The notes beneath the pieces were generated by a model. That model was not told where the DNA came from. It saw only the letters and a program-made list of their open reading frames with translations, and searched no databases. A program made the translations under genes and the position numbers. Below, piece by piece: positions 1-64,000 of a stretch of 64,000 nt of DNA. The DNA comes from Arenibacter sp. F20364 (GTDB lineage Bacteria > Bacteroidota > Bacteroidia > Flavobacteriales > Flavobacteriaceae). The stretch's first letter is position 1. Each line of letters starts with the position of its first letter. The stretch lies in NCBI RefSeq assembly GCF_023015905.1, contig NZ_JALKBD010000006.1, positions 1 to 64,000 of the forward strand, read 5' to 3'.

Positions 1-78
1 AAAGCCTTTTGTTTGGTCGGTCTTCTTCCGTGGTGGAGATGGCATGGCCGTAAAGAATTATTGAAGCCTTGGAAATAA
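1..78 (+). CDS. C-terminal end of an unidentified protein (partial)
   Basis: The first frame is open from base 1 to a TAA at 76-78 and encodes 25 residues, rich in Trp and basic residues (LPWWRWHGRKELLKPWK). The composition looks like the cytoplasmic tail of a membrane protein, but this is too short to identify. A strong dyad lies about 20 bases downstream, which would fit the end of a transcription unit. It could also be a chance open frame. Confidence 0.3.
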   Translation, partial: KAFCLVGLLPWWRWHGRKELLKPWK

Positions 79-96
79 TTTAGGCCATGGCATCGT

Positions 97-122
97 TCCC
101 TAAAATCTCAAGATTTTAGGGA
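97..122. repeat. Perfect 12-bp inverted repeat with 2-base loop
   Basis: The arms TCCCTAAAATCT and AGATTTTAGGGA are perfect complements separated by CA. There is no T-run after it on the plus strand, so it is not a textbook intrinsic terminator. It may still end the transcript of the gene whose tail is at the window start, or protect an RNA 3' end. Confidence 0.5.
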
Positions 123-463
123 CCACATAGTGAAGAAAGGTCTTTTCTTTTGTTTCGTTTTATTCATTGCCTGTCTATTTTGGAATAAGGTATTCATGAA
201 CCTCCTGCGTCTGTTTCATTGGACAGCAAAGAAATCGGAGATTCACGAAAACCGATGAAAAACAATAGAAATCACTTGAGTAAAATGAAAGAAGAGGCTA
301 TACATGAATTTCTTTTGCTGGATTCATTATTCATAAGCTGATTCAATATTTTTTTCAAAAAAATATGAATTCTTCCCTCACAGAATAACTACAGCTATTG
401 AATAAACCCAAAAATTGGTCTAGACCCGAATATATTTTAGAAATATATCCTGTTAATATTAAA
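123..463. other. Intergenic stretch, no gene seen
   Basis: This AT-rich stretch between the left-edge fragment and the ompA terminator holds no convincing reading frame on either strand. The short open frame starting near 398 runs into the terminator and the ompA tail and is not credible. Confidence 0.5.
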
Positions 464-492
464 CAAAAAAAGCCCCGCAATTGCGGGGCTCT
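464..492 (-). terminator. Intrinsic terminator of the OmpA gene
   Basis: A GC-rich palindrome (AGCCCCGCAA/TTGCGGGGCT, 471-490) is followed on the minus strand by a run of seven T. It lies about 30 bases after the ompA stop codon and is the expected end of that monocistronic transcript. Confidence 0.85.
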
Positions 493-520
493 CCTTTATA
501 ATTTTAAAACTACTTGGAAA

Positions 521-1891
521 TTACTTCACCAAGTTAATTTCAACTCTTCTGTTTTGAGTTCTACCAGCCCTTGTATTGTTGGTAGCGATTGGCTTATCCT
601 CACCGTAACCTACAGCAGATAACCTAAACTCTTCAATACCTTTCTCTACTAAGAAAGATTTTACTGAAAGAGCTCTTGACTCAGATAATTTTTGGTTCAA
701 AGAAGCACTACCTACACTATCAGTATGACCCTCTACAGTAAATTTAGCAGTAGGATACTCTTTAAGGATAGTGATAATATCAACCATTACAGAAGTAGAT
801 TCTGCTTTGATAGAAGATTTACCAGTATCGAACAAGATTGTTCTAGCGTATTCGTTCAATTGCTTCTGAACTTCTTCAGTAACTTCAGGACAACCTTCAT
901 TAGCTACAGTACCGGCAACATCTGGACATTTATCATCTTTATCCAATACACCGTCACCATCCTTATCTTGGTAAGGACATCCTTTGTTGGCAGCAGGACC
1001 AGCTTCGTTAGGACAAGCGTCATCTTTATCGGCAACTCCGTCTCCGTCAGCATCTGGACAACCAGCTAAAGCAGCAAGACCAGCTTCGCTTGGACAAGCA
1101 TCATCCTTATCGGCAACACCGTCTCCGTCAGCATCTGGACATCCGTTCATTTCTTTAGAACCGGCCTCGTTAGGACAAGCATCCTTGCTATCCTCAATAC
1201 CATCACCGTCAGCATCTGGACATCCGTTGAACATCTCTAAACCAGCAACTTCTGGACAGGCATCATCTTTGTCATATATTCCGTCACCATCTGTATCAGT
1301 ACCACCAAATTTGATAGCAAGACCGGCCAAGTGTTGAAAATGCTTAACACCGTAATCTTCGAAAGCGTGCTTGTAAGCAGTTTGTAAGGTTAAACCGATG
1401 TTGTCAGTAAACCAAATGTTAAGTCCAACACCACCATTTACGGTTCCGGCACCAATTTCATCAACCCAAGTGTAACCTCCACCAATTTCGATGAATGGAT
1501 CGATTGCTGTGTTTTTTAAGAAATTATATTTAATTGTACCATCAACTGCATAGTGCGACAAATCGTCTACACTTACATCTCCCAATTTGTCAATACGGTT
1601 CAAAGAACCTCTTGCTCCAATAGAGAAGCCACTACCTACATACTTAGATACTCCTACATAGGAAATAGATGGAAGGATGTTCCAATGGTCAGTTGCATTA
1701 AAGAACTCATCGCCAAATTCTCCGGCCATGAACCCGTGGTTCATAAGGGCGTCAGCATCACCTGTAGGATACACGTCGATTGCGTTAGCTCCGAAACTTA
1801 CTTGCCAAGGGTTATTCTCGTCTTGCGCTTGTACGTTGTTAAAACCTACAAAAAGTAAGGCAACAACCAATAATTTGCTAAGATGTTTCAT
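521..1891 (-). CDS. OmpA-family outer-membrane protein with TSP3 calcium repeats
   Basis: This is an outer-membrane protein that anchors the envelope to peptidoglycan. The protein (456 aa) has a Sec signal peptide ([21 protein letters not shown]), an N-terminal beta-barrel of about 180 residues, five thrombospondin-type-3 repeats ([15 protein letters not shown] units, about residues 200-340), and a C-terminal OmpA domain with [18 protein letters not shown] and NRRVEI motifs that bind diaminopimelate. The ATG at 1891 is chosen; a TTG six bases upstream is also in frame. A good Bacteroidota promoter lies 35 bases upstream and a terminator follows, so the gene is probably monocistronic and highly expressed. 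The near-identical TSP3 units could recombine. Confidence 0.93.
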
Positions 1892-1925
1892 GTTCAAATT
1901 TTTAAGTTTAAGTGTTTATTAGCTG

Positions 1926-1956
1926 CAAATGTAAGTTGTTAAAAATTATTAACAAA
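1926..1956 (-). promoter_or_regulatory. Bacteroidota-type promoter of the OmpA gene
   Basis: Read on the minus strand there is TTTG (1956-1953), a 19-base spacer and TACATTTG (1933-1926). This matches the TTTG/TAnnTTTG promoter known from Bacteroides and Flavobacterium exactly, including spacing. Predicted transcription start is near 1920, leaving a leader of about 30 bases. Confidence 0.75.
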
Positions 1957-2004
1957 ATTGTTTTCTTAATTTTTTTAACGTATTTGACAGGGAAAAGGAC
2001 GCAT

Positions 2005-2577
2005 TTAATCGATATTTTGCGCATTGCCAACTACAGAAAAAGCGGCTATTCCTCCATGCAAGTGTGCCATGCCCTGGGCCACGGAAAGTTGTCCGCGAGC
2101 CCTTGCCCGGCCATTCAGTAGTACAATATTAAAAAATCCTATGTCGTAAATACCTCTTTTCATTGGTATACTGGCCATTTTTGGGGTTATTTTGGCATCC
2201 TATAACATTACAGGAACTAAGGCAAATTCCCCTTCAATAATATCAAAACCAGTTTTTTTTATACTTCCATGAAGTATCATGAAGTATTTTGTATTCCTCT
2301 CCAGTTTATCCCTCAGATCGGTATTCTCACATAACATCCCCAAAACCTTAATGGAGACCCCTACAATGGCGGGTGCCAAGGTATCCTCGGCGACCCGTTT
2401 CAGCTAGGTATAGGCGATAGTCCCAGATAGTTATTGTCACAAAAATTTATAACCTCCCCGTAGATGTTCAAATTACTGGGTCCTTGGTAAGTTAATAATC
2501 CGCTCCTCCTTAAAGAGTCCGGCTTCCTTTATATCCAATATTTCCTGCTGTAAATGTTCCTTGATCTTTCCATACCC
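2005..2577 (-). pseudogene. kbl: Decayed glycine C-acetyltransferase (2-amino-3-ketobutyrate CoA ligase)
   Basis: Reading the minus strand in three frames recovers pieces of Kbl in the right order: YGKIKEHLQQEILDIKEAG and FKEERII at the N-terminus, then GEVINFCDNNYLGLS, then APAIVGVSIKVLG, DLRDKLERNTKYF, GFDIIEGEFALVPVML, DAKITPKMAS, GIYDIGFF, ARARGQLSVAQ and GGIAAFSVVG, ending at a stop at 2005-2007. The start codon is GGG instead of ATG, there are several stops and at least two frameshifts, and roughly half of the usual 395-400 residues is missing between NNYLGLS and the APAIVG segment, including the PLP lysine region. It cannot encode a working enzyme. The intact enzyme turns 2-amino-3-ketobutyrate and CoA into glycine and acetyl-CoA in threonine breakdown. 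It sits between ompA and the AddA-like gene in the same orientation. Confidence 0.9.
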
Positions 2578-2586
2578 AATAATCAA

Positions 2587-5500
2587 TTAAATAAAGTGAA
2601 GCGTAATATCCTCATTAATGTATATAAGGATTTTATTTTCGATTATATACCCCATAGCCTCCAATGCATCTGCATAGGAATAGATTTGCTCATGGTATGC
2701 AGGATTTCTTTTCCCTGTCTTATAATCTATAATCGTAGCCTTAACATCACTAATTACCAGCCTATCAGGGCGAAGTACTTTTCCATTTTTGGTAAGGATG
2801 TCCTGTTCATTCCTTATCAGGTTTCCTTTAGTATAGTAGCCCATTAGCTGTGGGTGGTAAGCTATGGTCTTTACTCTTTCCTTCATTACTGGGCCATCAT
2901 TATAGGAAAGGTCCCCATTTCTAATTAGCACATCAATGGCAGCATCTATATCATCAACCGTCTCTATCAACCCCATTACATAATGGAGCAAATTTCCTTT
3001 ACTAATGGCCGTTCCCCTCTCGGTGTCCCATAGGGCCCCCGCCTTGGTCAAGATCCTAAACTCTGGTCGTTCCTTAAAAGTGTACAAATGGGCTATCTTA
3101 TCCTGATGTTCCCCTTGGTTGAAAGGTTCCTCCTGAATTTCAAGATTTCCAAATCGATAAGAGGTCTTGGTCTCCTCCCACAGCCCCTTTTCCTTTAAGT
3201 AGTGAATAAATAAACCGGAATAGTAATTTGGTTTGTGCTCTCCCTTTAGTGTAATGTCCTTCTTGGAAATAACATATAGTCCCTTAACCGCCCTAGTCAA
3301 TGCTACGTAAAGCAAATTAAAGGCATCCAATTCCAATTTATGCTGTTCCTCATTATAAAGGGATTCCGCTAGCGGACCGTAACTTATTACCTCCTGTTTC
3401 TTGTTGATCAAAATTTCTTCAAATCCCTTAAAGGAAATAGGATTTACGGGGAGCCATAATTTGGCATCCATTTCTTCATATATATAGGTATTGGCAAAAG
3501 GGAAGATTACAATTGGAAACTCCAATCCCTTGGATTTATGAACGGTCATTATCTGTACGGCATCCACATTTTCGGGAGCGGTAATGCTCAAACTCTCCTT
3601 TTTCTTATCCCAATAAGCCAAAAAGACCTGGGCATTTGCTCCTTCCTTTTGCTCTACCTCCAAAACAACATCCAAGAAATAGGTTATATAGGCATCCGAG
3701 GTATTGGCCAACCCAAATTTTTTAATGGCATATTCCAATCCGTCGTACACTGAGGATTGCCCAATAATCTCCACATTAAATCCGTAGTTTTCCGTAAGCA
3801 GCTGGGCTACCTTATTAATATTGCCATTTATAAATTGATGCCTATTTTCTATGTCCCTAGAAAGAAAGCTCAGTATTTCATAACACCTTTCCATTTCTTT
3901 GGGCTGCATACTAAAATGCAATAAATTGACCAGGAACCTTACCTTTGGGTTGCTATTTAATAATAAGGTCTCAGATGAAATAATGGGAATATTGCTTTGC
4001 ATTAGAAAATCCGCCAAAAGAATACCATGTTTCTTTTTACGGGTAAGGATACACACATCCCTTAAGGAATATTTCTTTTGTAAAACCTCTTCTAAGATAT
4101 TCAACACCAAATTACAATATTCCCCATCTTCCTCCTGGGATTCCTCCACATCTATAAAGGAAAGCTGCACCAAACCTCCTTTTTTACTATTGTAGTTTTG
4201 ACTATTGCCTTCAATGAACAACTTATTATATATGGTATTCTTCAAGAAAGGACTAGTAACGGTAAAAAAATCGTTATTAAACTTTATTACCTCCTCATGA
4301 CTCCTATAATTCGCAGGTAAATTTGCCGTGGATGGAGGAAATACAAACGGATTTTCCTTCAGATTGATAAGGTTTAGGAACTGCTCAGCCTTACCGCCTC
4401 TCCATCGGTATATGGCTTGTTTGGCATCGCCTACCAAAAGCAACGAACCTATTTTTCCTTGATGGTCCTCACTTTCCAAGGCGTTGCCTATTAAGGGTAT
4501 TAAGTTGTTCCATTGCATTTCGGAAGTGTCCTGAAACTCATCTACAAAGTAATGACGGTACTTTTCACCTATCCGCTCATATATAAATGGTGCTGGCTGA
4601 TTTTTTATTTCTTTGGAAATAATACTATTGAAGGAGGATATGGGCAAAAGATCGCGCTCTTGTTCCAAGGTTTTAATCTCATGTTGAATAGCGCTGAGAA
4701 CCGTAAGGGGAACTATATTGTTGTAGCCGTTCCTCAATAAGGCTAGGGCAATGTAATTATCCTTTATTGCGTTAAACAAACCGATAAACCTGGGATGAAG
4801 ACCGTCCAGAATATCTTTGAATTCCTGTGGGCAGGTCTTGGTGTATAAGGGCTCCGTTTCAAAATTTTGCTTCCAACCGGCGTTGAAATCCATATTTAGA
4901 TCCCCAGAGGCGATTTTGGCGATAAATTTTGGGAAGTAGCCCGATTTGAAATTATTGAATTCCAAATTATTCTCCTCTATAATAGTAAGGATCTCTCTTG
5001 CCCGATCAAGGATTTTAACCTCATTGGCCCGTATTTGAAGTAGAAGTTCCTTTTTTAATTCCAAAAAATCATCGATGCCTTTGTCTTCAAGTTTTTTTAA
5101 ATGGGGCGCTTGGTTTTCATTGAACAATAAAGTTCCTATCTTTTGCAGGTCGAAAGCTATATCCCAACTTTTATCATCGTCAATTTTTTCCAAGGCAAAG
5201 TCTATCAATACCTTGGTCAATTGTGCATTGGCACCGGCCTTGTTGATAAGTTTTGCAATAGCTTCATCCAACAGTAATTTTGTATCCAGTACCACTTCAA
5301 AATTTTGGGGCAGTTTTAAATCCTTCGCAAAAGTCCTCATTAGTCTATGGGTAAATTTATCAATAGTGGAAACATCGAAAAAAGCGTAATTATGAAGAAT
5401 CTCCTTGAGCACCTTCTTGGATCTATTTCGTAGTGTATTTATATCCACTCCTAGTTCCTGAGAAATATCCACCAGCATAACAGGAGTTTCATGATTCCCC

Positions 5501-5706
5501 GCTGTTTTTCCAAAGGCAAATAGACTGCCCAAAATGCGCTGTTTCATTTCATTTACCGCCTTGTTGGTAAATGTAATGGCCAGGATACTACGATAGTTTC
5601 TATTAAAATCCGAAGAAAGTATAATTTTTAAATACTCTTTTGCAAGGGTATAGGTCTTGCCAGAGCCAGCAGAGGCATTATATATTTTGTAAGGAGCGTC
5701 CTGCAC
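2587..5706 (-). CDS. addA: AddA/RecB-like UvrD helicase-nuclease
   Basis: Large subunit (1039 aa) of an AddAB-type double-strand-break resection enzyme that feeds RecA. Walker A (ASAGSGKT) is at residues 11-18; further superfamily 1 motifs are YFVDEFQDTS (Walker B), VGDAKQAIYRWRGG, TVHKSKGLEFP and LYVALTRA. The C-terminus has a PD-(D/E)XK nuclease signature (DVKATIIDYKTGKRN..QIYSYADAL). The start is a GTG at 5706; an in-frame stop lies just upstream. Length is somewhat below Firmicutes AddA but usual for Bacteroidota. The AddB partner is not in the window. The kbl remnant begins ten bases downstream. Confidence 0.88.
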   Translation of the reverse strand: MQDAPYKIYNASAGSGKTYTLAKEYLKIILSSDFNRNYRSILAITFTNKAVNEMKQRILGSLFAFGKTAGNHETPVMLVDISQELGVDINTLRNRSKKVLKEILHNYAFFDVSTIDKFTHRLMRTFAKDLKLPQNFEVVLDTKLLLDEAIAKLINKAGANAQLTKVLIDFALEKIDDDKSWDIAFDLQKIGTLLFNENQAPHLKKLEDKGIDDFLELKKELLLQIRANEVKILDRAREILTIIEENNLEFNNFKSGYFPKFIAKIASGDLNMDFNAGWKQNFETEPLYTKTCPQEFKDILDGLHPRFIGLFNAIKDNYIALALLRNGYNNIVPLTVLSAIQHEIKTLEQERDLLPISSFNSIISKEIKNQPAPFIYERIGEKYRHYFVDEFQDTSEMQWNNLIPLIGNALESEDHQGKIGSLLLVGDAKQAIYRWRGGKAEQFLNLINLKENPFVFPPSTANLPANYRSHEEVIKFNNDFFTVTSPFLKNTIYNKLFIEGNSQNYNSKKGGLVQLSFIDVEESQEEDGEYCNLVLNILEEVLQKKYSLRDVCILTRKKKHGILLADFLMQSNIPIISSETLLLNSNPKVRFLVNLLHFSMQPKEMERCYEILSFLSRDIENRHQFINGNINKVAQLLTENYGFNVEIIGQSSVYDGLEYAIKKFGLANTSDAYITYFLDVVLEVEQKEGANAQVFLAYWDKKKESLSITAPENVDAVQIMTVHKSKGLEFPIVIFPFANTYIYEEMDAKLWLPVNPISFKGFEEILINKKQEVISYGPLAESLYNEEQHKLELDAFNLLYVALTRAVKGLYVISKKDITLKGEHKPNYYSGLFIHYLKEKGLWEETKTSYRFGNLEIQEEPFNQGEHQDKIAHLYTFKERPEFRILTKAGALWDTERGTAISKGNLLHYVMGLIETVDDIDAAIDVLIRNGDLSYNDGPVMKERVKTIAYHPQLMGYYTKGNLIRNEQDILTKNGKVLRPDRLVISDVKATIIDYKTGKRNPAYHEQIYSYADALEAMGYIIENKILIYINEDITLHFI

Positions 5707-5758
5707 GTTATTTTAGTCGCAAAATAAGCAATATTAAACAGTTCTTAACAAATTATTA

Positions 5759-5789
5759 GTTGAATTTATATCATAAAACCGTAATTTTG
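5759..5789 (+). promoter_or_regulatory. Bacteroidota-type promoter of the superoxide dismutase gene
   Basis: GTTG (5759-5762), a 19-base spacer and TAATTTTG (5782-5789) match the TTTG-N19-TAnnTTTG consensus with one mismatch. The site points toward the sod gene, whose ATG lies 37 bases downstream. Confidence 0.65.
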
Positions 5790-5825
5790 GGAAACAACAT
5801 TTTTTAACATAAAAACTAAAACATT

Positions 5826-6434
5826 ATGGCTTTTGAATTACCTAAATTACCTTATGCGTATGACGCTTTGGAACCACATATCGATGCAAGAACAATGGAA
5901 ATTCACCATACCAAGCATCACAACGGGTACACTAACAATTTAAATAACGCTATAGAAGGAACAGACCTGTCAAAAAAATCCATTATGGATATTTTGAGCA
6001 ACTTGGACATGTCCAATGCAGCTGTGAGAAACAATGGAGGAGGTTTCTATAACCACTCTCTGTTTTGGGAAATTATGTCGCCGAATGGTGGCGGAGAACC
6101 TTCTGGTGATCTTGCTGATGCCATAAAATCTGCTTTTGGATCTTTCGAATCCTTTAAGGATGCTTTCTCCAAAGCAGCAGCTACAAGATTTGGCTCGGGT
6201 TGGGCTTGGTTGTGTGTTCATAAAGGAGGGAAACTGGAAATATGTTCAACTCCAAACCAGGATAATCCAATTATGCCGGGCACTGGCTGTGAAGGATTTC
6301 CTATTTTAGGATTGGACGTATGGGAGCATGCCTACTACCTAAATTATCAGAATAGAAGACCTGACTACATCAATGCCTTTTTTAATGTAGTTAATTGGGA
6401 TAAGGTAGCCGCTTCCTACAATTCCAACAAATAA
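5826..6434 (+). CDS. sodA: Superoxide dismutase, Mn-type signature
   Basis: Converts superoxide to oxygen and hydrogen peroxide in the cytoplasm (202 aa, full length). Metal ligands are visible as His27 (EIHHTKHH), His77 (GGGFYNHS) and the Asp and His in DVWEHAYY. The NQDNP segment and [15 protein letters not shown] resemble E. coli SodA rather than SodB, so Mn or cambialistic use is more likely than strict Fe; the metal cannot be fixed from sequence alone. No signal peptide. The gene has its own promoter and a very strong terminator, so it is monocistronic. Confidence 0.93.
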
Positions 6435-6543
6435 GGTTGCCCTTATCAAGGACTTCGAAAATTCCTGGTTATCTAGCTAAAGCTATGATTACTCAAAAGG
6501 ATAATTTTTGTTTGCTTTTATAGAGCGGTCCTTAGCATAAATT

Positions 6544-6582
6544 AAAGTCCGCTCGTCAAAATTTTGACGAGCGGACTTTTTT
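6544..6582 (+). terminator. Terminator after sodA: 36-bp perfect palindrome
   Basis: Bases 6544-6561 and 6562-6579 are exact reverse complements (AAAGTCCGCTCGTCAAAA arm) with A-runs before and T-runs after. It can terminate in both directions. Confidence 0.85.
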
Positions 6583-6597
6583 ACATCCAAAAAATAG

Positions 6598-6667
6598 AAA
6601 AGGGTGGAGAAGCCTCCACCCTTTTCGTCCCAAATCTTACCATAAACTTAACCTACTTATGCTATGG
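6598..6667 (-). repeat. Hairpin plus 38-bp repeat, copy 1
   Basis: A 12-bp stem hairpin (AAAAGGGTGGAG/CTCCACCCTTTT, 6598-6625) is followed after four bases by a 38-bp unit (6630-6667, beginning CCAAATCTTACC and ending TTATGCTATGG). The unit recurs with one mismatch at 6835-6872, again next to a hairpin. On the minus strand the order is repeat unit, hairpin, T-rich run, which is the layout of a short RNA ending in an intrinsic terminator. Function unknown. Confidence 0.6.
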
Positions 6668-6801
6668 CAGTACTAAAATACTGGTATTGTGAGAAATAAC
6701 AAAAAAATAATGAAATATTATCCATGGATTTTTTTTGAAGATGGGGCATATTAACAGGAAAAAGCCATCGATATAAGGTTAAAATACTGATATTCAGCAA
6801 T

Positions 6802-6872
6802 AAAAAAGGCGAAGCACAGCTCCGCCTTTTTTCCCCAAATCTTACCATGAACTTAACCTACTTATGCTATGG
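6802..6872 (-). repeat. Hairpin plus 38-bp repeat, copy 2
   Basis: Second copy of the same arrangement: stem AAAAAAGGCG/CGCCTTTTTT (6802-6832) and the 38-bp unit at 6835-6872. The hairpin sequences of the two copies differ while the 38-bp unit is almost unchanged, so the unit itself seems to be what is conserved. The 573 bases between sodA and the glycosylase gene otherwise hold no convincing coding frame. Confidence 0.6.
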
Positions 6873-7007
6873 TTCTTCAAAGGTAGCCTAAAGGAATTGC
6901 CGCATAAAAGGTTTTAGACAAACTTCCCAATTATAGGTTAAACTACTTTTGAGCTCGCATTCGGAAAAGAAAACCCAAGTATATTCTAAAAATTAAACTC
7001 ATGGAAA

Positions 7008-7583
7008 TCAATATTGTAGTATTCTGCCAACCCTTTTCTGTAATTCAGGTACCACCTCCAGACCAAACCACGGATTTTTAGATTGCCAAAACCTATTCCT
7101 GGGGGAAGGATGCGGTAAAGGAAAGTATTGCGGTAAAAATTCCCGATAGCTTTTTACGGTTTCCGTCAAGGTTCGTTTAGCGGTTTTACCAAGGTAATAT
7201 TGTTGGGAATAGGTGCCAATAAGAATAATTAGTTCCAAATACGGCATCCTAGATAGTAAGGCGCTATGCCATAAGGGCGCACATTCCGGTCTGGGCGGCA
7301 GGTCGCCGCCTTTGCCTCGGCCGGGATAGCAAAAGCCCATGGGCATCAGTGCTATTTTGCTTTCATCATAAAAAACGGAATCCGATATATTGAGCCAATT
7401 TCTCAACTGCTTCCCACTGGGATCATCCCAAGGAATTCCAGTTTGGTGCACCTTAATGCCGGGTGCCTGACCAATAATAACAATCTTGGCGTCGGGATGT
7501 GCCGCAACAACCGGTCTTGGGCCCAAGGGCAAATGGGACTTACATACTTCGCAATTTCTTATTTCCGATAATAATAGTTCCAT
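7008..7583 (-). CDS. Uracil-DNA glycosylase family protein
   Basis: Probably removes uracil or related damaged bases from DNA (191 aa). The two active-site motifs of the UDG superfamily are present: GQAPGIKVHQTG (about residues 38-49) and LPHPSPRN near residue 158. An N-terminal CEVCKSH pair of cysteines recalls the Fe-S sites of family 4/5 enzymes, although the full four-cysteine set is not evident. Its start codon overlaps the rsmI stop by one base, so the two genes are translationally coupled, with rsmI first. Confidence 0.85.
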   Translation of the reverse strand: MELLLSEIRNCEVCKSHLPLGPRPVVAAHPDAKIVIIGQAPGIKVHQTGIPWDDPSGKQLRNWLNISDSVFYDESKIALMPMGFCYPGRGKGGDLPPRPECAPLWHSALLSRMPYLELIILIGTYSQQYYLGKTAKRTLTETVKSYREFLPQYFPLPHPSPRNRFWQSKNPWFGLEVVPELQKRVGRILQY

Positions 7584-8254
7584 TATTTTTTACCTGCAAC
7601 CACAATAACGATCTCCCCTTTGGGCGGGTTATCTGTATAGTATTGCAAGATTTCCTTTACCGTACCCCTTTTGGTTTCCTCATACATTTTTGACAACTCC
7701 CGCGATACAGAAACCAACCTATTCGATCCGAAATAGGCTTCTAAATGTGACAAGGTCTTGACCAATTTATGGGGCGATTCATAAAAAATGATTGTCCTAG
7801 GTTCCTCGGCGAGTAATGTTAGTCTGGTTTGTCTTCCTTTTTTCACGGGTAAGAAGCCCTCAAAAACAAATTTATCGTTTGGCAAACCACTATTCACCAA
7901 GGCAGGAACAAAAGCGGTAGCACCAGGTAGGCAATCCACCTCTATATTATTTTCTACACAGGCACGGGTAAGTAAAAAACCGGGATCTGAAATGGCCGGT
8001 GTCCCGGCATCCGATATTAGTGCCACATTCTCCCCAGCCTGCAATCGCCTTACAACACCATCTACCGTTTTATGCTCATTGTGCATATGGTGACTTTGCA
8101 TGGGAGTATCAATATTGTAATGATGCAATAATTTTCCACTGGTACGGGTATCCTCCGCCAAAATAAGGTCCACTTCCTTTAGCACCCGGATAGCGCGCAA
8201 TGTAATATCCTCTAAGTTACCTATAGGAGTAGGCACTATATATAATTTCCCCAT
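7583..8254 (-). CDS. rsmI: 16S rRNA (cytidine1402-2'-O)-methyltransferase
   Basis: SAM-dependent methyltransferase that modifies C1402 in the ribosomal decoding centre. The tetrapyrrole-methylase fold is clear: LYIVPTPIGNLEDITLRA at the N-terminus, AEDTRTSG, and GTPAISDPG. The start is placed at the ATG at 8254, directly before GKLYIVPTP; an upstream in-frame start would add ten residues not seen in the family. Length is 223 aa, typical of Bacteroidota RsmI. It is followed by the glycosylase with a one-base overlap. Confidence 0.92.
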   Translation of the reverse strand: MGKLYIVPTPIGNLEDITLRAIRVLKEVDLILAEDTRTSGKLLHHYNIDTPMQSHHMHNEHKTVDGVVRRLQAGENVALISDAGTPAISDPGFLLTRACVENNIEVDCLPGATAFVPALVNSGLPNDKFVFEGFLPVKKGRQTRLTLLAEEPRTIIFYESPHKLVKTLSHLEAYFGSNRLVSVSRELSKMYEETKRGTVKEILQYYTDNPPKGEIVIVVAGKK

Positions 8255-8341
8255 TAATTCTATTAAACACCAGCTCTTGTACAATTGCAGGTGGGAAGTG
8301 ACAAAATTAAATGATTTTTATTATCGCGTACTAAGACAGAT

Positions 8342-9019
8342 TTACGCAAATTTGCGGGCAATTACGTTCAAAAATCTTTGCTCGTAATCTTCCTTTCCCT
8401 CCCAATTATTATAGTCTGGCTTTACCATATTTGCAATAAACGAAACAGATCGCTCTTCACTGTCAATAGTACTCAACTGGGACAACACTCTGTTGTAATC
8501 TTCCATATTATTGTTAAAGAGATGTTTTACAAATGCCAGACGATCGTTCAAATCTATTTTCAATACCCTTTTAGAACTATGCTCCACAGAATGGGAAGTA
8601 CCCCCTGTTTTCACCTCCTTGGGCATAAATAGATCCTTATCGTTTTTAATAAGATCCGGCTTGTTGGTAAATTGGGACAGAACCTCGTCTATGGTCGTGG
8701 ATCCTGGCATCTCGGACACCATATCCTTTATAGTATCGATTCCTGGAATAATAATATCTTCTTCGTGCGGGTTACTTTCCGGTACTGAAGAATTTGCACT
8801 TAAAACCGAGTTGGCCATTGTTTCAAATTTGGCAGCGATGGCATTCTTGGAAACATCGATCTCCACCTCATTCAATTTTTCTTCAATATATTTAAGAACT
8901 GCCAACTTTTCGTATAATTCCTTGGCAGTTTCGTATAAGGCCGAGTAATCATTTAGGTTTCTCGAGGTTATTATTTCTGTTGATAATTTTCTCAATTCCT
9001 CTTTTAGTTTCTTTTTCAT
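8342..9019 (-). CDS. Conserved hypothetical protein, flavobacterial
   Basis: A soluble protein of 225 aa without signal peptide or membrane segment. The N-terminal 65 residues are charged and helical (KKKLKEELRKLSTEI, KELYEKLAVLKYIEEK) and could form a coiled coil; the middle is low-complexity and acidic; the C-terminus (VLKIDLNDRLAFVKHLFN...NWEGKEDYEQRFL) looks folded. I recall similar proteins beside rsmI and tdk in Flavobacteriia but know of no function. The gene is divergent from tdk, with about 200 bases between them. Confidence 0.8.
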   Translation of the reverse strand: MKKKLKEELRKLSTEIITSRNLNDYSALYETAKELYEKLAVLKYIEEKLNEVEIDVSKNAIAAKFETMANSVLSANSSVPESNPHEEDIIIPGIDTIKDMVSEMPGSTTIDEVLSQFTNKPDLIKNDKDLFMPKEVKTGGTSHSVEHSSKRVLKIDLNDRLAFVKHLFNNNMEDYNRVLSQLSTIDSEERSVSFIANMVKPDYNNWEGKEDYEQRFLNVIARKFA

Positions 9020-9225
9020 CTGAATATGTTTTATAATTAGCAGGAGCCCAATTAGAACTCTAATATAGCAATTCCCATAAGGTAATAATTAGGTCCTTAA
9101 AAAACCAAGTAACCAAGATTACCAAGTTTTGCCAACATTAATACCAAAAGGATTATTTTTTTAATAATTTTATGCCTCCTAAATAAATAAACGGAAAACA
9201 AATTACTTTCGTCTAAAATTACAAA

Positions 9226-9870
9226 ATGTTTCTCGAAAATACTGTTAACCCCAAAGAACAATTCGGATGGATTGAAGTAATCTGCGGTTCCATGTTCTCT
9301 GGCAAGACCGAGGAACTGATCCGAAGATTAAAGCGCGCCAAATTTGCCAAGCAAAAAGTGGAAATATTCAAGCCCATGGTAGACCAAAGATACCATGAGG
9401 AAATGGTGGTTTCCCATGATGCCAATGAAATTAGATCTACCCCTGTACCGGCCGCTGCCAATATTCGTCTTTTGGCGGATGGCTGCGATGTGGTAGGGAT
9501 TGATGAGGCCCAATTCTTCGATGATGAAATTGTAACTGTATGCAACGATCTGGCCAACAAGGGTATCCGGGTTGTAGTGGCAGGATTGGATATGGATTTC
9601 AAAGGCAATCCTTTTGGGCCAATGCCAGCTTTGATGGCCACGGCCGAATACGTCACGAAAGTCCATGCCGTTTGCACTCGTACCGGTAATCTTGCCAACT
9701 ACAGCTTTAGAAAAGCCAACAACAATAAATTAGTTTTTCTTGGAGAAACTGAAGAATATGAACCCCTGAGTAGGGCTGCATACTACAAAGCCATGTTAAA
9801 AGAAAAAGTAGGTGCCATAGAAGTTACTTCCGAGGAAGTAGTACCACCTCAAAAAAAATCGAATGGCTAA
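9226..9870 (+). CDS. tdk: Thymidine kinase
   Basis: Phosphorylates thymidine to dTMP with ATP in pyrimidine salvage (214 aa, type II family). Walker A is GSMFSGKT at residues 21-28, the Walker-B-like segment is [10 protein letters not shown], and the lasso and thymidine-binding region reads [13 protein letters not shown]. The usual structural zinc site is reduced: [13 protein letters not shown] has one cysteine in place of the CxxC pair. The last 8 bases overlap the start of alr. Confidence 0.93.
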
Positions 9871-10969
9871 GGTCGGAGAAACTGTTCTGGAAATTGACCT
9901 TAGGGCACTGGAACACAATTATCGTTATTTAAGGTCTAAGATTGATCCCGGTACCAAATTTCTCGGAGTGGTGAAGGCTTTTGCCTATGGAAGCGATTCA
10001 ATTGCCATTGCCAAAAAATTGGAATCCCTGGGCGCAGATTATCTTGCAGTTGCCTATACTGCAGAAGGAGTGGCTTTAAGAAATGCTGGAATTAAATTGC
10101 CCATATTGGTATTGCATCCCCAACAGGTAAGTTTTGCCACGATGATAGAAAAATGTTTGGAACCCAGTCTCTATTCCCAGGCGATTTTCTCCTCCTTTTT
10201 AATAATTGCCAAAGAACTGGGCCAAAAAAATTACCCGGTACATTTAAAATTTAACACCGGATTAAACAGATTGGGGTTTGGGGAAAAGGATGTCGACTTC
10301 ATCTTAGACACTCTAGAAGGAGCAGATCAAGTAAAAATCAGCTCCCTTTTTTCCCATTTAGCGGCTTCAGAGGATTTGAGTGAAAAGGATTTTACTGTCT
10401 CGCAGATCCGGCAATTCGAAAAAATAAGCTCGACCATAATGTCGAAATTAGGATACAGACCCCATCGGCATATGTTGAACACCTCTGGAATTATTAATTA
10501 CCCTGAGGCGCAGTACGATATGGTAAGGAGCGGGATCGGACTTTATGGCTATGGAAACGAAGCCGCCGAAGATAAAAAGTTGATTCCTGTCGGGACCCTT
10601 AAAACTATTATATCACAGATCCATCAAATAGAACCCAATGAAAGTGTCGGCTATAATAGGGCTTTTGTATCCAATACCCCCAAGGTCTCGGCAACACTTC
10701 CCGTGGGCCATGCCGACGGAATTGGCAGACAATACGGTAACCGTATTGGTCAGGTCTGGGTTAACGGAAAATTGGCCCCCATTATAGGCAATGTCTGTAT
10801 GGATATGATTATGATCGATGTCACTGGAATTGAGTGCAGGGAAGGAGACGAGGTTATTGTTTTTGGCAAGGAGCACAGCGCCGAGCAATTGGCTACCTCT
10901 GCCAAAACCATTACTTATGAACTGCTTACTGGAATTTCGCAGCGGGTAAAACGAATATATATCGCGTAA
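9863..10969 (+). CDS. alr: Alanine racemase
   Basis: PLP enzyme that makes D-alanine for peptidoglycan (368 aa, full length). The PLP lysine is Lys38 in VVKAFAYG and the second catalytic base is the Tyr in GYNRAF. The conserved SGIGLYGYG and [12 protein letters not shown] segments are present. It overlaps tdk by 8 bases, so the pair is co-transcribed and probably translationally coupled. Confidence 0.94.
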
Positions 10970-11107
10970 AATTAAATAAGCTGGTATTATAATTGTTGAG
11001 CCTTGCTTAGCATCCACTGGTTAAATGACCGAATCTAGTAACAATTTATTTGGACTGCCATTTTTTTGTTAAATTGCATACACTATTAATCAATAAAAAC
11101 ACTAATT

Positions 11108-11515
11108 ATGTTAAAAGAATTTAAGGCTTTTATTATGACTGGCAATGTCATTGATTTGGCCGTTGCAGTATTATTGGCAGGGGCCGTGGGCTTGGTCGTC
11201 AGCGGATTTGTCAACGATATTATGATGCCTATTGTAGGATATTTTACAGGAGGGGTGGATTTCTCCGATATGCAAATTGTGCTGTCAGAAGCAGTCATGG
11301 CCGCAGACGGAACGGTCGAAAAACCAGCAAGCGCCATCCGATATGGGGCTTGGATAAATTCTATTATCAACCTAATTATTGTAGGTTTTGTTTTATTCGT
11401 TATAGTTAAGGCTTACAACAAAACCAAAAAACCTAAAGAGGAAGCTCCTGCAGCTCCCAAGGGCCCAAGTCAAGAGGAGCTTTTGACCCAGATCAGGGAT
11501 TTACTAAAAAAATAA
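11108..11515 (+). CDS. mscL: Large-conductance mechanosensitive channel
   Basis: Emergency release channel of the inner membrane that opens under hypo-osmotic stress (135 aa). It has the N-terminal amphipathic helix (LKEFKAFIMTGNVIDLAVAV), the pore-lining first transmembrane helix, a periplasmic loop with GGVDFSDM, a second transmembrane helix (NSIINLIIVGFVLFVIVKAY) and the charged C-terminal bundle (LLTQIRDLLKK). It is followed by a strong terminator and appears monocistronic. Confidence 0.95.
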   Translation: MLKEFKAFIMTGNVIDLAVAVLLAGAVGLVVSGFVNDIMMPIVGYFTGGVDFSDMQIVLSEAVMAADGTVEKPASAIRYGAWINSIINLIIVGFVLFVIVKAYNKTKKPKEEAPAAPKGPSQEELLTQIRDLLKK

Positions 11516-11588
11516 TATAAGAATTAAACATATTGGACCCTGGAGTTAATTCAGGGTCTAACCGCTACACTGCCAACTAACCAACAAA

Positions 11589-11633
11589 AACCGTCAACTT
11601 GGATAGCGTATCCCAGCTGACGGTTCTTTTTGT
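11589..11633 (+). terminator. Terminator after mscL
   Basis: A long stem (AACCGTCAACTTGGATA pairing with TATCCCAGCTGACGGTT, GCG loop, one mismatch) is followed by CTTTTTG. It lies about 75 bases past the mscL stop. Confidence 0.8.
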
Positions 11634-11688
11634 TTATTGTGTAATTTGTAACAAATTGTTATATTTTTAATATTTTAGAGATTTTGTA

Positions 11689-11718
11689 TTGTTTAATAGC
11701 CCATAATCAGTACATTTG
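11689..11718 (+). promoter_or_regulatory. Bacteroidota-type promoter of asd
   Basis: TTG (11689-11691), a 19-base spacer and TACATTTG (11711-11718, an exact TAnnTTTG match). The site overlaps an in-frame ATG at 11716, which argues that translation really starts at 11746. Confidence 0.7.
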
Positions 11719-11745
11719 CCAACTGAAATTTTTAATTTGATCGTA

Positions 11746-12735
11746 ATGAAAGTAGCTGTAGTTGGTGCAACAGGAATGGTAGGGGAAGTGATGCTAAAAG
11801 TATTGGCAGAACGTAATTTTCCTGTAACTGAATTATTGGTGGTAGCCTCCGAAAGATCCGTAGGCAAAAAATTAACCTTCCAAGGTAAGGAACATACACT
11901 AATCGGCCTAGAAACTGCGGTAGCTGCCAAACCGGACGTTGCCATTTTTTCGGCAGGCGGGGACACCTCTTTGGAATGGGCGCCCAAATTTGCGGCAGTT
12001 GGTACCACGGTAATCGACAATTCCTCTGCTTGGCGTATGGATCCTACCAAAAAATTGGTAGTTCCTGAAATAAACGCAGCGGAGCTTACCAAGGATGATA
12101 AAATTATAGCAAACCCAAACTGTTCTACCATTCAGATGGTATTGGCACTATCTTCCTTGCATAATAAATACAAGATGAAAAGAGTAGTTGTTTCTACTTA
12201 CCAATCCGTTTCTGGAACAGGTGTTAAAGCCGTTCAGCAATTGGAAAACGAAATAGCCGGAATACAAGGCGAAATGGCATATCCATATCCCATTGGAAAA
12301 AATGCATTGCCCCATTGTGATGTATTCCTGGACAACGGATATACCAAAGAAGAAATGAAGTTGGCCAAAGAGCCACAAAAGATATTTAACGATAACTCAT
12401 TCTCCGTTACTGCAACGGCTGTTCGTATCCCAACTGCCGGAGGTCATTCAGAGTCGGTCAACGTAGAATTTGAGAACGATTTTGAACTGTCTGAGGTAAG
12501 AAGGTTATTAAGTGAAACTCCAGGGATTGTTGTCCAGGACAATACGGATACCAATACCTACCCAATGCCCATATATGCACATGATAAGGATGATGTTTTT
12601 GTAGGGCGTCTTAGAAGGGATGAAACACAACCCAACACCCTGAACATGTGGATCGTTGCGGACAACCTAAGAAAGGGAGCCGCCACAAACGCCATACAGA
12701 TTGCAGAATATTTAGTTGAGAACCACTTGGTATAG
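11746..12735 (+). CDS. asd: Aspartate-semialdehyde dehydrogenase
   Basis: NADPH-dependent reduction of aspartyl phosphate to aspartate semialdehyde, on the path to lysine/diaminopimelate, threonine and methionine (329 aa). The Rossmann start MKVAVVGATGMVG marks the N-terminus, the catalytic cysteine is in ANPNCSTIQM (near residue 128), and the catalytic His is in IPTAGGHSESV. An upstream in-frame ATG would add ten residues but lies inside the promoter. A terminator follows. Confidence 0.95.
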   Translation: MKVAVVGATGMVGEVMLKVLAERNFPVTELLVVASERSVGKKLTFQGKEHTLIGLETAVAAKPDVAIFSAGGDTSLEWAPKFAAVGTTVIDNSSAWRMDPTKKLVVPEINAAELTKDDKIIANPNCSTIQMVLALSSLHNKYKMKRVVVSTYQSVSGTGVKAVQQLENEIAGIQGEMAYPYPIGKNALPHCDVFLDNGYTKEEMKLAKEPQKIFNDNSFSVTATAVRIPTAGGHSESVNVEFENDFELSEVRRLLSETPGIVVQDNTDTNTYPMPIYAHDKDDVFVGRLRRDETQPNTLNMWIVADNLRKGAATNAIQIAEYLVENHLV

Positions 12736-12811
12736 TAATATCCATACTATAATATTAATGAAAACACCCTTCCATTCCATTCGATGGAGGAAGCGTGAAG
12801 GCCAAGATGTT

Positions 12812-12848
12812 AAAACCTTTGTAAGCAGTATTTACAAAGGTTTTTTTT
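12812..12848 (+). terminator. Terminator after asd
   Basis: The stem AAAACCTTTGTAA/TTTACAAAGGTTTT is followed by a run of eight T. It separates asd from the oligopeptidase gene. A possible -7 box TATTTTTG (12853-12860) for the next gene follows at once, without a clear upstream element. Confidence 0.85.
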
Positions 12849-12878
12849 ATGCTATTTTTGGGTCAATAACATCCATAA

Positions 12879-15035
12879 ATGAAGACATTATTATTGATCC
12901 CACTAGCCTATTTACTGATGTTGGCCTGTGAGACCAAGGAAAAAAACACTATCGTTTTGAAATATCCCAACACAAAAAAAGTTGACTCCGTAGACACCTA
13001 TTTTGGCACCAAAGTCATTGATCCCTTCCGTTGGTTGGAAGATGACAGAAGCCCTGAAACTGAGAATTGGGTAAAGCAACAAAATGTGACTACTTTTAAC
13101 TATCTGGAAAAAATTCCGTTTAGAAAAGACATAAAAAAACGTTTGGAACAATTATGGAATTTTGAAAAGCTGGGGTCTCCGTTCAAAGAAGGCAATTACA
13201 TCTATTTTTTTAAGAACGATGGACTACAAGATCAAAATGTATTGTACCGGAAAAAGGGAGAGGAAGGGGAAGCAACGGTATTTTTGGACCCCAATTCATT
13301 TTCCAAAGATGCCACGACCTCATTGGCGGGAATAAGTTTCTCCAAGGACGGTTCTATAGCCTCCTATTCCATATCCGAAGGTGGAAGCGATTGGCGAAAA
13401 GTAATCGTGATCAATGTAGAGAATAAATCCATAGTGGAAGATACCCTGGTAGACATTAAATTTAGTGGGGTTTCCTGGAAGGGAAACGACGGTTTCTTTT
13501 ACTCAAGTTATGATAAGCCAAAAGGCAGTGAGTTATCTGCCAAAACCGACCAACACAAGCTTTACTACCACAAACTTGGTACCCAGCAAAGCGAAGACGA
13601 AGTTATTTTCGGTGGTATACCCACAGAAAAGCATAGGTATGTTGGCGGTTACGTAACTGAAGACGATAGGTACCTCATTATTTCGGCCGCTGTCTCAACC
13701 TCGGGAAATAAGTTGTTCATAAAAGATTTGACCCAGCCTGGAAGCCAATTAATCACCATAATGGACACTACGGACAGCGATAGCCAAATTATAGACAATG
13801 TGGGGTCCAAATTATTCATTTTGACCAATAGAAATGCCCCCAATAAGAAAGTCGTTACCGTAGAGGCTGAAAATCCCACACCGGAACATTGGACAGATCT
13901 AATTCCCGAAACACCTAATGTACTTTCTGTGGGCACAGGTGGAGGTTATTTCTTTGCGGAATACATGGTAGATGCCATTTCCAAAGTGTATCAATATGAT
14001 AGCAAAGGTAAAATGATACGTGAACTAATACTTCCAGGGCTGGGAAGTGCCGGTGGTTTTGGTGGAAAAAAAAAGGAAACGGAACTTTATTTCACTTTTA
14101 CCAATTACAACACTCCTGAATCCATTTATAAATTGGATATAAATTCAGGTGAGTACATAGTCTACTGGAAACCGGAAATAGATTTCAATGCGGAAGAGTA
14201 CGAGTCCAAACAAGTTTTTTATTCTTCCAAGGACGGTACCAAAATACCCATGATCATCACTCATAAAAAGGGATTGGATTTAAATGGTAATAATCCTACC
14301 ATTTTATACGGCTATGGGGGTTTTAACATAAGCCTTACTCCGACATTTAGTGTTATCAATGCAGTTTGGATGGAGCAAGGTGGCATATTTGCTGTACCTA
14401 ACCTAAGAGGAGGAGGTGAATATGGTAAAAAATGGCATAATGCTGGTGTAAAAACCAAAAAACAAAATGTCTTTGACGATTTTATTGCAGCTGCAGAATA
14501 TTTAATTGCCAAAAAGTATACCTCCAAGGACTATTTGGCCATTAAAGGAGGTTCCAATGGTGGACTGTTGGTGGGAGCTATCATGACCCAAAGACCGGAT
14601 TTAGTAAGAGTAGCCTTGCCTGCTGTGGGCGTTCTGGACATGCTCCGATATCATACATTTACTGCCGGTGCGGGGTGGGCCTATGACTACGGAACCTCCG
14701 AGGATAACTTGGAAATGTTTAATTACCTTAAGGGATATTCTCCTGTACACAATGTTCGGGAAGGGATAGAATATCCTGCTACCCTAATCACCACAGGCGA
14801 TCATGACGACAGAGTGGTGCCGGCGCATAGTTTTAAATTCGCCGCGGAATTGCAGGAAAAGCAGAAGGGGCACAACCCCACATTAATTCGGATAGAAGTC
14901 AATGCCGGCCATGGAGCAGGAACTCCAGTGAGCAAGACCATTGAGCAAAATGTTGATATATTTGGCTTCACTTTGTACAATATGGGCTTTAAGGAACTCC
15001 CCAACAAGGGAGTTTTAAAAGATTTTAAGGATTAG
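12879..15035 (+). CDS. Prolyl oligopeptidase family serine peptidase, lipoprotein
   Basis: S9A-family peptidase that cuts short peptides after proline, here with an export signal and lipobox (LLMLAC, Cys about residue 16), so it is probably tethered in the periplasm or on the outer membrane. The N-terminal catalytic-domain strand starts with [13 protein letters not shown], followed by the beta-propeller (about residues 85-430) and the alpha/beta-hydrolase domain. The triad is Ser559 (GGSNGG), the Asp of DHDDRV (643/644) and His678 (NAGHGAG). At 718 aa it is full length. Flanking terminators indicate a single-gene transcript. Confidence 0.93.
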
Positions 15036-15063
15036 TTTAAAAAAAATCGATAATTTTGTTTCC

Positions 15064-15096
15064 AAGTCCGTTTCTTTTAGAAATGGACTTTTTTTA
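15064..15096 (+). terminator. Terminator after the oligopeptidase gene
   Basis: AAGTCCGTTTCT and AGAAATGGACTT form a stem with one mismatch, followed by seven T. It lies within the short spacer before the ABC gene; TAATTTTG at 15051-15058 could be a -7 box for that gene, so the hairpin could fall in its leader. Confidence 0.75.
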
Positions 15097-15126
15097 TCCC
15101 TTCGAGGTACATTTTAGTTTTAGCCC

Positions 15127-16104
15127 ATGTTACAAGTCAATTCCCTTTCGTTCTCCTATGATAAAATACCGGTACTAACCGATATCAATTTTAAGGTAGA
15201 AAAAGGAGAACATATTTCCATTGTAGGGGAAAGCGGATGTGGAAAAAGCACCCTGCTAAAAATTATTTACGGCCTATTGCAGCCTCAGCAAGGCGATATA
15301 TTTTGGGGAGAAAAACAGGTGATGGGCCCAGATTATAATCTAGTGCCAGGGGAGTCTTACATGAAATACCTTTCCCAGGATTTTGATCTTATGCCCTTCA
15401 CCACCGTGGCAGAAAATGTAAGTCAATTTCTATCTGTCTTTTATCCAGAGGAATTAAAGGCAAGGACAGAAGAATTACTGGAAATGATAGACATGGTTTC
15501 CTTCGCTAATGTTAAGGTTAAAAACCTTAGCGGTGGGCAACAGCAGAGGGTAGCATTGGCTAGGGTCTTGGCCCAAAAACCAGAATTGCTTTTGCTGGAT
15601 GAGCCCTTTGGACACATAGACAATTTTAGAAAGAACCAACTGAGAAGAAATCTCTTTGGATATTTGAAAAAAGAGGGGATCACTTGTATCACTGCCACCC
15701 ATGACCACCAGGACATTTTGCCCTATGCCAATAGGATCATAGTGCTCAAAAATCAAGGAATAATGGCCAATGCCAACACTAAAGATCTTTATAACAACCC
15801 GAAGAATATTTATACCGCCACCTTATTTGGGGAGGCCAACATTATTCCTATAAACATAATTAAATCTTATGGCGATTTGGAACGGGAAATTATTGTTTAT
15901 GCACATGAATTTAGGGTTTCACAAAAAAAAGGAATCCCGGTAATCGTAGAAAAATGCTATTTTATGGGGAGTTATTTTTTGGTTGAAGCAACCTCCAGGG
16001 AGCATAGAATACGGTTCAATTCTGATGAATCCATTGCCATTAATAAAAAGGTATTCCTCAATATTGCCCTGGAAACCATAAGCCAACGTCTAAAACCACA
16101 GTAA
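15127..16104 (+). CDS. ABC transporter ATP-binding protein
   Basis: Nucleotide-binding subunit of an ABC transporter (325 aa). Walker A is GESGCGKS at residues 34-41, the signature motif LSGGQQQRVALAR is near 138, Walker B is LLLLDEPFG, and the switch His is in TATHDH. About 95 residues after the ATPase domain (AVTLFGEANIIP-like start, TLFGEAN) resemble the TOBE-type regulatory tail of Fe3+/polyamine importers such as FbpC and PotA. No permease or binding-protein gene is adjacent, so its partners are encoded elsewhere. Only 4 bases separate it from arfB. Confidence 0.88.
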   Translation: MLQVNSLSFSYDKIPVLTDINFKVEKGEHISIVGESGCGKSTLLKIIYGLLQPQQGDIFWGEKQVMGPDYNLVPGESYMKYLSQDFDLMPFTTVAENVSQFLSVFYPEELKARTEELLEMIDMVSFANVKVKNLSGGQQQRVALARVLAQKPELLLLDEPFGHIDNFRKNQLRRNLFGYLKKEGITCITATHDHQDILPYANRIIVLKNQGIMANANTKDLYNNPKNIYTATLFGEANIIPINIIKSYGDLEREIIVYAHEFRVSQKKGIPVIVEKCYFMGSYFLVEATSREHRIRFNSDESIAINKKVFLNIALETISQRLKPQ

Positions 16105-16108
16105 CCCA

Positions 16109-16513
16109 TTGAACAAGGACGGTATCATACAGGAGTTAAAATTTAAAGCGGTCAGGAGCAGTGGGGCCGGGGGGCAAAATGTAAACAAGGTTTCCTCCAA
16201 AGTTGAAGTGGCTTTTGATCTGGAAAACTCCAATGCCTTGACAGAACAGGAAAAAAATAGACTTCTCAAAAAACTGTCTTCCAAACTGAGCAAAGAAAAC
16301 ATTCTTCTAATGCAATGCGAGGAAACCCGTAGTCAGCACAAAAACAAAGAATTGGTCATTCAAAAACTCCTAGCAACCCTGGAAGCCAATTTGGTGATCC
16401 CAAAAAGAAGAAAAAAGACCAAACCCACTAGATCGGCCATTGAAAAGCGGTTAAAGAGCAAAAAAAGGGCCGCCCTTAAAAAACTAAATCGAGGCAAGCC
16501 TAAATTGGATTAA
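16109..16513 (+). CDS. arfB: Alternative ribosome-rescue factor (peptidyl-tRNA hydrolase ArfB-like)
   Basis: Releases the nascent chain from ribosomes stalled on truncated mRNA. The GGQ catalytic loop is present (SSGAGGQNVNKVSSKVEV) near residues 18-30, and the C-terminal basic tail that enters the mRNA channel reads RRKKTKPTRSAIEKRLKSKK. At 134 aa it fits ArfB rather than a full release factor. It starts with TTG at 16109, four bases after the ABC gene stop, with no ATG nearby. The 3' end is convergent with the cyclase gene. Confidence 0.92.
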   Translation: MNKDGIIQELKFKAVRSSGAGGQNVNKVSSKVEVAFDLENSNALTEQEKNRLLKKLSSKLSKENILLMQCEETRSQHKNKELVIQKLLATLEANLVIPKRRKKTKPTRSAIEKRLKSKKRAALKKLNRGKPKLD

Positions 16514-16528
16514 ACCGCGGGTAATCAT

Positions 16529-17233
16529 CTATAGTTTCCCTTCCCCAAAAAGGGCTACTGCACGGACAGGAGATCCGGTACCTCCTCTAATTTTCAAAGG
16601 CAATCCTATAAATCTAAAGCGACCGCGACCAATAAGGAGTTGTAAATTAATCATGTTTTCATAGTGGGTAAAGCCCATCTCTCCACAAATATGATGCACT
16701 TCTTTATTGGATACCCCTGGAATACCTGGCGACATCATTTCCACCCCAAACGCAGAAATGCCTTGCTGTCCCAACCATTGTGTAGCCACTGCACTTAGTC
16801 CAGGTCCATGTGCCCAATCGGCACTTCCATATGTCTTTCTATAGTGATCTGTGTACAACAACACCGTATCCCCCTTTTTAATGCTCATCCCCGCCTCCTT
16901 ACAAGCCGATATCAAATCCATAGGCTCAATTAATTCCTTTAGACCTTTGTGGGACAAGTCCAAACATATCCCCTCTGTATAAAACATAGAGAGCGGCATC
17001 GTATCTATGGACTGGCCCCTAAATTCCCGACCCATATGGCTCAGGGAATCCACATGGGTCCCTGTATGTTCGCTCATATCCAATTTGTAGACACTTGGAG
17101 ATACCGTATTGCTTTCGGTAATCCCGCCCCATTCCTCATGGGAGGCGTACATTTCCATCTTTACTTCGGGAAGGCTCTTATACACTGGCATCCCAGAATA
17201 TATTTCTTGGCTTAGATCAATAATTTCAACCAT
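16529..17233 (-). CDS. Cyclase family protein (kynurenine-formamidase-like metal hydrolase)
   Basis: A metal-dependent amide or ester hydrolase of the KynB/cyclase superfamily (234 aa). The metal-binding motif HTGTHVDSLSH is seen near residues 56-66, with Ser replacing the common Pro of HxGTHxDxPxH, and WAHGPGLS follows. There is no signal peptide. The substrate is unknown; no kynurenine genes are nearby, so the formamidase role is not implied. It is followed on the same strand (upstream) by the Gre-like gene 56 bases away. Confidence 0.85.
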   Translation of the reverse strand: MVEIIDLSQEIYSGMPVYKSLPEVKMEMYASHEEWGGITESNTVSPSVYKLDMSEHTGTHVDSLSHMGREFRGQSIDTMPLSMFYTEGICLDLSHKGLKELIEPMDLISACKEAGMSIKKGDTVLLYTDHYRKTYGSADWAHGPGLSAVATQWLGQQGISAFGVEMMSPGIPGVSNKEVHHICGEMGFTHYENMINLQLLIGRGRFRFIGLPLKIRGGTGSPVRAVALFGEGKL

Positions 17234-17289
17234 AATAAGACTTAATAATATTCTAAAACTAAATACTATGCTAAGCAGATATAAAAAAT

Positions 17290-17745
17290 CTACTCAATTC
17301 TTTGTATTACAATTCTTCTTGAGTTAAAATCAACAATATCACCCACTTGTTTTCCCAAAAACAATTTCCCGATAGGCGTATTGGGTGCAATGGCAAAATA
17401 GGATACCCCATCTATCTTCAATTCTCCAGCACTGATCCCCATATAATAATTTTGTTGGTCGGTACGCACCACACTACCCAATCCCACTTGGGACAAACCA
17501 GACCGCAACGGTATCCTTTTGAACAACTCCTGAAGTAACTGTGCTTCAGCTAACTGATTGCCCAGTTTTTCCCGTTCCAGCTGAATCATGGCCCTACCGG
17601 TTTCATGCTTGTCGCCAGCACTACTTTTGGTCTCAGAGGTCAATGCCTCCTGGAGGGAATCAATATTCTTTTGGATACGTTCTAACCTATTCCCTATAAA
17701 GGCTTTACAAAACGAATATAGTTGTTGTTTTACAGGTTGGTCCAT
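17290..17745 (-). CDS. GreA/GreB-like transcription elongation factor family protein
   Basis: 151 aa. The first 75 residues form a predicted helical hairpin (RLERIQKNIDSLQEAL, GRAMIQLEREKLGNQLAEA) and the remainder matches the GreA/GreB C-terminal domain (VGLGSVVRTDQQNYYMGIS, APNTPIGKLFLGKQVGDIVDF). The hairpin tip SSAGDKHETGRA has acidic residues but is not the canonical Gre tip, so it may bind RNA polymerase without cleavage stimulation, as Rnk-like proteins do. Bacteroidota homologues are often misnamed 3-oxoacyl-ACP synthase in databases. Confidence 0.8.
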   Translation of the reverse strand: MDQPVKQQLYSFCKAFIGNRLERIQKNIDSLQEALTSETKSSAGDKHETGRAMIQLEREKLGNQLAEAQLLQELFKRIPLRSGLSQVGLGSVVRTDQQNYYMGISAGELKIDGVSYFAIAPNTPIGKLFLGKQVGDIVDFNSRRIVIQRIE

Positions 17746-17798
17746 CTAAAATGCATTAATTTAAAAATTATATGATTTTTTGCCATGTAGGTATTACA

Positions 17799-18920
17799 TT
17801 AATTTCGCTTCGCCAGCTCAGCCAATTCCTTGCCGACCAAACTACCAATGGCAATTCCCATACCCCCCATCCGTACCCCACAATACACATTATTGGCAAG
17901 TTGCTTTACAATAGGACTCTTCATATTTCCCACACCCATAATACCGCTCCATCTCAAGTCTATCTCAATTGGTGTATTGGGCAAGATAATGGTACTCAAT
18001 ATCTCCTCCAGCCTATCCTGGATCAAAGCGGTTTCCCCAAAAGCACTGGTTTCCTCCCCCTCAAAATCCAGATTTCTCCCTCCTCCAAGAAGAATTCGGT
18101 TATCAATGTTCCTAAAATAATAATAGCCTTCATCCAAATGAAAGGTTCCCTTTAAAGGCAAATTTTTTATTGGTTTGGTAATCAACACCTGTGCTCGGGC
18201 AGGTTTTACCATTTCCTTGATCAATTGGGAAGCAAAACCATTGGTAGCAATGAACAGTTTATTCGTCTTAAATTCGAATTGATCGGTTTTAACAGCAATG
18301 TGATCTATAATCGCTTCAAAGCCTTCGACCTCAATAGCATTCAAGATAATCACGCCACAACTTTGCACCTTGTCCAATAAGGCTTTCATCATTTTACCCG
18401 TATTGATCTGACCTTCGAACGGGTTTGTAATATAATTCTTCTGAACCCCTTTAAAATTAAAGCTATTGGAATTCACTAGGAAGGAGTCGGCCCTGAATAT
18501 TGGATTCAACAAGGAATTTACCATATCCAAACTTCCCATACAATCTACATATAGCCGCTCCTGTCCCTTTAAAAAAACCTCATGCCCTCCATGGTTTTGA
18601 TAGTCCATTTGTTTATCACCTAAATTCTCCCTCAGCAATTGTACCCCCTCCCAGCGCTTTTGCACCAATTGCCGGACATCTTCCTCGGAATGCTCCTTTA
18701 AGTCGGACAAAACCTCTGAAATACTGCCAAAACAAGCAAATCCTGCATTTTTTGTGCTGGCCCCTTGAGGTAGCAGGCCCCTTTCCAAGACCAATATCTT
18801 GGCCTGGGGATATTTTTTCTTTAATTGTAGCGCACAATTTAACCCAACGATCCCACTACCTACAATGGTAAAATCGGTATTGGATAACCAAGTTTTATAT
18901 TCCCAATAACTTAGGTTCAT
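17799..18920 (-). CDS. FAD-dependent amino-acid-oxidase-type oxidoreductase
   Basis: A DAO-family flavoenzyme of 373 aa. The FAD-binding GxGxxG is FTIVGSGIVGLNCALQL (about residues 17-33), followed by ERGLLPQGASTKNAGFA, which matches the glycine/sarcosine-oxidase group, and the C-terminal FAD motif is MGGMGIAIGS. No signal peptide, so it acts in the cytoplasm. The likely substrate is an amine or a D- or imino acid, but none can be named. Neighbours give no pathway hint. Confidence 0.85.
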   Translation of the reverse strand: MNLSYWEYKTWLSNTDFTIVGSGIVGLNCALQLKKKYPQAKILVLERGLLPQGASTKNAGFACFGSISEVLSDLKEHSEEDVRQLVQKRWEGVQLLRENLGDKQMDYQNHGGHEVFLKGQERLYVDCMGSLDMVNSLLNPIFRADSFLVNSNSFNFKGVQKNYITNPFEGQINTGKMMKALLDKVQSCGVIILNAIEVEGFEAIIDHIAVKTDQFEFKTNKLFIATNGFASQLIKEMVKPARAQVLITKPIKNLPLKGTFHLDEGYYYFRNIDNRILLGGGRNLDFEGEETSAFGETALIQDRLEEILSTIILPNTPIEIDLRWSGIMGVGNMKSPIVKQLANNVYCGVRMGGMGIAIGSLVGKELAELAKRN

Positions 18921-19031
18921 GTGGGCTAGGACTTTAAAAATTATTTAAAAAAGCAATACAGGAATAAAGTTATTATTTATTTAGATATGTCTAACTAATG
19001 GTAAAGGGTTCCTTCAATAATCCTTTAAACC

Positions 19032-19075
19032 AAAAAAGCGGATTAAACTGTTGGTTGCCCAACCGTTTAATCCGC
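19032..19075 (-). terminator. Terminator of the accB-accC transcript
   Basis: An 11-bp perfect stem (GCGGATTAAAC/GTTTAATCCGC) encloses a smaller GGTTG/CAACC hairpin and is followed on the minus strand by six T. It lies 34 bases past the accC stop. Confidence 0.85.
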
Positions 19076-19108
19076 CTATATCCAATAATACTATTCTATT
19101 AAATCTGA

Positions 19109-20461
19109 TTATTCCGCTGGCTGTGGTGCCATTACAAAGTCTTCCATAAACTTTGTGGTATAGTTCCCGGCCAAGTAATCTGGATGATCCATGAGCTGTC
19201 TATGAAAGGGAATGGTTGTCTTGATACCTTCAATAACAAACTCATCCAATGCCCGCTTCATTTTATTGATGGCCTCTTCCCTTGTTTGGGCTGTTGTAAT
19301 AAGCTTTGCAATCATGGAATCATAATTCGGGGGAATGGTATAGCCGCTATACACATGGGTATCCAATCTAATTCCGTGTCCGCCCGGGGTATGCAAGGTG
19401 GTTATTTTTCCCGGAGAAGGCCTAAATCCGTTATAAGGGTCCTCTGCATTTATCCTACATTCTATAGAATGCAGCTTTGGAAGGTAATTTTTCCCTGAGA
19501 TGGGCACCCCACCGGCAACTAGTATTTGCTCCCTGATAAGGTCATAATCTATAACTTGTTCTGTTATTGGATGTTCTACCTGAATCCTAGTATTCATTTC
19601 CATAAAATAGAAATTCCGGTGCTTATCCACCAAAAACTCTATCGTTCCAGCTCCTTCATATTTTATATATTCAGCAGCCTTTACAGCAGCTTTCCCCATA
19701 TCGTCCCGTAGCTTGTCCGTCATGAACGGGGAAGGCGTCTCTTCTGTTAATTTTTGATGGCGACGTTGAATAGAGCAGTCCCTTTCCGACAGGTGACAGG
19801 CCTTACCGTATTGATCCCCAACGATCTGGATTTCTATATGGCGTGGTTCCTCGATCAACTTTTCCATGTACATACCACCATTGCCGAAAGCGGCAGTTGC
19901 CTCCTTAACAGCACTGGTAAAAAGTTCTTCCATCTTTTCCTCGGACATAACGGCACGCATTCCCTTACCTCCACCACCAGCGGTAGCTTTGATCATTACG
20001 GGATAGCCCATTTTTTTGGCCACCTTTTTAGCATCATCCACATCCTTCAATAGGCCTTCTGAGCCAGGCACGCAAGGTACACCAGCTTTTTTCATGGTTT
20101 CTTTGGCAGTGGCCTTATCCCCCATTCTATCTATATGTTCGCCAGTAGCCCCAATAAATTTTATATCGTGCTCAGCACATATTCTGGAAAATTTGGAATT
20201 TTCGGAAAGAAAACCATATCCTGGGTGTATGGCATCGGCATTGGTAATTTCGGCCGCTGCAATAATATTTGGTATTTTTAGATAGGATTCGCTACTTGGG
20301 GCAGGACCTATACAAACCGCTTCGTCCGCAAAACGCACATGTAGGCTTTCTTCATCCGCTTTGGAATACACCGCTACCGTTTTTATACCCATTTCCTTAC
20401 AGGTCCTAATAATACGTAGCGCTATTTCCCCCCTATTTGCAATAAGTATTTTCTTAAACAT
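19109..20461 (-). CDS. accC: Acetyl-CoA carboxylase, biotin carboxylase subunit
   Basis: ATP-dependent carboxylation of biotin on AccB, the first half-reaction of malonyl-CoA formation (450 aa). The N-terminal [16 protein letters not shown], the ATP-grasp glycine loop [11 protein letters not shown] and the catalytic segment [17 protein letters not shown] are intact. It lies downstream of accB, with a 91-base gap, in a pdxA/yceD-rpmF-fabH-accB-accC gene order typical of Bacteroidota. Confidence 0.97.
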
Positions 20462-20552
20462 CTTTTGAAATTTTAAATTTTGAATTCTAAATTTTAAATG
20501 ATTCGGACCGACTATATAAAATCGTCATCCGACATTTAGCATTTAAAACTTC

Positions 20553-21038
20553 TTATGATGGATCTACCAAAAATAAAGGCTGATCAAATTCTACTGGAGA
20601 GCTATCATCTACCAGCACTTTAACAATAGTACCTGAAATTTCGGATTCAATATCGTTAAACAATTTCATTGCTTCTATGACACATAGCACGTCACCTTTA
20701 CCTATAGTATCCCCAACCTCAACAAAAGATGGCTTGTCAGGAGAGGGTTTTCTATAGAAAGTTCCTATTATAGGCGATTTTATGGTAACGTATTTTGAAT
20801 TTTCTTCCGCTTCCTTTTTTACCTCTACTTCAACGGAAGGAGTACTTGCAGGAGCTGTTGCCATCGGCTGTGGCATATGGCCACCCATAGGTATTTGCTG
20901 TACATAAGTTGGTTCTTGTGTATGCCCAGCTGCTCCGGTTCGGATGGTGATCTTTATATCCTCCATCTCCAATTTTACTTCACTAGCCCCAGATTTGGCC
21001 ACAAATTTAATTAAGCTTTGAATTTCTTTAATATCCAT
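20553..21038 (-). CDS. accB: Acetyl-CoA carboxylase, biotin carboxyl carrier protein
   Basis: Carries the carboxybiotin arm between AccC and the carboxyltransferase (161 aa). The biotinylated lysine is in CVIEAMKLFND near residue 124; Phe replaces the common Met after KL. An N-terminal helix (IKEIQSLIKFVAKSGASEVKLEM) and a Pro/Ala-rich linker precede the biotinyl domain. It starts 33 bases after fabH ends. Confidence 0.96.
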   Translation of the reverse strand: MDIKEIQSLIKFVAKSGASEVKLEMEDIKITIRTGAAGHTQEPTYVQQIPMGGHMPQPMATAPASTPSVEVEVKKEAEENSKYVTIKSPIIGTFYRKPSPDKPSFVEVGDTIGKGDVLCVIEAMKLFNDIESEISGTIVKVLVDDSSPVEFDQPLFLVDPS

Positions 21039-21071
21039 AGAGTTCGTTTTAGTTTATAGGTTGCGTCAGAT

Positions 21072-22067
21072 TTATGAATTGTATGCCCATTTTAAATATA
21101 TGGAGCCCCAGGTGAAACCACCACCAAAGGCTGCAAAAACCAAATTATCGCCTTTTTTAAGTTGACTTTCATAGTCGCTCAATAAAAGGGGTAGAGTTGC
21201 GGAGGTGGTATTGCCGTACCTCTGTATATTCATCATGACCTTGGAATCGTCCAATCCCATTCTATTGGAAGTGGCATCTATAATTCTCTTATTGGCCTGA
21301 TGGGGTATCAACCAGTCAACATCTTTATGCGACAAATTATTTCGCTCCATTATCTTGGCCGCGGAATCTGCCATATTGGTGACCGCAAATTTAAATACCG
21401 ACTTACCGTCCTGGTAAATAAAATGTTGGCGATTCTTAACTGTTTCCTCAGACGCAGGAAGTAAGGAGCCTCCGGCATCCATTTTAAGGAAATTTCTTCC
21501 TACACCGTCAGATCTTAAATATTCGTCCTGGAGCCCAAGACCTTCGTTATTAGGTTCAAAAAGCGCAGCACCGGCACCATCCCCAAAAATAATACAGGTA
21601 GTCCTGTCGGTATAATCTATAATTGAGGACATTTTATCGGCCCCAATAAGCAATACTTTTTTATATCGCCCTGATTCTATATAGCTGGCCGCCGTAGACA
21701 TGCCGTATAAAAAACTGGAACATGCCGCTTGCAAATCATAGGCAAAGGCATTGGTTGCCCCTATTTCCGAACCCACATAGGCAGCAGTGGCAGCAACCAT
21801 CATATCCGGAGTTGCAGTGGCAACAATAATTAGATCGATCTCCTTAGGATCTAATTTTCGTTTTTCCAACAGTTGCTCTGCAGCTTTTATGGCAAGATAA
21901 GAAGTTCCTAGGCCCTTGCCCTTTAGGATTCTCCTTTCCTTGATACCTGTCCTGGTCGTAATCCATTCGTCATTGGTATCCACCAAAGTCTCCAAAATCT
22001 TATTTGTCATTACAAAGTCTGGCACATATGACCCTACAGCAGTAATTGCAGCTGTTAATTTGCTCAT
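21072..22067 (-). CDS. fabH: 3-oxoacyl-ACP synthase III
   Basis: Condenses acetyl- or branched acyl-CoA with malonyl-ACP to start fatty-acid synthesis (331 aa). The triad is the Cys in LQAACSSFLYG, the His in IPHQANKRI and the Asn in RYGNTTSAT; GGGFTWGS closes the C-terminus. It is preceded by rpmF with a terminator-like hairpin in the 174-base gap, so fabH may have its own promoter. Confidence 0.96.
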   Translation of the reverse strand: MSKLTAAITAVGSYVPDFVMTNKILETLVDTNDEWITTRTGIKERRILKGKGLGTSYLAIKAAEQLLEKRKLDPKEIDLIIVATATPDMMVAATAAYVGSEIGATNAFAYDLQAACSSFLYGMSTAASYIESGRYKKVLLIGADKMSSIIDYTDRTTCIIFGDGAGAALFEPNNEGLGLQDEYLRSDGVGRNFLKMDAGGSLLPASEETVKNRQHFIYQDGKSVFKFAVTNMADSAAKIMERNNLSHKDVDWLIPHQANKRIIDATSNRMGLDDSKVMMNIQRYGNTTSATLPLLLSDYESQLKKGDNLVFAAFGGGFTWGSIYLKWAYNS

Positions 22068-22183
22068 CTAAATTTGATTTTTATCAATAAACCTCCAAAA
22101 ACAATTGAAAATTTGTGAAAATTAGTGATTTTATATGACTTTAAGTCCAAAAACACCCTGTTTTTGAATTTTACCTCGCCCTC

Positions 22184-22216
22184 ATAAAAAAACTCCCACT
22201 CTTAAGAAGTGGGAGT
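22184..22216 (-). terminator. Terminator or attenuator between rpmF and fabH
   Basis: Stem AGTGGGAGT pairing with ACTCCCACT, seven-base loop, followed on the minus strand by a run of seven T. It lies 26 bases after the rpmF stop and splits the yceD-rpmF pair from fabH-accB-accC. Confidence 0.8.
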
Positions 22217-22241
22217 CCAAATTATATTGTTCTAACGTAAA

Positions 22242-22439
22242 CTATGCTACTGCTTCCTCAGTTTTGTCGATCAAAACTTCTCCTCGGTAGTATAATTTAC
22301 CTTCATGCCAATGAGCTCTGTGAAACAAATGCATTTCTCCAGTGGTTGGATCTTGTGCTACAGTAGGAGCTACCGCCTTATAATGCGTTCTTCTCTTGTC
22401 TCTTCTGGTTTTGGAAATTTTTCTTTTAGGATGTGCCAT
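22242..22439 (-). CDS. rpmF: 50S ribosomal protein L32
   Basis: 65 aa, beginning [16 protein letters not shown], the hallmark N-terminus of L32. The usual zinc-binding CxxC pairs are absent ([11 protein letters not shown] in their place), which is the zinc-free form. It follows yceD by 8 bases, the gene pair seen in most bacteria. Confidence 0.95.
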
Positions 22440-22447
22440 TATGAAAC

Positions 22448-22981
22448 TTATTTATCCGTTAATAATTTTTTTAATGCGTCCCAACGGGGATCGATATCTT
22501 CTTTATTTTCCTTTGTATCTTTTGGTTGGAGTTCTTCCAGCTTGTCCAACACTTCTGATTGCAAAGTGCCGTCCAAAACCCCGGGGTGAACCTTTTTAAG
22601 CGGTACCGACAATGCCAACATTTCATAAACGTATTGCGCAATATTGATCTGATATTCACTGTGCGGAATAATCAATATTTCATCATTGTCATTGTTGTAC
22701 TCATCACCAAACTTGACAACCAATTCCAAATCGGCCTTGATTTTTTGATCATAAGGTTCGCTGGTGAGATCACAATTAACGTTTACCGTTCCCAATGCCT
22801 TCATCTCCAACTCCATCATCGTACTCATTTTATTCAAGGTAACGTTTAATTTAATATCCGCACCGTTAAACTCATCATACTCAAAAGACTCAAAGAACGT
22901 ATTCTCTATTGTGTACTCAAACTCGTGTTTTCCCTGTTTCAGTCCCGAAAAAGGAATAATAAACTCCTTATGCTGCATCAT
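22448..22981 (-). CDS. yceD: YceD/DUF177 family protein linked to large-subunit rRNA processing
   Basis: DUF177 proteins act with L32 and 23S rRNA maturation in other bacteria. Here the protein has about 177 aa, with the N-terminal [18 protein letters not shown] and the family segment [25 protein letters not shown]; the two cysteines of the usual CxRC motif are reduced to one. A GTG at 22990 and ATGs at 22981 and 22978 are all in frame; the first ATG is chosen. It is followed 8 bases later by rpmF. Confidence 0.88.
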
Positions 22982-23147
22982 GATCCACACCGATTTTAAC
23001 GTACCCGCCGTAATAAAGGCGGGTGCAAAGATACTATTATTTTATAAAAAGCCAACAAATAGAACGAAATAAATATATTCCAATTAAAATACCTTAATTC
23101 CTTGACTTATTGCAGAGTAGCTTCCTAATATTAAGGAATGACTATCA

Positions 23148-24194
23148 CTACCTTTTTAACTTCTGTTTTTTTAAGGGATTTACTGTTAAATCCTTATACT
23201 CCATACGATTCTTAAAAATGTGTAGGGCCGTAAAAATGGCCTCCTTAAAGGAGCTATTGTCCGCTTTTCCCTTTCCTGCAATTTCATAGGCTGTTCCATG
23301 GTCCGGGGAAGTCCGTACCTTGCTAAGGCCTGCGGTATAATTTACCCCTTTACCAAAAGACAAGGTTTTAAACGGTATAAGTCCCTGGTCATGATAGGCT
23401 GCCAAAATAGCATCGAAATTCTTGTAATTGTCAGATCCAAAAAAGCTATCAGCAGAATAAGGTCCGAATACCAAATGTCCTTTGTCCGACATCTCCTTGA
23501 TAACTGGCTTTAAGACCTCATCATCCTCTTTGCCAATTACCCCATTATCCCCACTGTGGGGATTAATCCCCAAAAGCGCTATTTTTGGTTTCCTAATTCC
23601 AAAGTCCATCTTTAAGGAGTTGGAAATAGTGGTAATTTTAGAGCGAATCAACTGAGGTGTTATATTGGATGCAACATCCTTTACCGCCACATGATCGGTA
23701 AGCAACCCTACCCTTAATCCGTCGGCCACCATAAACATTAAGCTTTCCCCCTCCAATTCCTTGGCCAGATAATCTGTATGCCCCGGGAATTTAAAATCCT
23801 CTGCCTGTATGTTGTTCTTGTTAATTGGTGCCGTGACCAAAACGTCTATCTCGTTATTCTTTAAGGCCGCTACAGCCGCCTTAAGCGACTTAATGGCGTA
23901 TTTTCCACTCTCAGGGGTGGGCTCTCCAAAATTGATCACAGGAGTTTCCCTCCAAACGTTCACTACATTTATCTTTCCGTCAATGGCCTTGGAGGCCTCA
24001 TGGATACCGTTGTAATTTATTTCCAACCCTAACTCCGATTTTTGGTGGGAGATAGTTTTATTTGATGCAAAAATAACAGGCGTGCAGAAATCCAACATTC
24101 GGGAATCTTCAAATGTCTTAAGTACCACTTCGCACCCAATCCCATTTAAATCCCCGATGGATATCCCCAATTTTATCTTTCCAGTTCCCTGCAT
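23148..24194 (-). CDS. pdxA: 4-hydroxythreonine-4-phosphate dehydrogenase
   Basis: NAD-dependent step of the deoxyxylulose-5-phosphate route to pyridoxal 5'-phosphate (348 aa). Seen: KLGISIGDLNGIGCEV, the metal-site stretch FPGHTDYLA, LGINPHSGDNG, and the C-terminal YHDQGLIPFKTL and HGTAYEIAG segments. The ATG at 24194 precedes QGTGKIKLGIS; an upstream start would add 16 unrelated residues. It is divergent from ribE, the starts being 70 bases apart. PLP enzymes are frequent in this window, but pdxA itself sits with housekeeping genes. Confidence 0.95.
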   Translation of the reverse strand: MQGTGKIKLGISIGDLNGIGCEVVLKTFEDSRMLDFCTPVIFASNKTISHQKSELGLEINYNGIHEASKAIDGKINVVNVWRETPVINFGEPTPESGKYAIKSLKAAVAALKNNEIDVLVTAPINKNNIQAEDFKFPGHTDYLAKELEGESLMFMVADGLRVGLLTDHVAVKDVASNITPQLIRSKITTISNSLKMDFGIRKPKIALLGINPHSGDNGVIGKEDDEVLKPVIKEMSDKGHLVFGPYSADSFFGSDNYKNFDAILAAYHDQGLIPFKTLSFGKGVNYTAGLSKVRTSPDHGTAYEIAGKGKADNSSFKEAIFTALHIFKNRMEYKDLTVNPLKKQKLKR

Positions 24195-24264
24195 TTTGTC
24201 TTTTCGTTTAATATGAAATAAACTCCTAAATTTACACCACAAAACTACTTAATAAAAACGACAC

Positions 24265-24855
24265 ATGTTTACTGGGATTATTGAAACTTTGGGCGAAGTA
24301 AAAAAATTGGAAAAAGAGGGAGGCAATCTTCATATTACACTAGCATCCAAGATTACCAAAGAATTAAAAATAGACCAGAGCGTGGCCCACAACGGAGTTT
24401 GCTTAACGGTCGTGAAAATTGCAGATGACAGCTATACGGTAACCGCTATTGAAGAGACCTTGGAAAAGACCAACCTGAACGACCTTCTTGAAGGAGATCT
24501 TGTAAACTTGGAACGCGCCATGGTGCTGGGTGCCAGGTTGGACGGACATATTGTACAGGGACATGTGGACCAAACCGGGGAGTGTATTAATATAGAAGAG
24601 AGGGATGGTAGCTGGTTTTTTACCTTCAGTTACGATCCTACGCAAAATAACGTTACCATAGAAAAAGGATCCATAACCATAGATGGAACAAGTTTAACGG
24701 TAGTGGATTCCCAAAAAAACAGTTTTAGTGTTGCCATAATCCCCTACACTTATGAGCATACCCGATTTGGAAGTTATATTTTAGGGACCAGGGTTAACCT
24801 TGAGTTTGATGTAATAGGCAAATACGTTTCCAGATTATTGGAGCTCAGAGATTAA
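24265..24855 (+). CDS. ribE: Riboflavin synthase, alpha subunit
   Basis: Makes riboflavin from two molecules of 6,7-dimethyl-8-ribityllumazine (196 aa). It begins MFTGIIETLGEV, the standard N-terminus, and shows the internal duplication of the lumazine-binding fold: VAHNGVCLTVV in the first half and TIDGTSLTVV in the second. No FMN riboswitch is visible in the 70-base upstream gap. Confidence 0.96.
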   Translation: MFTGIIETLGEVKKLEKEGGNLHITLASKITKELKIDQSVAHNGVCLTVVKIADDSYTVTAIEETLEKTNLNDLLEGDLVNLERAMVLGARLDGHIVQGHVDQTGECINIEERDGSWFFTFSYDPTQNNVTIEKGSITIDGTSLTVVDSQKNSFSVAIIPYTYEHTRFGSYILGTRVNLEFDVIGKYVSRLLELRD

Positions 24856-24954
24856 ATTTATTGTAGGCAGCGTAAAATTCCCAAATTATTTGTAGCGAAT
24901 TTTGGAATAATTGTGCTAATTTAAACACCAGAATCACCACAAGAAATAATTCTT

Positions 24955-25686
24955 ATGCTTTATGTATTAATTGGAACGGGCCTTCTTTTTATTGCCATGG
25001 CATTTCTTGTAACCATCAACAATGCAAAATATTTACTTTCCGGCTACAACAGTATGAGCGAGGAAGAAAGAAAAAATGTAGATATAAAATTATACATCCC
25101 ATATTTTAAAAAATTTCACCTGATTTTAGGAGTTAGCTTTATTACTATTGGCCTATTACTGTACTATGCCATTGGCGAAGCCGCCAGTGGAATATTTATA
25201 GGTGTTTATCCCATTTTGGCGTATATCTACTTCATGAGGGAAAGCAATAAATTCTGGAAAGGATCTAGCAATAAGTGGAATAAAATAGGAATTTATGTAC
25301 TTGTAGGAGCCCTCATCCTAATAGTTGGGCTTCTTGCCATGGGTTTTAAGGAAAACCTTGTAATCATATCAGCGGAAAATATTCAGTTTCAAGGCAATTA
25401 TGGAGAAACGCTTAATGCGTCGGAAATAAAATCCGTAACTCTCGTGGACCATTTGCCTAAAATTACCTCAAAAACGCACGGATTTGCCCTTGGAAGCGTG
25501 AGGAAAGGTTATTTTGAAACTAATGATGGGGAGAAAGTAAAATTGATACTGAACTCAGATAGTAAGGCATACCTCCTTTTTATAAAAGTAAATGGAGATA
25601 AGATTTACTACTCGGCAAAGGAAAAACCCAGTGTTGACTTATACAACGAGATTAAACGTTTTTACCCAAAGGAAATTGAAAAGTAG
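24955..25686 (+). CDS. DUF3784-type membrane protein
   Basis: 243 aa. Four hydrophobic segments (about residues 2-24, 56-72, 76-95, 118-137) form a DUF3784-like membrane module, with LSGYNSMSEEERKNVD after the first helix. The C-terminal 100 residues form a soluble part with strands (IISAENIQFQGNYGETL, VKLILNSDSKAYLLFIKV) that looks like a bacterial PH-like domain. Function unknown. The order suggests an inner-membrane protein with a cytoplasmic tail. About 100 bases downstream of ribE, so it could be co-transcribed. Confidence 0.75.
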   Translation: MLYVLIGTGLLFIAMAFLVTINNAKYLLSGYNSMSEEERKNVDIKLYIPYFKKFHLILGVSFITIGLLLYYAIGEAASGIFIGVYPILAYIYFMRESNKFWKGSSNKWNKIGIYVLVGALILIVGLLAMGFKENLVIISAENIQFQGNYGETLNASEIKSVTLVDHLPKITSKTHGFALGSVRKGYFETNDGEKVKLILNSDSKAYLLFIKVNGDKIYYSAKEKPSVDLYNEIKRFYPKEIEK

Positions 25687-25950
25687 TGGACTTTTATACC
25701 TTAAATTATACCCTTATCTCTTATCAAAGTGATTAAATTCCCATATTAAACAAATTATTATTTTCAAGAATCGTTATACCTGCAAGATTTGAAGGATAGA
25801 AGCAGGATTACCTTGGATATGATCAAAAATTCAAAGCGTCAGGCTCCTTTGCAGTACTTTTTTCAATGCGGCACCGAGGAAGGCACGATTTGCCCAGTTG
25901 GGGATCTGTGCTGCCACATTTTGTAAAATGGGCTTTCCAAAAGGACTAAA

Positions 25951-27045
25951 TTAGACCTTAATGAATATTTTTTTTCTGTAGAGAATATATCCCAGTAACA
26001 CATAAAAGGAGACAAGGGTGAGAGAATATAATAATGAAGAAGTCTTCATTGTCATAAAATCTTGGACATACAAGGTATTGAATAACCAGCCTTTTAAGGA
26101 AGTATCCCCATCCACTTTTATCAAGCCCATCATTTTACCCATAAAACTAGAAAGAAAATAAAGGACAATGGCGTTAGCCCCGGCATATTTAAATATACTC
26201 CCGAACTTAATTCCCTTTACATCGGACACGTAATATATTAAGGCCAAAATTATATTGGCCCAACCTGCGGTTACCATTACAAAACTACTACTCCATAGCG
26301 CCTTGTTGATGGGGAAAAATATATCCCATACATTACCTACAACCAACATTATAATTCCGATACCAAAAAGAAGCACTTCCTTTTTTGCTCTTTTAGAGCG
26401 CAGCACAACTCCAGTAAAAATTCCCATCAATGCTGTAGCAATGGAAGGCAAGGTACTTAATAAGCCCTCAGGATCATAATCCGCCTTATAGCTGTGGGTT
26501 CCAAAAACAACCACATCCAGATAATTGGCCAAATTGTTCGGGGCGCGTTCAAAGGTAGGTGCCATTCCGTTGACCGGCACATAGCCCATCAGCAACCAAT
26601 ATCCTATCAATAGAAAAGCACAAATTGCAACCAAGGTTTTCCATTTAAAATTGATAAACAAAATTGAAGCAAAAAAGAATACCACCCCAATACGTTGTAG
26701 CACCCCTGGAAAACGGATTTTTTCAAAATCCTTAAAGAATGGGAAATGAATGGTAAACGCTCCCAAGAATAAACCAAGTCCAATTAATTTTAGGGCCCTA
26801 ACGGTGATTTTTTTATAAGTACTTGAATCTGTGGGCTTGTTCTGATATGCAAAGACTATGGAACATCCAACGATAAACAAAAAGAAAGGAAAAACCAGAT
26901 CCGTTGGTGTATATCCGTGCCACGGGGCATGCAGGAAAGGCGCGTACACATGGGACCAGGTCCCAGGGTTATTGACTAATATCATAAGGACAATAGTAAG
27001 GCCCCTAAAGATATCAACTGAAATAATCCTGTTCCGTAAATCCAT
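25951..27045 (-). CDS. DUF5009 / heparan-alpha-glucosaminide acetyltransferase-like membrane protein
   Basis: Multi-pass membrane protein (364 aa, about ten helices) of the acyltransferase-like family that includes NagX and human HGSNAT. The N-terminal RIISVDIFRGLTIVLMILVNNPG and HGYTPTDLVFPFFLFIVG, with the conserved His and Asp, are diagnostic. It probably handles or acetylates amino sugars across the membrane. It lies 39 bases after the sodium:solute symporter gene on the same strand, so the two are likely one operon. Confidence 0.86.
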   Translation of the reverse strand: MDLRNRIISVDIFRGLTIVLMILVNNPGTWSHVYAPFLHAPWHGYTPTDLVFPFFLFIVGCSIVFAYQNKPTDSSTYKKITVRALKLIGLGLFLGAFTIHFPFFKDFEKIRFPGVLQRIGVVFFFASILFINFKWKTLVAICAFLLIGYWLLMGYVPVNGMAPTFERAPNNLANYLDVVVFGTHSYKADYDPEGLLSTLPSIATALMGIFTGVVLRSKRAKKEVLLFGIGIIMLVVGNVWDIFFPINKALWSSSFVMVTAGWANIILALIYYVSDVKGIKFGSIFKYAGANAIVLYFLSSFMGKMMGLIKVDGDTSLKGWLFNTLYVQDFMTMKTSSLLYSLTLVSFYVLLGYILYRKKIFIKV

Positions 27046-27084
27046 TCCCGGTATGTATCTGTTTTTTGTTAATACTCCATTATA

Positions 27085-28896
27085 CTACAGAATATGATCC
27101 TTCATTTTATTCCAAGCCCTCGCCAGCAAAAATCCTGACACTATGGCCACAACAGTCAAAATAAGGGCGTTGGTGGTTTTTCCATATATCCAATACCCTG
27201 TAGCGAACATACAGGAATAAATCAACACACAACCCAATAGCATGGCCGTGATTCCGGAAGGTACGCTCCATTTTTCCTTGGTGTTCACAATCTCCACATT
27301 TTCATCCTTTGCATCCTTGATCACTTTGGACCAACCTGGACCTCCTGGTTGTATTTTTTTATAAAAATCCTGTAATACCTGTTTGGATTCCGGTTGTGTC
27401 ATGTAGGTTGCCCCCAACCAAATAATAGTAGTAACCACAACCACAAAAGGATACTCGGCCCAATCCGGGAAAACACCCGTTTCAGCATCAAACAAGAAGG
27501 GACCCACAGCTGTCAACTTTAAAACTATGGAAATAATTCCTGAGGCAAACATTGCCGTAATCTCACTCCAAGCGTTGATTCTCCACCAGAACCATCTTAA
27601 AATAAAGATAAGTCCGGTTCCTGCACCAAATACCAATAGCACCTCAAATAACTGCAATGCATTCTGCAAAAGCAAGGCCAATGCAGCACTGAAGACCATT
27701 AATACAACCGTTGATAATCTACCAACGGCAACCAATCTTTTCTCAGAGGCATTTGGGTTTATTTGTTGTTTGTAAAAGTCATAAACGATATAGGAAGAAC
27801 CCCAGTTTAATTGGGTAGAAATGGTACTCATATAAGCCGCGATCAACGAGGCCAAAACCAATCCCAATAGTCCACTGGGCAATTTGGTCAACATGGCAGA
27901 ATAAGCCAAATCATGACCAAGTTTGTCTGCTGCAACATTAGGGAAGGCCTCATGAATACTGGCAATGTCCGGGTATACCACCAAGGATGCCAAGGCCACC
28001 AAAATCCATGGCCATGGGCGTAAGGCATAATGCATAATATTGAAGAAAAAAGTAGCACCTATGGCATGATTTTCATTTTTGGCCGCCAACATACGTTGGG
28101 CTATGTAACCCCCACCGCCAGGTTCCGCACCTGGATACCAGGAACTCCACCACTGTACTGCCAGCGGTATTATGAATAGGGTAATCAATGCATTGGTATT
28201 GCTAAAATCGGGCACAATAGCAAGTTTATCTGCTACATGTTCGTTGGCCATTAGGGAGGCAATTCCTCCAACTTCCGGAAGATTCACCAAATAGTAGGCA
28301 GCTCCAATAGCCCCGCCCATAGCCACAAAGAACAGTAAGAAATCTGTATAAACTACTCCCTTAAATCCACCCAAGGCGCTAAAAGTAACAGTTATCAAAC
28401 CTGCACTCACTACGGTTACCCATGGCTCCAAGCCCAGCATAATACCGCCTATCTTAATAGCTGCCAAGGTAACGGCAGACATGGTTATTACATTAAAAAT
28501 CACCCCTAAATAAACAGCTCTAAATTTTCTTAAAAAGCTCGCCGGTTTGCCGCCATAGCGCAGTTCATAAAATTCCAAATCTGTACTTACATTGGATTTT
28601 CTCCAGAGCTTGGCATAGACAAATACCGTTAATAAGCCTGTCAATAGAAAAGCCCACCAAACCCAGTTTCCGGAAACCCCGTTGGTACGAACAATATCGG
28701 TCACCAAATTGGGTGTATCCGTAGAAAAGGTTGTGGCCACCATAGAGAGACCCAACAACCACCATGGCATGGTTCTACCTGACAGAAAATATTCCGAAGA
28801 ACTGGCCCCTGATTTCTTTGAGACGTATATTCCGATAAATAAAACAATTGAGAAAAAGACGACAATAAAACTGTAATCAAGAGTACTTAATTCCAT
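27085..28896 (-). CDS. Sodium:solute symporter family transporter
   Basis: SSS-family secondary importer (603 aa, about 13-14 helices). It starts with a periplasmic N-terminus and the first helix YSFIVVFFSIVLFIGIYV; SGRTMPWWLLGLSMVATTFSTDTP marks the sodium/substrate site; SLIAAYMSTISTQLNWGSSY is the usual TM8 region. A soluble loop of about 70 residues precedes the last two helices. The substrate is unknown; the co-located DUF5009 gene hints at a sugar or amino sugar, which is inference only. Divergent from the TauE/SafE gene. Confidence 0.9.
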   Translation of the reverse strand: MELSTLDYSFIVVFFSIVLFIGIYVSKKSGASSSEYFLSGRTMPWWLLGLSMVATTFSTDTPNLVTDIVRTNGVSGNWVWWAFLLTGLLTVFVYAKLWRKSNVSTDLEFYELRYGGKPASFLRKFRAVYLGVIFNVITMSAVTLAAIKIGGIMLGLEPWVTVVSAGLITVTFSALGGFKGVVYTDFLLFFVAMGGAIGAAYYLVNLPEVGGIASLMANEHVADKLAIVPDFSNTNALITLFIIPLAVQWWSSWYPGAEPGGGGYIAQRMLAAKNENHAIGATFFFNIMHYALRPWPWILVALASLVVYPDIASIHEAFPNVAADKLGHDLAYSAMLTKLPSGLLGLVLASLIAAYMSTISTQLNWGSSYIVYDFYKQQINPNASEKRLVAVGRLSTVVLMVFSAALALLLQNALQLFEVLLVFGAGTGLIFILRWFWWRINAWSEITAMFASGIISIVLKLTAVGPFLFDAETGVFPDWAEYPFVVVVTTIIWLGATYMTQPESKQVLQDFYKKIQPGGPGWSKVIKDAKDENVEIVNTKEKWSVPSGITAMLLGCVLIYSCMFATGYWIYGKTTNALILTVVAIVSGFLLARAWNKMKDHIL

Positions 28897-28969
28897 CAGT
28901 TTGGTTTTGGTTTGAGAATAGGAACTAAAGATAAATTTTTTTGGGATACTTTTGCCCTTTGTTCGCTAA

Positions 28970-29734
28970 ATGTCACATATGATTCTCTCAACAACACCAG
29001 ATATCACCATAACGGCTTGGACACTTGCCTTAACTGCCGCATTTGTTATAGGAATTTCCAAAGCAGGGATCAAGGGTATCGCCATTATAAATGTTACTCT
29101 AATGGCCCTGGCCTTCGGAGCCAAAGAATCAACTGGATTGATCGTGCCCTTACTTGTGGTGGGAGATGCCTTTGCCGTTATATACTACAACAGACATGCA
29201 CAATGGAAGTATATAGCCGCCTTTTTGCCCTGGATGATCCTAGGCATACTCTTGGGCACGGCCATAGGAAAGGATTTGCCCGAAACCACCTTTAAGATCA
29301 GCATGTCCGTCATTATATTGGGCACGGTTATAATGATGTATTGGTGGGACAGAAAAAAATCGAAAAATGTGCCCACCCATTGGGCATTTGCCGGTTTTAT
29401 TGGGACCATGGCGGGTATTACTACCATGATCGGCAATTTGGCCGGAGCTTTTTCCAATATTTACTTTTTGGCCATGAGACTGCCGAAGAACGAATTTATT
29501 GGAACGGCAGCCTGGCTATTTTTTATTGTGAACATCTTTAAACTGCCCTTTCATATTTTCATCTGGAAGACCATTACCCCAGAAACCCTGATCATTAATT
29601 TAAAGTTGGTTCCTGGAATTATTCTGGGAATTATTGTTGGGGTGCGATTGGTCAAAATCATAAAAGAGCAATTCTATCGCAAAATGATTTTGATCCTGAC
29701 CGCTATAGGGGCCTTTCTTATCCTTTTCAGATAA
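28970..29734 (+). CDS. TauE/SafE-family sulfite or organic-anion exporter
   Basis: 254 aa with about eight hydrophobic segments and the two-fold repeat of the family: AAFVIGISKAGIKGIAIINV in the first half and GTMAGITTMIGNLAGAFSNIY in the second. Members export or import sulfite, sulfoacetate or similar small anions. Two in-frame ATGs (28970, 28979) are possible. TACTTTTG at 28947-28954 could be its -7 promoter box, though no TTTG is found at the right distance. A terminator follows directly. Confidence 0.88.
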   Translation: MSHMILSTTPDITITAWTLALTAAFVIGISKAGIKGIAIINVTLMALAFGAKESTGLIVPLLVVGDAFAVIYYNRHAQWKYIAAFLPWMILGILLGTAIGKDLPETTFKISMSVIILGTVIMMYWWDRKKSKNVPTHWAFAGFIGTMAGITTMIGNLAGAFSNIYFLAMRLPKNEFIGTAAWLFFIVNIFKLPFHIFIWKTITPETLIINLKLVPGIILGIIVGVRLVKIIKEQFYRKMILILTAIGAFLILFR

Positions 29735-29737
29735 ACC

Positions 29738-29806
29738 AAAAAAAGGCCGATGCTGTGCACCGGCCTTTCAACTAGACTAACTCAAACTAATACTAACTCA
29801 AACTTT
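29738..29806. repeat. Bidirectional terminator followed by a tandem 14-base motif
   Basis: The stem AAAGGCCG/CGGCCTTT with long A- and T-runs (about 29738-29768) ends the TauE/SafE transcript. It is followed by two copies of ACTAACTCAAACT spaced by a few bases (about 29775-29803). On the minus strand the order is motif, hairpin, T-run, the same layout as the two elements near 6.6-6.9 kb. The remaining roughly 290 bases up to the next gene hold a small GAAGTTTAGTTAACTTC dyad (minus strand) but no coding frame. Confidence 0.6.
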
Positions 29807-30099
29807 TCGAGACAAAAATCGCATTAAAAAGCCGTCCTGAAGTTAACTAAACTTCAAGCTAACATTACTAAAAAATAAAAGCTTCGCTCTCTTGAGGAAA
29901 GCAGTATCTCCCAACTCCTTGATCACCAGATTTATATTTTATCCATTTCCTGATAATTATCATATTCTAAGAACTCATTTCGACTAAAATTTGTCGATTC
30001 ATATTTGGACTACTCCATGACAAGTAGTTATCATACCAATGAATACCTCTTGTTTGATTTAATGTGGCGACACAATAGGGGTCCAACAAAAAAATAAAA

Positions 30100-31908
30100 A
30101 TGAATAAACATAGCTTTCATATACCGGTTATGGGAATTGGGTTTACCATAGACACCCCGCTAAAAGTTGCCCACCTTGGTATAGATTCTGTAATTTCTTT
30201 GGTCGATGACATTCTAATTGAAAAATTAAGGAAGATGTACTGTGAAAAATTTGAACTTCCATATCAGGAAATTTCAGATAAATTGGAAGATTTTAGGGCC
30301 AAAAGAATTACCAGTTATCTCAACTTGATCAATGATGTAGCACACAAAAAATTTGCTGACCTAATTAATTCTGCCCATGAAACAGGTAAAGAAATAAGGG
30401 ATTATTTAAGTCTCCTGCCCAATGCTTCCCATTTAAAGGAAGAATTTGAAAATCTGACTTCCGGTGATTTTAGCGTCGCGGAAATTAAAAAATGGTTAAA
30501 GGAAAACTTGTCCATAGGCAGCATCGATGTCAATATTATGACCAAGGTGGACAAGGACAATTACAACAAAAACGACAAACTGCCTACCGAATTTAATGAC
30601 GCCCATGCAGCCTTGCGTGGATATGCCAACAGCGAACTTATTTCCTCCGTCATCCTTTCTGCCGGAATGAACCCTCGACTTTATAGTTATATGGAAAATT
30701 TCGATGATTTTTTTCCAGATGAAAATGGCAACATTAAAAAGAAAATAGTCCTAAAAGTAAGCGATTATAGGTCCGCCCTGATACAAGGTAAGTTCTTGGC
30801 CAAAAAAGGAATTTGGGTATCGGAGTATAGAATAGAATCCGGTCTCAATTGCGGTGGACATGCCTTTGCTACCGATGGATATTTAATGGGGCCGATCTTG
30901 GCCGAGTTCAGGAACAACAAAGAGGTCTACATTGAAGAAATACACGATATCTTAATTCCAGCTCTTGCCAACAAAGACCGTGTAGTACCCAAACAAAACC
31001 TATCCCTAAAAATAACGGCTCAAGGAGGTGTGGGTACCGCAGAGGAACACCAATTTTTAATGGATCATTACAAAGTGGATTCTGTTGGTTGGGGAACCCC
31101 ATTTCTATTGGTTCCTGAGGCTACCACCGTGGATAAGGCCACACTGGAAAAATTGGTCGCTGCAAAAGAAGAAGACTTGTACCTGAGTGACATTTCACCC
31201 TTGGGAGTACCCTTCCATAACCTTCGTGGAAACACCAAGGATTTGGAAAAGTTTAAAAACATAGACAAGGATCGCCCGGGAAGTTCCTGTCCAAAGAAAT
31301 TTGTGGCCTTGAACAAGACCTATTCGGACAAAGGGCTTTGTACTGCCTCACGGCAATACCAACATTTGAAAATTAAGGAACTGGATGCACTAGGTTTGCC
31401 AGAAAAGGAATATACCGGAAAATTCAATAAAATAACAGAGAAATCATGTACCTGTGTAGGTCTTGGCACCTCAGCCTTATTGGCCTACGGCCTGGATACC
31501 AAAACCGAAGGATCGGGAGTTTCAATTTGTCCCGGACCCAATATGGCCTACTACTCCAAAATAATGCCCCTGAATGAAATGGTAGATCATATTTACGGGC
31601 GTGGCAATGTAATTTCGAGAACCGATAGACCCCATATGTTTATAAAAGAACTCGGAATCTACCTAGATTACCTTAAGAATAGAATTGAGGAATCCAGGGA
31701 ATCCATGAATAAGAAACAAGAGAAATACCTATTGACCTTTACCCATAATTTAAATGAAGGCATTGCCTATTACCAACAATTATTTGGAAATTTAAAAGGG
31801 CCATTTGAAGACGTAAAGCTTGCTGTTCTAGAGGAATTGACACAAGGGCTAAAAACATTGGAAGGCTTTAAACAGGACATAGAGGCACTTTCTTTGTCAA
31901 AGGTGTAA
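30100..31908 (+). CDS. Uncharacterised protein with flavin-TIM-barrel hints and cysteine-rich C-terminal part
   Basis: 602 aa, no signal peptide or membrane segment. I do not recognise a named family. Near residues 305-345 the stretch QGGVGTAEEH..VDSVGWGTPFLL resembles the phosphate-binding end of nitronate-monooxygenase or glutamate-synthase-type flavin barrels, and the N-terminal VMGIGFTIDTPLKVAHLG fits a barrel start; this is inference. Cysteines are arranged as NCGGHAF (251), SSCPKK (397), GLCTAS (414), SCTCVG (450, 452) and SICPGPN (477), a possible metal or Fe-S site. The last 80 residues are helical. The gene stands alone, with a terminator region on each side, and is transcribed toward the phosphonate-like locus. 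Confidence 0.85.
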   Translation: MNKHSFHIPVMGIGFTIDTPLKVAHLGIDSVISLVDDILIEKLRKMYCEKFELPYQEISDKLEDFRAKRITSYLNLINDVAHKKFADLINSAHETGKEIRDYLSLLPNASHLKEEFENLTSGDFSVAEIKKWLKENLSIGSIDVNIMTKVDKDNYNKNDKLPTEFNDAHAALRGYANSELISSVILSAGMNPRLYSYMENFDDFFPDENGNIKKKIVLKVSDYRSALIQGKFLAKKGIWVSEYRIESGLNCGGHAFATDGYLMGPILAEFRNNKEVYIEEIHDILIPALANKDRVVPKQNLSLKITAQGGVGTAEEHQFLMDHYKVDSVGWGTPFLLVPEATTVDKATLEKLVAAKEEDLYLSDISPLGVPFHNLRGNTKDLEKFKNIDKDRPGSSCPKKFVALNKTYSDKGLCTASRQYQHLKIKELDALGLPEKEYTGKFNKITEKSCTCVGLGTSALLAYGLDTKTEGSGVSICPGPNMAYYSKIMPLNEMVDHIYGRGNVISRTDRPHMFIKELGIYLDYLKNRIEESRESMNKKQEKYLLTFTHNLNEGIAYYQQLFGNLKGPFEDVKLAVLEELTQGLKTLEGFKQDIEALSLSKV

Positions 31909-31910
31909 TA

Positions 31911-31942
31911 AAAAATAGCTCCTTCCCTTGGTTAAGGGAAGG
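31911..31942 (-). terminator. Terminator for the minus-strand locus, within a repeat-like spacer
   Basis: CCTTCCCTT/AAGGGAAGG with a four-base loop (31921-31942), followed on the minus strand by AGCTATTTTTT. It can end the phosphatase transcript coming from 32087. The stretch 31943-32086 (GGAGGCGGAGACGG, ACGGTAGG) is purine- and GC-rich, unlike its surroundings, and looks like an interspersed intergenic repeat. Confidence 0.6.
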
Positions 31943-32086
31943 TGGATTCGCCAACGGTAGGAGGCGGAGACGGAAGGGATTGAAAGCACAAGCCTTGGGG
32001 TGCCAACCCAACAGGTAGTTACCTTCCGTACCGGAACGATCGGACTAGCGGGTTTCGCCAGATTCATTTTGGCCCAGATTTAAACT

Positions 32087-33682
32087 TTAATTATTCGTCA
32101 TAAATGTAGCGGTAGTTGACCAATCGCTCCAATTTAAATTTTGGTCGCGGTATCGGACCCTCCAGTAATAGGTAGTGTTGGATTTTAACCTATTGGTTTC
32201 TTCATCGGTAAGGTCATCCCCCTTTTGCCTATTTTCCTTGTAATACCAATTTTCATATTGTTTCCAGCTGTCAAAAATTGGCTTTTCAAAGTCATTGCTC
32301 TCGGCAACCTGCCAGTGTGAGGCCGCATGGAAGGCATTGCTAAAACTGCTGTTGAAATCCCCTGCCTTTAGGATAGTTCCGGTAAAATCGACCGTTTCGT
32401 TATTAGGTGAGATAACACTGGGAACCCCAGGTTTTCTTTCGTTTTTAAATATTACAAGGCTGTCCCTGAGTTCGTTTTTTCGTTCCAATTCTTCGTTGCC
32501 CTGACTAATTCTCTTGATGGTAAACTTTGGATCTTGCTGATTGGCATCTACTTCCACCATCACAAAACCATATTCGTCCTGGGTTACCGTAAATTCATCG
32601 TAATCCCTGCCTTCAAATTCCCCCCAATTATCAATGGCCCCTCCTGCCGAGGCCACATTTATCCAAAGGTGCTTATGGTCCTTGGACTGTCCTCTGGAAT
32701 AGCCGTGGGTATGCCCAAAAAAGTGAATACTGGGCTTCCCTGTCTTGGTGGTAAATGCCTCCAAAAGGGCCACCACTTTTCCAGTAAAATCCTCTTCCCC
32801 CGGAATCCAAAGTTCGGATTTATGGGGGTGGTGTAATTGAGCAAACACAAAATCCACCTCCTCGTTCTTGGCGGTTTCATCCAAAAGCTTTTGCAACCAT
32901 TCGTACTGATCCCTACTGTTGTTATAACCATCGTTGGAATTGAGCCCAATAATCCTAGTATTCCCGTAATCCTTAAACCACCAATGCTCAGCATAGGCAG
33001 GAGTACCGTTTTCGGGAAGACTAAAGTATTTAAAATAGAATACCGAATTTTTTTCGTGATTCCCCAAAACTGGATATACGGGCACTTCTGAAAACAATTT
33101 TTCCGCAGGATTAAAAAAATGTTCCTTCCATTGAAAATATTTGGTGCCATTCTCTACCAAATCCCCAGGTATCATTACCATGGCCAAATTGCTGGGAAGA
33201 TTCCCGCCGAACTCCTTTTCCAAATATTGCAATATGCCATCATTTACGACCTCTGAAAATTTATTGGGGTTGTTATGGTCTATTTGCATATCGCTCATCG
33301 CCACAATTTTGAAGGACTCGTGGTCACTGGCGAAGGGAGGGGTTTTAAACTGAAATACATCCGAAACCACCTTGCCCGTTTTAACGCGGTAATAATATTC
33401 GGTAAAACGCTTTAGTCCTTCCAATTTAACCTCGTGGATACGGGATTCACTGAAATTGATGTCATATGCAATGCCCTTGGTCTTTTTTCCTAGTTTTGGT
33501 GTTAATCCCCATTCCACTATGCTTTCTTCCCCCACTGAAGTTTCCCACATAATTTTAATGGAATTAGGCTCCGCATCCTGAAGATAGGGTTGAATTAAAA
33601 ACTCTCCCTCTACATTTTGGGCACTGCCCACTAAATGGAATGCCATAGTAATAAACAATACTACTTTAATCTTAATTTTCAT
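32087..33682 (-). CDS. Exported purple-acid-phosphatase-like metallophosphoesterase
   Basis: 531 aa after choosing the ATG at 33682, which gives a clean signal peptide (KIKIKVVLFITMAFHLVGSAQ). Domain order: an N-terminal fibronectin-III-like domain of about 90 residues (YLQDAEPNSIKIMWET..), a calcineurin-type phosphoesterase domain with MSDMQID, GDLVENG, GNHE, LHHPHKSE and FGHTHGYS metal motifs, and a C-terminal Fn3-like domain (TTYYWRVRYRDQNLNWSDWS). It probably releases phosphate from phosphomonoesters outside the cytoplasm. It is the last gene of the SusCD-linked locus, 105 bases after the PLP enzyme. Confidence 0.88.
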   Translation of the reverse strand: MKIKIKVVLFITMAFHLVGSAQNVEGEFLIQPYLQDAEPNSIKIMWETSVGEESIVEWGLTPKLGKKTKGIAYDINFSESRIHEVKLEGLKRFTEYYYRVKTGKVVSDVFQFKTPPFASDHESFKIVAMSDMQIDHNNPNKFSEVVNDGILQYLEKEFGGNLPSNLAMVMIPGDLVENGTKYFQWKEHFFNPAEKLFSEVPVYPVLGNHEKNSVFYFKYFSLPENGTPAYAEHWWFKDYGNTRIIGLNSNDGYNNSRDQYEWLQKLLDETAKNEEVDFVFAQLHHPHKSELWIPGEEDFTGKVVALLEAFTTKTGKPSIHFFGHTHGYSRGQSKDHKHLWINVASAGGAIDNWGEFEGRDYDEFTVTQDEYGFVMVEVDANQQDPKFTIKRISQGNEELERKNELRDSLVIFKNERKPGVPSVISPNNETVDFTGTILKAGDFNSSFSNAFHAASHWQVAESNDFEKPIFDSWKQYENWYYKENRQKGDDLTDEETNRLKSNTTYYWRVRYRDQNLNWSDWSTTATFMTNN

Positions 33683-33786
33683 TTTTTGATCTAAATATTT
33701 ATGGTGATTAAATCCTAAATTTATTTTAATAAGTATCATATCGATTTATCCTGATAGGCAGGCTCTACCACACTAACTCTTTTTGA

Positions 33787-35151
33787 TTACGAATGCACTA
33801 TGGCCAAACTTTCATCTAGCATATTTAAGGCCATATCCAATTCTTTTCTGCTTATAGTAAGGGCTGGTGACAATTGCAGTACATTGCCAGCAGAAACCTT
33901 AAAACTGAGACCTCGCTTTAAACATTCGTACATGACCACTTCAGCTTCATCTATGGCCTTTTCCTTGGTCTTTTTGTCCTTCACCAATTCTACGCCCCAT
34001 AATAATCCCATGCCCCTTACATCCCCTATTAAAGGATATTTTAATTGCAGAGCTGCCAAGGACGATTTCAGGTATTTCTCATCTGCCCTGACCTTGTCGA
34101 ACATTTTTTCATTTTCCAAAAACGCAATGGTACCAAGACCTGCCACTGCACCCAACGGACTTTTTTCATGGGTATAATGCCCAAGGGAGATATCCCCAAA
34201 TTTGTTGTATTCGTCCCTAGTAATTATTGCGGCCTGTGGAAAAATACCGCCTCCCAATCCTTTGCCGATACACAAAATATCGGGTTCAATATCATAATGT
34301 TCGAATACGAACATTTTACCGGTTCTTCCCAAGGCAATAGGAATTTCGTCCAGTATCAGCAAGACTCCATATTTGGTACAAAGTTCCCTCGCCTTTTTCC
34401 AAAATGATTTGGAGGGCAATTGCACATCCGTATTCCGGATCGTTTCGGCAATAAAAGCCCCAATATCACCCTCCTTGGAAAACACATATTCCAAATATTC
34501 CAAACACTTATCCTCATTGTCCTCAAAAATTCCGCGATAGGCAATGGGTGGTGGAATGCGTTCTACTCCAGGCATCAATGGCCCCATAGACTCCCTAAAT
34601 ACGGCTTCCCCACCCACACTGATGGCATCCAAGGAGGCCCCGTGAAACGAATCCCAAAAAGAAACCACCTTAAACCTTCCAGTTACTGCCCGCGCCAATT
34701 TTAAGGCAATTCCTATGGAGGAACTTCCATTGGGCGTTAAAAGCACCCTATTAAGGTCTGATGGCGCCAGGGACGCCAATTTCTCGGCAAAATCAATAGC
34801 TGGAACATTGGTATACCGTCTTGGGGAGAAAGGCAACACTTTTAATTGCTCTACAATTTGTTCTATGAGTTGGGGATTGGCATAGCCCACCTGATGAACG
34901 TTATTACCATGAAAATCCAAATATTTTTTACCTGATATATTTTCGATATAGGGCCCCTCGCAACTTTGTAGAACATCCAAACATGGGGTAGACATGGATT
35001 GATGCAAAAAATATCGAGCATCCCTATCCAAAATCTTTTTGGTTTCATCACTTATCTGGGAATCCATCCACGCAGCACGTGCCGGGGTAAAATTAATATC
35101 TCCTTCCGTTTTTTTGTTCTGGGCAACTTTGCCATGACTATCTTGCTTCAT
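33787..35151 (-). CDS. Class III PLP enzyme, PbfA-like ((R)-1-hydroxy-2-aminoethylphosphonate ammonia-lyase candidate)
   Basis: Cytoplasmic fold-type I PLP enzyme of 454 aa. The PLP lysine is Lys297 in CIGKGLGGG; DEIPIALGRTG carries the pyridine-binding Asp. The N-terminal stretches EGDIN, RYFLHQSMSTPCLDVL, DFHGNNVHQVGYANP and SPRRYTN, as I remember them, are characteristic of PbfA, which deaminates (R)-1-hydroxy-2-aminoethylphosphonate to phosphonoacetaldehyde. The related phosphoethanolamine phospho-lyases (ETNPPL) and ordinary omega-transaminases are the alternatives. It overlaps the metallo-beta-lactamase gene by 14 bases, so the two are translationally coupled. No PhnX or PhnY lies beside it. 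Confidence 0.75.
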   Translation of the reverse strand: MKQDSHGKVAQNKKTEGDINFTPARAAWMDSQISDETKKILDRDARYFLHQSMSTPCLDVLQSCEGPYIENISGKKYLDFHGNNVHQVGYANPQLIEQIVEQLKVLPFSPRRYTNVPAIDFAEKLASLAPSDLNRVLLTPNGSSSIGIALKLARAVTGRFKVVSFWDSFHGASLDAISVGGEAVFRESMGPLMPGVERIPPPIAYRGIFEDNEDKCLEYLEYVFSKEGDIGAFIAETIRNTDVQLPSKSFWKKARELCTKYGVLLILDEIPIALGRTGKMFVFEHYDIEPDILCIGKGLGGGIFPQAAIITRDEYNKFGDISLGHYTHEKSPLGAVAGLGTIAFLENEKMFDKVRADEKYLKSSLAALQLKYPLIGDVRGMGLLWGVELVKDKKTKEKAIDEAEVVMYECLKRGLSFKVSAGNVLQLSPALTISRKELDMALNMLDESLAIVHS

Positions 35152-36394
35152 AAGGTCCGTATTTTGCTATTATTTCTCTTTCTTCCGAATCATCGTTAAG
35201 GATGTAAATCCCATATTGTCTTCCTTTGTCATATACCCTAACCACAATATGCCCGTTCTGACTTTTATATTGATCCAACCTATTACCAATTACATCTTTA
35301 GTGGGTTGTAGCATAACCGTGGAGAATATATCGCGTTCCCCAGGATAAAGCTCTTTTGAGGTGATTCTCCTTAATACTTCCTCCCCAGGATGGTCCGATG
35401 ACCAATTTTGTTGGATCCAGACCCTGGGCTTAAGTGTTCTTACAAAGAATATATTTTGGGAATCCCTGTTCCCATAATGGTTTAAAGTAGCTATATCCAC
35501 GGGGCCAATTACCGGTGCCACGTGGGATTCCAAACCATTAAAATTTGTTTGTCCAAAAGCATCCACTCCACTAATATCACCTCCTGCAAAATAATCGAAC
35601 TCGCCAAAGGTTATTTTAATACATGTACTTAAAGGGTTTTCCCCAGGATATACCCCATTGGAAAATAATGAAAAATAGTCTTCATTTTCCCCAGTCCACA
35701 CATTGCCGTTAACGGCAATATTACGGACTGAAAAGTTCGGGAAATTATCGGGTGAATTTTTTAGTTTGATTTGATTGATTGCCCCAGGTTTTAAGGTTTC
35801 GTATGTCATGCCATCCACCTTGGTGTGATAATCCATGTACTTCCAGTATTCCTGCAGGGTCTCAATCATACTATAGGAATCGTTTGCCTTAATTTCCTTT
35901 TGTACTTGCGGATTCTTTAAATCGATGGGGTAATCACATCCGCGGTCCAAATGGGATTTGATAGGCAATAGACTCCCCACCTCCATTATTCCGGTTAAGG
36001 CATAGTTTCCCTTTGGGTGTCTTTTCCTATTACCATCCATCTCTCCAAAATGGTCGTCATGAAAATGAGTAATTAGGCCATAATCCAGTTGAATCGATCT
36101 ATTTTTTGGAAAAAATTGATGTATGTAATCCACGATCCACTCCGGTGCGGTCCTGGAATTATCGGGTTTCTGTACCGCATTTCTGGCAGATAAAGTTCTA
36201 GGATGGGTTTCGGACATGTCGCCTGCATCCACCAAGAGCGTGGTCGCATCCGGAAAAACAAAAAAAGCGGCATCCCCCCTACCTGTATTGATATGATGAA
36301 TATCCAACATCCCCTCTTCCCACGCAGCTAATTGCCCTCCTTTGTCTTGGGCCCTTACTAGCATCATGGATAAAAGAAAGAATATGAACTTCAT
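35138..36394 (-). CDS. Exported metallo-beta-lactamase-fold hydrolase
   Basis: 418 aa, starting at the ATG at 36394 with a short signal peptide (KFIFFLLSMMLVRAQ); an upstream TTG overlapping the previous stop is less likely. The zinc motif is THFHDDHFG near residue 107, followed by GGDISG and LNHYGNRDS at the later ligand positions. The overall arrangement (HHINTGRGDAAFFVFPD..LLVDAGD) resembles the ComEC C-terminal type of MBL enzymes, many of which act on phosphodiesters. It lies 27 bases after the phosphodiesterase gene and overlaps the PbfA-like gene, implying one operon. Confidence 0.83.
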   Translation of the reverse strand: MKFIFFLLSMMLVRAQDKGGQLAAWEEGMLDIHHINTGRGDAAFFVFPDATTLLVDAGDMSETHPRTLSARNAVQKPDNSRTAPEWIVDYIHQFFPKNRSIQLDYGLITHFHDDHFGEMDGNRKRHPKGNYALTGIMEVGSLLPIKSHLDRGCDYPIDLKNPQVQKEIKANDSYSMIETLQEYWKYMDYHTKVDGMTYETLKPGAINQIKLKNSPDNFPNFSVRNIAVNGNVWTGENEDYFSLFSNGVYPGENPLSTCIKITFGEFDYFAGGDISGVDAFGQTNFNGLESHVAPVIGPVDIATLNHYGNRDSQNIFFVRTLKPRVWIQQNWSSDHPGEEVLRRITSKELYPGERDIFSTVMLQPTKDVIGNRLDQYKSQNGHIVVRVYDKGRQYGIYILNDDSEEREIIAKYGPYEAR

Positions 36395-36421
36395 TGATAA
36401 ACCTTTTACCGCTATTTCCAA

Positions 36422-38137
36422 TTACTTTAGTATTGATGTAGATAGCACTTGTTTAGGAATGGTCTTGGTTTGATAATCCACGTTCAACCATCCACTACCG
36501 CCTCCGTTAAACCATACCACTTTTAAAGGATAAGTTCCGGGCGTTAACGCTATTCTTCCATTCTTTTCCATTACTCCGTGATCCCCATCATTGTCCACGA
36601 TCAATTGATTGTTTACCCATAGTTTACTACCATCATCAGAATTGGTATAAAATGTATAGGTACCTTCCTCATCGATCTGAATTTTGGTAGTGAATCTCAC
36701 TACAGTGTTGTCGCGGATTTCCTCCTCTACTTCATCCGAGGTAATTTCAAAAGAAGTTCCCTTAGCATCCGGTCTTTTATTTTCCAGGCTTGGAATGCTG
36801 GTCAAGTTTTCCAAATAAAATACCTCATAAGATATGGGCGGCGCCATTGTCTTATTTTTTATTCTAAAAAAGGCCTCCGAAACCATACTGGCAATTTTCC
36901 CATTTATAAAAATAGCACTTTTAACCGCCACATTTTCAGTAGTCTTGACAGCTTCGGTATATAAGGCGGAATTACGGTTGGGCATAGAACCATCCAAAGT
37001 ATACCTTATCTCTCCTATGGCATTGGGGTTTTTCATAATAATACTTGCGGAATCATCAAACAAACCCCCAGCCCGTTTATAGAAATCGGCTGGTGGTAGT
37101 ATCGTTGGTTTCATGATCCTTTCCGTAATTGGATAATCATCTCTAAGATCATAACCCTCAAAAGCATTCTTTACGGGTTTGCCTATCCAGGCCATTGGCC
37201 TATTTATCCCCATAGCAAAGGCAACCGTTGCAGCATTGTCGTATTGGTATACTGGGTATTTAAGTACATGGTTCTTCTTGATCGATTTCCCCCAAAGGAT
37301 AAAAGGAATTTCTACTTCCCCCAAAGATTCCCCTCCATGGCCTTTCCCCAATCCACCGTGATCTGCACTTATGATAACCAAGGTTTCATCTGCCATTCCA
37401 GATGCCTTTATAGCTTCCATTACTTCAGCAAGCAATTCATCCGCTTTTTCCACGGATTTGTAATATTCAGGACTTCCATGGCCATATTCGTGCCCACCGT
37501 GATCTACATGATCAAAGTGAATAAATGTGAAGGTTGGTTTTTTATCCTTAATATAGGCACTGGCCAAGGCCGCTGTTTCATCCTCGGAATCAGGACTTAT
37601 GTCATAATCCACAGCCCCTTTCTCGAACAACCGTCCAAATCCCGTCCAATGATAAATAGCTCCAATTTCTGCATCTTCCCAATTGTCGTTGATCAATTGA
37701 AAAATAGTAGGAAAAAGGAAGTCTTCACTTTGCGTAATTGCCGGCAATATAAAATTGTTTTTCTCCCAGCTATTGGAAGTAATCCCATGTTGCTCTGGCC
37801 CGGCACCCATAATCATGGAAGCCCAGTTGGTACTGGAACTGGTTGGTAGAACCGCCCTGGCATGCATGGTTGAAGCCCCTTCACTTATAATCCCATCAAA
37901 GGTTGGAGTAGTTGCTTTATTCAATCCATCGGGACTTAATCCGTCAAAACCAATAACTACAACATGCTTTACTATGGGGGAATTTTCACGCTCTTTTTTG
38001 GCACAGGACCAAAATGAACCCGATATGATCACAAATACAATTGTTTTAAGCAATAATTCCTTCGTGAAAACTTTATGCAAGTTGCCCGAAATAGCCGAAA
38101 ACAAGACGGTTTTTAGTACAATATTGGCTTTGCTCAT
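36422..38137 (-). CDS. Secreted alkaline-phosphatase-superfamily phosphodiesterase with chitobiase-C and PA14 domains
   Basis: 571 aa, N-terminal hydrophobic segment ending in GSFWSCAKK, a probable lipoprotein signal after an unusually long 45-residue leader. The catalytic domain (about residues 58-345) has the NPP/PhnA-type metal motifs: IGFDGL, a nucleophile loop PTSSSTNWASM, HFDHVDHGGHEYG, ISADHGGLGKGHGG. Then a chitobiase-C-like strand domain (GEIRYTLDGSMPN..) and a C-terminal PA14-like domain (YTFYTNSDDGSKLWVNNQLIVDND). The family includes nucleotide pyrophosphatases and phosphonoacetate hydrolase. The substrate is unknown; the PA14 part suggests binding to glycans. Confidence 0.87.
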   Translation of the reverse strand: MSKANIVLKTVLFSAISGNLHKVFTKELLLKTIVFVIISGSFWSCAKKERENSPIVKHVVVIGFDGLSPDGLNKATTPTFDGIISEGASTMHARAVLPTSSSTNWASMIMGAGPEQHGITSNSWEKNNFILPAITQSEDFLFPTIFQLINDNWEDAEIGAIYHWTGFGRLFEKGAVDYDISPDSEDETAALASAYIKDKKPTFTFIHFDHVDHGGHEYGHGSPEYYKSVEKADELLAEVMEAIKASGMADETLVIISADHGGLGKGHGGESLGEVEIPFILWGKSIKKNHVLKYPVYQYDNAATVAFAMGINRPMAWIGKPVKNAFEGYDLRDDYPITERIMKPTILPPADFYKRAGGLFDDSASIIMKNPNAIGEIRYTLDGSMPNRNSALYTEAVKTTENVAVKSAIFINGKIASMVSEAFFRIKNKTMAPPISYEVFYLENLTSIPSLENKRPDAKGTSFEITSDEVEEEIRDNTVVRFTTKIQIDEEGTYTFYTNSDDGSKLWVNNQLIVDNDGDHGVMEKNGRIALTPGTYPLKVVWFNGGGSGWLNVDYQTKTIPKQVLSTSILK

Positions 38138-38329
38138 TTTGATTGGTTTTAGTTTTTGATTAATGAATAAGTGTAAATATCATGTGACTAAGTTAAGTCA
38201 AAAAGTTAATAATATTAAATTTTTGTAACTATAACTAAAATTTTTGGGAATCTGCCATATTCCCGATACTGTACCCATCCCAATTATTTTTTAAATCAAA
38301 TTGAGTTACGTAGTTCAATTAAAAGGCAA

Positions 38330-38355
38330 GGCCATAGTAGAAATCCACTATGGCC
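38330..38355 (-). terminator. Hairpin between the SusD and phosphodiesterase genes
   Basis: GGCCATAGT/ACTATGGCC with an eight-base loop, followed on the minus strand by TTGCCTTTT. The weak T-run suggests partial termination or processing, so that susCD transcripts exceed those of the enzymes. The rest of this 302-base gap is AT-rich and probably holds the promoter of the downstream genes; TTTTTG-N19-TATTTACA is only a weak match. Confidence 0.55.
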
Positions 38356-38439
38356 CTGGATACATAAAATATTGGCTATGGTTTTGTATTCTCAATCATT
38401 TAGGGCAATATGCCAACAAAGACCATTTGTTAACGAAAA

Positions 38440-39921
38440 TTATTCCAACCACCAGGTAATTTCACGAATCTTGTCATTTCCTGCTCCAAATTGACTTTCT
38501 ATAGCAGCTGCTACATTAACAGAATTATTATTATACTCAGAATTTGGGTATATCCATCGAGTTGGAGGAGTAGCATCAGGCAACTGGGCAAAGGCAGGGA
38601 ATCCTGTCCTTAAATGATCAAAATAAGACCTCCATCCTGATTGCAAAAAGGAAGTAAAATACTTCTGGGTCAAAATAAGATCCAACTTTTCATCAGAGGA
38701 AAGTCCATTATCAAATGCCACCGCTGCGCCCAAAAGATAGGTGTCGGCATCTGAAGCGTCAACATAGGCCTCGAAATTCTTGGCATAATCGTTATAAAAA
38801 CTAAAAGAAGCTTTTACGGCATTTTCATAATGATCTTTTGCATCGGTACCGATCCAACCACGTACGGAAGCCTCGGACAAAATGAACTCCAATTCCCAAT
38901 ACCCCATAAGGTTATGCGGCTCTGTGGTAGGGTCTGTCGTGTACCTCAAGTTTACTTTGGAGACATCACCAGCTGCTGCCTTATCATTTACTTCTGCATA
39001 TGGCGCTAAGGGATCTCCTCCTTCATAAGCCGAAAAATCATCTATTGCCAATCCCGCTTCCTTGGCGTTTTTGGTCTGACCGCAATAAATAAACAATCTA
39101 GGATCCTGTCTGTCCTGAAGCCTTTCTATAAAGGTAGAAGACATATACATTCCCGATCCATAACCACTGGAGTTGAATTCTGTATACCTACTTCCTTCCT
39201 CATCCAGAAATACCAACTGACCATTGTCCTCATTAGAAACCATTATAGGCTCATTATTGTATATACTGGCAAATGAGCTTATTACGTTCAAGTCTGCATC
39301 TCCTTCCTTTTTGGAAAGGGTCATAAGGACTTTTAATCTAAAGGAATTGACCAATTTTTGCCATTTAGTAGTATTCCCGCCGTATATAATATCTCCGGCA
39401 ATGATGTTGGTATTCCCCTCCAAAAGATCATTAGCTTCTGACAATTCCTTCAAAATTCCGACAAATACTTCTTTTTGGGTATCATACTTAGGCAGATACT
39501 TTTCCTCTGTTTCCCCTTGAAGAGCTTCGCTATAGGGGATATCACCAAATGTAAGGGTAAGGTTGTAGAAGTAATACGCCCTAAAAAATTTGGATAGGGC
39601 AATATATTCATCGCTCTCAATACGCTCTGCCTCCTGCATCATCTTGGTGACCTCCCCAAGCATATTGTAGTCATCAAAACTAGCACGGTCCCAATTATAG
39701 TATTGATTGTTGTTCTCCCCATCTGTTTGTACCAAAATACGGGAAGCATATAAGGCTCCTGTACCTTGCACCCGAAAAGCGCTACTGGCAATATTGGTCA
39801 ATAGCAATTGTGGGTGTGTTTCACTAACATTATTCGGGTTGTCATTTAATTCCGTAAGGTCCTGACATCCGGTAAGGACCAACAATACGGTTAGGCTAAA
39901 TAAAATTCCTATTTTTTTCAT
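38440..39921 (-). CDS. SusD/RagB-family outer-membrane lipoprotein (SusD-like_2 type)
   Basis: Surface lipoprotein that captures substrate and caps the SusC pore (493 aa from the ATG at 39921). Lipobox LLVLTGC. The N-terminus DLTELNDNPNNVSETHPQLL is typical of the SusD-like_2 (PF12771) branch, which is often tied to peptides or non-standard ligands rather than starch-like glycans. TPR-like helices follow (SKFFRAYYFYNLTLTFGDIPYSEAL) and WRSYFDHLRTGFP lies near the C-terminus. It starts 13 bases after susC ends. Confidence 0.93.
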   Translation of the reverse strand: MKKIGILFSLTVLLVLTGCQDLTELNDNPNNVSETHPQLLLTNIASSAFRVQGTGALYASRILVQTDGENNNQYYNWDRASFDDYNMLGEVTKMMQEAERIESDEYIALSKFFRAYYFYNLTLTFGDIPYSEALQGETEEKYLPKYDTQKEVFVGILKELSEANDLLEGNTNIIAGDIIYGGNTTKWQKLVNSFRLKVLMTLSKKEGDADLNVISSFASIYNNEPIMVSNEDNGQLVFLDEEGSRYTEFNSSGYGSGMYMSSTFIERLQDRQDPRLFIYCGQTKNAKEAGLAIDDFSAYEGGDPLAPYAEVNDKAAAGDVSKVNLRYTTDPTTEPHNLMGYWELEFILSEASVRGWIGTDAKDHYENAVKASFSFYNDYAKNFEAYVDASDADTYLLGAAVAFDNGLSSDEKLDLILTQKYFTSFLQSGWRSYFDHLRTGFPAFAQLPDATPPTRWIYPNSEYNNNSVNVAAAIESQFGAGNDKIREITWWLE

Positions 39922-39934
39922 TTTGTGTCTTTTT

Positions 39935-42900
39935 CTAAAATTTAACATTAACGCCTATACCAATGTACCTAGTGGAAGGATCCTGTAAATTGTTATCGTT
40001 CCCAAAATCTGGATCAATGATATCAGCTTTCTTCCATACCAATAGATTGTATCCGCTAAGGGTTACATCTAGATTTTTAACACCGTTGATATTTGCCAAT
40101 TCGGTGAAGTCATATTTAAAGGAAAGGGTTCTTAATTTAAAAAAGCTACGATCGAAAATATTAGCGAATTTTTCGCTTTCCTTATAGGTCACGGCAGCCC
40201 TATACGGATAGTTCTGCGACCAAGTCTGCCAGCTCACCGCTGTAGTATTCTGAGTGTATGTCCTAGTATCGGAAATAACATCGCCATTAACATCCTGTAC
40301 CAATTCCCCGCCTGTTACCTGTACCCCATCAGGGACATAAACCGGAACTCCTGCGGCGTATTCAGCATCCCTGTACTCGGTAGAATTTGGATGCTTACCG
40401 CCCCACCACATTTTTTCAACAGTTAATGAACGGATTAGTCCGCCCCATCCACCGTCTATACCTACATTAACGGTTAGGTTTTTGTACTTAAAACTGTTCT
40501 GAAGACCAAGGGTCCAATCTTGATCGTTATGTCCCAAAAGTTGTGGATAATTATCCCTAATAGGTAATCCGTTAGCACCTAAGATCAATTCTCCATCTGC
40601 AGACTTTTGCCATACAGTTGCATAGTAACTATCCGCCCTATCATTTAGTCTTAGATTATTATAGGTAGTATTGTTCCCATATATTTCGGTGATTTTCTGA
40701 ACCTTTCTACTCCAATTTGCTGTAAGGTTCCAATTAAAGTCATCCGTAAGAATTGGTTTGGCATTAAGTACCACTTCCAGACCATTGGTTGTATATTCAT
40801 TCCCATTTACCTTTCTATTTTCAAATCCTGAAGTGTTGGAAATTGGCAGATCTATAATCTGGTTGGTATCCACCACATTGTAATAGGTAAGGTCCAAACC
40901 AATCCTATTCTTTAAAAAAGCAGAACTTAGACCTAGCTCGAATGAATTTGAACTTTCGGGCTCTATATTGGCATTTACAAGACCATTAGGGTACTGCAAT
41001 TTAATATTGCCTCCAAAAACCCCGCTATTGGTATAATAAGACTCTGTGCTATAAGGGCTCAAATCACTGGAAACCTGTGCCCATGAGCCGTAAAGCTTTA
41101 GGTAATCCACGGCTTCCGGCATGGTTACGAAATTGGAAACAACTGTACTTAAAGAAACTGATGGATAAAAGTAAGAACGATTTTCCTTAGGTAGTGTAGA
41201 AGACCAATCGTTCCTTGCGGCCGCTGTTAAAAACACTGCATTGTACAGATCCAATCCCAAAGTGGCATAAACACTATTGGTCGCCCTTTCCTGTACATAA
41301 GTACTTGCTGCTACATTACCGCTGGTATTGTTTAGGCTATACACAAACGGTACCACAAGACCATCTGTAGAATTGTATTCCTGCTGGTATTTTCTATAAA
41401 AGGTAGAAGCACCGGCGTTGACATCGAAGGAAATATCCTCGGTCAAAGATTTAGTATAAGATGCCAAAATATCGTAGTCTACGGTCAATCTTTTGGAATT
41501 CCAAGTTTTATAATCCCCTTCCCTGGCATCGCCATAATTTAAATAGGTCTTGGGACTTTGCCTGTCCTCAAAAACATCCTGTATAACAGCAGAACCTCTT
41601 CCCTGTAAGTTTAAGCCCTCGGCAATGTTATACTTTAGGACCATCTGTGCATTGATAAGATCCGCATCGTATTTTTGATTCAATTCGTTGGCGGCAAAAT
41701 ATACGTTGTTATACCAGGCATAGTTAAAGTTGGCCTGTCTGTATCCTTCCTGTCCGGGAACATACATATGTTCTTTAAGATCCTGACCATCAACGTCATC
41801 ACCCATCCATATTAAAATGGTATACATGTGGTTCTTTGGTCCGTAGCCGTGTCTTGGATAGTTGGGCGAATACACCTTATTATAGGACAATTTACTGTCC
41901 AACGTAAGCGATTTGGACAAGTTGGTGGTAGACTTAAAAGTTAAACCTCCTGTTTTAAGACCGGAATTGGGAACCCTGTCTTTTTGGTCGGAATAATTTC
42001 CAGACAAACGGAAAGACCCTTTTTCTGACTTGCTTGATATTGCAAAATCAGTACTGGAAATATATCCAGTACCCATGAAATCCTTTAGGTTATCGTGATA
42101 TTCCCATGGTGTTGGCACTCTGGAATAACGGGATTTATCATCGTATTGCGTTCCATAGACATCTCCCCACCAAGGAATGGTTTCACCTGTAACACTATCT
42201 AAAATAGGACTGTTCCATTGGGAGACCATAACTCCAGGTTCAAATTTAGGACCCCAGATCATATCTCCATCGGAAATACCCCCATCTTTACCATCCCAGA
42301 ATTCATATTTACCGTTAGATCCGTTACCATATTCGGTCTGGGTTTCAGGAAAAACGGTGAATCCGGCAGATACCATAGTATTATGGGAAACAGTAATCTC
42401 CAATCCGTCAACCTTAGCGTTTTTAGTAGTAATCAATATAGCACCATTTCTACCTCTAGATCCATAAAGTGCAGATGCCGTTGTACCTTTTAACACGTTT
42501 ACATTGGCAATATTATTCGCAGATACATCGTAGAAATCGGTTTCAACAGGTATCCCATCAATTACGATCAAGGGCGATTTGCCCCTTAGGGAAAATGAAG
42601 GCTTTTGAAATAGCCCGGTAGGATTGCTAACACTTAGGCCTGCCACCTGACCAGTAAATAAATTTCCCACATTGGGAGCATTTATTTCCTCTATAATCTC
42701 CACATCCATTTTTTGGGTGGCATAACCAATCTTTTTCTCTGCTCTGGTAATCCCCAAAGCCGTTACTACCACTTCATTCAATTTTTCCGAATCGGGAAGA
42801 AGTACTATTTCCGCTGATGTTTTGCCCGAAGTGGCAAATTCAGTAGGAATATATCCTATATAGGAAACGAGGAGGATATCGCTTGCCGAATTTAATTCAA

Positions 42901-43078
42901 TTTGAAAATTTCCGTCAAAATCGGTAGCCACACCCTTGGCACTACCTTTAATGACCACCGATGCCCCTGGTAAAGGCGCATTGTTTTCATCCAAAACCGT
43001 TCCGGTAAATACTCCCTGGGAATAGCCCATGATAAATGCAAAAAAGGCAAATATCATAACAATACTTGTTTTGTTCAT
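39935..43078 (-). CDS. SusC/RagA-family TonB-linked outer-membrane transporter
   Basis: TonB-dependent importer (1047 aa). Signal peptide to about residue 20, a carboxypeptidase-like regulatory domain (GTVLDENNAPLPGASVVIKG, about 25-110), the plug domain with the SusC-type signature (LYGSRGRNGAILITT) and a 22-strand barrel ending in VNVKF. No N-terminal STN or FecR-type signalling domain is seen, so regulation by a cognate anti-sigma factor through STN is unlikely. Its partner SusD follows. Confidence 0.95.
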   Translation of the reverse strand: MNKTSIVMIFAFFAFIMGYSQGVFTGTVLDENNAPLPGASVVIKGSAKGVATDFDGNFQIELNSASDILLVSYIGYIPTEFATSGKTSAEIVLLPDSEKLNEVVVTALGITRAEKKIGYATQKMDVEIIEEINAPNVGNLFTGQVAGLSVSNPTGLFQKPSFSLRGKSPLIVIDGIPVETDFYDVSANNIANVNVLKGTTASALYGSRGRNGAILITTKNAKVDGLEITVSHNTMVSAGFTVFPETQTEYGNGSNGKYEFWDGKDGGISDGDMIWGPKFEPGVMVSQWNSPILDSVTGETIPWWGDVYGTQYDDKSRYSRVPTPWEYHDNLKDFMGTGYISSTDFAISSKSEKGSFRLSGNYSDQKDRVPNSGLKTGGLTFKSTTNLSKSLTLDSKLSYNKVYSPNYPRHGYGPKNHMYTILIWMGDDVDGQDLKEHMYVPGQEGYRQANFNYAWYNNVYFAANELNQKYDADLINAQMVLKYNIAEGLNLQGRGSAVIQDVFEDRQSPKTYLNYGDAREGDYKTWNSKRLTVDYDILASYTKSLTEDISFDVNAGASTFYRKYQQEYNSTDGLVVPFVYSLNNTSGNVAASTYVQERATNSVYATLGLDLYNAVFLTAAARNDWSSTLPKENRSYFYPSVSLSTVVSNFVTMPEAVDYLKLYGSWAQVSSDLSPYSTESYYTNSGVFGGNIKLQYPNGLVNANIEPESSNSFELGLSSAFLKNRIGLDLTYYNVVDTNQIIDLPISNTSGFENRKVNGNEYTTNGLEVVLNAKPILTDDFNWNLTANWSRKVQKITEIYGNNTTYNNLRLNDRADSYYATVWQKSADGELILGANGLPIRDNYPQLLGHNDQDWTLGLQNSFKYKNLTVNVGIDGGWGGLIRSLTVEKMWWGGKHPNSTEYRDAEYAAGVPVYVPDGVQVTGGELVQDVNGDVISDTRTYTQNTTAVSWQTWSQNYPYRAAVTYKESEKFANIFDRSFFKLRTLSFKYDFTELANINGVKNLDVTLSGYNLLVWKKADIIDPDFGNDNNLQDPSTRYIGIGVNVKF

Positions 43079-43313
43079 TCTTTTTAGTTTGTGATTTTTT
43101 AATTATTTAGTGAGCGCAAATATCCCTGGCACAGGTTAACTAAACCCTCAATTAATATTAAAAGATTGCAATGAAATGTGCTTAATTGTTAAAACAACGT
43201 TAAGGTCACAAATGAGACAAGAAAAGAACAAAATAGTACTTAAGAAGTTCTAAGAAAAGTGCATCCCTAAAAGAAATTTAAGGAGTGATAACGGGGAATA
43301 AACAGTAGAAAAT

Positions 43314-44603
43314 TTAAACCTCTACCAAGTGTATTTCCGACTTTTCCACCAATAAATTCTTCTTGTATTTCCTTTTAAAGTAGAAAAGTGAAACTAAAGT
43401 AATAATAGACCCCAAAACGGCGATTAAATAAGTGCTGGCCATAAAGAAATTTAGCCAAGAAAGGGAGCTCTGACCAAAATTCTTATAAAGCAGTACTCCC
43501 ATACTGCCCAAATAACCGAAAGCATCCGCAATATATATTAGGTATCCTGCATTGCCCTTTATACGGAAAGTGGCTATCATGCGATCGAAAAAAATACAGT
43601 TAAAAGGAACATAGCATATATAGAGTCCAAAACCAACACTGATCATCCAAAGAATAGGCGAAATTAAATCCATTTGAAACAACAAGGTAGAAAGACCAAT
43701 GGCAATAGTGCCAAAAAGCAATAGGTAATGATAGGAGACAAAAGCCTTATAATTATTTTTGATCACTCCCAAAAAACCTATGATAACCAGTACCAATATG
43801 GCGATAGGCAGTTCCGATAAGGTATATATGGCGGCATCCCCCTCAAAACCTAAGGCATCCCAGATCTCCCTGGAAAAATTATCCCTGAAATCGCGCAATG
43901 CCGTTAAAAAAGTGTAGAAAAAAACCAAAATTATAATCGGGAACAAGAACGCAAGAAAAACCCTTTTCCTATCCTTTCCTGTCATAGGTTGCCGTTCTGT
44001 TCTAAGTTCCTTATCCTCCTCTGTAGGTTGGGGCATTCTATTCAATAACCAGGCAAAAAACACAAAAGGAGCCAAAAAAACAGCTCCAGTAACAGATGGC
44101 ATCCAAAATTGGGACACCTGCAAGTTTTCCATAACCAAAAGACCAACAGATTTTACCGCACCACTGGATACAATAAAGCTGGAACACAAAGCCACACCCA
44201 AAAATTCGGTAAACTTTCTACCTTCCAAATATGAAAATACAATTCCCCAGACCATCCCCAACGGAAGTCCATTTATAAACATAAATATAAAATTATAGGG
44301 GGCAGGAGTTATGGCGAACAAAAGTAGACTTACCTCAGCTGCAAGAATTAAGCCCAAAAGATAATATATTCTCTTGTTGGGCTGAAGCTCGGAAATTACT
44401 TTGATACCTATAAATTTAGAAAGCATATAGCCCATAACCTGGGCTATAATCAAGATTATCTTGTAATCGACCCCAGCAAAAGAAAGATCCTCAAACGTGG
44501 CTACTGTAAAAGGCTTACGAAAGGCATACATGCAAAAATAAGTGCCAAAGGAGGCAAATGCCCCATACAGCAAAAACGAAATATCTTTTTTTACTAGCTT
44601 CAA
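43314..44603 (-). CDS. DUF5690 major facilitator transporter
   Basis: 429 aa with 12 predicted helices. The first loop FGTYFCMYAFRKPF recalls the RK motif of organophosphate:phosphate antiporters such as UhpT and GlpT (YLVRKNF), and the soluble middle loop (PTEEDKELRTERQPMTGKDRKR) sits between helices 6 and 7. DUF5690 members have no fixed substrate. A TTG at 44603 is the only plausible start near the first helix. It is the first gene of the SusCD-linked locus, 235 bases before susC, which fits an inner-membrane importer for the released product. Confidence 0.85.
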   Translation of the reverse strand: MKLVKKDISFLLYGAFASFGTYFCMYAFRKPFTVATFEDLSFAGVDYKIILIIAQVMGYMLSKFIGIKVISELQPNKRIYYLLGLILAAEVSLLLFAITPAPYNFIFMFINGLPLGMVWGIVFSYLEGRKFTEFLGVALCSSFIVSSGAVKSVGLLVMENLQVSQFWMPSVTGAVFLAPFVFFAWLLNRMPQPTEEDKELRTERQPMTGKDRKRVFLAFLFPIIILVFFYTFLTALRDFRDNFSREIWDALGFEGDAAIYTLSELPIAILVLVIIGFLGVIKNNYKAFVSYHYLLLFGTIAIGLSTLLFQMDLISPILWMISVGFGLYICYVPFNCIFFDRMIATFRIKGNAGYLIYIADAFGYLGSMGVLLYKNFGQSSLSWLNFFMASTYLIAVLGSIITLVSLFYFKRKYKKNLLVEKSEIHLVEV

Positions 44604-44767
44604 AAATGATGGCAGTTTGGTGTAAAAGTTCTCAAAAGATAAATATTAAAAGACAATATTCCCCCCTTTTTAAGTTTAAATGAATTTTTTAAAGTTATTA
44701 GATCGTTATGTAAAGATTAAAATAATAAACCATGGTATATTTTGTCAATTTTCAGGAAGGTGCCGAA

Positions 44768-47269
44768 TCAAGAAATATCCGCATTTCGCAATCTCAGGGC
44801 ATTCGCAATTACGGAAACCGAACTAAAGCTCATGGCCAAAGCGGCTATCATGGGTGATAATAGTAGTCCAAAAAATGGATATAGAACACCAGCTGCAATG
44901 GGGACACCAAGCGTATTATATACCAGTGCAAAAAATAGGTTTTGTTTAATATTTCCCATCACCTTTACACTTAGGTTCCTAGCTTTTACAATTCCCTGTA
45001 AATCTCCCTTTACCAAAGTAATGGAGGCACTTTCAATAGCGACATCGGTGCCTGTTCCCATGGCAATCCCAACCTCGCTCTTTGCCAAGGCCGGTGCGTC
45101 GTTTATACCATCGCCTGCCACCGCCACTTTTTTGCCCTGTTCCTGTAAGCTTTCCATTTCATTCAGCTTGTCCTGAGGAAGCATCCCAGCTTTGAACTTG
45201 ATAAGATCTAGTTCCCCGGCCACAGCCTTTGCCGTATCATAGTTGTCACCTGTCAACATGATTACGGATATTCCCAAAGATTGCAGTTCTGAAATGGCCT
45301 TTTTGCTTGTTTCTTTTATTTTGTCTGTAATCACAACAAATCCAACCGCAGTACCATCCACTGAAATCATGGAAACCGTTTTGCCAAGCTGCTGCTGTGA
45401 TTTAACCTTATTGATAAGCACCTCCGACATTGTGGCCTTGAATTCCTCCATCATTCTTTCATTGCCCAATGCCAGCTTTTTCCCTTCGATAATTCCGGTT
45501 ACGCCCTTCCCGGTGACCGAATGAAATTCCGACACCTTCAATATTTCCGCTCTTTGTTCCTTCCCGTATGCAACCGTTGCCTCCGCCAAGGGATGTTTGC
45601 TCATTTGATTGAGTGATACAATGTATTGCAACACTTCTTTCCCGGAGTATTCGTCCGAGGTGACCACGACTTTTTCCACGGATGGCTTTCCTGCTGTAAT
45701 TGTTCCTGTCTTATCAATAATTAGAGTATCAATTTTGTTCATTTTCTCCAAAGCCTCCGCATTTTTCACGAGCACCCCAGATTGGGCCCCTTTACCTATT
45801 CCTACCATAACAGACATTGGTGTGGCCAAGCCCAAGGCACAGGGACAGGCTATGATCAATACCGCAATAGCATTTACCAGGGCATAGACATATTTGGGTT
45901 CGGGACCAAAAACAGCCCAAACAATAAAAGTAATTAAGGAAACCAATACCACCACAGGAACAAAATAACCTGAAATCCTATCCGCCAATTTCTGAATGGG
46001 GGCCTGACTACGACTAGCCTTATTGACCATATCAATTATTTGGGCCAGCAAAGTGTCCGAGCCCACTTTTTCCGCTTTCATCACAAAGGATTGGTTTCCA
46101 TTGATAGTTCCGGAACTAACTTGGTCCCCTTTATTCTTATCCACCGGTATGGGTTCTCCCGTAATCATGGATTCGTCCACTGAGCTCATTCCCTCATGAA
46201 TGACCCCATCCACAGGAATCTTGTCTCCGGGTTTGACCCGCAGCATATCCCCAATTTCAATTTTATCGATGGCAATAACTTCTTCCTTTCCATCCACCAC
46301 TTTAATGGCTTTATTGGGCGCCAGTTTCAACAGCTCTTTTACAGCATTGTTGGTCTTACTATGGGCCCGGGCCTCCAAAAGCTGCCCCAACAAAACTAGG
46401 GTCAATATTACTGTAGCGGCCTCAAAATAAACATGTACGGTACCGTGATGGGTTTTGAACTGGGAAGGGAAAATATCCGGAAAAAGCATCCCGAACACAC
46501 TAAATAACCAGGCCACCCCAGATCCAATCCCAATAAGGGTAAACATATTTAAATTCCATGTCATTATGGAGCGATAAGCCCTCTCAAAAAACATCCAAGT
46601 TGCATAAAATACCACGGGAATGGACAATCCAAATTGGATCCAATTCCAATATTTCATATCCAAAATAGCATACAATGGGTTATTGGGAACCATCTCCGAC
46701 ATGGCAATAAGAAAAATTGGCAACGTAAAGGCAAGGGCTAGCCAAAACTTCTTCAATAATTTTTTATAGTTTTTCTCCTCTGCGGAAATATCTGCCTTTA
46801 GTGGCACAAGATCCATTCCACAGATGGAACAGGACCCTGGTTCATCCTCAATAATCTCAGGGTGCATGGGACAGGTGTATGGCGTCCCGTCATTGACATT
46901 CATTTTTACCTCTTCCACCAAATCCATTCCACAAACCGGACAATCCCCCCATTGATCATAGGTCTTATCTCCCTCACAATGCATGGGACAATAAAACGTT
47001 CCTGTACCGGACCCACTAGACTTTTGTTTTTTAGGGGAATGATCCTCGTGTTCTTCCCTTGGCATAGAAATACCATAGGCACCGCCATCATCTTCCAAGG
47101 CCTTTTTAAATGTGGATAGAGGTATATGCCCGTCCATTTCAATGATAGCTTCGGCCTTTTCCAGATCTACCGTTGCGTGGGTAACGCCTTCCACCGCATT
47201 TAAGGTATTCTCTACATGCGCCCTGCAACCGTTACAGGTCATTCCGTGTATCTTATAGGTGTGTCTCAT
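44768..47269 (-). CDS. copA: Copper-translocating P1B-type ATPase
   Basis: Exports Cu(I) from the cytoplasm (833 aa from the ATG at 47269; a TTG two codons upstream is also possible). Order: N-terminal HMA domain with GMTCNGC (residues 9-15), two heavy-metal-binding YHS-like domains ([15 protein letters not shown] and [15 protein letters not shown]), transmembrane helices, the ion-path CPC in [11 protein letters not shown], phosphorylation site [13 protein letters not shown], and the hinge [13 protein letters not shown] and the metal domains point to copper or silver. The AraC/HMA regulator lies directly upstream, 74 bases away, on the same strand. Confidence 0.95.
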
Positions 47270-47343
47270 CTCCAAGCATTTTTAATTCGTAAGTAAAAAT
47301 AGTCATATCGACACGGAACACTTTTTAGAATTATGGAGTTTCT

Positions 47344-47907
47344 TTACATAATTTTGTCCAGCGGTTTTCTATCCCATTGTTGTAATTTTTTGTACTCTCC
47401 CATAGACATGCCGGTGACCGACTTAAACTGCGAGGCCAAATGACTGCTACTTTTGTAATTTAAGGTATAAGCTATTTCAGAAAAATTGAGCTCGTTCATT
47501 TGGATGAGCTCCTTGGCCTTTTCGATCTTTAGATCGATATAGTATTTTTCTATGGTCATCCCTTTCGCCTTACTGAACGTTTTACTTAAAATGGAATACT
47601 CTTTATTTAGTTTTTTGGAGAGGTACATAGACATGTTTTGGGAGAGATCCTTTTCCGAAGTATTGATAGATTTAATTAATTCGATTTTTATATTTTCAAT
47701 AATCATTTCGGTAGTATCCTTCACTAGTTCGAAGCCATTGCTCTTAAGGATACCCTCTATATCGTCAATATTAATATCCTTGTGCTCCTTATAAACGATT
47801 TCTCCCAATTCTATGGACACCATGGTTATCCCCGCTTTTTCAAACTCTTGTTGCAGAAGAGTTTTACATCGGTCACAAACCATATTTTTGATTAGGAGTT
47901 TTTTCAT
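47344..47907 (-). CDS. AraC-type regulator with N-terminal HMA-like metal-binding domain
   Basis: 187 aa. Residues 1-65 look like a short HMA domain: LLIKNMVCDRCKTLLQ with Cys11 and Cys14, followed by strands. Residues 85-180 form an AraC helix-turn-helix (EKYYIDLKIEKAKELIQMNELNFSEIAYTLNYKSSSHLASQFK). The fusion suggests a regulator that senses Cu(I) directly and controls the copA gene that follows. It differs from the CueR and CsoR types usual in other phyla. A role in copper sensing is inference from fusion and position. Confidence 0.87.
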   Translation of the reverse strand: MKKLLIKNMVCDRCKTLLQQEFEKAGITMVSIELGEIVYKEHKDINIDDIEGILKSNGFELVKDTTEMIIENIKIELIKSINTSEKDLSQNMSMYLSKKLNKEYSILSKTFSKAKGMTIEKYYIDLKIEKAKELIQMNELNFSEIAYTLNYKSSSHLASQFKSVTGMSMGEYKKLQQWDRKPLDKIM

Positions 47908-47987
47908 CTGTTAAAGATTTGAAATTAGGGTATAGCCCAGCCTTAGTTGCGGACTTTTCCAAAAACTATCATAAAAGGTATTAAACC

Positions 47988-48078
47988 TCAGGGCAAGCCC
48001 TGAACCCAATAATAGGAAGCGACCCAAGGATCGAGGTATTGAACCTAGATCCCGCCGAAAAAGGCGGGATTAGTTCAA
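47988..48078. repeat. Palindrome-rich intergenic element
   Basis: Two dyads occur: TCAGGGC/GCCCTGA (47988-48003) and a longer one, TTGAAC..ATCCCGCC-loop-GGCGGGAT..GTTCAA (48039-48078). They resemble interspersed palindromic repeats of Bacteroidota. No coding frame is seen in the 400 bases between the regulator and the RidA gene (47908-48308). Confidence 0.5.
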
Positions 48079-48308
48079 CTTACAATTTTCAGTGCGTCTT
48101 ACTGACTTCTCAAAATTGAGTTTAACTAATAAATATAACAATATTCCTCTTCAAAAACTGGGAAGGGGAATTCATTAATACTCATAGTTCGTTGGTTACA
48201 TAAAAATCGCCCCCGACTCATTAATAGAATTACAACAGCTGTAAGCCGGCGCCCATAGCAGATTACATTGTGACAGTATAAAAGAAAAAAAACAGATTTA
48301 TTTCAAAT

Positions 48309-48890
48309 TTAATCCGGCATTACCTCTACGATCATTTCAATCTCCACGGCTATATTTCCGGGAAGGGACCCCATACCTACTGCAGCACGGGCATGTTTAC
48401 CCCTATCTCCAAATACGGCCACCATTAAATCTGAATATCCATTGATCACCTTGGGATGATCGGGAAAATCCGGTCCTGCATTTACCATTCCCAAGACTTT
48501 AACCACCCGAACTACCTTATTTAGGTTTCCCAATTCCGATTTTAAGACGGATAACTGATTGATCCCCGTAATTCGGGCAGCCTCATAACCCTCCTCTATG
48601 GTTAGATCTGTCCCGACCTTACCCTCTATATTTTCCCCATTGGCTTGCAAAGGGCCTTTTCCGGAGAGAAAGATGAGATTTCCAGAGCGAACGGCATTTA
48701 CATAATTCGCTACTGGAGCACTGGCCTCCATTAAGGTTATGCCCATTTCCTTAAGTTTTTCCTCCGGATCATAATCGGCCGGGATCACAGGAGTTTCAAT
48801 ATTAACTGGCGCCTCCACATCTTCTTTTTTTGTATTGCAGGAAATGGTCATGAAGGCTATTAAAAGGACTAAAAAATACTTAAAATTCAT
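48309..48890 (-). CDS. RidA/YjgF-family protein with lipoprotein signal
   Basis: Cytoplasmic RidA hydrolyses reactive enamine and imine products of PLP enzymes. This copy (193 aa) has a lipobox (AFMTISCNTKK, Cys18) and about 35 linker residues, so it acts outside the cytoplasm. The RidA domain shows RSGNLIFLSGKGPL, ITGINQLSVLKSELGNLNKVVRV and HARAAVGMGSLPGNIAVEIEMI with the substrate-binding Arg in HARAA. It is the last gene of the row, 29 bases after a Tat-signal PLP lyase, which would produce exactly such intermediates. Confidence 0.9.
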   Translation of the reverse strand: MNFKYFLVLLIAFMTISCNTKKEDVEAPVNIETPVIPADYDPEEKLKEMGITLMEASAPVANYVNAVRSGNLIFLSGKGPLQANGENIEGKVGTDLTIEEGYEAARITGINQLSVLKSELGNLNKVVRVVKVLGMVNAGPDFPDHPKVINGYSDLMVAVFGDRGKHARAAVGMGSLPGNIAVEIEMIVEVMPD

Positions 48891-48919
48891 ACGCTTATTT
48901 TTAAAATATACTCTATTAA

Positions 48920-50134
48920 CTATACATTCTCCAATACTTCCCTAATTCGTTTGGCGACTATTCTTTCCTGCCCGGGATCCATCATCCAGGTGGTCATGCC
49001 TATTGTTTCCTTGTCGCCCACTGTAGCTATCGCGGGGTGGCCTTCCATTAACTTTTTCCTGGCTTCTTCTGGGGTTATCTTAACTAAATTGCTATCCCAT
49101 TTAATTCGCAGGGAAGGGACGTGGTTGGCATAAGGGGGCACATGTATTTCTGTCTGCACTCCTTTTACGGATAGGGCACTGTCGCTAATTAATTTGATTT
49201 GATTTTCCCATAGCTCCCATTCCTTTTCATGATCTTTGGCCAAATACATTTCCAGGGCCACCAACATCCCCAAAACCTCTTCCTTGTTTACTTTCATCCC
49301 CCTACCAATAGTGCTTCCACGTGGTGGAGTATGTATCCTAGCCGCTTTAATAAGGTCCTTTTTGCCTAACAATAATCCAGCACTCTGCGGCCCCCTAATT
49401 CCTTTTCCTCCTGAAAAGGCCACTAAATCGAACCCCATCTTGGTAAATTTAAATAAGTTCTCCACTGGGGGTACGTCAGCGGCACAATCTATAAAAGTCG
49501 GAATATTGTGTTTTTTTCCAATAGCTAAAAATTCATCATATTTAATCTCACCATTGTCCGTATTGGCATTTAAAAACCAGAGCATTGCCGTGTTTTTATT
49601 AATGGCCTTCTCCATCTCCTTGGCTGTTTTTACCACCACTAGTTTGGCACCAACATTTAAAAGGGCATGGGTATAACCAATATTATGGCCTTCCTGAATT
49701 ATTACTTCGTGCTTTAGTCCGTTAGTATCAGGAAGTTGGGCGGCTATTTTGGAATCCATTCCAGAAATGACCCCCGCTAGACCTATGGACATGGCCCCGA
49801 ATGCCCCTGAAGATACCGTAGCATATTCACACTCTAACAATTCGGCTATTCTTTCGCCAACCTTGTCCTGAAGCTCATCCAAATCTACATATTCGGTAGC
49901 ACCAAATACAATAGCCGAGGTCACCTCGTCGGCCATTAATGAACCGGTCATAGAAGTATAGGTTCCAGCAGCATTAATAAATGTGCGTATCCCAAGCTCC
50001 TTGAAAAAATTCCGTTTTGCCGGTTCGGTTACTGCCGCACTAAGCAGTTGTGGTGTTAATAGTCCCGTACCTACCAGTCCGCCCACCACTGGTACACTGG
50101 ATAAGGTTTTTAATAATTTTCTCCTACTAAGCAT
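48920..50134 (-). CDS. SelA-like PLP-dependent lyase with twin-arginine signal
   Basis: 404 aa. The N-terminus MLSRRKLLKT followed by a hydrophobic stretch to about residue 33 is a Tat signal, suited to a protein folded with PLP before export. The catalytic core belongs to the SelA-related / D-glucosaminate-6-phosphate ammonia-lyase (DgaE) group: INAAGTYTSMTGSLM, SSGAFGAMSIGLA, FIDCAADVPP with the PLP-binding Asp, and the PLP lysine Lys244 in SGGKGIRGPQSAG. It probably removes ammonia from a D-amino or amino-sugar-acid substrate. It sits 73 bases after the amidohydrolase gene, as in EF_0837/EF_0838-type pairs. Confidence 0.87.
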   Translation of the reverse strand: MLSRRKLLKTLSSVPVVGGLVGTGLLTPQLLSAAVTEPAKRNFFKELGIRTFINAAGTYTSMTGSLMADEVTSAIVFGATEYVDLDELQDKVGERIAELLECEYATVSSGAFGAMSIGLAGVISGMDSKIAAQLPDTNGLKHEVIIQEGHNIGYTHALLNVGAKLVVVKTAKEMEKAINKNTAMLWFLNANTDNGEIKYDEFLAIGKKHNIPTFIDCAADVPPVENLFKFTKMGFDLVAFSGGKGIRGPQSAGLLLGKKDLIKAARIHTPPRGSTIGRGMKVNKEEVLGMLVALEMYLAKDHEKEWELWENQIKLISDSALSVKGVQTEIHVPPYANHVPSLRIKWDSNLVKITPEEARKKLMEGHPAIATVGDKETIGMTTWMMDPGQERIVAKRIREVLENV

Positions 50135-50207
50135 AATTCATTTTTTATAGATTAATCCAAGTCAACAATACAATGTATTTACTACAGTTAGTTCCAAGTA
50201 AGCGAGC

Positions 50208-51461
50208 TTATTTGGAATTCCACATGGGTCGGGAAATACCATTCAGGTCCCATACCACTGCACCCTCCCTTAGGGTTAGTTCACATTCCAATTTTTGGTC
50301 GCCCATCATTCTCTTTCCCTGTGTATCAATAAAACCGAAGTTCCCCTTTCTTAGGTTTAGAATTGTTAGGTCCGCCACAGCTCCGACCGTTAAGTGTCCC
50401 AAATCCGTACGTTTAATATATTGGGAAGGATTCCAAGTCGCACACTCGATGACCTGTTTTGGGGTCAACCCCATATTGATGAACTTCGACATAATATTGA
50501 GCATATCCTTCATTCCCCCGTTCATACTTCCCGTATGCAGATCCGTGCTTATGGAATTAGGTAAAAAACCCTGTTTTATGGCCGGAATGGCTTGCTCAAA
50601 TACAAAGCTGCCACCGCCATGGCCAACATCAAAAACAATCCCACGTTTTTGGGCGTCGAAGACATACTTCCTTACCTTGCCATTTTCATCCACTACAGGA
50701 GTTCTTCCTTTTACATGGGCATAGGCATGGGTAAAGATGTCCCCAGGACGAAGTTTTTCAATGAGCAATGTTTCCAAGGACAACTCGGGTTCACTGCCCC
50801 CAAAATCGATCATAACCGGTATATCTGCCAAGTTACCCGCTTCAACCACCTTATTTACAGGCTCCCAGTCAAAGCCACTGTAATGGGCCAATTTTACCCC
50901 TACTATAGTACCCTTGTTCTGCAAGGCCACGTAAGCGGTCATCTTAGGGTTCATATCCTCTATATTCTGTTCAATGGCTCCCCCCTTCATGCCCGATCCT
51001 ATGATGTTTAAGAAGGACAATACCCTTGTTTTGGATTTATCTATCGTCTGTGCCTTGAACGTCTTAAAATTCTTCCATCCGGCACCTCCTACATCAACTA
51101 TAGTGGTAACGCCACTTCTAAAGGTAAACCCATCAGGGGGCAAGGCACTATAACTATTACTTAGGTACGCATCTTCCTCGGTCCCAAAAAAATTGTGCCC
51201 ATGAATATCAAGGAGTCCGGGAGCCACTATTAACCCCTTTGCATCTATCACCGTTTTGGCCAGGTTTTCTGGAATTTTGGAATCGACTTTCGCTATTTTA
51301 CCATCTTTTATGGCCACATCCGCTACTTGGTCCAGATTATTTTTCGCGTCTATTACATGCCCCCCCTTGACCAAGATGTCGTAGTCCTGTGCGGTCAAGG
51401 AAGAAGTTGTAGCTAGTAATAAAACAATAATCCAAATCCGATTTTTTAGTGTATTTTTCAT
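50208..51461 (-). CDS. Exported amidohydrolase/deacetylase (EF_0837/AHA_3915-like)
   Basis: 417 aa with a Sec signal (RIWIIVLLLATTSSLTAQ). Binuclear metal site: His87 and His89 in LLDIHGH, a probable carbamylated Lys in VGVKLAHYSG, His in THAYAHV and VFDVGHGGG, and the catalytic Asp in STDLHTGS. This resembles the EF_0837 amidohydrolase family (related to dihydroorotase and N-acyl-D-amino-acid deacylase), normally cytoplasmic and paired with the DgaE-like lyase. Here both enzymes carry export signals. Likely reaction: hydrolysis of an N-acyl or cyclic amide. It is 43 bases after the sugar dehydrogenase gene. Confidence 0.87.
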   Translation of the reverse strand: MKNTLKNRIWIIVLLLATTSSLTAQDYDILVKGGHVIDAKNNLDQVADVAIKDGKIAKVDSKIPENLAKTVIDAKGLIVAPGLLDIHGHNFFGTEEDAYLSNSYSALPPDGFTFRSGVTTIVDVGGAGWKNFKTFKAQTIDKSKTRVLSFLNIIGSGMKGGAIEQNIEDMNPKMTAYVALQNKGTIVGVKLAHYSGFDWEPVNKVVEAGNLADIPVMIDFGGSEPELSLETLLIEKLRPGDIFTHAYAHVKGRTPVVDENGKVRKYVFDAQKRGIVFDVGHGGGSFVFEQAIPAIKQGFLPNSISTDLHTGSMNGGMKDMLNIMSKFINMGLTPKQVIECATWNPSQYIKRTDLGHLTVGAVADLTILNLRKGNFGFIDTQGKRMMGDQKLECELTLREGAVVWDLNGISRPMWNSK

Positions 51462-51504
51462 TTTTTAAAAGTATTAGTTGATATAAACACCTAGCCTATA
51501 ATTT

Positions 51505-53223
51505 CTATAAACTGATTCTTGCCTTTTTTACGTCTTCCTTACTTATCTCTCCTGCATCATTCCCAAAATTGGTCCTAATATAGGTCAGTACATCGGCCAC
51601 CTCTTCATCGCTCAAAAAACTGTGCTGTGGCATTACCCCATTGTAGACCTCCCCATTCACCTCGATGGAGCCTTCCATTCCTTTTAAAATTACGTTTATC
51701 AACCTCTCCTTGTCCCCTACTACCCAGTCCGTCCCGTTCAAAGGCGGAAACCTACCAGTGGCTCCTTGGCCATCCTTTTGATGACAGGTACTACAATAGG
51801 TGTAATAAACTTTTTCACCGCCTGTAAATTCACCAGCCAAAAGATTATCCTTGTTTACATCCGGTGTTCTTATGTGCGACAACAATTTTCTTTTTTCCAT
51901 TTCAGCCAATTGTTCTTGGCCAAATTTACCCTTGTTGCCCTCGAATATAATCTTCCATATTGTCCCTTTGACCGAATCCGAAATATACATACTGTCGTCT
52001 GGACCAAAAGCAATACCCATGGGCCTGTAATGGGCATCTTTAACACTTACAATAGGATCTACCACCGCAAAACCATCCGCAAAAATTTCCCAATCACCGC
52101 TAGGCTTACCATCCTTAAAAGGAACAAATCCCACAAAATACCCGGATTGGGGGTAAGGTGCTCTATTGGTTGAGCCATGAAAGGCAATAAAAGCCCCATT
52201 TTTATATCGTTCTGGCAACTTGTCACCATCATAAAAAACCAAATCGTTTGGTGCCCAGTGTCCAGGAAAGCCCATTATAGGGTCATCAAATTCCTGACAT
52301 CTCCCAATTATGTTTCCGTCGCCCCCATATTCAGGAGCAAGCACCTTTTTCTCCTGCATTTGGTCATAATAACAATAGGGCCATCCAAAATTTGAACCTT
52401 CAGTAACCCTTATAAATTCTTCAGAAGGGAGCAAGGCACTTTCCCAACCGGAATAGATATTTGGAAATAATCTCAGCAAATCATCCCGTCCGTGCATTAC
52501 AATATACAGATTTTCGTCCTCAGAATTCCAATCCATGGCCACAACACTCCGTATGCCTGAGGCATATTTGTAACCGTCTTTTTGGGTCTGTCCCAGTTTG
52601 TTGGCATCAAAACGCCAAACACCGGCATGGTCCTCCAATTGTGGACATGGATCTATCCCAGGTGCCCCAGAGGTCCGTTTAGGGTTTTGACACGCATTGG
52701 AAGGGGCACCAAAGGGAACATACATATAGCCCTTATTATCAAAAGCAATTGGCTTTCCAATGTGTTCATGCTTACCATGCTCATGGTCATCGGTCATGAC
52801 TATTTCCATTTCCCCTTCGGGAATTAATGTTCCTGGTTTTAACTTATAGCGATAAACTACCAACTCAGAACTAAAATATAAATAACCGTTGTAGATCCTC
52901 ATGGCGGTGGAATAACTCCATTTCTGAAGCTTACGGTAAGCCCCGAATTTTTCCATGACATCTGCCCTGCCATCATTATTTTTATCCTGCAGGACTACTA
53001 TTCCCCCCTTTTCACTTGAATTTCTAAGTTTGCCATATAATATGCCATCATCGGTCACTGCTATGTGTCGCACCTTTTCCTCCACACTGTCCACAACCAC
53101 GACCGCCTTGAATCCATCGGGTAAAAAAAGACCTGCGTTAGGTGGCTGCTCCACACATTCGACCAAAGTAAATACAGGCACAATACAAAAAATTAGTTTT
53201 TTGAAATGAGGGGAAATGGGCAT
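51505..53223 (-). CDS. PQQ-type sugar dehydrogenase-like beta-propeller with cytochrome c domain, lipoprotein
   Basis: 572 aa from the ATG at 53223, with lipobox FTLVECVEQ. Residues 35-440 form a six-bladed propeller of the glucose/sorbosone dehydrogenase group (LPDGFKAVVVVDSVEEKVRHIAV, YASGIRSVVAMDWNSEDENLY, FGWPYCYYD, DAHYRPMGIAFGPDDSMYISD). Residues 465-560 are a class I cytochrome c with CSTCH (477-481) and the Met ligand in GVMPQHSFLSD. It likely oxidises an extracytoplasmic sugar or aldose and passes electrons through its own haem. An operator-like palindrome lies about 150 bases upstream. Confidence 0.9.
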   Translation of the reverse strand: MPISPHFKKLIFCIVPVFTLVECVEQPPNAGLFLPDGFKAVVVVDSVEEKVRHIAVTDDGILYGKLRNSSEKGGIVVLQDKNNDGRADVMEKFGAYRKLQKWSYSTAMRIYNGYLYFSSELVVYRYKLKPGTLIPEGEMEIVMTDDHEHGKHEHIGKPIAFDNKGYMYVPFGAPSNACQNPKRTSGAPGIDPCPQLEDHAGVWRFDANKLGQTQKDGYKYASGIRSVVAMDWNSEDENLYIVMHGRDDLLRLFPNIYSGWESALLPSEEFIRVTEGSNFGWPYCYYDQMQEKKVLAPEYGGDGNIIGRCQEFDDPIMGFPGHWAPNDLVFYDGDKLPERYKNGAFIAFHGSTNRAPYPQSGYFVGFVPFKDGKPSGDWEIFADGFAVVDPIVSVKDAHYRPMGIAFGPDDSMYISDSVKGTIWKIIFEGNKGKFGQEQLAEMEKRKLLSHIRTPDVNKDNLLAGEFTGGEKVYYTYCSTCHQKDGQGATGRFPPLNGTDWVVGDKERLINVILKGMEGSIEVNGEVYNGVMPQHSFLSDEEVADVLTYIRTNFGNDAGEISKEDVKKARISL

Positions 53224-53375
53224 TGATTGTATATTTAATAAACCTGTGATTGACTCTCCATCATGGGCAATTTTCACCAAAACCAATTATTCCCCAAATA
53301 TGATTTGGACTGGAATTGTTGTATTACCCGATAATAATATATTCAGCCTGCATGTAATTCCTGCCTTAAACTTTA

Positions 53376-53399
53376 TAAGATGTGTACGAACACATCTTA
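53376..53399. promoter_or_regulatory. Operator-like palindrome upstream of the sugar dehydrogenase gene
   Basis: TAAGATGTGT and ACACATCTTA are perfect inverted arms of 10 bases around the tetramer ACGA, giving a TGTGTACGAACACA core with central CG, which resembles LacI-family operators. It lies 153 bases before the ATG, in a 336-base gap with no coding frame. A regulator gene is not in this part of the window. Confidence 0.5.
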
Positions 53400-53559
53400 A
53401 ATTTAATAATACTTTGGAAAATCTACCTATTTTATTTCCAATATTTAACAATTAAATTGTCCAATTGAAATAAAAGTGCGATTTCTATTGAAGGATTACA
53501 AAAAATACCCCTTTAAAATATCTTGCTCCTGAAGTGACTTGGAATTACCCTGTTATTCT

Positions 53560-54288
53560 TTATTGAAAAATTAGTTTGCCAAAAAATTCGGGTCTGTGAT
53601 AATCGGGCTTTTCGGTTCCAACCGGATTCCAGGTCAGATAATGGCGTTGTGAAGTAGCGTCGCCACACTTATAAAAATTTGCTCCGCCCTGTAAACCCTT
53701 TAATTTAATCTCGGGATTATAGGTTAGGATTTCAGCAGGTATGAGTATGGTCATTTCCCATGTAAAATCGCCTGTCCTTTCCGTGAAAGTTTGAGCTCCC
53801 AGGGAGCTTTGTACCTCAATCAAATTGCGTATAGTATTTGGGTCAACAAATTGACGCTGACCTCTTCCCGGACCATAAGCCAAATGCACAGTGCCAATAC
53901 AATTGAATTCAAAATTATAATAATTCCCGTCGCCCGAGGGATCAAAAAAGAATTCCACACAACTGTCCCGGGCCACTGGACCATTAGTCTCTCCAACGCT
54001 GGCAAGTATGTGATTTTCCTTGACATAATATTTTAGCCAAATGGCATTATTGCTGTGCGCTATCCTGAAAGCCACATCGGGCCGGTAAGAAAATTGATCC
54101 CAATTTATTAAGTCGATCGTCTGCAGTTCAGCATGCTCTTCCAAGAGTTGGGATACCTGTTCCAAACCAGCTTGTCCTTTAAATTCTATTTCTTTGACCT
54201 TTAGCATTTTCTCCTGACTTTGTATTTCAGATTTGCAAGACATCATTATCCCGCATAGGCACAAAATAAAAAATTTCCTTTTACACAT
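53560..54288 (-). CDS. CBM9-like carbohydrate-binding lipoprotein
   Basis: 242 aa from the ATG at 54288, lipobox CGIMMSCKS. The rest is one domain of the CBM9-like/DOMON-related type: VAFRIAHSNNAIWLKYYVKEN, DSCVEFFFDPSGDGNYYNFEFNCIGTV, FTWEMTILIPAEIL, and PDYHRPEFFGKLIF at the end. Such domains bind sugars or haem, and in Bacteroidota they are often stand-alone surface proteins. No catalytic residues are evident. It lies between the flavin monooxygenase-like gene and the sugar dehydrogenase. Confidence 0.82.
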   Translation of the reverse strand: MCKRKFFILCLCGIMMSCKSEIQSQEKMLKVKEIEFKGQAGLEQVSQLLEEHAELQTIDLINWDQFSYRPDVAFRIAHSNNAIWLKYYVKENHILASVGETNGPVARDSCVEFFFDPSGDGNYYNFEFNCIGTVHLAYGPGRGQRQFVDPNTIRNLIEVQSSLGAQTFTERTGDFTWEMTILIPAEILTYNPEIKLKGLQGGANFYKCGDATSQRHYLTWNPVGTEKPDYHRPEFFGKLIFQ

Positions 54289-54390
54289 ATGGCAAATCTT
54301 ATAATAGTACAAATTAGCTAAAATTTGTCATCCACACTTCATGAAGCCAAAATTATGAACATAGGAATAAATAAACCTTATAAAGGAACA

Positions 54391-55410
54391 TTACTCCCCA
54401 CTTAGTAGACTACTCAAAATTTCATAGGACTTTAAACGGTCCTGATGATCAAAAATGTGGGATACCGCCATTATTTCATTGACCCGGGTTGCTTCAATAA
54501 AATCGGTAAGCTGTGCCTTTATAGTTTCTCTTGATCCTACAAAACTATAGTGCATCATTTGTTGTATTTGGGCTTTTTCCATCCCCTGCCAAATACCATC
54601 CATACTCTCTACTGGCGGTGGCAAAGGCCTTCTTGTATTCCTTATAATTCCTAGGGCCAATTGTTGAAGGCTGGTCTCCAAGTATCTGGCCTTTTCGTCC
54701 GTTTCAGCAGCAATCACATTTACACAGGCAATAGTATAGGGAGCCTTACATTGTAGTGAAGCCTCAAAATTTTGATGGTAAAGCCTAAGGGCCTCGTGCA
54801 AATGGGTTGGTGCAAAATGACTCGCAAAAGCATATGGCAATCCCTTTGCACCCGCCAATTGTGCACTAAAGGTGCTTGAACCCAGTAAATATATTGGAAT
54901 CTCCAGGCCTTCTCCAGGAATGGCCCGCACCGCTGCATGACTGTTTTCTTTAGAAAAATAGGTCTGTAAGGCTACTATATCCCTTGGAAAATCATGAACA
55001 GTTTCCGTTCGATCCCTTCTTAAGGCTTTTGCCGTTAGTTGATCGGTTCCCGGAGCTCTTCCCAAACCCAGGTCCACCCTCCCTGGATAAAGTGTCTCCA
55101 AGGTGCCAAATTGTTCCGCCACAATTAAAGGGGCGTGATTGGGCAACATAACTCCACCCGAGCCTACCCTAATTGTCTTGGTACCCTGGGCAATATGTCC
55201 TATTAAAATCGGTGTGGCCGAACTCACCAAGCTTTCCATATTGTGATGCTCGGAAATCCAAAACCGCTCATAGCCCAAATTTTCCACATGTTGAGCCAAT
55301 TCCAAGCTTTTCTGAATGGATTGCAGTGCTGTTGATCCCTCGGCTACAGGCACCAAATCCAAAACAGAGAGTTTTGTGTTCCCTAAATTTTTATTGTTCT
55401 TACGCTCCAT
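54391..55410 (-). CDS. LLM-class flavin-dependent oxidoreductase
   Basis: Luciferase-like TIM-barrel protein of 339 aa, cytoplasmic, the group 1 (TIGR03558-type) branch: KLSVLDLVPVAEGSTA at the N-terminus, YERFWISEHHN, VGSGGVMLPNHAPLIVAEQFGTLETLYPGRVDLGLGRAPG, and HFAPTHLHEALRLY. The substrate is unknown for nearly all members. It is the only protein in the row 48.3-62.3 kb without an export signal or membrane segment, so its place there may be accidental. Confidence 0.92.
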   Translation of the reverse strand: MERKNNKNLGNTKLSVLDLVPVAEGSTALQSIQKSLELAQHVENLGYERFWISEHHNMESLVSSATPILIGHIAQGTKTIRVGSGGVMLPNHAPLIVAEQFGTLETLYPGRVDLGLGRAPGTDQLTAKALRRDRTETVHDFPRDIVALQTYFSKENSHAAVRAIPGEGLEIPIYLLGSSTFSAQLAGAKGLPYAFASHFAPTHLHEALRLYHQNFEASLQCKAPYTIACVNVIAAETDEKARYLETSLQQLALGIIRNTRRPLPPPVESMDGIWQGMEKAQIQQMMHYSFVGSRETIKAQLTDFIEATRVNEIMAVSHIFDHQDRLKSYEILSSLLSGE

Positions 55411-55534
55411 TTTTCCTGTATTTTCAAGTGGTGTTAGAAAGTCTTAGTCGAACAGGGTTATCATTTCTTATACGAAACAAATTTATGAAGTTTACCATCC
55501 AAAAAAATGTACAAATTACCCTTGAAAAGCAAAA

Positions 55535-56941
55535 TTACTCCCGCTCATAAATAATGGTAAGGCCTGGATTTTCCTTTTCTAATTGGATTATGGTTTCCTT
55601 TTTTACTTCGGTTTGCCAGAGATAGATTTTCTTTAACTTAGTTAGTTGGGGCACCAGCTCCAAAATACCTTTTGAAACTTTAGTGCCATATAGATTAAGC
55701 GATTCCAAATTCTCCAACTGCGACAAGCTTTTTAATCCCGCATCGGTAATTTCATTTCCTTTGAGGTCAAGCTTTACCAAATTATGTAATAACCCGATTT
55801 TTTCGAGATACGCGTCCTTCACCTTGGAATTACCCAGGTTTAACCAAACCAAATGCTCCTTTAGACCTAATAGAACGTCTATATCGGATGCCTTAAGAGT
55901 GTATTCACTCAAACTGTAATTGGCGTCCAGAAAATAATTATCCTTCATCAAAGGATTGATTACAAATCCACGACTTATTAAGGAATCGACCACAGCCCGA
56001 TCGGGAGGAGGAATTTTATTATTAAAAAGATTGTTCTTATCCAATCCAAGATAGTTACTTACCAAAGAGGAGAGTGATTTTTCTGTATCCAATTGGGTAA
56101 CAAAACCGCTGGACGGTGCTCCCATTTTGATCCACCATTTGATCAACACTACTTCTTGGTCCGTCAACGGCAGTTTTCCCTCTGATGGCATAAAATCGTC
56201 ATGCTCCATAGGTAGGGTAATCCTTCGTACCAATTCACTCTTCAGGGCATCGCCCGGTACAATGGTGTTATCACTTTCACCTCCAAGCATCATCATCTCA
56301 TAGGAAGTAAGCATAAGGCCTCCTTTCTTTTTCCCTTCGTTATGACAACTAACACATTTGGATTGCATCATGGGCAATACCAAATCCAGAAACACATCAG
56401 CAGAATCCAAAACGGCAACTTTTTTACGTGGCTCCATCTTGGAGGGCAATCCGGCCATATTCCTAACGGGATTGGGGGCATATTGCCATAAATAGGTGGA
56501 ACCATGGGTTAAGTTGCCTCCCAAATGCCCTGTATACATTAGTAAAAAACCGATTAAAAAAACTAAGATCCATTTAGGAACAGATAGGGAGTTGTTCCAT
56601 TTTTTATTGATAAAGTAACACCCAAAGGACAAAAACATTACTGCAATACCAGCCCATTGGTGATAAAACAAGGTATCCTCATCATAATCGCCACTAAGGG
56701 ATAGGAAATAACCAAAAATTACAGCCACAACTGCACTTACCGCTCCCATAAACCATGCTAATGGGGTGTAAATCGCCAAAGGCTTGTATTTGGGCCAGCG
56801 GGAAGCCATTTGTATCAAAATGGCCATAATAAGGAAACCTATGGGAAGATGTACCACTACTGGGTGAAATCTTCCTAAAAACAGCAGGATATCTGGCGGA
56901 TTATCCAAAATACCCCCAATCATTAACAAAACAAAACCCAT
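55535..56941 (-). CDS. DUF2231 membrane domain fused to Planctomycete-type cytochrome c and leucine-rich repeats
   Basis: 468 aa. Residues 18-160 hold four to five helices (FHPVVVHLPIGFLIMAIL, DUF2231-like) with HPxxVHLPIG as the signature. Residues 185-285 are a PSCyt1-type cytochrome domain with CVSCH (196-200) and GGLMLTSYEMMMLGG, IVPGDALKSEL. Residues 330-465 carry about five leucine-rich repeats (LVWLNLGNSKVKDAYLEKI, LVKLDLKGNEITDAGL, LESLNLYGTKVSKG). It follows the PSD1/DUF1501 pair and would be a haem-bearing membrane anchor with an exposed recognition surface. It ends 5 bases... before the next gene start read on the plus strand, i.e. the propeller gene stops at 56947. Confidence 0.85.
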   Translation of the reverse strand: MGFVLLMIGGILDNPPDILLFLGRFHPVVVHLPIGFLIMAILIQMASRWPKYKPLAIYTPLAWFMGAVSAVVAVIFGYFLSLSGDYDEDTLFYHQWAGIAVMFLSFGCYFINKKWNNSLSVPKWILVFLIGFLLMYTGHLGGNLTHGSTYLWQYAPNPVRNMAGLPSKMEPRKKVAVLDSADVFLDLVLPMMQSKCVSCHNEGKKKGGLMLTSYEMMMLGGESDNTIVPGDALKSELVRRITLPMEHDDFMPSEGKLPLTDQEVVLIKWWIKMGAPSSGFVTQLDTEKSLSSLVSNYLGLDKNNLFNNKIPPPDRAVVDSLISRGFVINPLMKDNYFLDANYSLSEYTLKASDIDVLLGLKEHLVWLNLGNSKVKDAYLEKIGLLHNLVKLDLKGNEITDAGLKSLSQLENLESLNLYGTKVSKGILELVPQLTKLKKIYLWQTEVKKETIIQLEKENPGLTIIYERE

Positions 56942-56946
56942 TTATG

Positions 56947-57891
56947 CTATTTAAGAGGAGTACCCTTCAAAGGTTTTCCATTGGTAGTCAAAATCTGAAA
57001 GTGATGCACTCTATGTCCGTCGTAACTCCAGACCAAGGATTTATCGGGAGACACCTCAAACAGTTTTATTCCCTTTTGTGCCCCGTAACTGGCAATTACC
57101 GTATTTCCGTTGGGTAATCTTTGAGCTCCGCAAGGGTCAACAAATGGAGACTCCTTTACATGGGCATTGTTTATTTCCCAAACCACTTTGCCATTGGCAT
57201 CAAACTCTACCACCTTGTTTCCATGGGTTAAAGTAACTAAGGTATTGCCATTATCCAAGCGAATAGCCGTAAAGGGCCAATTTTCTGCTTCCCTACCTCC
57301 CAAATCTGCCAAATCCGTTCTAAAAACATTTACCACATTACCGTCCGGTTGGTATTCCTTAACGGCAAAGGCCAATAAATGGGGTGCCAAGTAATTTCCA
57401 TTGGGCAATTTCCTGGCCATTCGTGTCTGCATATGAATATTATCGGTATCTGGTTTTAGAGGAACACTTTTAACCACCTCCCCTTTTTTATTAACTTCAA
57501 CTATTCTTGGATTTGATCCTGATTCGGTAATCATAGTATTGCCATTGGACAAACGCACCGCAGTTCCCAATTCCATAGTTTTCTCTGCTCGGGAATAGGT
57601 GAAAACCACCTTCTTTTTCTTATTGTATTCCCGCACTTCGTCTGCCCAACAAATAAGGATATTGCCATTTTTTAAGACATAACCGTCCCTTGCGCCCTTT
57701 TTTCCGGAATCCCAAATTTCCTCTCCATCCTCTCCAATAATCCCTGTAAAATTCGGTCCCGCTATAAAAAACGAATGCCTAATTTCTTTTGCCTTTATGG
57801 GGAAAAGATCAGGTCGAAAAGTAATGGCCTGATTTACAAAAAACAGGGGGGACATCATTAATAAGAGCAGTCCTTTGCTAAAAATATTCAT
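56947..57891 (-). CDS. Exported beta-propeller protein (PQQ-like repeats)
   Basis: 314 aa with a signal peptide (LLLLMMSPLFFVNQA). It has at least five repeats of the type LPNGNTVIASYGA, LSNGNTMITESGS, LDNGNTLVTLTHG, each followed by VVEFDANGKVVWE-like strands, the arylsulfotransferase/PQQ-like propeller pattern. No catalytic or haem motif is visible, so it could be a binding or scaffold protein. The gap to DUF1501 upstream is 27 bases, and to the cytochrome/LRR gene 5 bases, so it is in the same operon. Confidence 0.85.
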   Translation of the reverse strand: MNIFSKGLLLLMMSPLFFVNQAITFRPDLFPIKAKEIRHSFFIAGPNFTGIIGEDGEEIWDSGKKGARDGYVLKNGNILICWADEVREYNKKKKVVFTYSRAEKTMELGTAVRLSNGNTMITESGSNPRIVEVNKKGEVVKSVPLKPDTDNIHMQTRMARKLPNGNYLAPHLLAFAVKEYQPDGNVVNVFRTDLADLGGREAENWPFTAIRLDNGNTLVTLTHGNKVVEFDANGKVVWEINNAHVKESPFVDPCGAQRLPNGNTVIASYGAQKGIKLFEVSPDKSLVWSYDGHRVHHFQILTTNGKPLKGTPLK

Positions 57892-57918
57892 TCGCGTGTA
57901 TTAAAATTAAAGTTTGGT

Positions 57919-59370
57919 TTAGGCTAAAATATCCTTTACAAGGTTCCCGTGAACATCCGTCAATCTCATGTCACGGCCCCCAAATCGGAAGGTCAATTGT
58001 TTGTGGTCCAATCCCAGCAAGTGCATAATGGTGGCATGTAGGTCATGTACGGTTACCTCATTTTCTATTACCCGGTAACCATATTCATCGGTTTTGCCAA
58101 AGATAGTACCTCCTTTAACACCCGCTCCTGCCATCCACATACTAAACGCGGACGGATTGTGGTCCCTACCATCCGATCCCTGTGCGAAGGGGGTTCTTCC
58201 GAATTCTCCGGTCCAAACCACCAATGTTTCCTCCAAAAGTCCACGGGACTTTAAATCCTTGAGCAATCCGGCAATAGGTTGGTCAACGGCATGTGCATTT
58301 TTTTCATGGCCTTTTTTTAAATTACTGTGCTGGTCCCACCTGTCAACACCTGGACCAACGTTGGGACAAGTAAGTTCTACAAACCTAACGCCCCTCTCTA
58401 TCAACCTTCTTGCCAAGATGCATTGAGAAGCATACCCCCTCAAATTGGGATCATCGGAATCCATGCCATACAGTTTTTTGGTGGCCTCAGTTTCCTCCTT
58501 AAACTCGGTAAGTTCTGGAATGGAGGATTGCATTTTATAGGCAAGTTCATAATTGGAAATGGCAGATTCCACGGCATCGGCCTCTCCAATTTTCCCAATT
58601 AAACTACTATCCAATTGTTTAATAAACTGAAGTTTTTCCTCCTGAAGATTTTTAATGCCTTCCCTTGGATTAATATTGGCTACAGGTTCTGGACCAGATT
58701 TAAATACAGAAGCCTGATAGGATGCCGGCAAAAACCCATTCTTAAAATTGTCCAATCCTCCTGGGGGAACCAGCCCTCCGTCCAGAACAACATAGCCAGG
58801 TATATTTTTATTCTCGCTCCCCAGTCCATAGTTCATCCAGGCACCCATACTTGGGCGTCCCTGTAAACCACTACCTGTATGTAAAAAATAATTGGCATTG
58901 GTATGTTCCGGAAAATTGGAAACCATGGATCTTATTAGAGCAATGTCGTCTACGCAGGTAGCAATATGTGGAAACAAATCACTCACCGGCATTCCACATT
59001 CCCCGTATTGCTTAAAATCCCAGGGACTTTTTAATATCTTGCCCACATTGTCGAACTGTGTGGCATCTACCTTAAATTTCTTTCTTGGGTCCTCCCCGTT
59101 CTCCCTGGTGAGACGCGGTTTGGGATCAAAGGAGTCCACTTGCGATACACCCCCATCCATATAGAGAAAGATTACGTTTTTTGCTTTGGGCAAATAATGT
59201 GGTCCCAAATAAAGGTTGGAAGCAGTTTCTAGATGACTTGCCCTTTTGCAACCAAATGGCAGGGTCCCAAAAAGGCCCATAAAAGCCAGTGACCCGAAAC
59301 CTCCGGCCGATAAGCCCAACATTTCCCGGCGGGAAATAACCCTTGGTTTAGTATTGTGATGATGGCCCAT
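57919..59370 (-). CDS. DUF1501 family protein with twin-arginine signal
   Basis: 483 aa. The Tat motif SRREMLGLSAGGFG (about residues 13-26) precedes a sulfatase/alkaline-phosphatase-like fold: FLYMDGGVSQVDSFDPKP, SNFPEHTNANYFLHTGSG, TGEFGRTPFAQGSDGRDHNP, TEHDLHATIMHLLGLDH-type C-terminus (VHDLHATIMHLLGL). DUF1501 proteins are abundant in Planctomycetes and usually paired with PSD1 cytochromes; their reaction is unproven. Its ATG overlaps the PSD1 stop by one base (TAATG), so the pair is translationally coupled. Confidence 0.92.
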   Translation of the reverse strand: MGHHHNTKPRVISRREMLGLSAGGFGSLAFMGLFGTLPFGCKRASHLETASNLYLGPHYLPKAKNVIFLYMDGGVSQVDSFDPKPRLTRENGEDPRKKFKVDATQFDNVGKILKSPWDFKQYGECGMPVSDLFPHIATCVDDIALIRSMVSNFPEHTNANYFLHTGSGLQGRPSMGAWMNYGLGSENKNIPGYVVLDGGLVPPGGLDNFKNGFLPASYQASVFKSGPEPVANINPREGIKNLQEEKLQFIKQLDSSLIGKIGEADAVESAISNYELAYKMQSSIPELTEFKEETEATKKLYGMDSDDPNLRGYASQCILARRLIERGVRFVELTCPNVGPGVDRWDQHSNLKKGHEKNAHAVDQPIAGLLKDLKSRGLLEETLVVWTGEFGRTPFAQGSDGRDHNPSAFSMWMAGAGVKGGTIFGKTDEYGYRVIENEVTVHDLHATIMHLLGLDHKQLTFRFGGRDMRLTDVHGNLVKDILA

Positions 59371-62345
59371 TATATAAGGTATATGAATTCTTTTAAATTA
59401 AAAATACTATGACAATACTCTTTCCATACTGCCAATTCTTGGTTATCCGAAGCATCTGCCTTCCCCTCCATGGTCCTTAGCATATCAAAAAAATTGGATG
59501 CCTTCTCAAGTTCTTCCGAAGTTGCCAAACGTGAAAAAGCCTGCATATAAATCCACTGTACTTTTTCCTCAAAACCAATCATTCTTTTTTCCATCAATTT
59601 TTCGGCCATAAGTTCGGCCTGTTGTGCAACCAATGGATCGTTCATTAATATCAAGGATTGCGAAGGCACATTGGTAACGTTCCTACTGCCAAATGTGCTA
59701 AAGGGAATTGGACGATCAAAGGTGGTCATCATGGGTTCCAAAAAATTTCTTCTGACCTCCAAATAAATACTTCTTCGCCCTTCCCCGTCAATGGGTCCCG
59801 ATTTCCCAGGCCGCCCACGACCTTGCATAAATTCTGTAAGATAAGTGGCTACTGGTGGCCCGTACATAGTGGAATCCAAACTTTCTGTAACGACCAGTAT
59901 TCCATCGCGAATGGCCTCAGCCTCCAACCTTCTTACAGGAAATGAAGCCAAATAAATATTATTGGGATCCTTATTGGCCAGCAAATCATTCCTTAAAGTA
60001 CTTCTTTTAAAAGTCTCTGAAGTAACTATTGCCCTTATCATGCTTTTTATGGACCAGCCATCATTCTGAAATTTAACAGCTAGGTAATCCAAGAGTTCAG
60101 GGTGGGATGGCAATTTTCCCTGAAGGCCAAAATTGTCAACAGTTTCCACAATTCCTCTCCCAAACAAATGGTGCCAAATCCGGTTTACCATCACACGGGA
60201 TGTTAAAGGATTATCCTTGTTCAACATCACCTCAGCCAATTCCATACGACCGCTACCTTCAGATTTAAATACGGAATCGCCCAATGACAATACCGATAAA
60301 AATCTCCTAGGAATATACTCCTTAGAGGGCTCCTTATAGTTGCCTCTATTAAAAATAGGACTGTCAATTCCGTAGCCATCGTATATCCCATTAAAAAAGG
60401 AATCGGTTTTTAATCTATTGACCAATTGTTGGCTGCTATCCACCACCGGTTTCAATTCAGGGAAATTTAAAGGCAATTTTCCCTTTTTAAGATCTTCGTT
60501 AAGCATTTTAACTTTGTACGGAGGGATATCCAAGGTGGCCCAATTATCATTGACCTGTTCCAAGCTAATCCCATTTTCCATATCGGCCGGCCATTCGCCA
60601 TCATAGGCAATGGCATATTGTGCCTCTATAAATGCATCCTCAGGTAGATTATATATGTGGCGCTCATAACCCCCTGGTATAATTTCAATATATGCCTTTC
60701 TGCCTTTCCAAGCCGCTACGTTAAAAACAAAATTATTCCAGTTCCCGGTATTCACCTTTTGATCCATTCCCCCATAAATGGGATTTTGGATCAATTGAAA
60801 ATTGTCTATAATTATCCGAATACTACTGTTTTGACCAAGGGCCCTAACCCCAATAAAATCTTTATCCAAGACCATATTTGGAGACCGTAAGGCTCCAAAA
60901 ATTCCCATTCCCATTGCCTTGCTGGAAGCCTTCCCCTCCTGCAATCCAAGCAATTTACCGGTAGCCGGATCTACTATGGGGTCGCCCAGGGTAGATCGCT
61001 GTCCAAAAGCAAAACCATCACTCGTCCATTCATCAAAATCGCTGCCTCTAAAATCACCTATAAGGGTATAATTTTCATTGGTCCTGGCTACTACCGTATT
61101 CTGCGCAAGTTCTGCATTTTCAGCACTATTTTTCGCTGTTGACCATTTACTGGCCACCAACTTTCGCATATAGGTTTTAAGATCGACCAATTCCTTGGCC
61201 GCCAATTTTTTGTCCTTACTAACATCGGCTGGAACAGGCGAAAACCTAGTACTTTCCATTACCCCATATAGTGCATAATAATCTGCCGCAGTAATGGGAT
61301 CGAACTTATGATCGTGACATTTTGCACAGGAAACCGTCAATCCCTGAAAGGTCTTGGTAGTAACGTCTATCATATTATCAATACGATCTGCCTCGTCTTG
61401 GCGCACATCTACAGGGCTATGGGTGCCTTCACCCATCACATAGAAAGTGGTACCGAGCCTAGATTCGGAAACTCCGGTTTCCTTATTTTCCCTAGTATTC
61501 TCCAATAAGTCCCCGGCGATATGCTCTTTCAAAATTTGATCGTAGGGTACATCCTCGTTAAATGCCCTGATCAAATAGTCACGGTATTTCCAGGCACCCG
61601 TTATGGTATAATCAAATTCGTGGCCTTTTGTTTCCGCGTAGCGCACCAAATCCATCCAATGTCTTGCCCATCTTTCCCCAAAAGCAGGTGAATTCAAATA
61701 AACATCTACCATTTTATTATAGGCCACCTTAGTGGTATCAGCAATAAATTTCTCGACCTCCTTTGGATTTGGAGGTAAGCCGGTAAGTAAATAGGATACT
61801 CTACGGATAAGGGAATTTTTATTGGCAATTGGAACTTTTTCCAACCCTTTCACTTCCATTTGCTTGCCTATTAAAAAATCGATGGCATTGGGGTCTTCTA
61901 GGTCCATTTTGGTTTCCGGGCTAATAAAGGACCAATGTTCTTTCCATTGCGCCCCTTGGTCAATCCACTTGTTCAAAAGGGCTTTTTCCCTCTCGGTAAG
62001 TTTTAGATTGGTCTCAGGTGGTGGCATTATCTGGCCAGGATCTTCATTATAAATACGCTGCACCAGATTACTTTTGGAAGTCTTCCCTGGCACAATGGCA
62101 TGACCGCCTTCTTTGAGCGCCGCCGTGGCACCTTCGTAAGTATCCAGGCGCAATTCCGCTTTTCTACTACTTGGGTCGGGACCGTGGCACAAATAACAAT
62201 TCTGTACCAATATGGGTTTTACGTGAAAATTAAAATCGACCACTTTAGGTAAAGGTTCAGAGAACTGTTGTGATCTATCACAAGAAATTCCGAGAACACC
62301 TAGGCTACAAAATAAGATCAGGACATTAATTCTACGCAAATACAT
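59370..62345 (-). CDS. PSD1-type Planctomycete cytochrome (DUF1549/DUF1553)
   Basis: 991 aa from the ATG at 62345, lipobox VLGISCDRS. Order: PSCyt1 haem domain with CYLCH (residues 50-54) and IMPPPETNLKL; DUF1549 (RRVSYLLTGLPPNPKEVEKF..WARHWMDLVRYAETKG) with a second CAKCHDHKFDPI haem-like motif; a middle galactose-binding-like segment; and DUF1553 (NPLTSRVMVNRIWHHLFGRGIVET..FDRPIPFSTFGSRNVTNVPSQSL). Two CxxCH motifs suggest a dihaem electron carrier. It heads the secreted gene row and is coupled to DUF1501. Confidence 0.93.
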   Translation of the reverse strand: MYLRRINVLILFCSLGVLGISCDRSQQFSEPLPKVVDFNFHVKPILVQNCYLCHGPDPSSRKAELRLDTYEGATAALKEGGHAIVPGKTSKSNLVQRIYNEDPGQIMPPPETNLKLTEREKALLNKWIDQGAQWKEHWSFISPETKMDLEDPNAIDFLIGKQMEVKGLEKVPIANKNSLIRRVSYLLTGLPPNPKEVEKFIADTTKVAYNKMVDVYLNSPAFGERWARHWMDLVRYAETKGHEFDYTITGAWKYRDYLIRAFNEDVPYDQILKEHIAGDLLENTRENKETGVSESRLGTTFYVMGEGTHSPVDVRQDEADRIDNMIDVTTKTFQGLTVSCAKCHDHKFDPITAADYYALYGVMESTRFSPVPADVSKDKKLAAKELVDLKTYMRKLVASKWSTAKNSAENAELAQNTVVARTNENYTLIGDFRGSDFDEWTSDGFAFGQRSTLGDPIVDPATGKLLGLQEGKASSKAMGMGIFGALRSPNMVLDKDFIGVRALGQNSSIRIIIDNFQLIQNPIYGGMDQKVNTGNWNNFVFNVAAWKGRKAYIEIIPGGYERHIYNLPEDAFIEAQYAIAYDGEWPADMENGISLEQVNDNWATLDIPPYKVKMLNEDLKKGKLPLNFPELKPVVDSSQQLVNRLKTDSFFNGIYDGYGIDSPIFNRGNYKEPSKEYIPRRFLSVLSLGDSVFKSEGSGRMELAEVMLNKDNPLTSRVMVNRIWHHLFGRGIVETVDNFGLQGKLPSHPELLDYLAVKFQNDGWSIKSMIRAIVTSETFKRSTLRNDLLANKDPNNIYLASFPVRRLEAEAIRDGILVVTESLDSTMYGPPVATYLTEFMQGRGRPGKSGPIDGEGRRSIYLEVRRNFLEPMMTTFDRPIPFSTFGSRNVTNVPSQSLILMNDPLVAQQAELMAEKLMEKRMIGFEEKVQWIYMQAFSRLATSEELEKASNFFDMLRTMEGKADASDNQELAVWKEYCHSIFNLKEFIYLI

Positions 62346-62674
62346 TGTCAAAATTTTATACTCATTGTCAAATATAAGCTTTCAAAATATTAATACCAAC
62401 CATTAAAATTGCACGGATAGGTATAAATTGTGCCTTGAAAGTACAAAAAATAAGGGTTGGACGGAGCCACAACTTACCAATACCTCAACGAGGCTTTGCA
62501 GAATAAGCGTGAGCCTGCTAAATTATTGTAAGCGCATCGGCAACCCCGAAAAGGGACTCTGTCGAAGTGACTACTATTGAGATTACCCCTTATCTGCTAA
62601 TTGACAAAAGCTGTTGAAGCCAATTAAGTATTACTTGACCAGCCAACACCTTAAAAATGGATGAAGTTCCGCTG
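62346..62674. other. Intergenic stretch upstream of the PSD1 gene
   Basis: 329 bases without a convincing coding frame. Bases 62450-62600 are less AT-rich and contain short phrases (CCCCGAAAAGGG, ACCTCAACGAGGC) of the kind seen in interspersed intergenic repeats. It should hold the promoter of the 62.3-48.3 kb row, but I see no exact TTTG-N19-TAnnTTTG match. Confidence 0.4.
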
Positions 62675-63319
62675 TTAAAATAGAAGTTCTAGATCCACTA
62701 TTTTATTAATAGAATGCTCCGCCTTGGGAACATCTCCAAAGCCATATTTGGCAAAAACAAAAGGGATTTGGTTCCCAATCGCCGCCGTATAATCTCCAAT
62801 GGTATCCCCAATATAGATGGGTTTGGCGAGTTTGTTTCTTTCAATGACCATTTTTACATTTTCAGTCTTTGACAAGCCCGTATTGCCCGAACATTCAAAA
62901 TCTTTGAAATAAGCACTTAAACCGTGAAATTCATAAAAGGCTTCTATATAGCCGGCCTGACAATTACTGACTATAAACAGATCATACTTTTTACCCAAGG
63001 TTTTCAAAGTTGCTTCCAATCCTTGGTACAATACCCCTCCGGACTCCTTAATGTCGTTCACCTCCTGTACATAGCAACTATTCATAACTTCAAATTGTTG
63101 CTCTTCGCTTAGATATGGAAATAGTTTCTTGCCTACCAAATCGTGCTGCATTCCCAAAATACCCTGTATATCTTCCTCGGAAATGGGGCTTTTAATACAA
63201 TCGAATCCATTCAAAGCTGTATGCCAGGCCTTAATACTCATGGGCATGGGGTCCCACAGAGTTCCATCCAGGTCAAAAATGATGTTTTCAATATTACCCC
63301 TTAAATCACTCAGAGCCAT
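62675..63319 (-). CDS. HAD-superfamily phosphatase (phosphoglycolate-phosphatase-like)
   Basis: 214 aa, cytoplasmic. HAD motif I is FDLDGTLWD (nucleophile Asp and acid Asp), motif II is FIVSNCQ, motif III the Lys in LSKTENV, and motif IV is IYIGDTIGD. A helical cap lies between motifs I and II, as in Gph and beta-phosphoglucomutase. It lacks the PhnX cap lysine signature that I would look for in phosphonoacetaldehyde hydrolase, so it is not put forward as the missing C-P hydrolase. It is 28 bases after the Gfo/Idh gene on the same strand. Confidence 0.85.
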   Translation of the reverse strand: MALSDLRGNIENIIFDLDGTLWDPMPMSIKAWHTALNGFDCIKSPISEEDIQGILGMQHDLVGKKLFPYLSEEQQFEVMNSCYVQEVNDIKESGGVLYQGLEATLKTLGKKYDLFIVSNCQAGYIEAFYEFHGLSAYFKDFECSGNTGLSKTENVKMVIERNKLAKPIYIGDTIGDYTAAIGNQIPFVFAKYGFGDVPKAEHSINKIVDLELLF

Positions 63320-63347
63320 TTTTCAAAAGTTTTAAATAGTTCAGGTC

Positions 63348-64000
63348 CTAAATTAAGTCGACTACCTCACCTGTTTCGGCCGATTTATATGCCGCATCTA
63401 CAATGTCCAGCACCATTTGTCCTTCCGCGAGTCCCGGAACCGGTTGTTGCCTGGTTTTGATACAATCTACAAAATGCTCCATTTGACGGGTATAGATTAT
63501 TTGGTCGCAGTGATCTTCCCTTTTTGGAAGCTCTGGGACTGTGGTTACCGAACCTTCACCTTCTTTCATTTTTAAAAATGTAGGAAACAGATTAGCATAA
63601 CCCTTTGTGCCAAACAGGCTGGTACTGGCTTCTGGTCCGTCCATATGGGGGTGCCACCATCCACTTTCTACAAGGCTTTCCGTACCATTATCCCAAGTGA
63701 TGACCAAGATTGCAGTATCGTCCACATCATAGTCCCCAAATTCCGTAGAAATCCTAGCATATACTTTGGTTGGTTTTGGATCTCCCAAGATATACCTAAC
63801 AGCATCAATGGCATGTACCCCCATATCTGCCAATGCTCCGCCCCCTGCCAATTCCTTTTTGGTAAACCAGCCAGAGGGGCCCCAATTTTCGTGAATTCCG
63901 TAGCCTTTGGTCTTAAACACTCTTCCGATAGTTCCTGAATCTACGGTATCCTTTATATAACGGGTATCGGTATCAAAACGCCACATATGCCCCACCATCA
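63348..64000 (-). CDS. Gfo/Idh/MocA family oxidoreductase, N-terminus cut by window end
   Basis: 216 residues of the C-terminal substrate domain, reading into the window from beyond 64000; the first visible ATG codon is internal. GHMWRFDTDTRYIKDTVDSG, the catalytic DMGVHAIDAVRYILG and the C-terminal DCIKTRQQPVPGLAEGQMVLDIVDAAYKSAETG are typical of the inositol/sugar dehydrogenase type. The Rossmann NAD(P) domain is outside. It probably oxidises or reduces a sugar, consistent with the HAD phosphatase and PQQ-type dehydrogenase in the region. Confidence 0.9.
   Translation of the reverse strand, partial: MVGHMWRFDTDTRYIKDTVDSGTIGRVFKTKGYGIHENWGPSGWFTKKELAGGGALADMGVHAIDAVRYILGDPKPTKVYARISTEFGDYDVDDTAILVITWDNGTESLVESGWWHPHMDGPEASTSLFGTKGYANLFPTFLKMKEGEGSVTTVPELPKREDHCDQIIYTRQMEHFVDCIKTRQQPVPGLAEGQMVLDIVDAAYKSAETGEVVDLI

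Follow-up and report, generated by a model that had tools for sequence, protein, structure and literature searches.

SusCD loci for organic phosphorus were already published in 2020, when the PusCD system of Flavobacterium was described with co-located 'phosphonate-degrading enzymes' (PMC8115612). The initial annotation, which was not aware of a described SusCD locus for aminophosphonates or phosphodiesters, is corrected on this point. Like the locus reported here, PusCD combines a SusCD pair with phosphomonoesterases and phosphodiesterases. In contrast, the main text of that article does not mention PhnX, PhnW, DUF5690 or an aminotransferase, and PusCD is Pi-regulated, whereas the locus in the window (the 64-kb stretch of Arenibacter DNA that was analysed) is centred on PbfA. 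The same PbfA family occurs in proteobacterial PhnW-PbfA-PhnX and PhnWAY-PbfA clusters, in which phosphonoacetaldehyde is passed to a C-P hydrolase or to PhnY-PhnA (PMC8154272), but none of 22 gammaproteobacterial PbfA loci had SusC, SusD, NPP or DUF5690 within 10 kb. The accessible part of PMC12366243 states that pbfA-phnY-phnA occurs only in Proteobacteria; contrary to this, PbfA-PhnA-PhnY were found in tandem in a Flavobacteriaceae genome (L031). The characterised transporters in the literature consulted take up free 2-aminoethylphosphonate (AEP), and the AEP permease AepP is described as GlpT-related (both from the accessible part of PMC8316502). No locus like the present one is described in the accessible parts of PMC8812569, PMC9381506, PMC11036162 and PMC6298971. 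Against this background, what is new is a form of the locus centred on PbfA and found in many genomes, together with the link to DUF5690, an either/or pattern of C-P hydrolases and a probable match to a published Maribacter SusCD pair. The locus is, with good probability, a SusCD-based phosphonate utilisation locus, as predicted from its gene content.

The window contains seven ORFs in a row between positions 32087 and 44603, all on the minus strand, in the order DUF5690, SusC, SusD, NPP-type phosphodiesterase, MBL hydrolase, PbfA and purple-acid-phosphatase-like (PAP) enzyme. The seven-gene run that had been annotated was thus confirmed, with family matches for six of the seven ORFs. The intergenic gaps are operon-like (235, -14, 302, 0, -14 and 47 bp, in the order from DUF5690 to PAP), and a hairpin scan detected a terminator-like hairpin on the same strand downstream of the last gene, PAP (31921..31942). 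The gene set was found again in many genera and is therefore not a product of chance. Two features of a PusCD-type locus are present, i.e. a SusC-SusD pair (TIGR04056 and PF12771 over their cut-offs) and phosphomono- and phosphodiesterases rather than CAZymes (NPP and PAP over cut-off, MBL adjoining).

PbfA (33787..35151, minus strand) was identified by its score with the equivalog model NF049939 (727.4 bits, cut-off 525), its tree position and its N-terminus. In a midpoint-rooted FastTree of 101 sequences, which shows no support values and does not include the characterised V. splendidus PbfA, it forms a clade with gammaproteobacterial PbfA from PhnW-PbfA-PhnX clusters, and more distant class III aminotransferases fall apart from it. 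L079, L082, L096, L141 and L152 were dropped from the tree as repeats, as were proteins outside 380-520 aa; the sequence set A1 comprised the window protein and 10 of the 22 other PbfA matches. Judged by its sequence, the protein is a member of the (R)-1-hydroxy-2-aminoethylphosphonate (R-HAEP) ammonia-lyase family and not an ordinary transaminase, in agreement with the initial annotation.

The neighbourhood search that had been suggested was run, and conservation was found to extend beyond close strains. Among 21 PbfA loci of Flavobacteriaceae, SusC, SusD and PAP were present within 10 kb in 18 each, NPP in 17 and MBL in 12 (not found in the other 9), as scored with HMMs built for the analysis at self-chosen thresholds, so that genes more than 10 kb away or past the end of a stretch were missed. 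PbfA had none of the scored partners at 2 of the 21 family loci and at 12 of 52 other Bacteroidota/FCB loci, and thus PbfA alone does not prove a phosphonate theme; 6 of 80 loci (L143, L156-L160) were not counted, and L096, L152, L141 and L082 repeat L025, L035, L043 and L029, so that the two locus counts are not independent. The cytoplasmic enzymes that recur in these loci, namely PbfA, TIGR03364, TIGR03351, PhnW and PhnX, belong to aminophosphonate metabolism or are related to enzymes that do. TIGR03364 and TIGR03351 genes are present in the loci of many relatives, where TIGR03364 (401 over 285) adjoins DUF5690 and TIGR03351. According to the accessible part of PMC10590968, the TIGR03364 family includes an enzyme shown to convert N-methyl-AEP and AEP to phosphonoacetaldehyde. 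These partners argue against general phosphorus scavenging, in which a PusCD-type locus would deal broadly with organic phosphorus of mixed kinds and PbfA would serve only one of several uses. Such a role would fit the several phosphoesterase folds in one locus, the retention of the enzymes while SusCD differs between lineages and the induction of Flavobacterium PusCD by Pi depletion, but it is considered improbable.

C-P hydrolases accompany PbfA in an either/or pattern. TIGR03351 was over cut-off in 14 of the 21 PbfA genomes compared with 1 of 15 without PbfA, PhnA in 6 of 21 compared with 1 of 15, and the two together in none of the 36 genomes. Exactly one type was thus present in 20 of the 21 PbfA genomes, G121 alone having neither, and either type was present in only 2 of the 15 others (Fisher p=6e-7), which had been taken from the listed rows without a PbfA match, not at random, and are mostly smaller. 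In a wider draw from the family TIGR03351 was present in 19 of 249 genomes, 13 of 20 with PbfA and 6 of 229 without (p=1e-12), if the 249 genomes are assumed to be G000-G248.

The pathway initially drawn could be retained in part: no C-P cleavage step is encoded within the window, but it exists elsewhere in the same genome, where PhnA, PhnY and PhnW lie together on another contig. PhnA (458.8 bits over 407.55) and PhnW (TIGR03301, 409 over 360.8) exceeded their cut-offs and PhnY (625.9) was 10 bits under its own of 635.65, and hence the genome apparently has a complete route for the consumption of phosphonoacetaldehyde. C-P lyase was rejected as the C-P-breaking step, the own genome having no PhnJ. 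PhnX was rejected as well: the best TIGR01422 score in the own genome was 46.6 compared with a cut-off of 220, and none of the 21 PbfA genomes exceeded it. Two stronger hits of the PhnX search in the own genome were read as generic HAD proteins, judged by sequence and neighbours. PEP mutase, the enzyme of phosphonate synthesis, was over cut-off in none of the 21 PbfA genomes, the own genome included, which argues for degradation and against biosynthesis or recycling of self-made phosphonate.

The outer membrane components are a SusC/RagA TonB-linked transporter (39935..43078, minus strand; TIGR04056 496.1 bits, cut-off 368.25) and a SusD-like surface lipoprotein of the SusD-like_2 type with the lipobox LTGC (38440..39948, minus strand; PF12771 236.7 bits, cut-off 27). 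Transporters of this type are usually associated with sugar polymers. The SusC and SusD of the window are only about 30-35% identical to the pairs of most relatives, and thus the ligand may differ. SusCD could in principle import an ordinary algal glycan, e.g. laminarin oligosaccharides, the phosphorus enzymes being incidental. In laminarin-grown Maribacter forsetii the most upregulated pair was a SusC/D whose neighbours are annotated as alkaline phosphatase, FAD-dependent oxidoreductase and phosphonatase-like hydrolase (PMC11345257, accessible part). The present locus probably matches this pair, published as a laminarin transporter. Apparently the same pair was reported on laminarin and on glucose and apparently not in the casamino-acid control (same part of PMC11345257), which counts against the phosphonate reading. 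However, carbon was limiting in the Maribacter controls, which grew on casamino acids, and the addition of sugar would therefore also shift C:N and C:P. In addition, a Pfam scan of the seven genes detected none of the CAZymes (GH/PL/CE) of a classical polysaccharide utilisation locus, neither glycoside hydrolases nor polysaccharide lyases; the carbohydrate-type domains are confined to accessory PA14, chitobiase-C-type and Ig-like domains. A glycan locus is therefore also regarded as unlikely, and the phosphonate rather than glycan theme of the initial annotation was largely supported by the PbfA score, the conservation of the locus and the co-occurrence with C-P hydrolases.

Three genes encode exported hydrolases, all on the minus strand. 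The NPP-type phosphodiesterase (36422..38137; PF01663 110.4 bits, over cut-off) carries PA14 (67.7) and chitobiase-C/Fn3-like domains and is probably a surface lipoprotein, a crude lipobox pattern being present in 29 of 42 homologues. It has the NPP fold (VIA-align Z 30.2 with Xac NPP), and S101, D65, D212, H216, D259 and H260 were invariant in all 26 aligned proteins (the window protein and 25 of 45 NPP, near-duplicates and one split gene having been dropped by eye). We take these residues to be the nucleophile and metal positions by comparison with NPP motifs. The NPP nucleophile is typically Thr, and the corresponding position is Ser101. The nearest structures, i.e. Xac NPP, ENPP7 with phosphocholine, PafA and phosphonate monoester hydrolase, are too close to one another (Z 30.2-27.2) to assign a substrate; it is proposed that the enzyme hydrolyses phosphonate or phosphate esters. 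The MBL-fold protein (35138..36421) matched no Pfam or NCBIfam model at E 0.001, and its metal motif H119-x-H121-x-D123-H124 was conserved without exception in the 20 proteins aligned (the window protein and 19 of 24 MBL, selected in the same way). Its closest PDB sequence is the pneumococcal teichoic acid phosphorylcholine esterase Pce/CbpE (1wra, E=1e-6, the match being divided between two short segments). Pce cleaves headgroups off a polymer of the cell surface, and a role as headgroup esterase is proposed for the MBL enzyme. However, the identity to Pce over the structural alignment is 16%, and by structure (VIA-align) the ComEC MBL domain ranked higher than Pce (Z 25.8 and 22.2, respectively). 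The enzyme may instead be nuclease-like, as ComEC is. The MBL gene is deleted in one Arenibacter strain. The third protein is a PAP-like metallophosphoesterase (32087..33739; PF16656 64.5 bits, PF00149 57.7 bits).

DUF5690 (43314..44603, minus strand; PF18943 582.7 bits, E=4e-175) is a polytopic membrane protein with 10 hydrophobic segments in a crude scan, and is not named in the literature searched. It was present in 18 of the 21 PbfA genomes compared with 1 of the 15 Flavobacteriaceae genomes without PbfA. In 16 of the 21 it lies within 11 kb of PbfA, although only 6 were scored in the 10-kb count. Of 28 further DUF5690 genes from the whole phylum, 20 lie near phosphonate genes; the 8 loci with no phosphonate gene nearby count against the link. 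Its former description as 'OPA-like' goes back to one weak match to TIGR00881 (E=1.6e-5). An OPA-type permease adjoins PhnW in the window's genome (L071), but a comparison of a DUF5690 profile (the window protein and 15 of 53 others) with all 6 AepP-like proteins beside PhnW in these bacteria detected nothing (hhalign probability 0.2%), and no PDB chain matched at E<=1. No relationship of DUF5690 to these OPA permeases was thus detected. DUF5690 is proposed to be a cytoplasmic-membrane importer of aminophosphonate.

In the model that we infer, the molecule captured by SusD would carry a phosphonate and would most likely be a piece of a glycan or lipid to which R-HAEP or a similar aminophosphonate is attached; SusC, energised by TonB, would transport it to the periplasm. 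The NPP enzyme at the surface, together with the MBL and PAP-like enzymes, would cut phosphonate and phosphate esters, in a presumed order, to free a small aminophosphonate, which DUF5690 would carry across the inner membrane, and PbfA would remove ammonia to yield phosphonoacetaldehyde. PhnY and PhnA would turn this into acetate and phosphate in the own genome, and the locus-encoded TIGR03351 hydrolase would be the likely C-P-cleaving enzyme in most relatives. Exported hydrolysis followed by cytoplasmic catabolism, as first suggested, is supported. Since the cytoplasmic enzymes that recur with the locus are those of phosphonate metabolism, the phosphodiester also considered as main substrate, e.g. 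glycerophosphoethanolamine, is less likely. It is very unlikely that lipids or glycans are trimmed outside the cytoplasm to release phosphoethanolamine for a PLP enzyme acting as ethanolamine-phosphate phospho-lyase, yielding acetaldehyde, ammonia and phosphate without C-P cleavage: the class III fold is shared with that lyase (6tor, 148.6 bits), exported phosphodiesterase types are present and phosphodiesters are the presumed targets of published PusCD loci, but the NF049939 score, the C-P hydrolase family in 20 of 21 PbfA genomes and the TIGR03364 and TIGR03351 genes of relatives all stand against it.

The phosphonate reading can be extended to a joint proposal for which the chances seem evenly balanced: a widespread Bacteroidota SusCD class for polymer- or lipid-bound phosphonates, with DUF5690 as a new aminophosphonate permease family, Pce-like and NPP-like surface phosphonyl-ester hydrolases, TIGR03351 as a dedicated phosphonoacetaldehyde hydrolase, and some glycan-credited SusCD pairs, such as the 'laminarin' pair of M. 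forsetii, included. Bacteria are thought to devote most of their capacity for phosphonate synthesis to cell-surface glycans and lipids (PMC6697681, accessible part). If true, the conserved combination of SusCD with esterases at the surface would open a direct route to this bound pool, and it makes such a route testable; the similar clusters in many related bacteria suggest that phosphonates are consumed in a way that has received little attention. The locus also provides functions that can be tested for DUF5690 and TIGR03351, and the neighbouring genes should be checked before expression of a SusCD pair is taken as a sign of glycan use.

A plus-strand ORF of 602 aa adjoins the run. It matched neither Pfam nor NCBIfam families and was seen only in Arenibacter among the loci examined, and for these reasons it was kept out of the locus. 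A hairpin consensus scan yielded 20 sites, whereas shuffled sequence gave 13.2 (sd 3.8). Among the sites listed, the one with the longest stem, 14 bp followed by a T-rich tail, lies in the gap between SusD and NPP (38327..38358, minus strand) and is a possible attenuator for the enzyme genes downstream.

The seven minus-strand genes described in the initial annotation (32087-44603) were verified among the ORFs of the window. They encode a DUF5690 protein (43314-44603), SusC (39935-43078), SusD (38440-39948), an NPP-type phosphodiesterase (36422-38137), a metallo-beta-lactamase-fold (MBL) hydrolase (35138-36421), the PLP enzyme PbfA (33787-35151) and a purple-acid-phosphatase-like enzyme (PAP, 32087-33739), all on the minus strand. 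A 14-bp overlap is found in two adjacent gene pairs, and in two others the gap does not exceed 47 bp. The widest gaps lie between DUF5690 and SusC (235 bp) and between SusD and NPP (302 bp), the latter containing a hairpin with a 14-bp stem (38358-38327). A terminator-like hairpin is present 3′ of the last gene, PAP. The contig, C149, belongs to an assembly of 5.74 Mb in 181 contigs.

The closest named PbfA loci were those of Arenibacter algicola (94% identity) and Arenibacter sp. F26102 (93%), which makes an Arenibacter the very likely host. The listed gammaproteobacterial relatives, mostly from Vibrio and Photobacterium, were 56-61% identical, with the exception of Endozoicomonas-like fragments in the 63% band. 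In a midpoint-rooted tree of 101 sequences, drawn without support values, the PbfA of the window shared a clade with gammaproteobacterial enzymes from PhnW-PbfA-PhnX clusters, and more distant class III aminotransferases fell outside it. The biochemically studied PbfA of V. splendidus (PMC8154272) was not among these sequences. The PbfA step would end at phosphonoacetaldehyde, with the C-P bond still intact.

C-P hydrolases were compared in 36 genomes, 21 with PbfA and 15 without, the latter mostly smaller and taken from the genomes listed without a match. TIGR03351 (PhnX-like) exceeded its cut-off in 14 of the 21 versus 1 of the 15, and PhnA in 6 versus 1. The two never occurred together (0/36), and G121 was the only PbfA genome with neither. 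None of the 21 PbfA genomes had PhnX proper above its cut-off. The window's genome falls in the PhnA group (458.8 bits, cut-off 407.55). Its PhnW (409.4 bits, cut-off 360.8), a PhnY just below the cut-off (625.9 versus 635.65 bits), PhnA and an OPA-type permease are consecutive on contig C170. In the SusCD locus of the Flavobacteriaceae genome G129 (L031:9284-13377) PbfA, PhnA and PhnY stand in tandem, the latter two over their cut-offs. The pbfA-phnY-phnA combination is stated, in the available part of PMC12366243 (2025), to occur in Proteobacteria only, and thus G129 is a counter-example. PEP mutase was over the cut-off in none of the 21 PbfA genomes, and the C-P lyase PhnJ was not found in the window's genome, so that the locus looks made for phosphonate consumption.

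A PbfA match at E<=1e-100 was found in 21 of 299 Flavobacteriaceae genomes (19 of 236 genera). The neighbourhood is kept beyond close strains, as SusC and SusD were each within 10 kb of PbfA in 18 of these 21 loci, together with PAP (18), NPP (17), TIGR03351 (14), MBL (12), an alkaline-phosphatase-superfamily enzyme of about 360 aa (11) and TIGR03364 (9). The fullest order, pieced together for genome G011 from the stretches L079 and L036, which overlap, was DUF5690, TIGR03364, TIGR03351, a regulator on the opposite strand, SusC, SusD, NPP, MBL, PbfA, PAP and the 360-aa enzyme. From TIGR03364 onward this order was common to many named loci, with or without MBL, DUF5690 lying at or beyond the edge of the stretch. 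In Leeuwenhoekiella (L103-L105) the DUF5690-TIGR03364-TIGR03351 block is placed after PAP, and locus L078 is rearranged further. Compared with G011, the window locus is trimmed: the interval from DUF5690 to SusC lacks the regulator, TIGR03351 and TIGR03364, and the 360-aa enzyme is missing too. A sister Arenibacter has lost MBL as well, and 14 residues of its end remain before PbfA.

Between genera, PbfA, MBL and PAP were mostly 60-78% identical and NPP about 45-66%. The identity of SusC and SusD was only about 30-35% (exception: G172, 71/66%), which suggests replacement of the outer-membrane components around a retained set of enzymes. Among 52 further Bacteroidota/FCB loci, which include some repeats of the family set, PbfA was accompanied by SusC in 27, SusD in 25, NPP and TIGR03351 in 26 each, DUF5690 in 22, PhnW in 8 and PhnX in 7; 12 had none of the scored partners. 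Partner-free genes (within 10 kb) were seen in Chitinophagaceae-, Sphingobacteriales- and Mucilaginibacter-type genomes (L093, L094, L095, L100, L114, L124, L127, L133, L144). In contrast to the Flavobacteriaceae loci, none of 22 gammaproteobacterial PbfA loci had SusC, SusD, NPP or DUF5690; PhnW was present in 22 and PhnX in 21.

DUF5690 was present in 18 of the 21 PbfA genomes, in 16 on the PbfA contig at a distance of at most 11 kb, versus 1 of the 15 without PbfA; in that one, G021, it lies beside TIGR03351 and TIGR03364. In the phylum it exceeded the cut-off in 29 of 296 genomes. Besides the window's genome, phosphonate genes (TIGR03351, TIGR03364-like, PhnW, PhnX, PhnA or PbfA) shared a 12-20 kb stretch with it in 20 of 28 and were absent in 8; in this count, TIGR03364-like assignments at 160-200 bits come from a custom model, not the curated one. 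In L206 the DUF5690 ORF was masked by a longer frame in ORF calling. A crude hydropathy scan showed the protein to be polytopic, and together with its neighbours this suggests a transporter. The proposed OPA-like nature was not borne out, as a profile comparison with OPA permeases gave no link. No mention of DUF5690 was found in the literature searched. In other families of the class (L199-L203, L207) an alkaline-phosphatase-superfamily enzyme of about 360 aa stands beside DUF5690 and SusC and/or SusD; these stretches are without PbfA, and most have a TIGR03351-like gene.

NPP has an atypical lipobox at its N-terminus, and PF01663 is followed by chitobiase-C/Fn3-like and PA14 domains. D65, S101, D212, H216, D259 and H260 were invariant in 26/26 aligned proteins. 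The structure model (pLDDT 86) matched NPP, ENPP7, PafA and phosphonate monoester hydrolase structures with Z 30.2 to 27.2. The NPP gene is split at L037:6323-7972 (331+189 aa) and shortened at L031:8267 (324 aa), with the adjoining genes present. The MBL enzyme matched no Pfam or NCBIfam family; its metal motif was invariant in 20/20 aligned proteins. In a profile search of the PDB the top hit was the pneumococcal phosphorylcholine esterase Pce (E=1e-6), which ranked second by structure (Z 22.2), after the ComEC MBL domain (25.8) and before the next matches (16.5). AEP tailoring of cell surfaces has been proposed to use phosphocholine-tailoring logic (PMC6697681, available part), and therefore a phosphocholine-type esterase is a sensible candidate for removal of the phosphonyl group.

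A published laminarin response has to be weighed against the phosphonate reading. According to the available part of PMC11345257, the top upregulated SusC/D pair of Maribacter forsetii on laminarin adjoins genes annotated as alkaline phosphatase, FAD-dependent oxidoreductase and phosphonatase-like hydrolase, and the Maribacter loci L083 and L084 comprise this same set. At face value this counts against phosphonates. The pair was expressed on glucose too, and no same-direction CAZyme is reported there near any SusC or SusD gene. The control was casamino acids under carbon limitation; given a log2 difference of 27.9, computed with zeros in place of missing values, the pair was apparently undetected in it. 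From the names of its neighbours, it is probably the same locus as L083/L084, answering phosphorus or nitrogen demand rather than laminarin. The phosphonate theme is well supported by the scores of the families, by the conservation of the gene sets and by the way one C-P hydrolase type or the other accompanies PbfA. The initial annotation was not aware of a SusCD locus described for phosphodiesters or aminophosphonates; SusCD loci for organic phosphorus are already known (PusCD, PMC8115612). The term PusCD occurred in two papers of the literature searched. The main text of PMC8115612 names neither PhnX, PhnW, DUF5690 nor an aminotransferase, and beyond that paper no SusCD locus for phosphonates was found in the portions of the literature available. 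Judged from sequence, the novelty lies in the arrangement around PbfA and how widely it occurs, in the association with DUF5690 and in the Pce-like enzyme.

PbfA appears to lie within a binding-protein/permease/ATPase (ABC-type) run in Snuella (L043:7915-12247) and Flaviramulus (L137:8525-12833), possibly another phosphonate importer. In the window, a 602-aa plus-strand ORF (30100-31908) without Pfam or NCBIfam match was Arenibacter-only among the compared loci (90-91% identity). YjgF-like, SelA/aminotransferase-V-like and amidohydrolase genes, then a cytochrome-bearing dehydrogenase-like gene (48309-53286, minus strand), apparently form a separate catabolic cluster.
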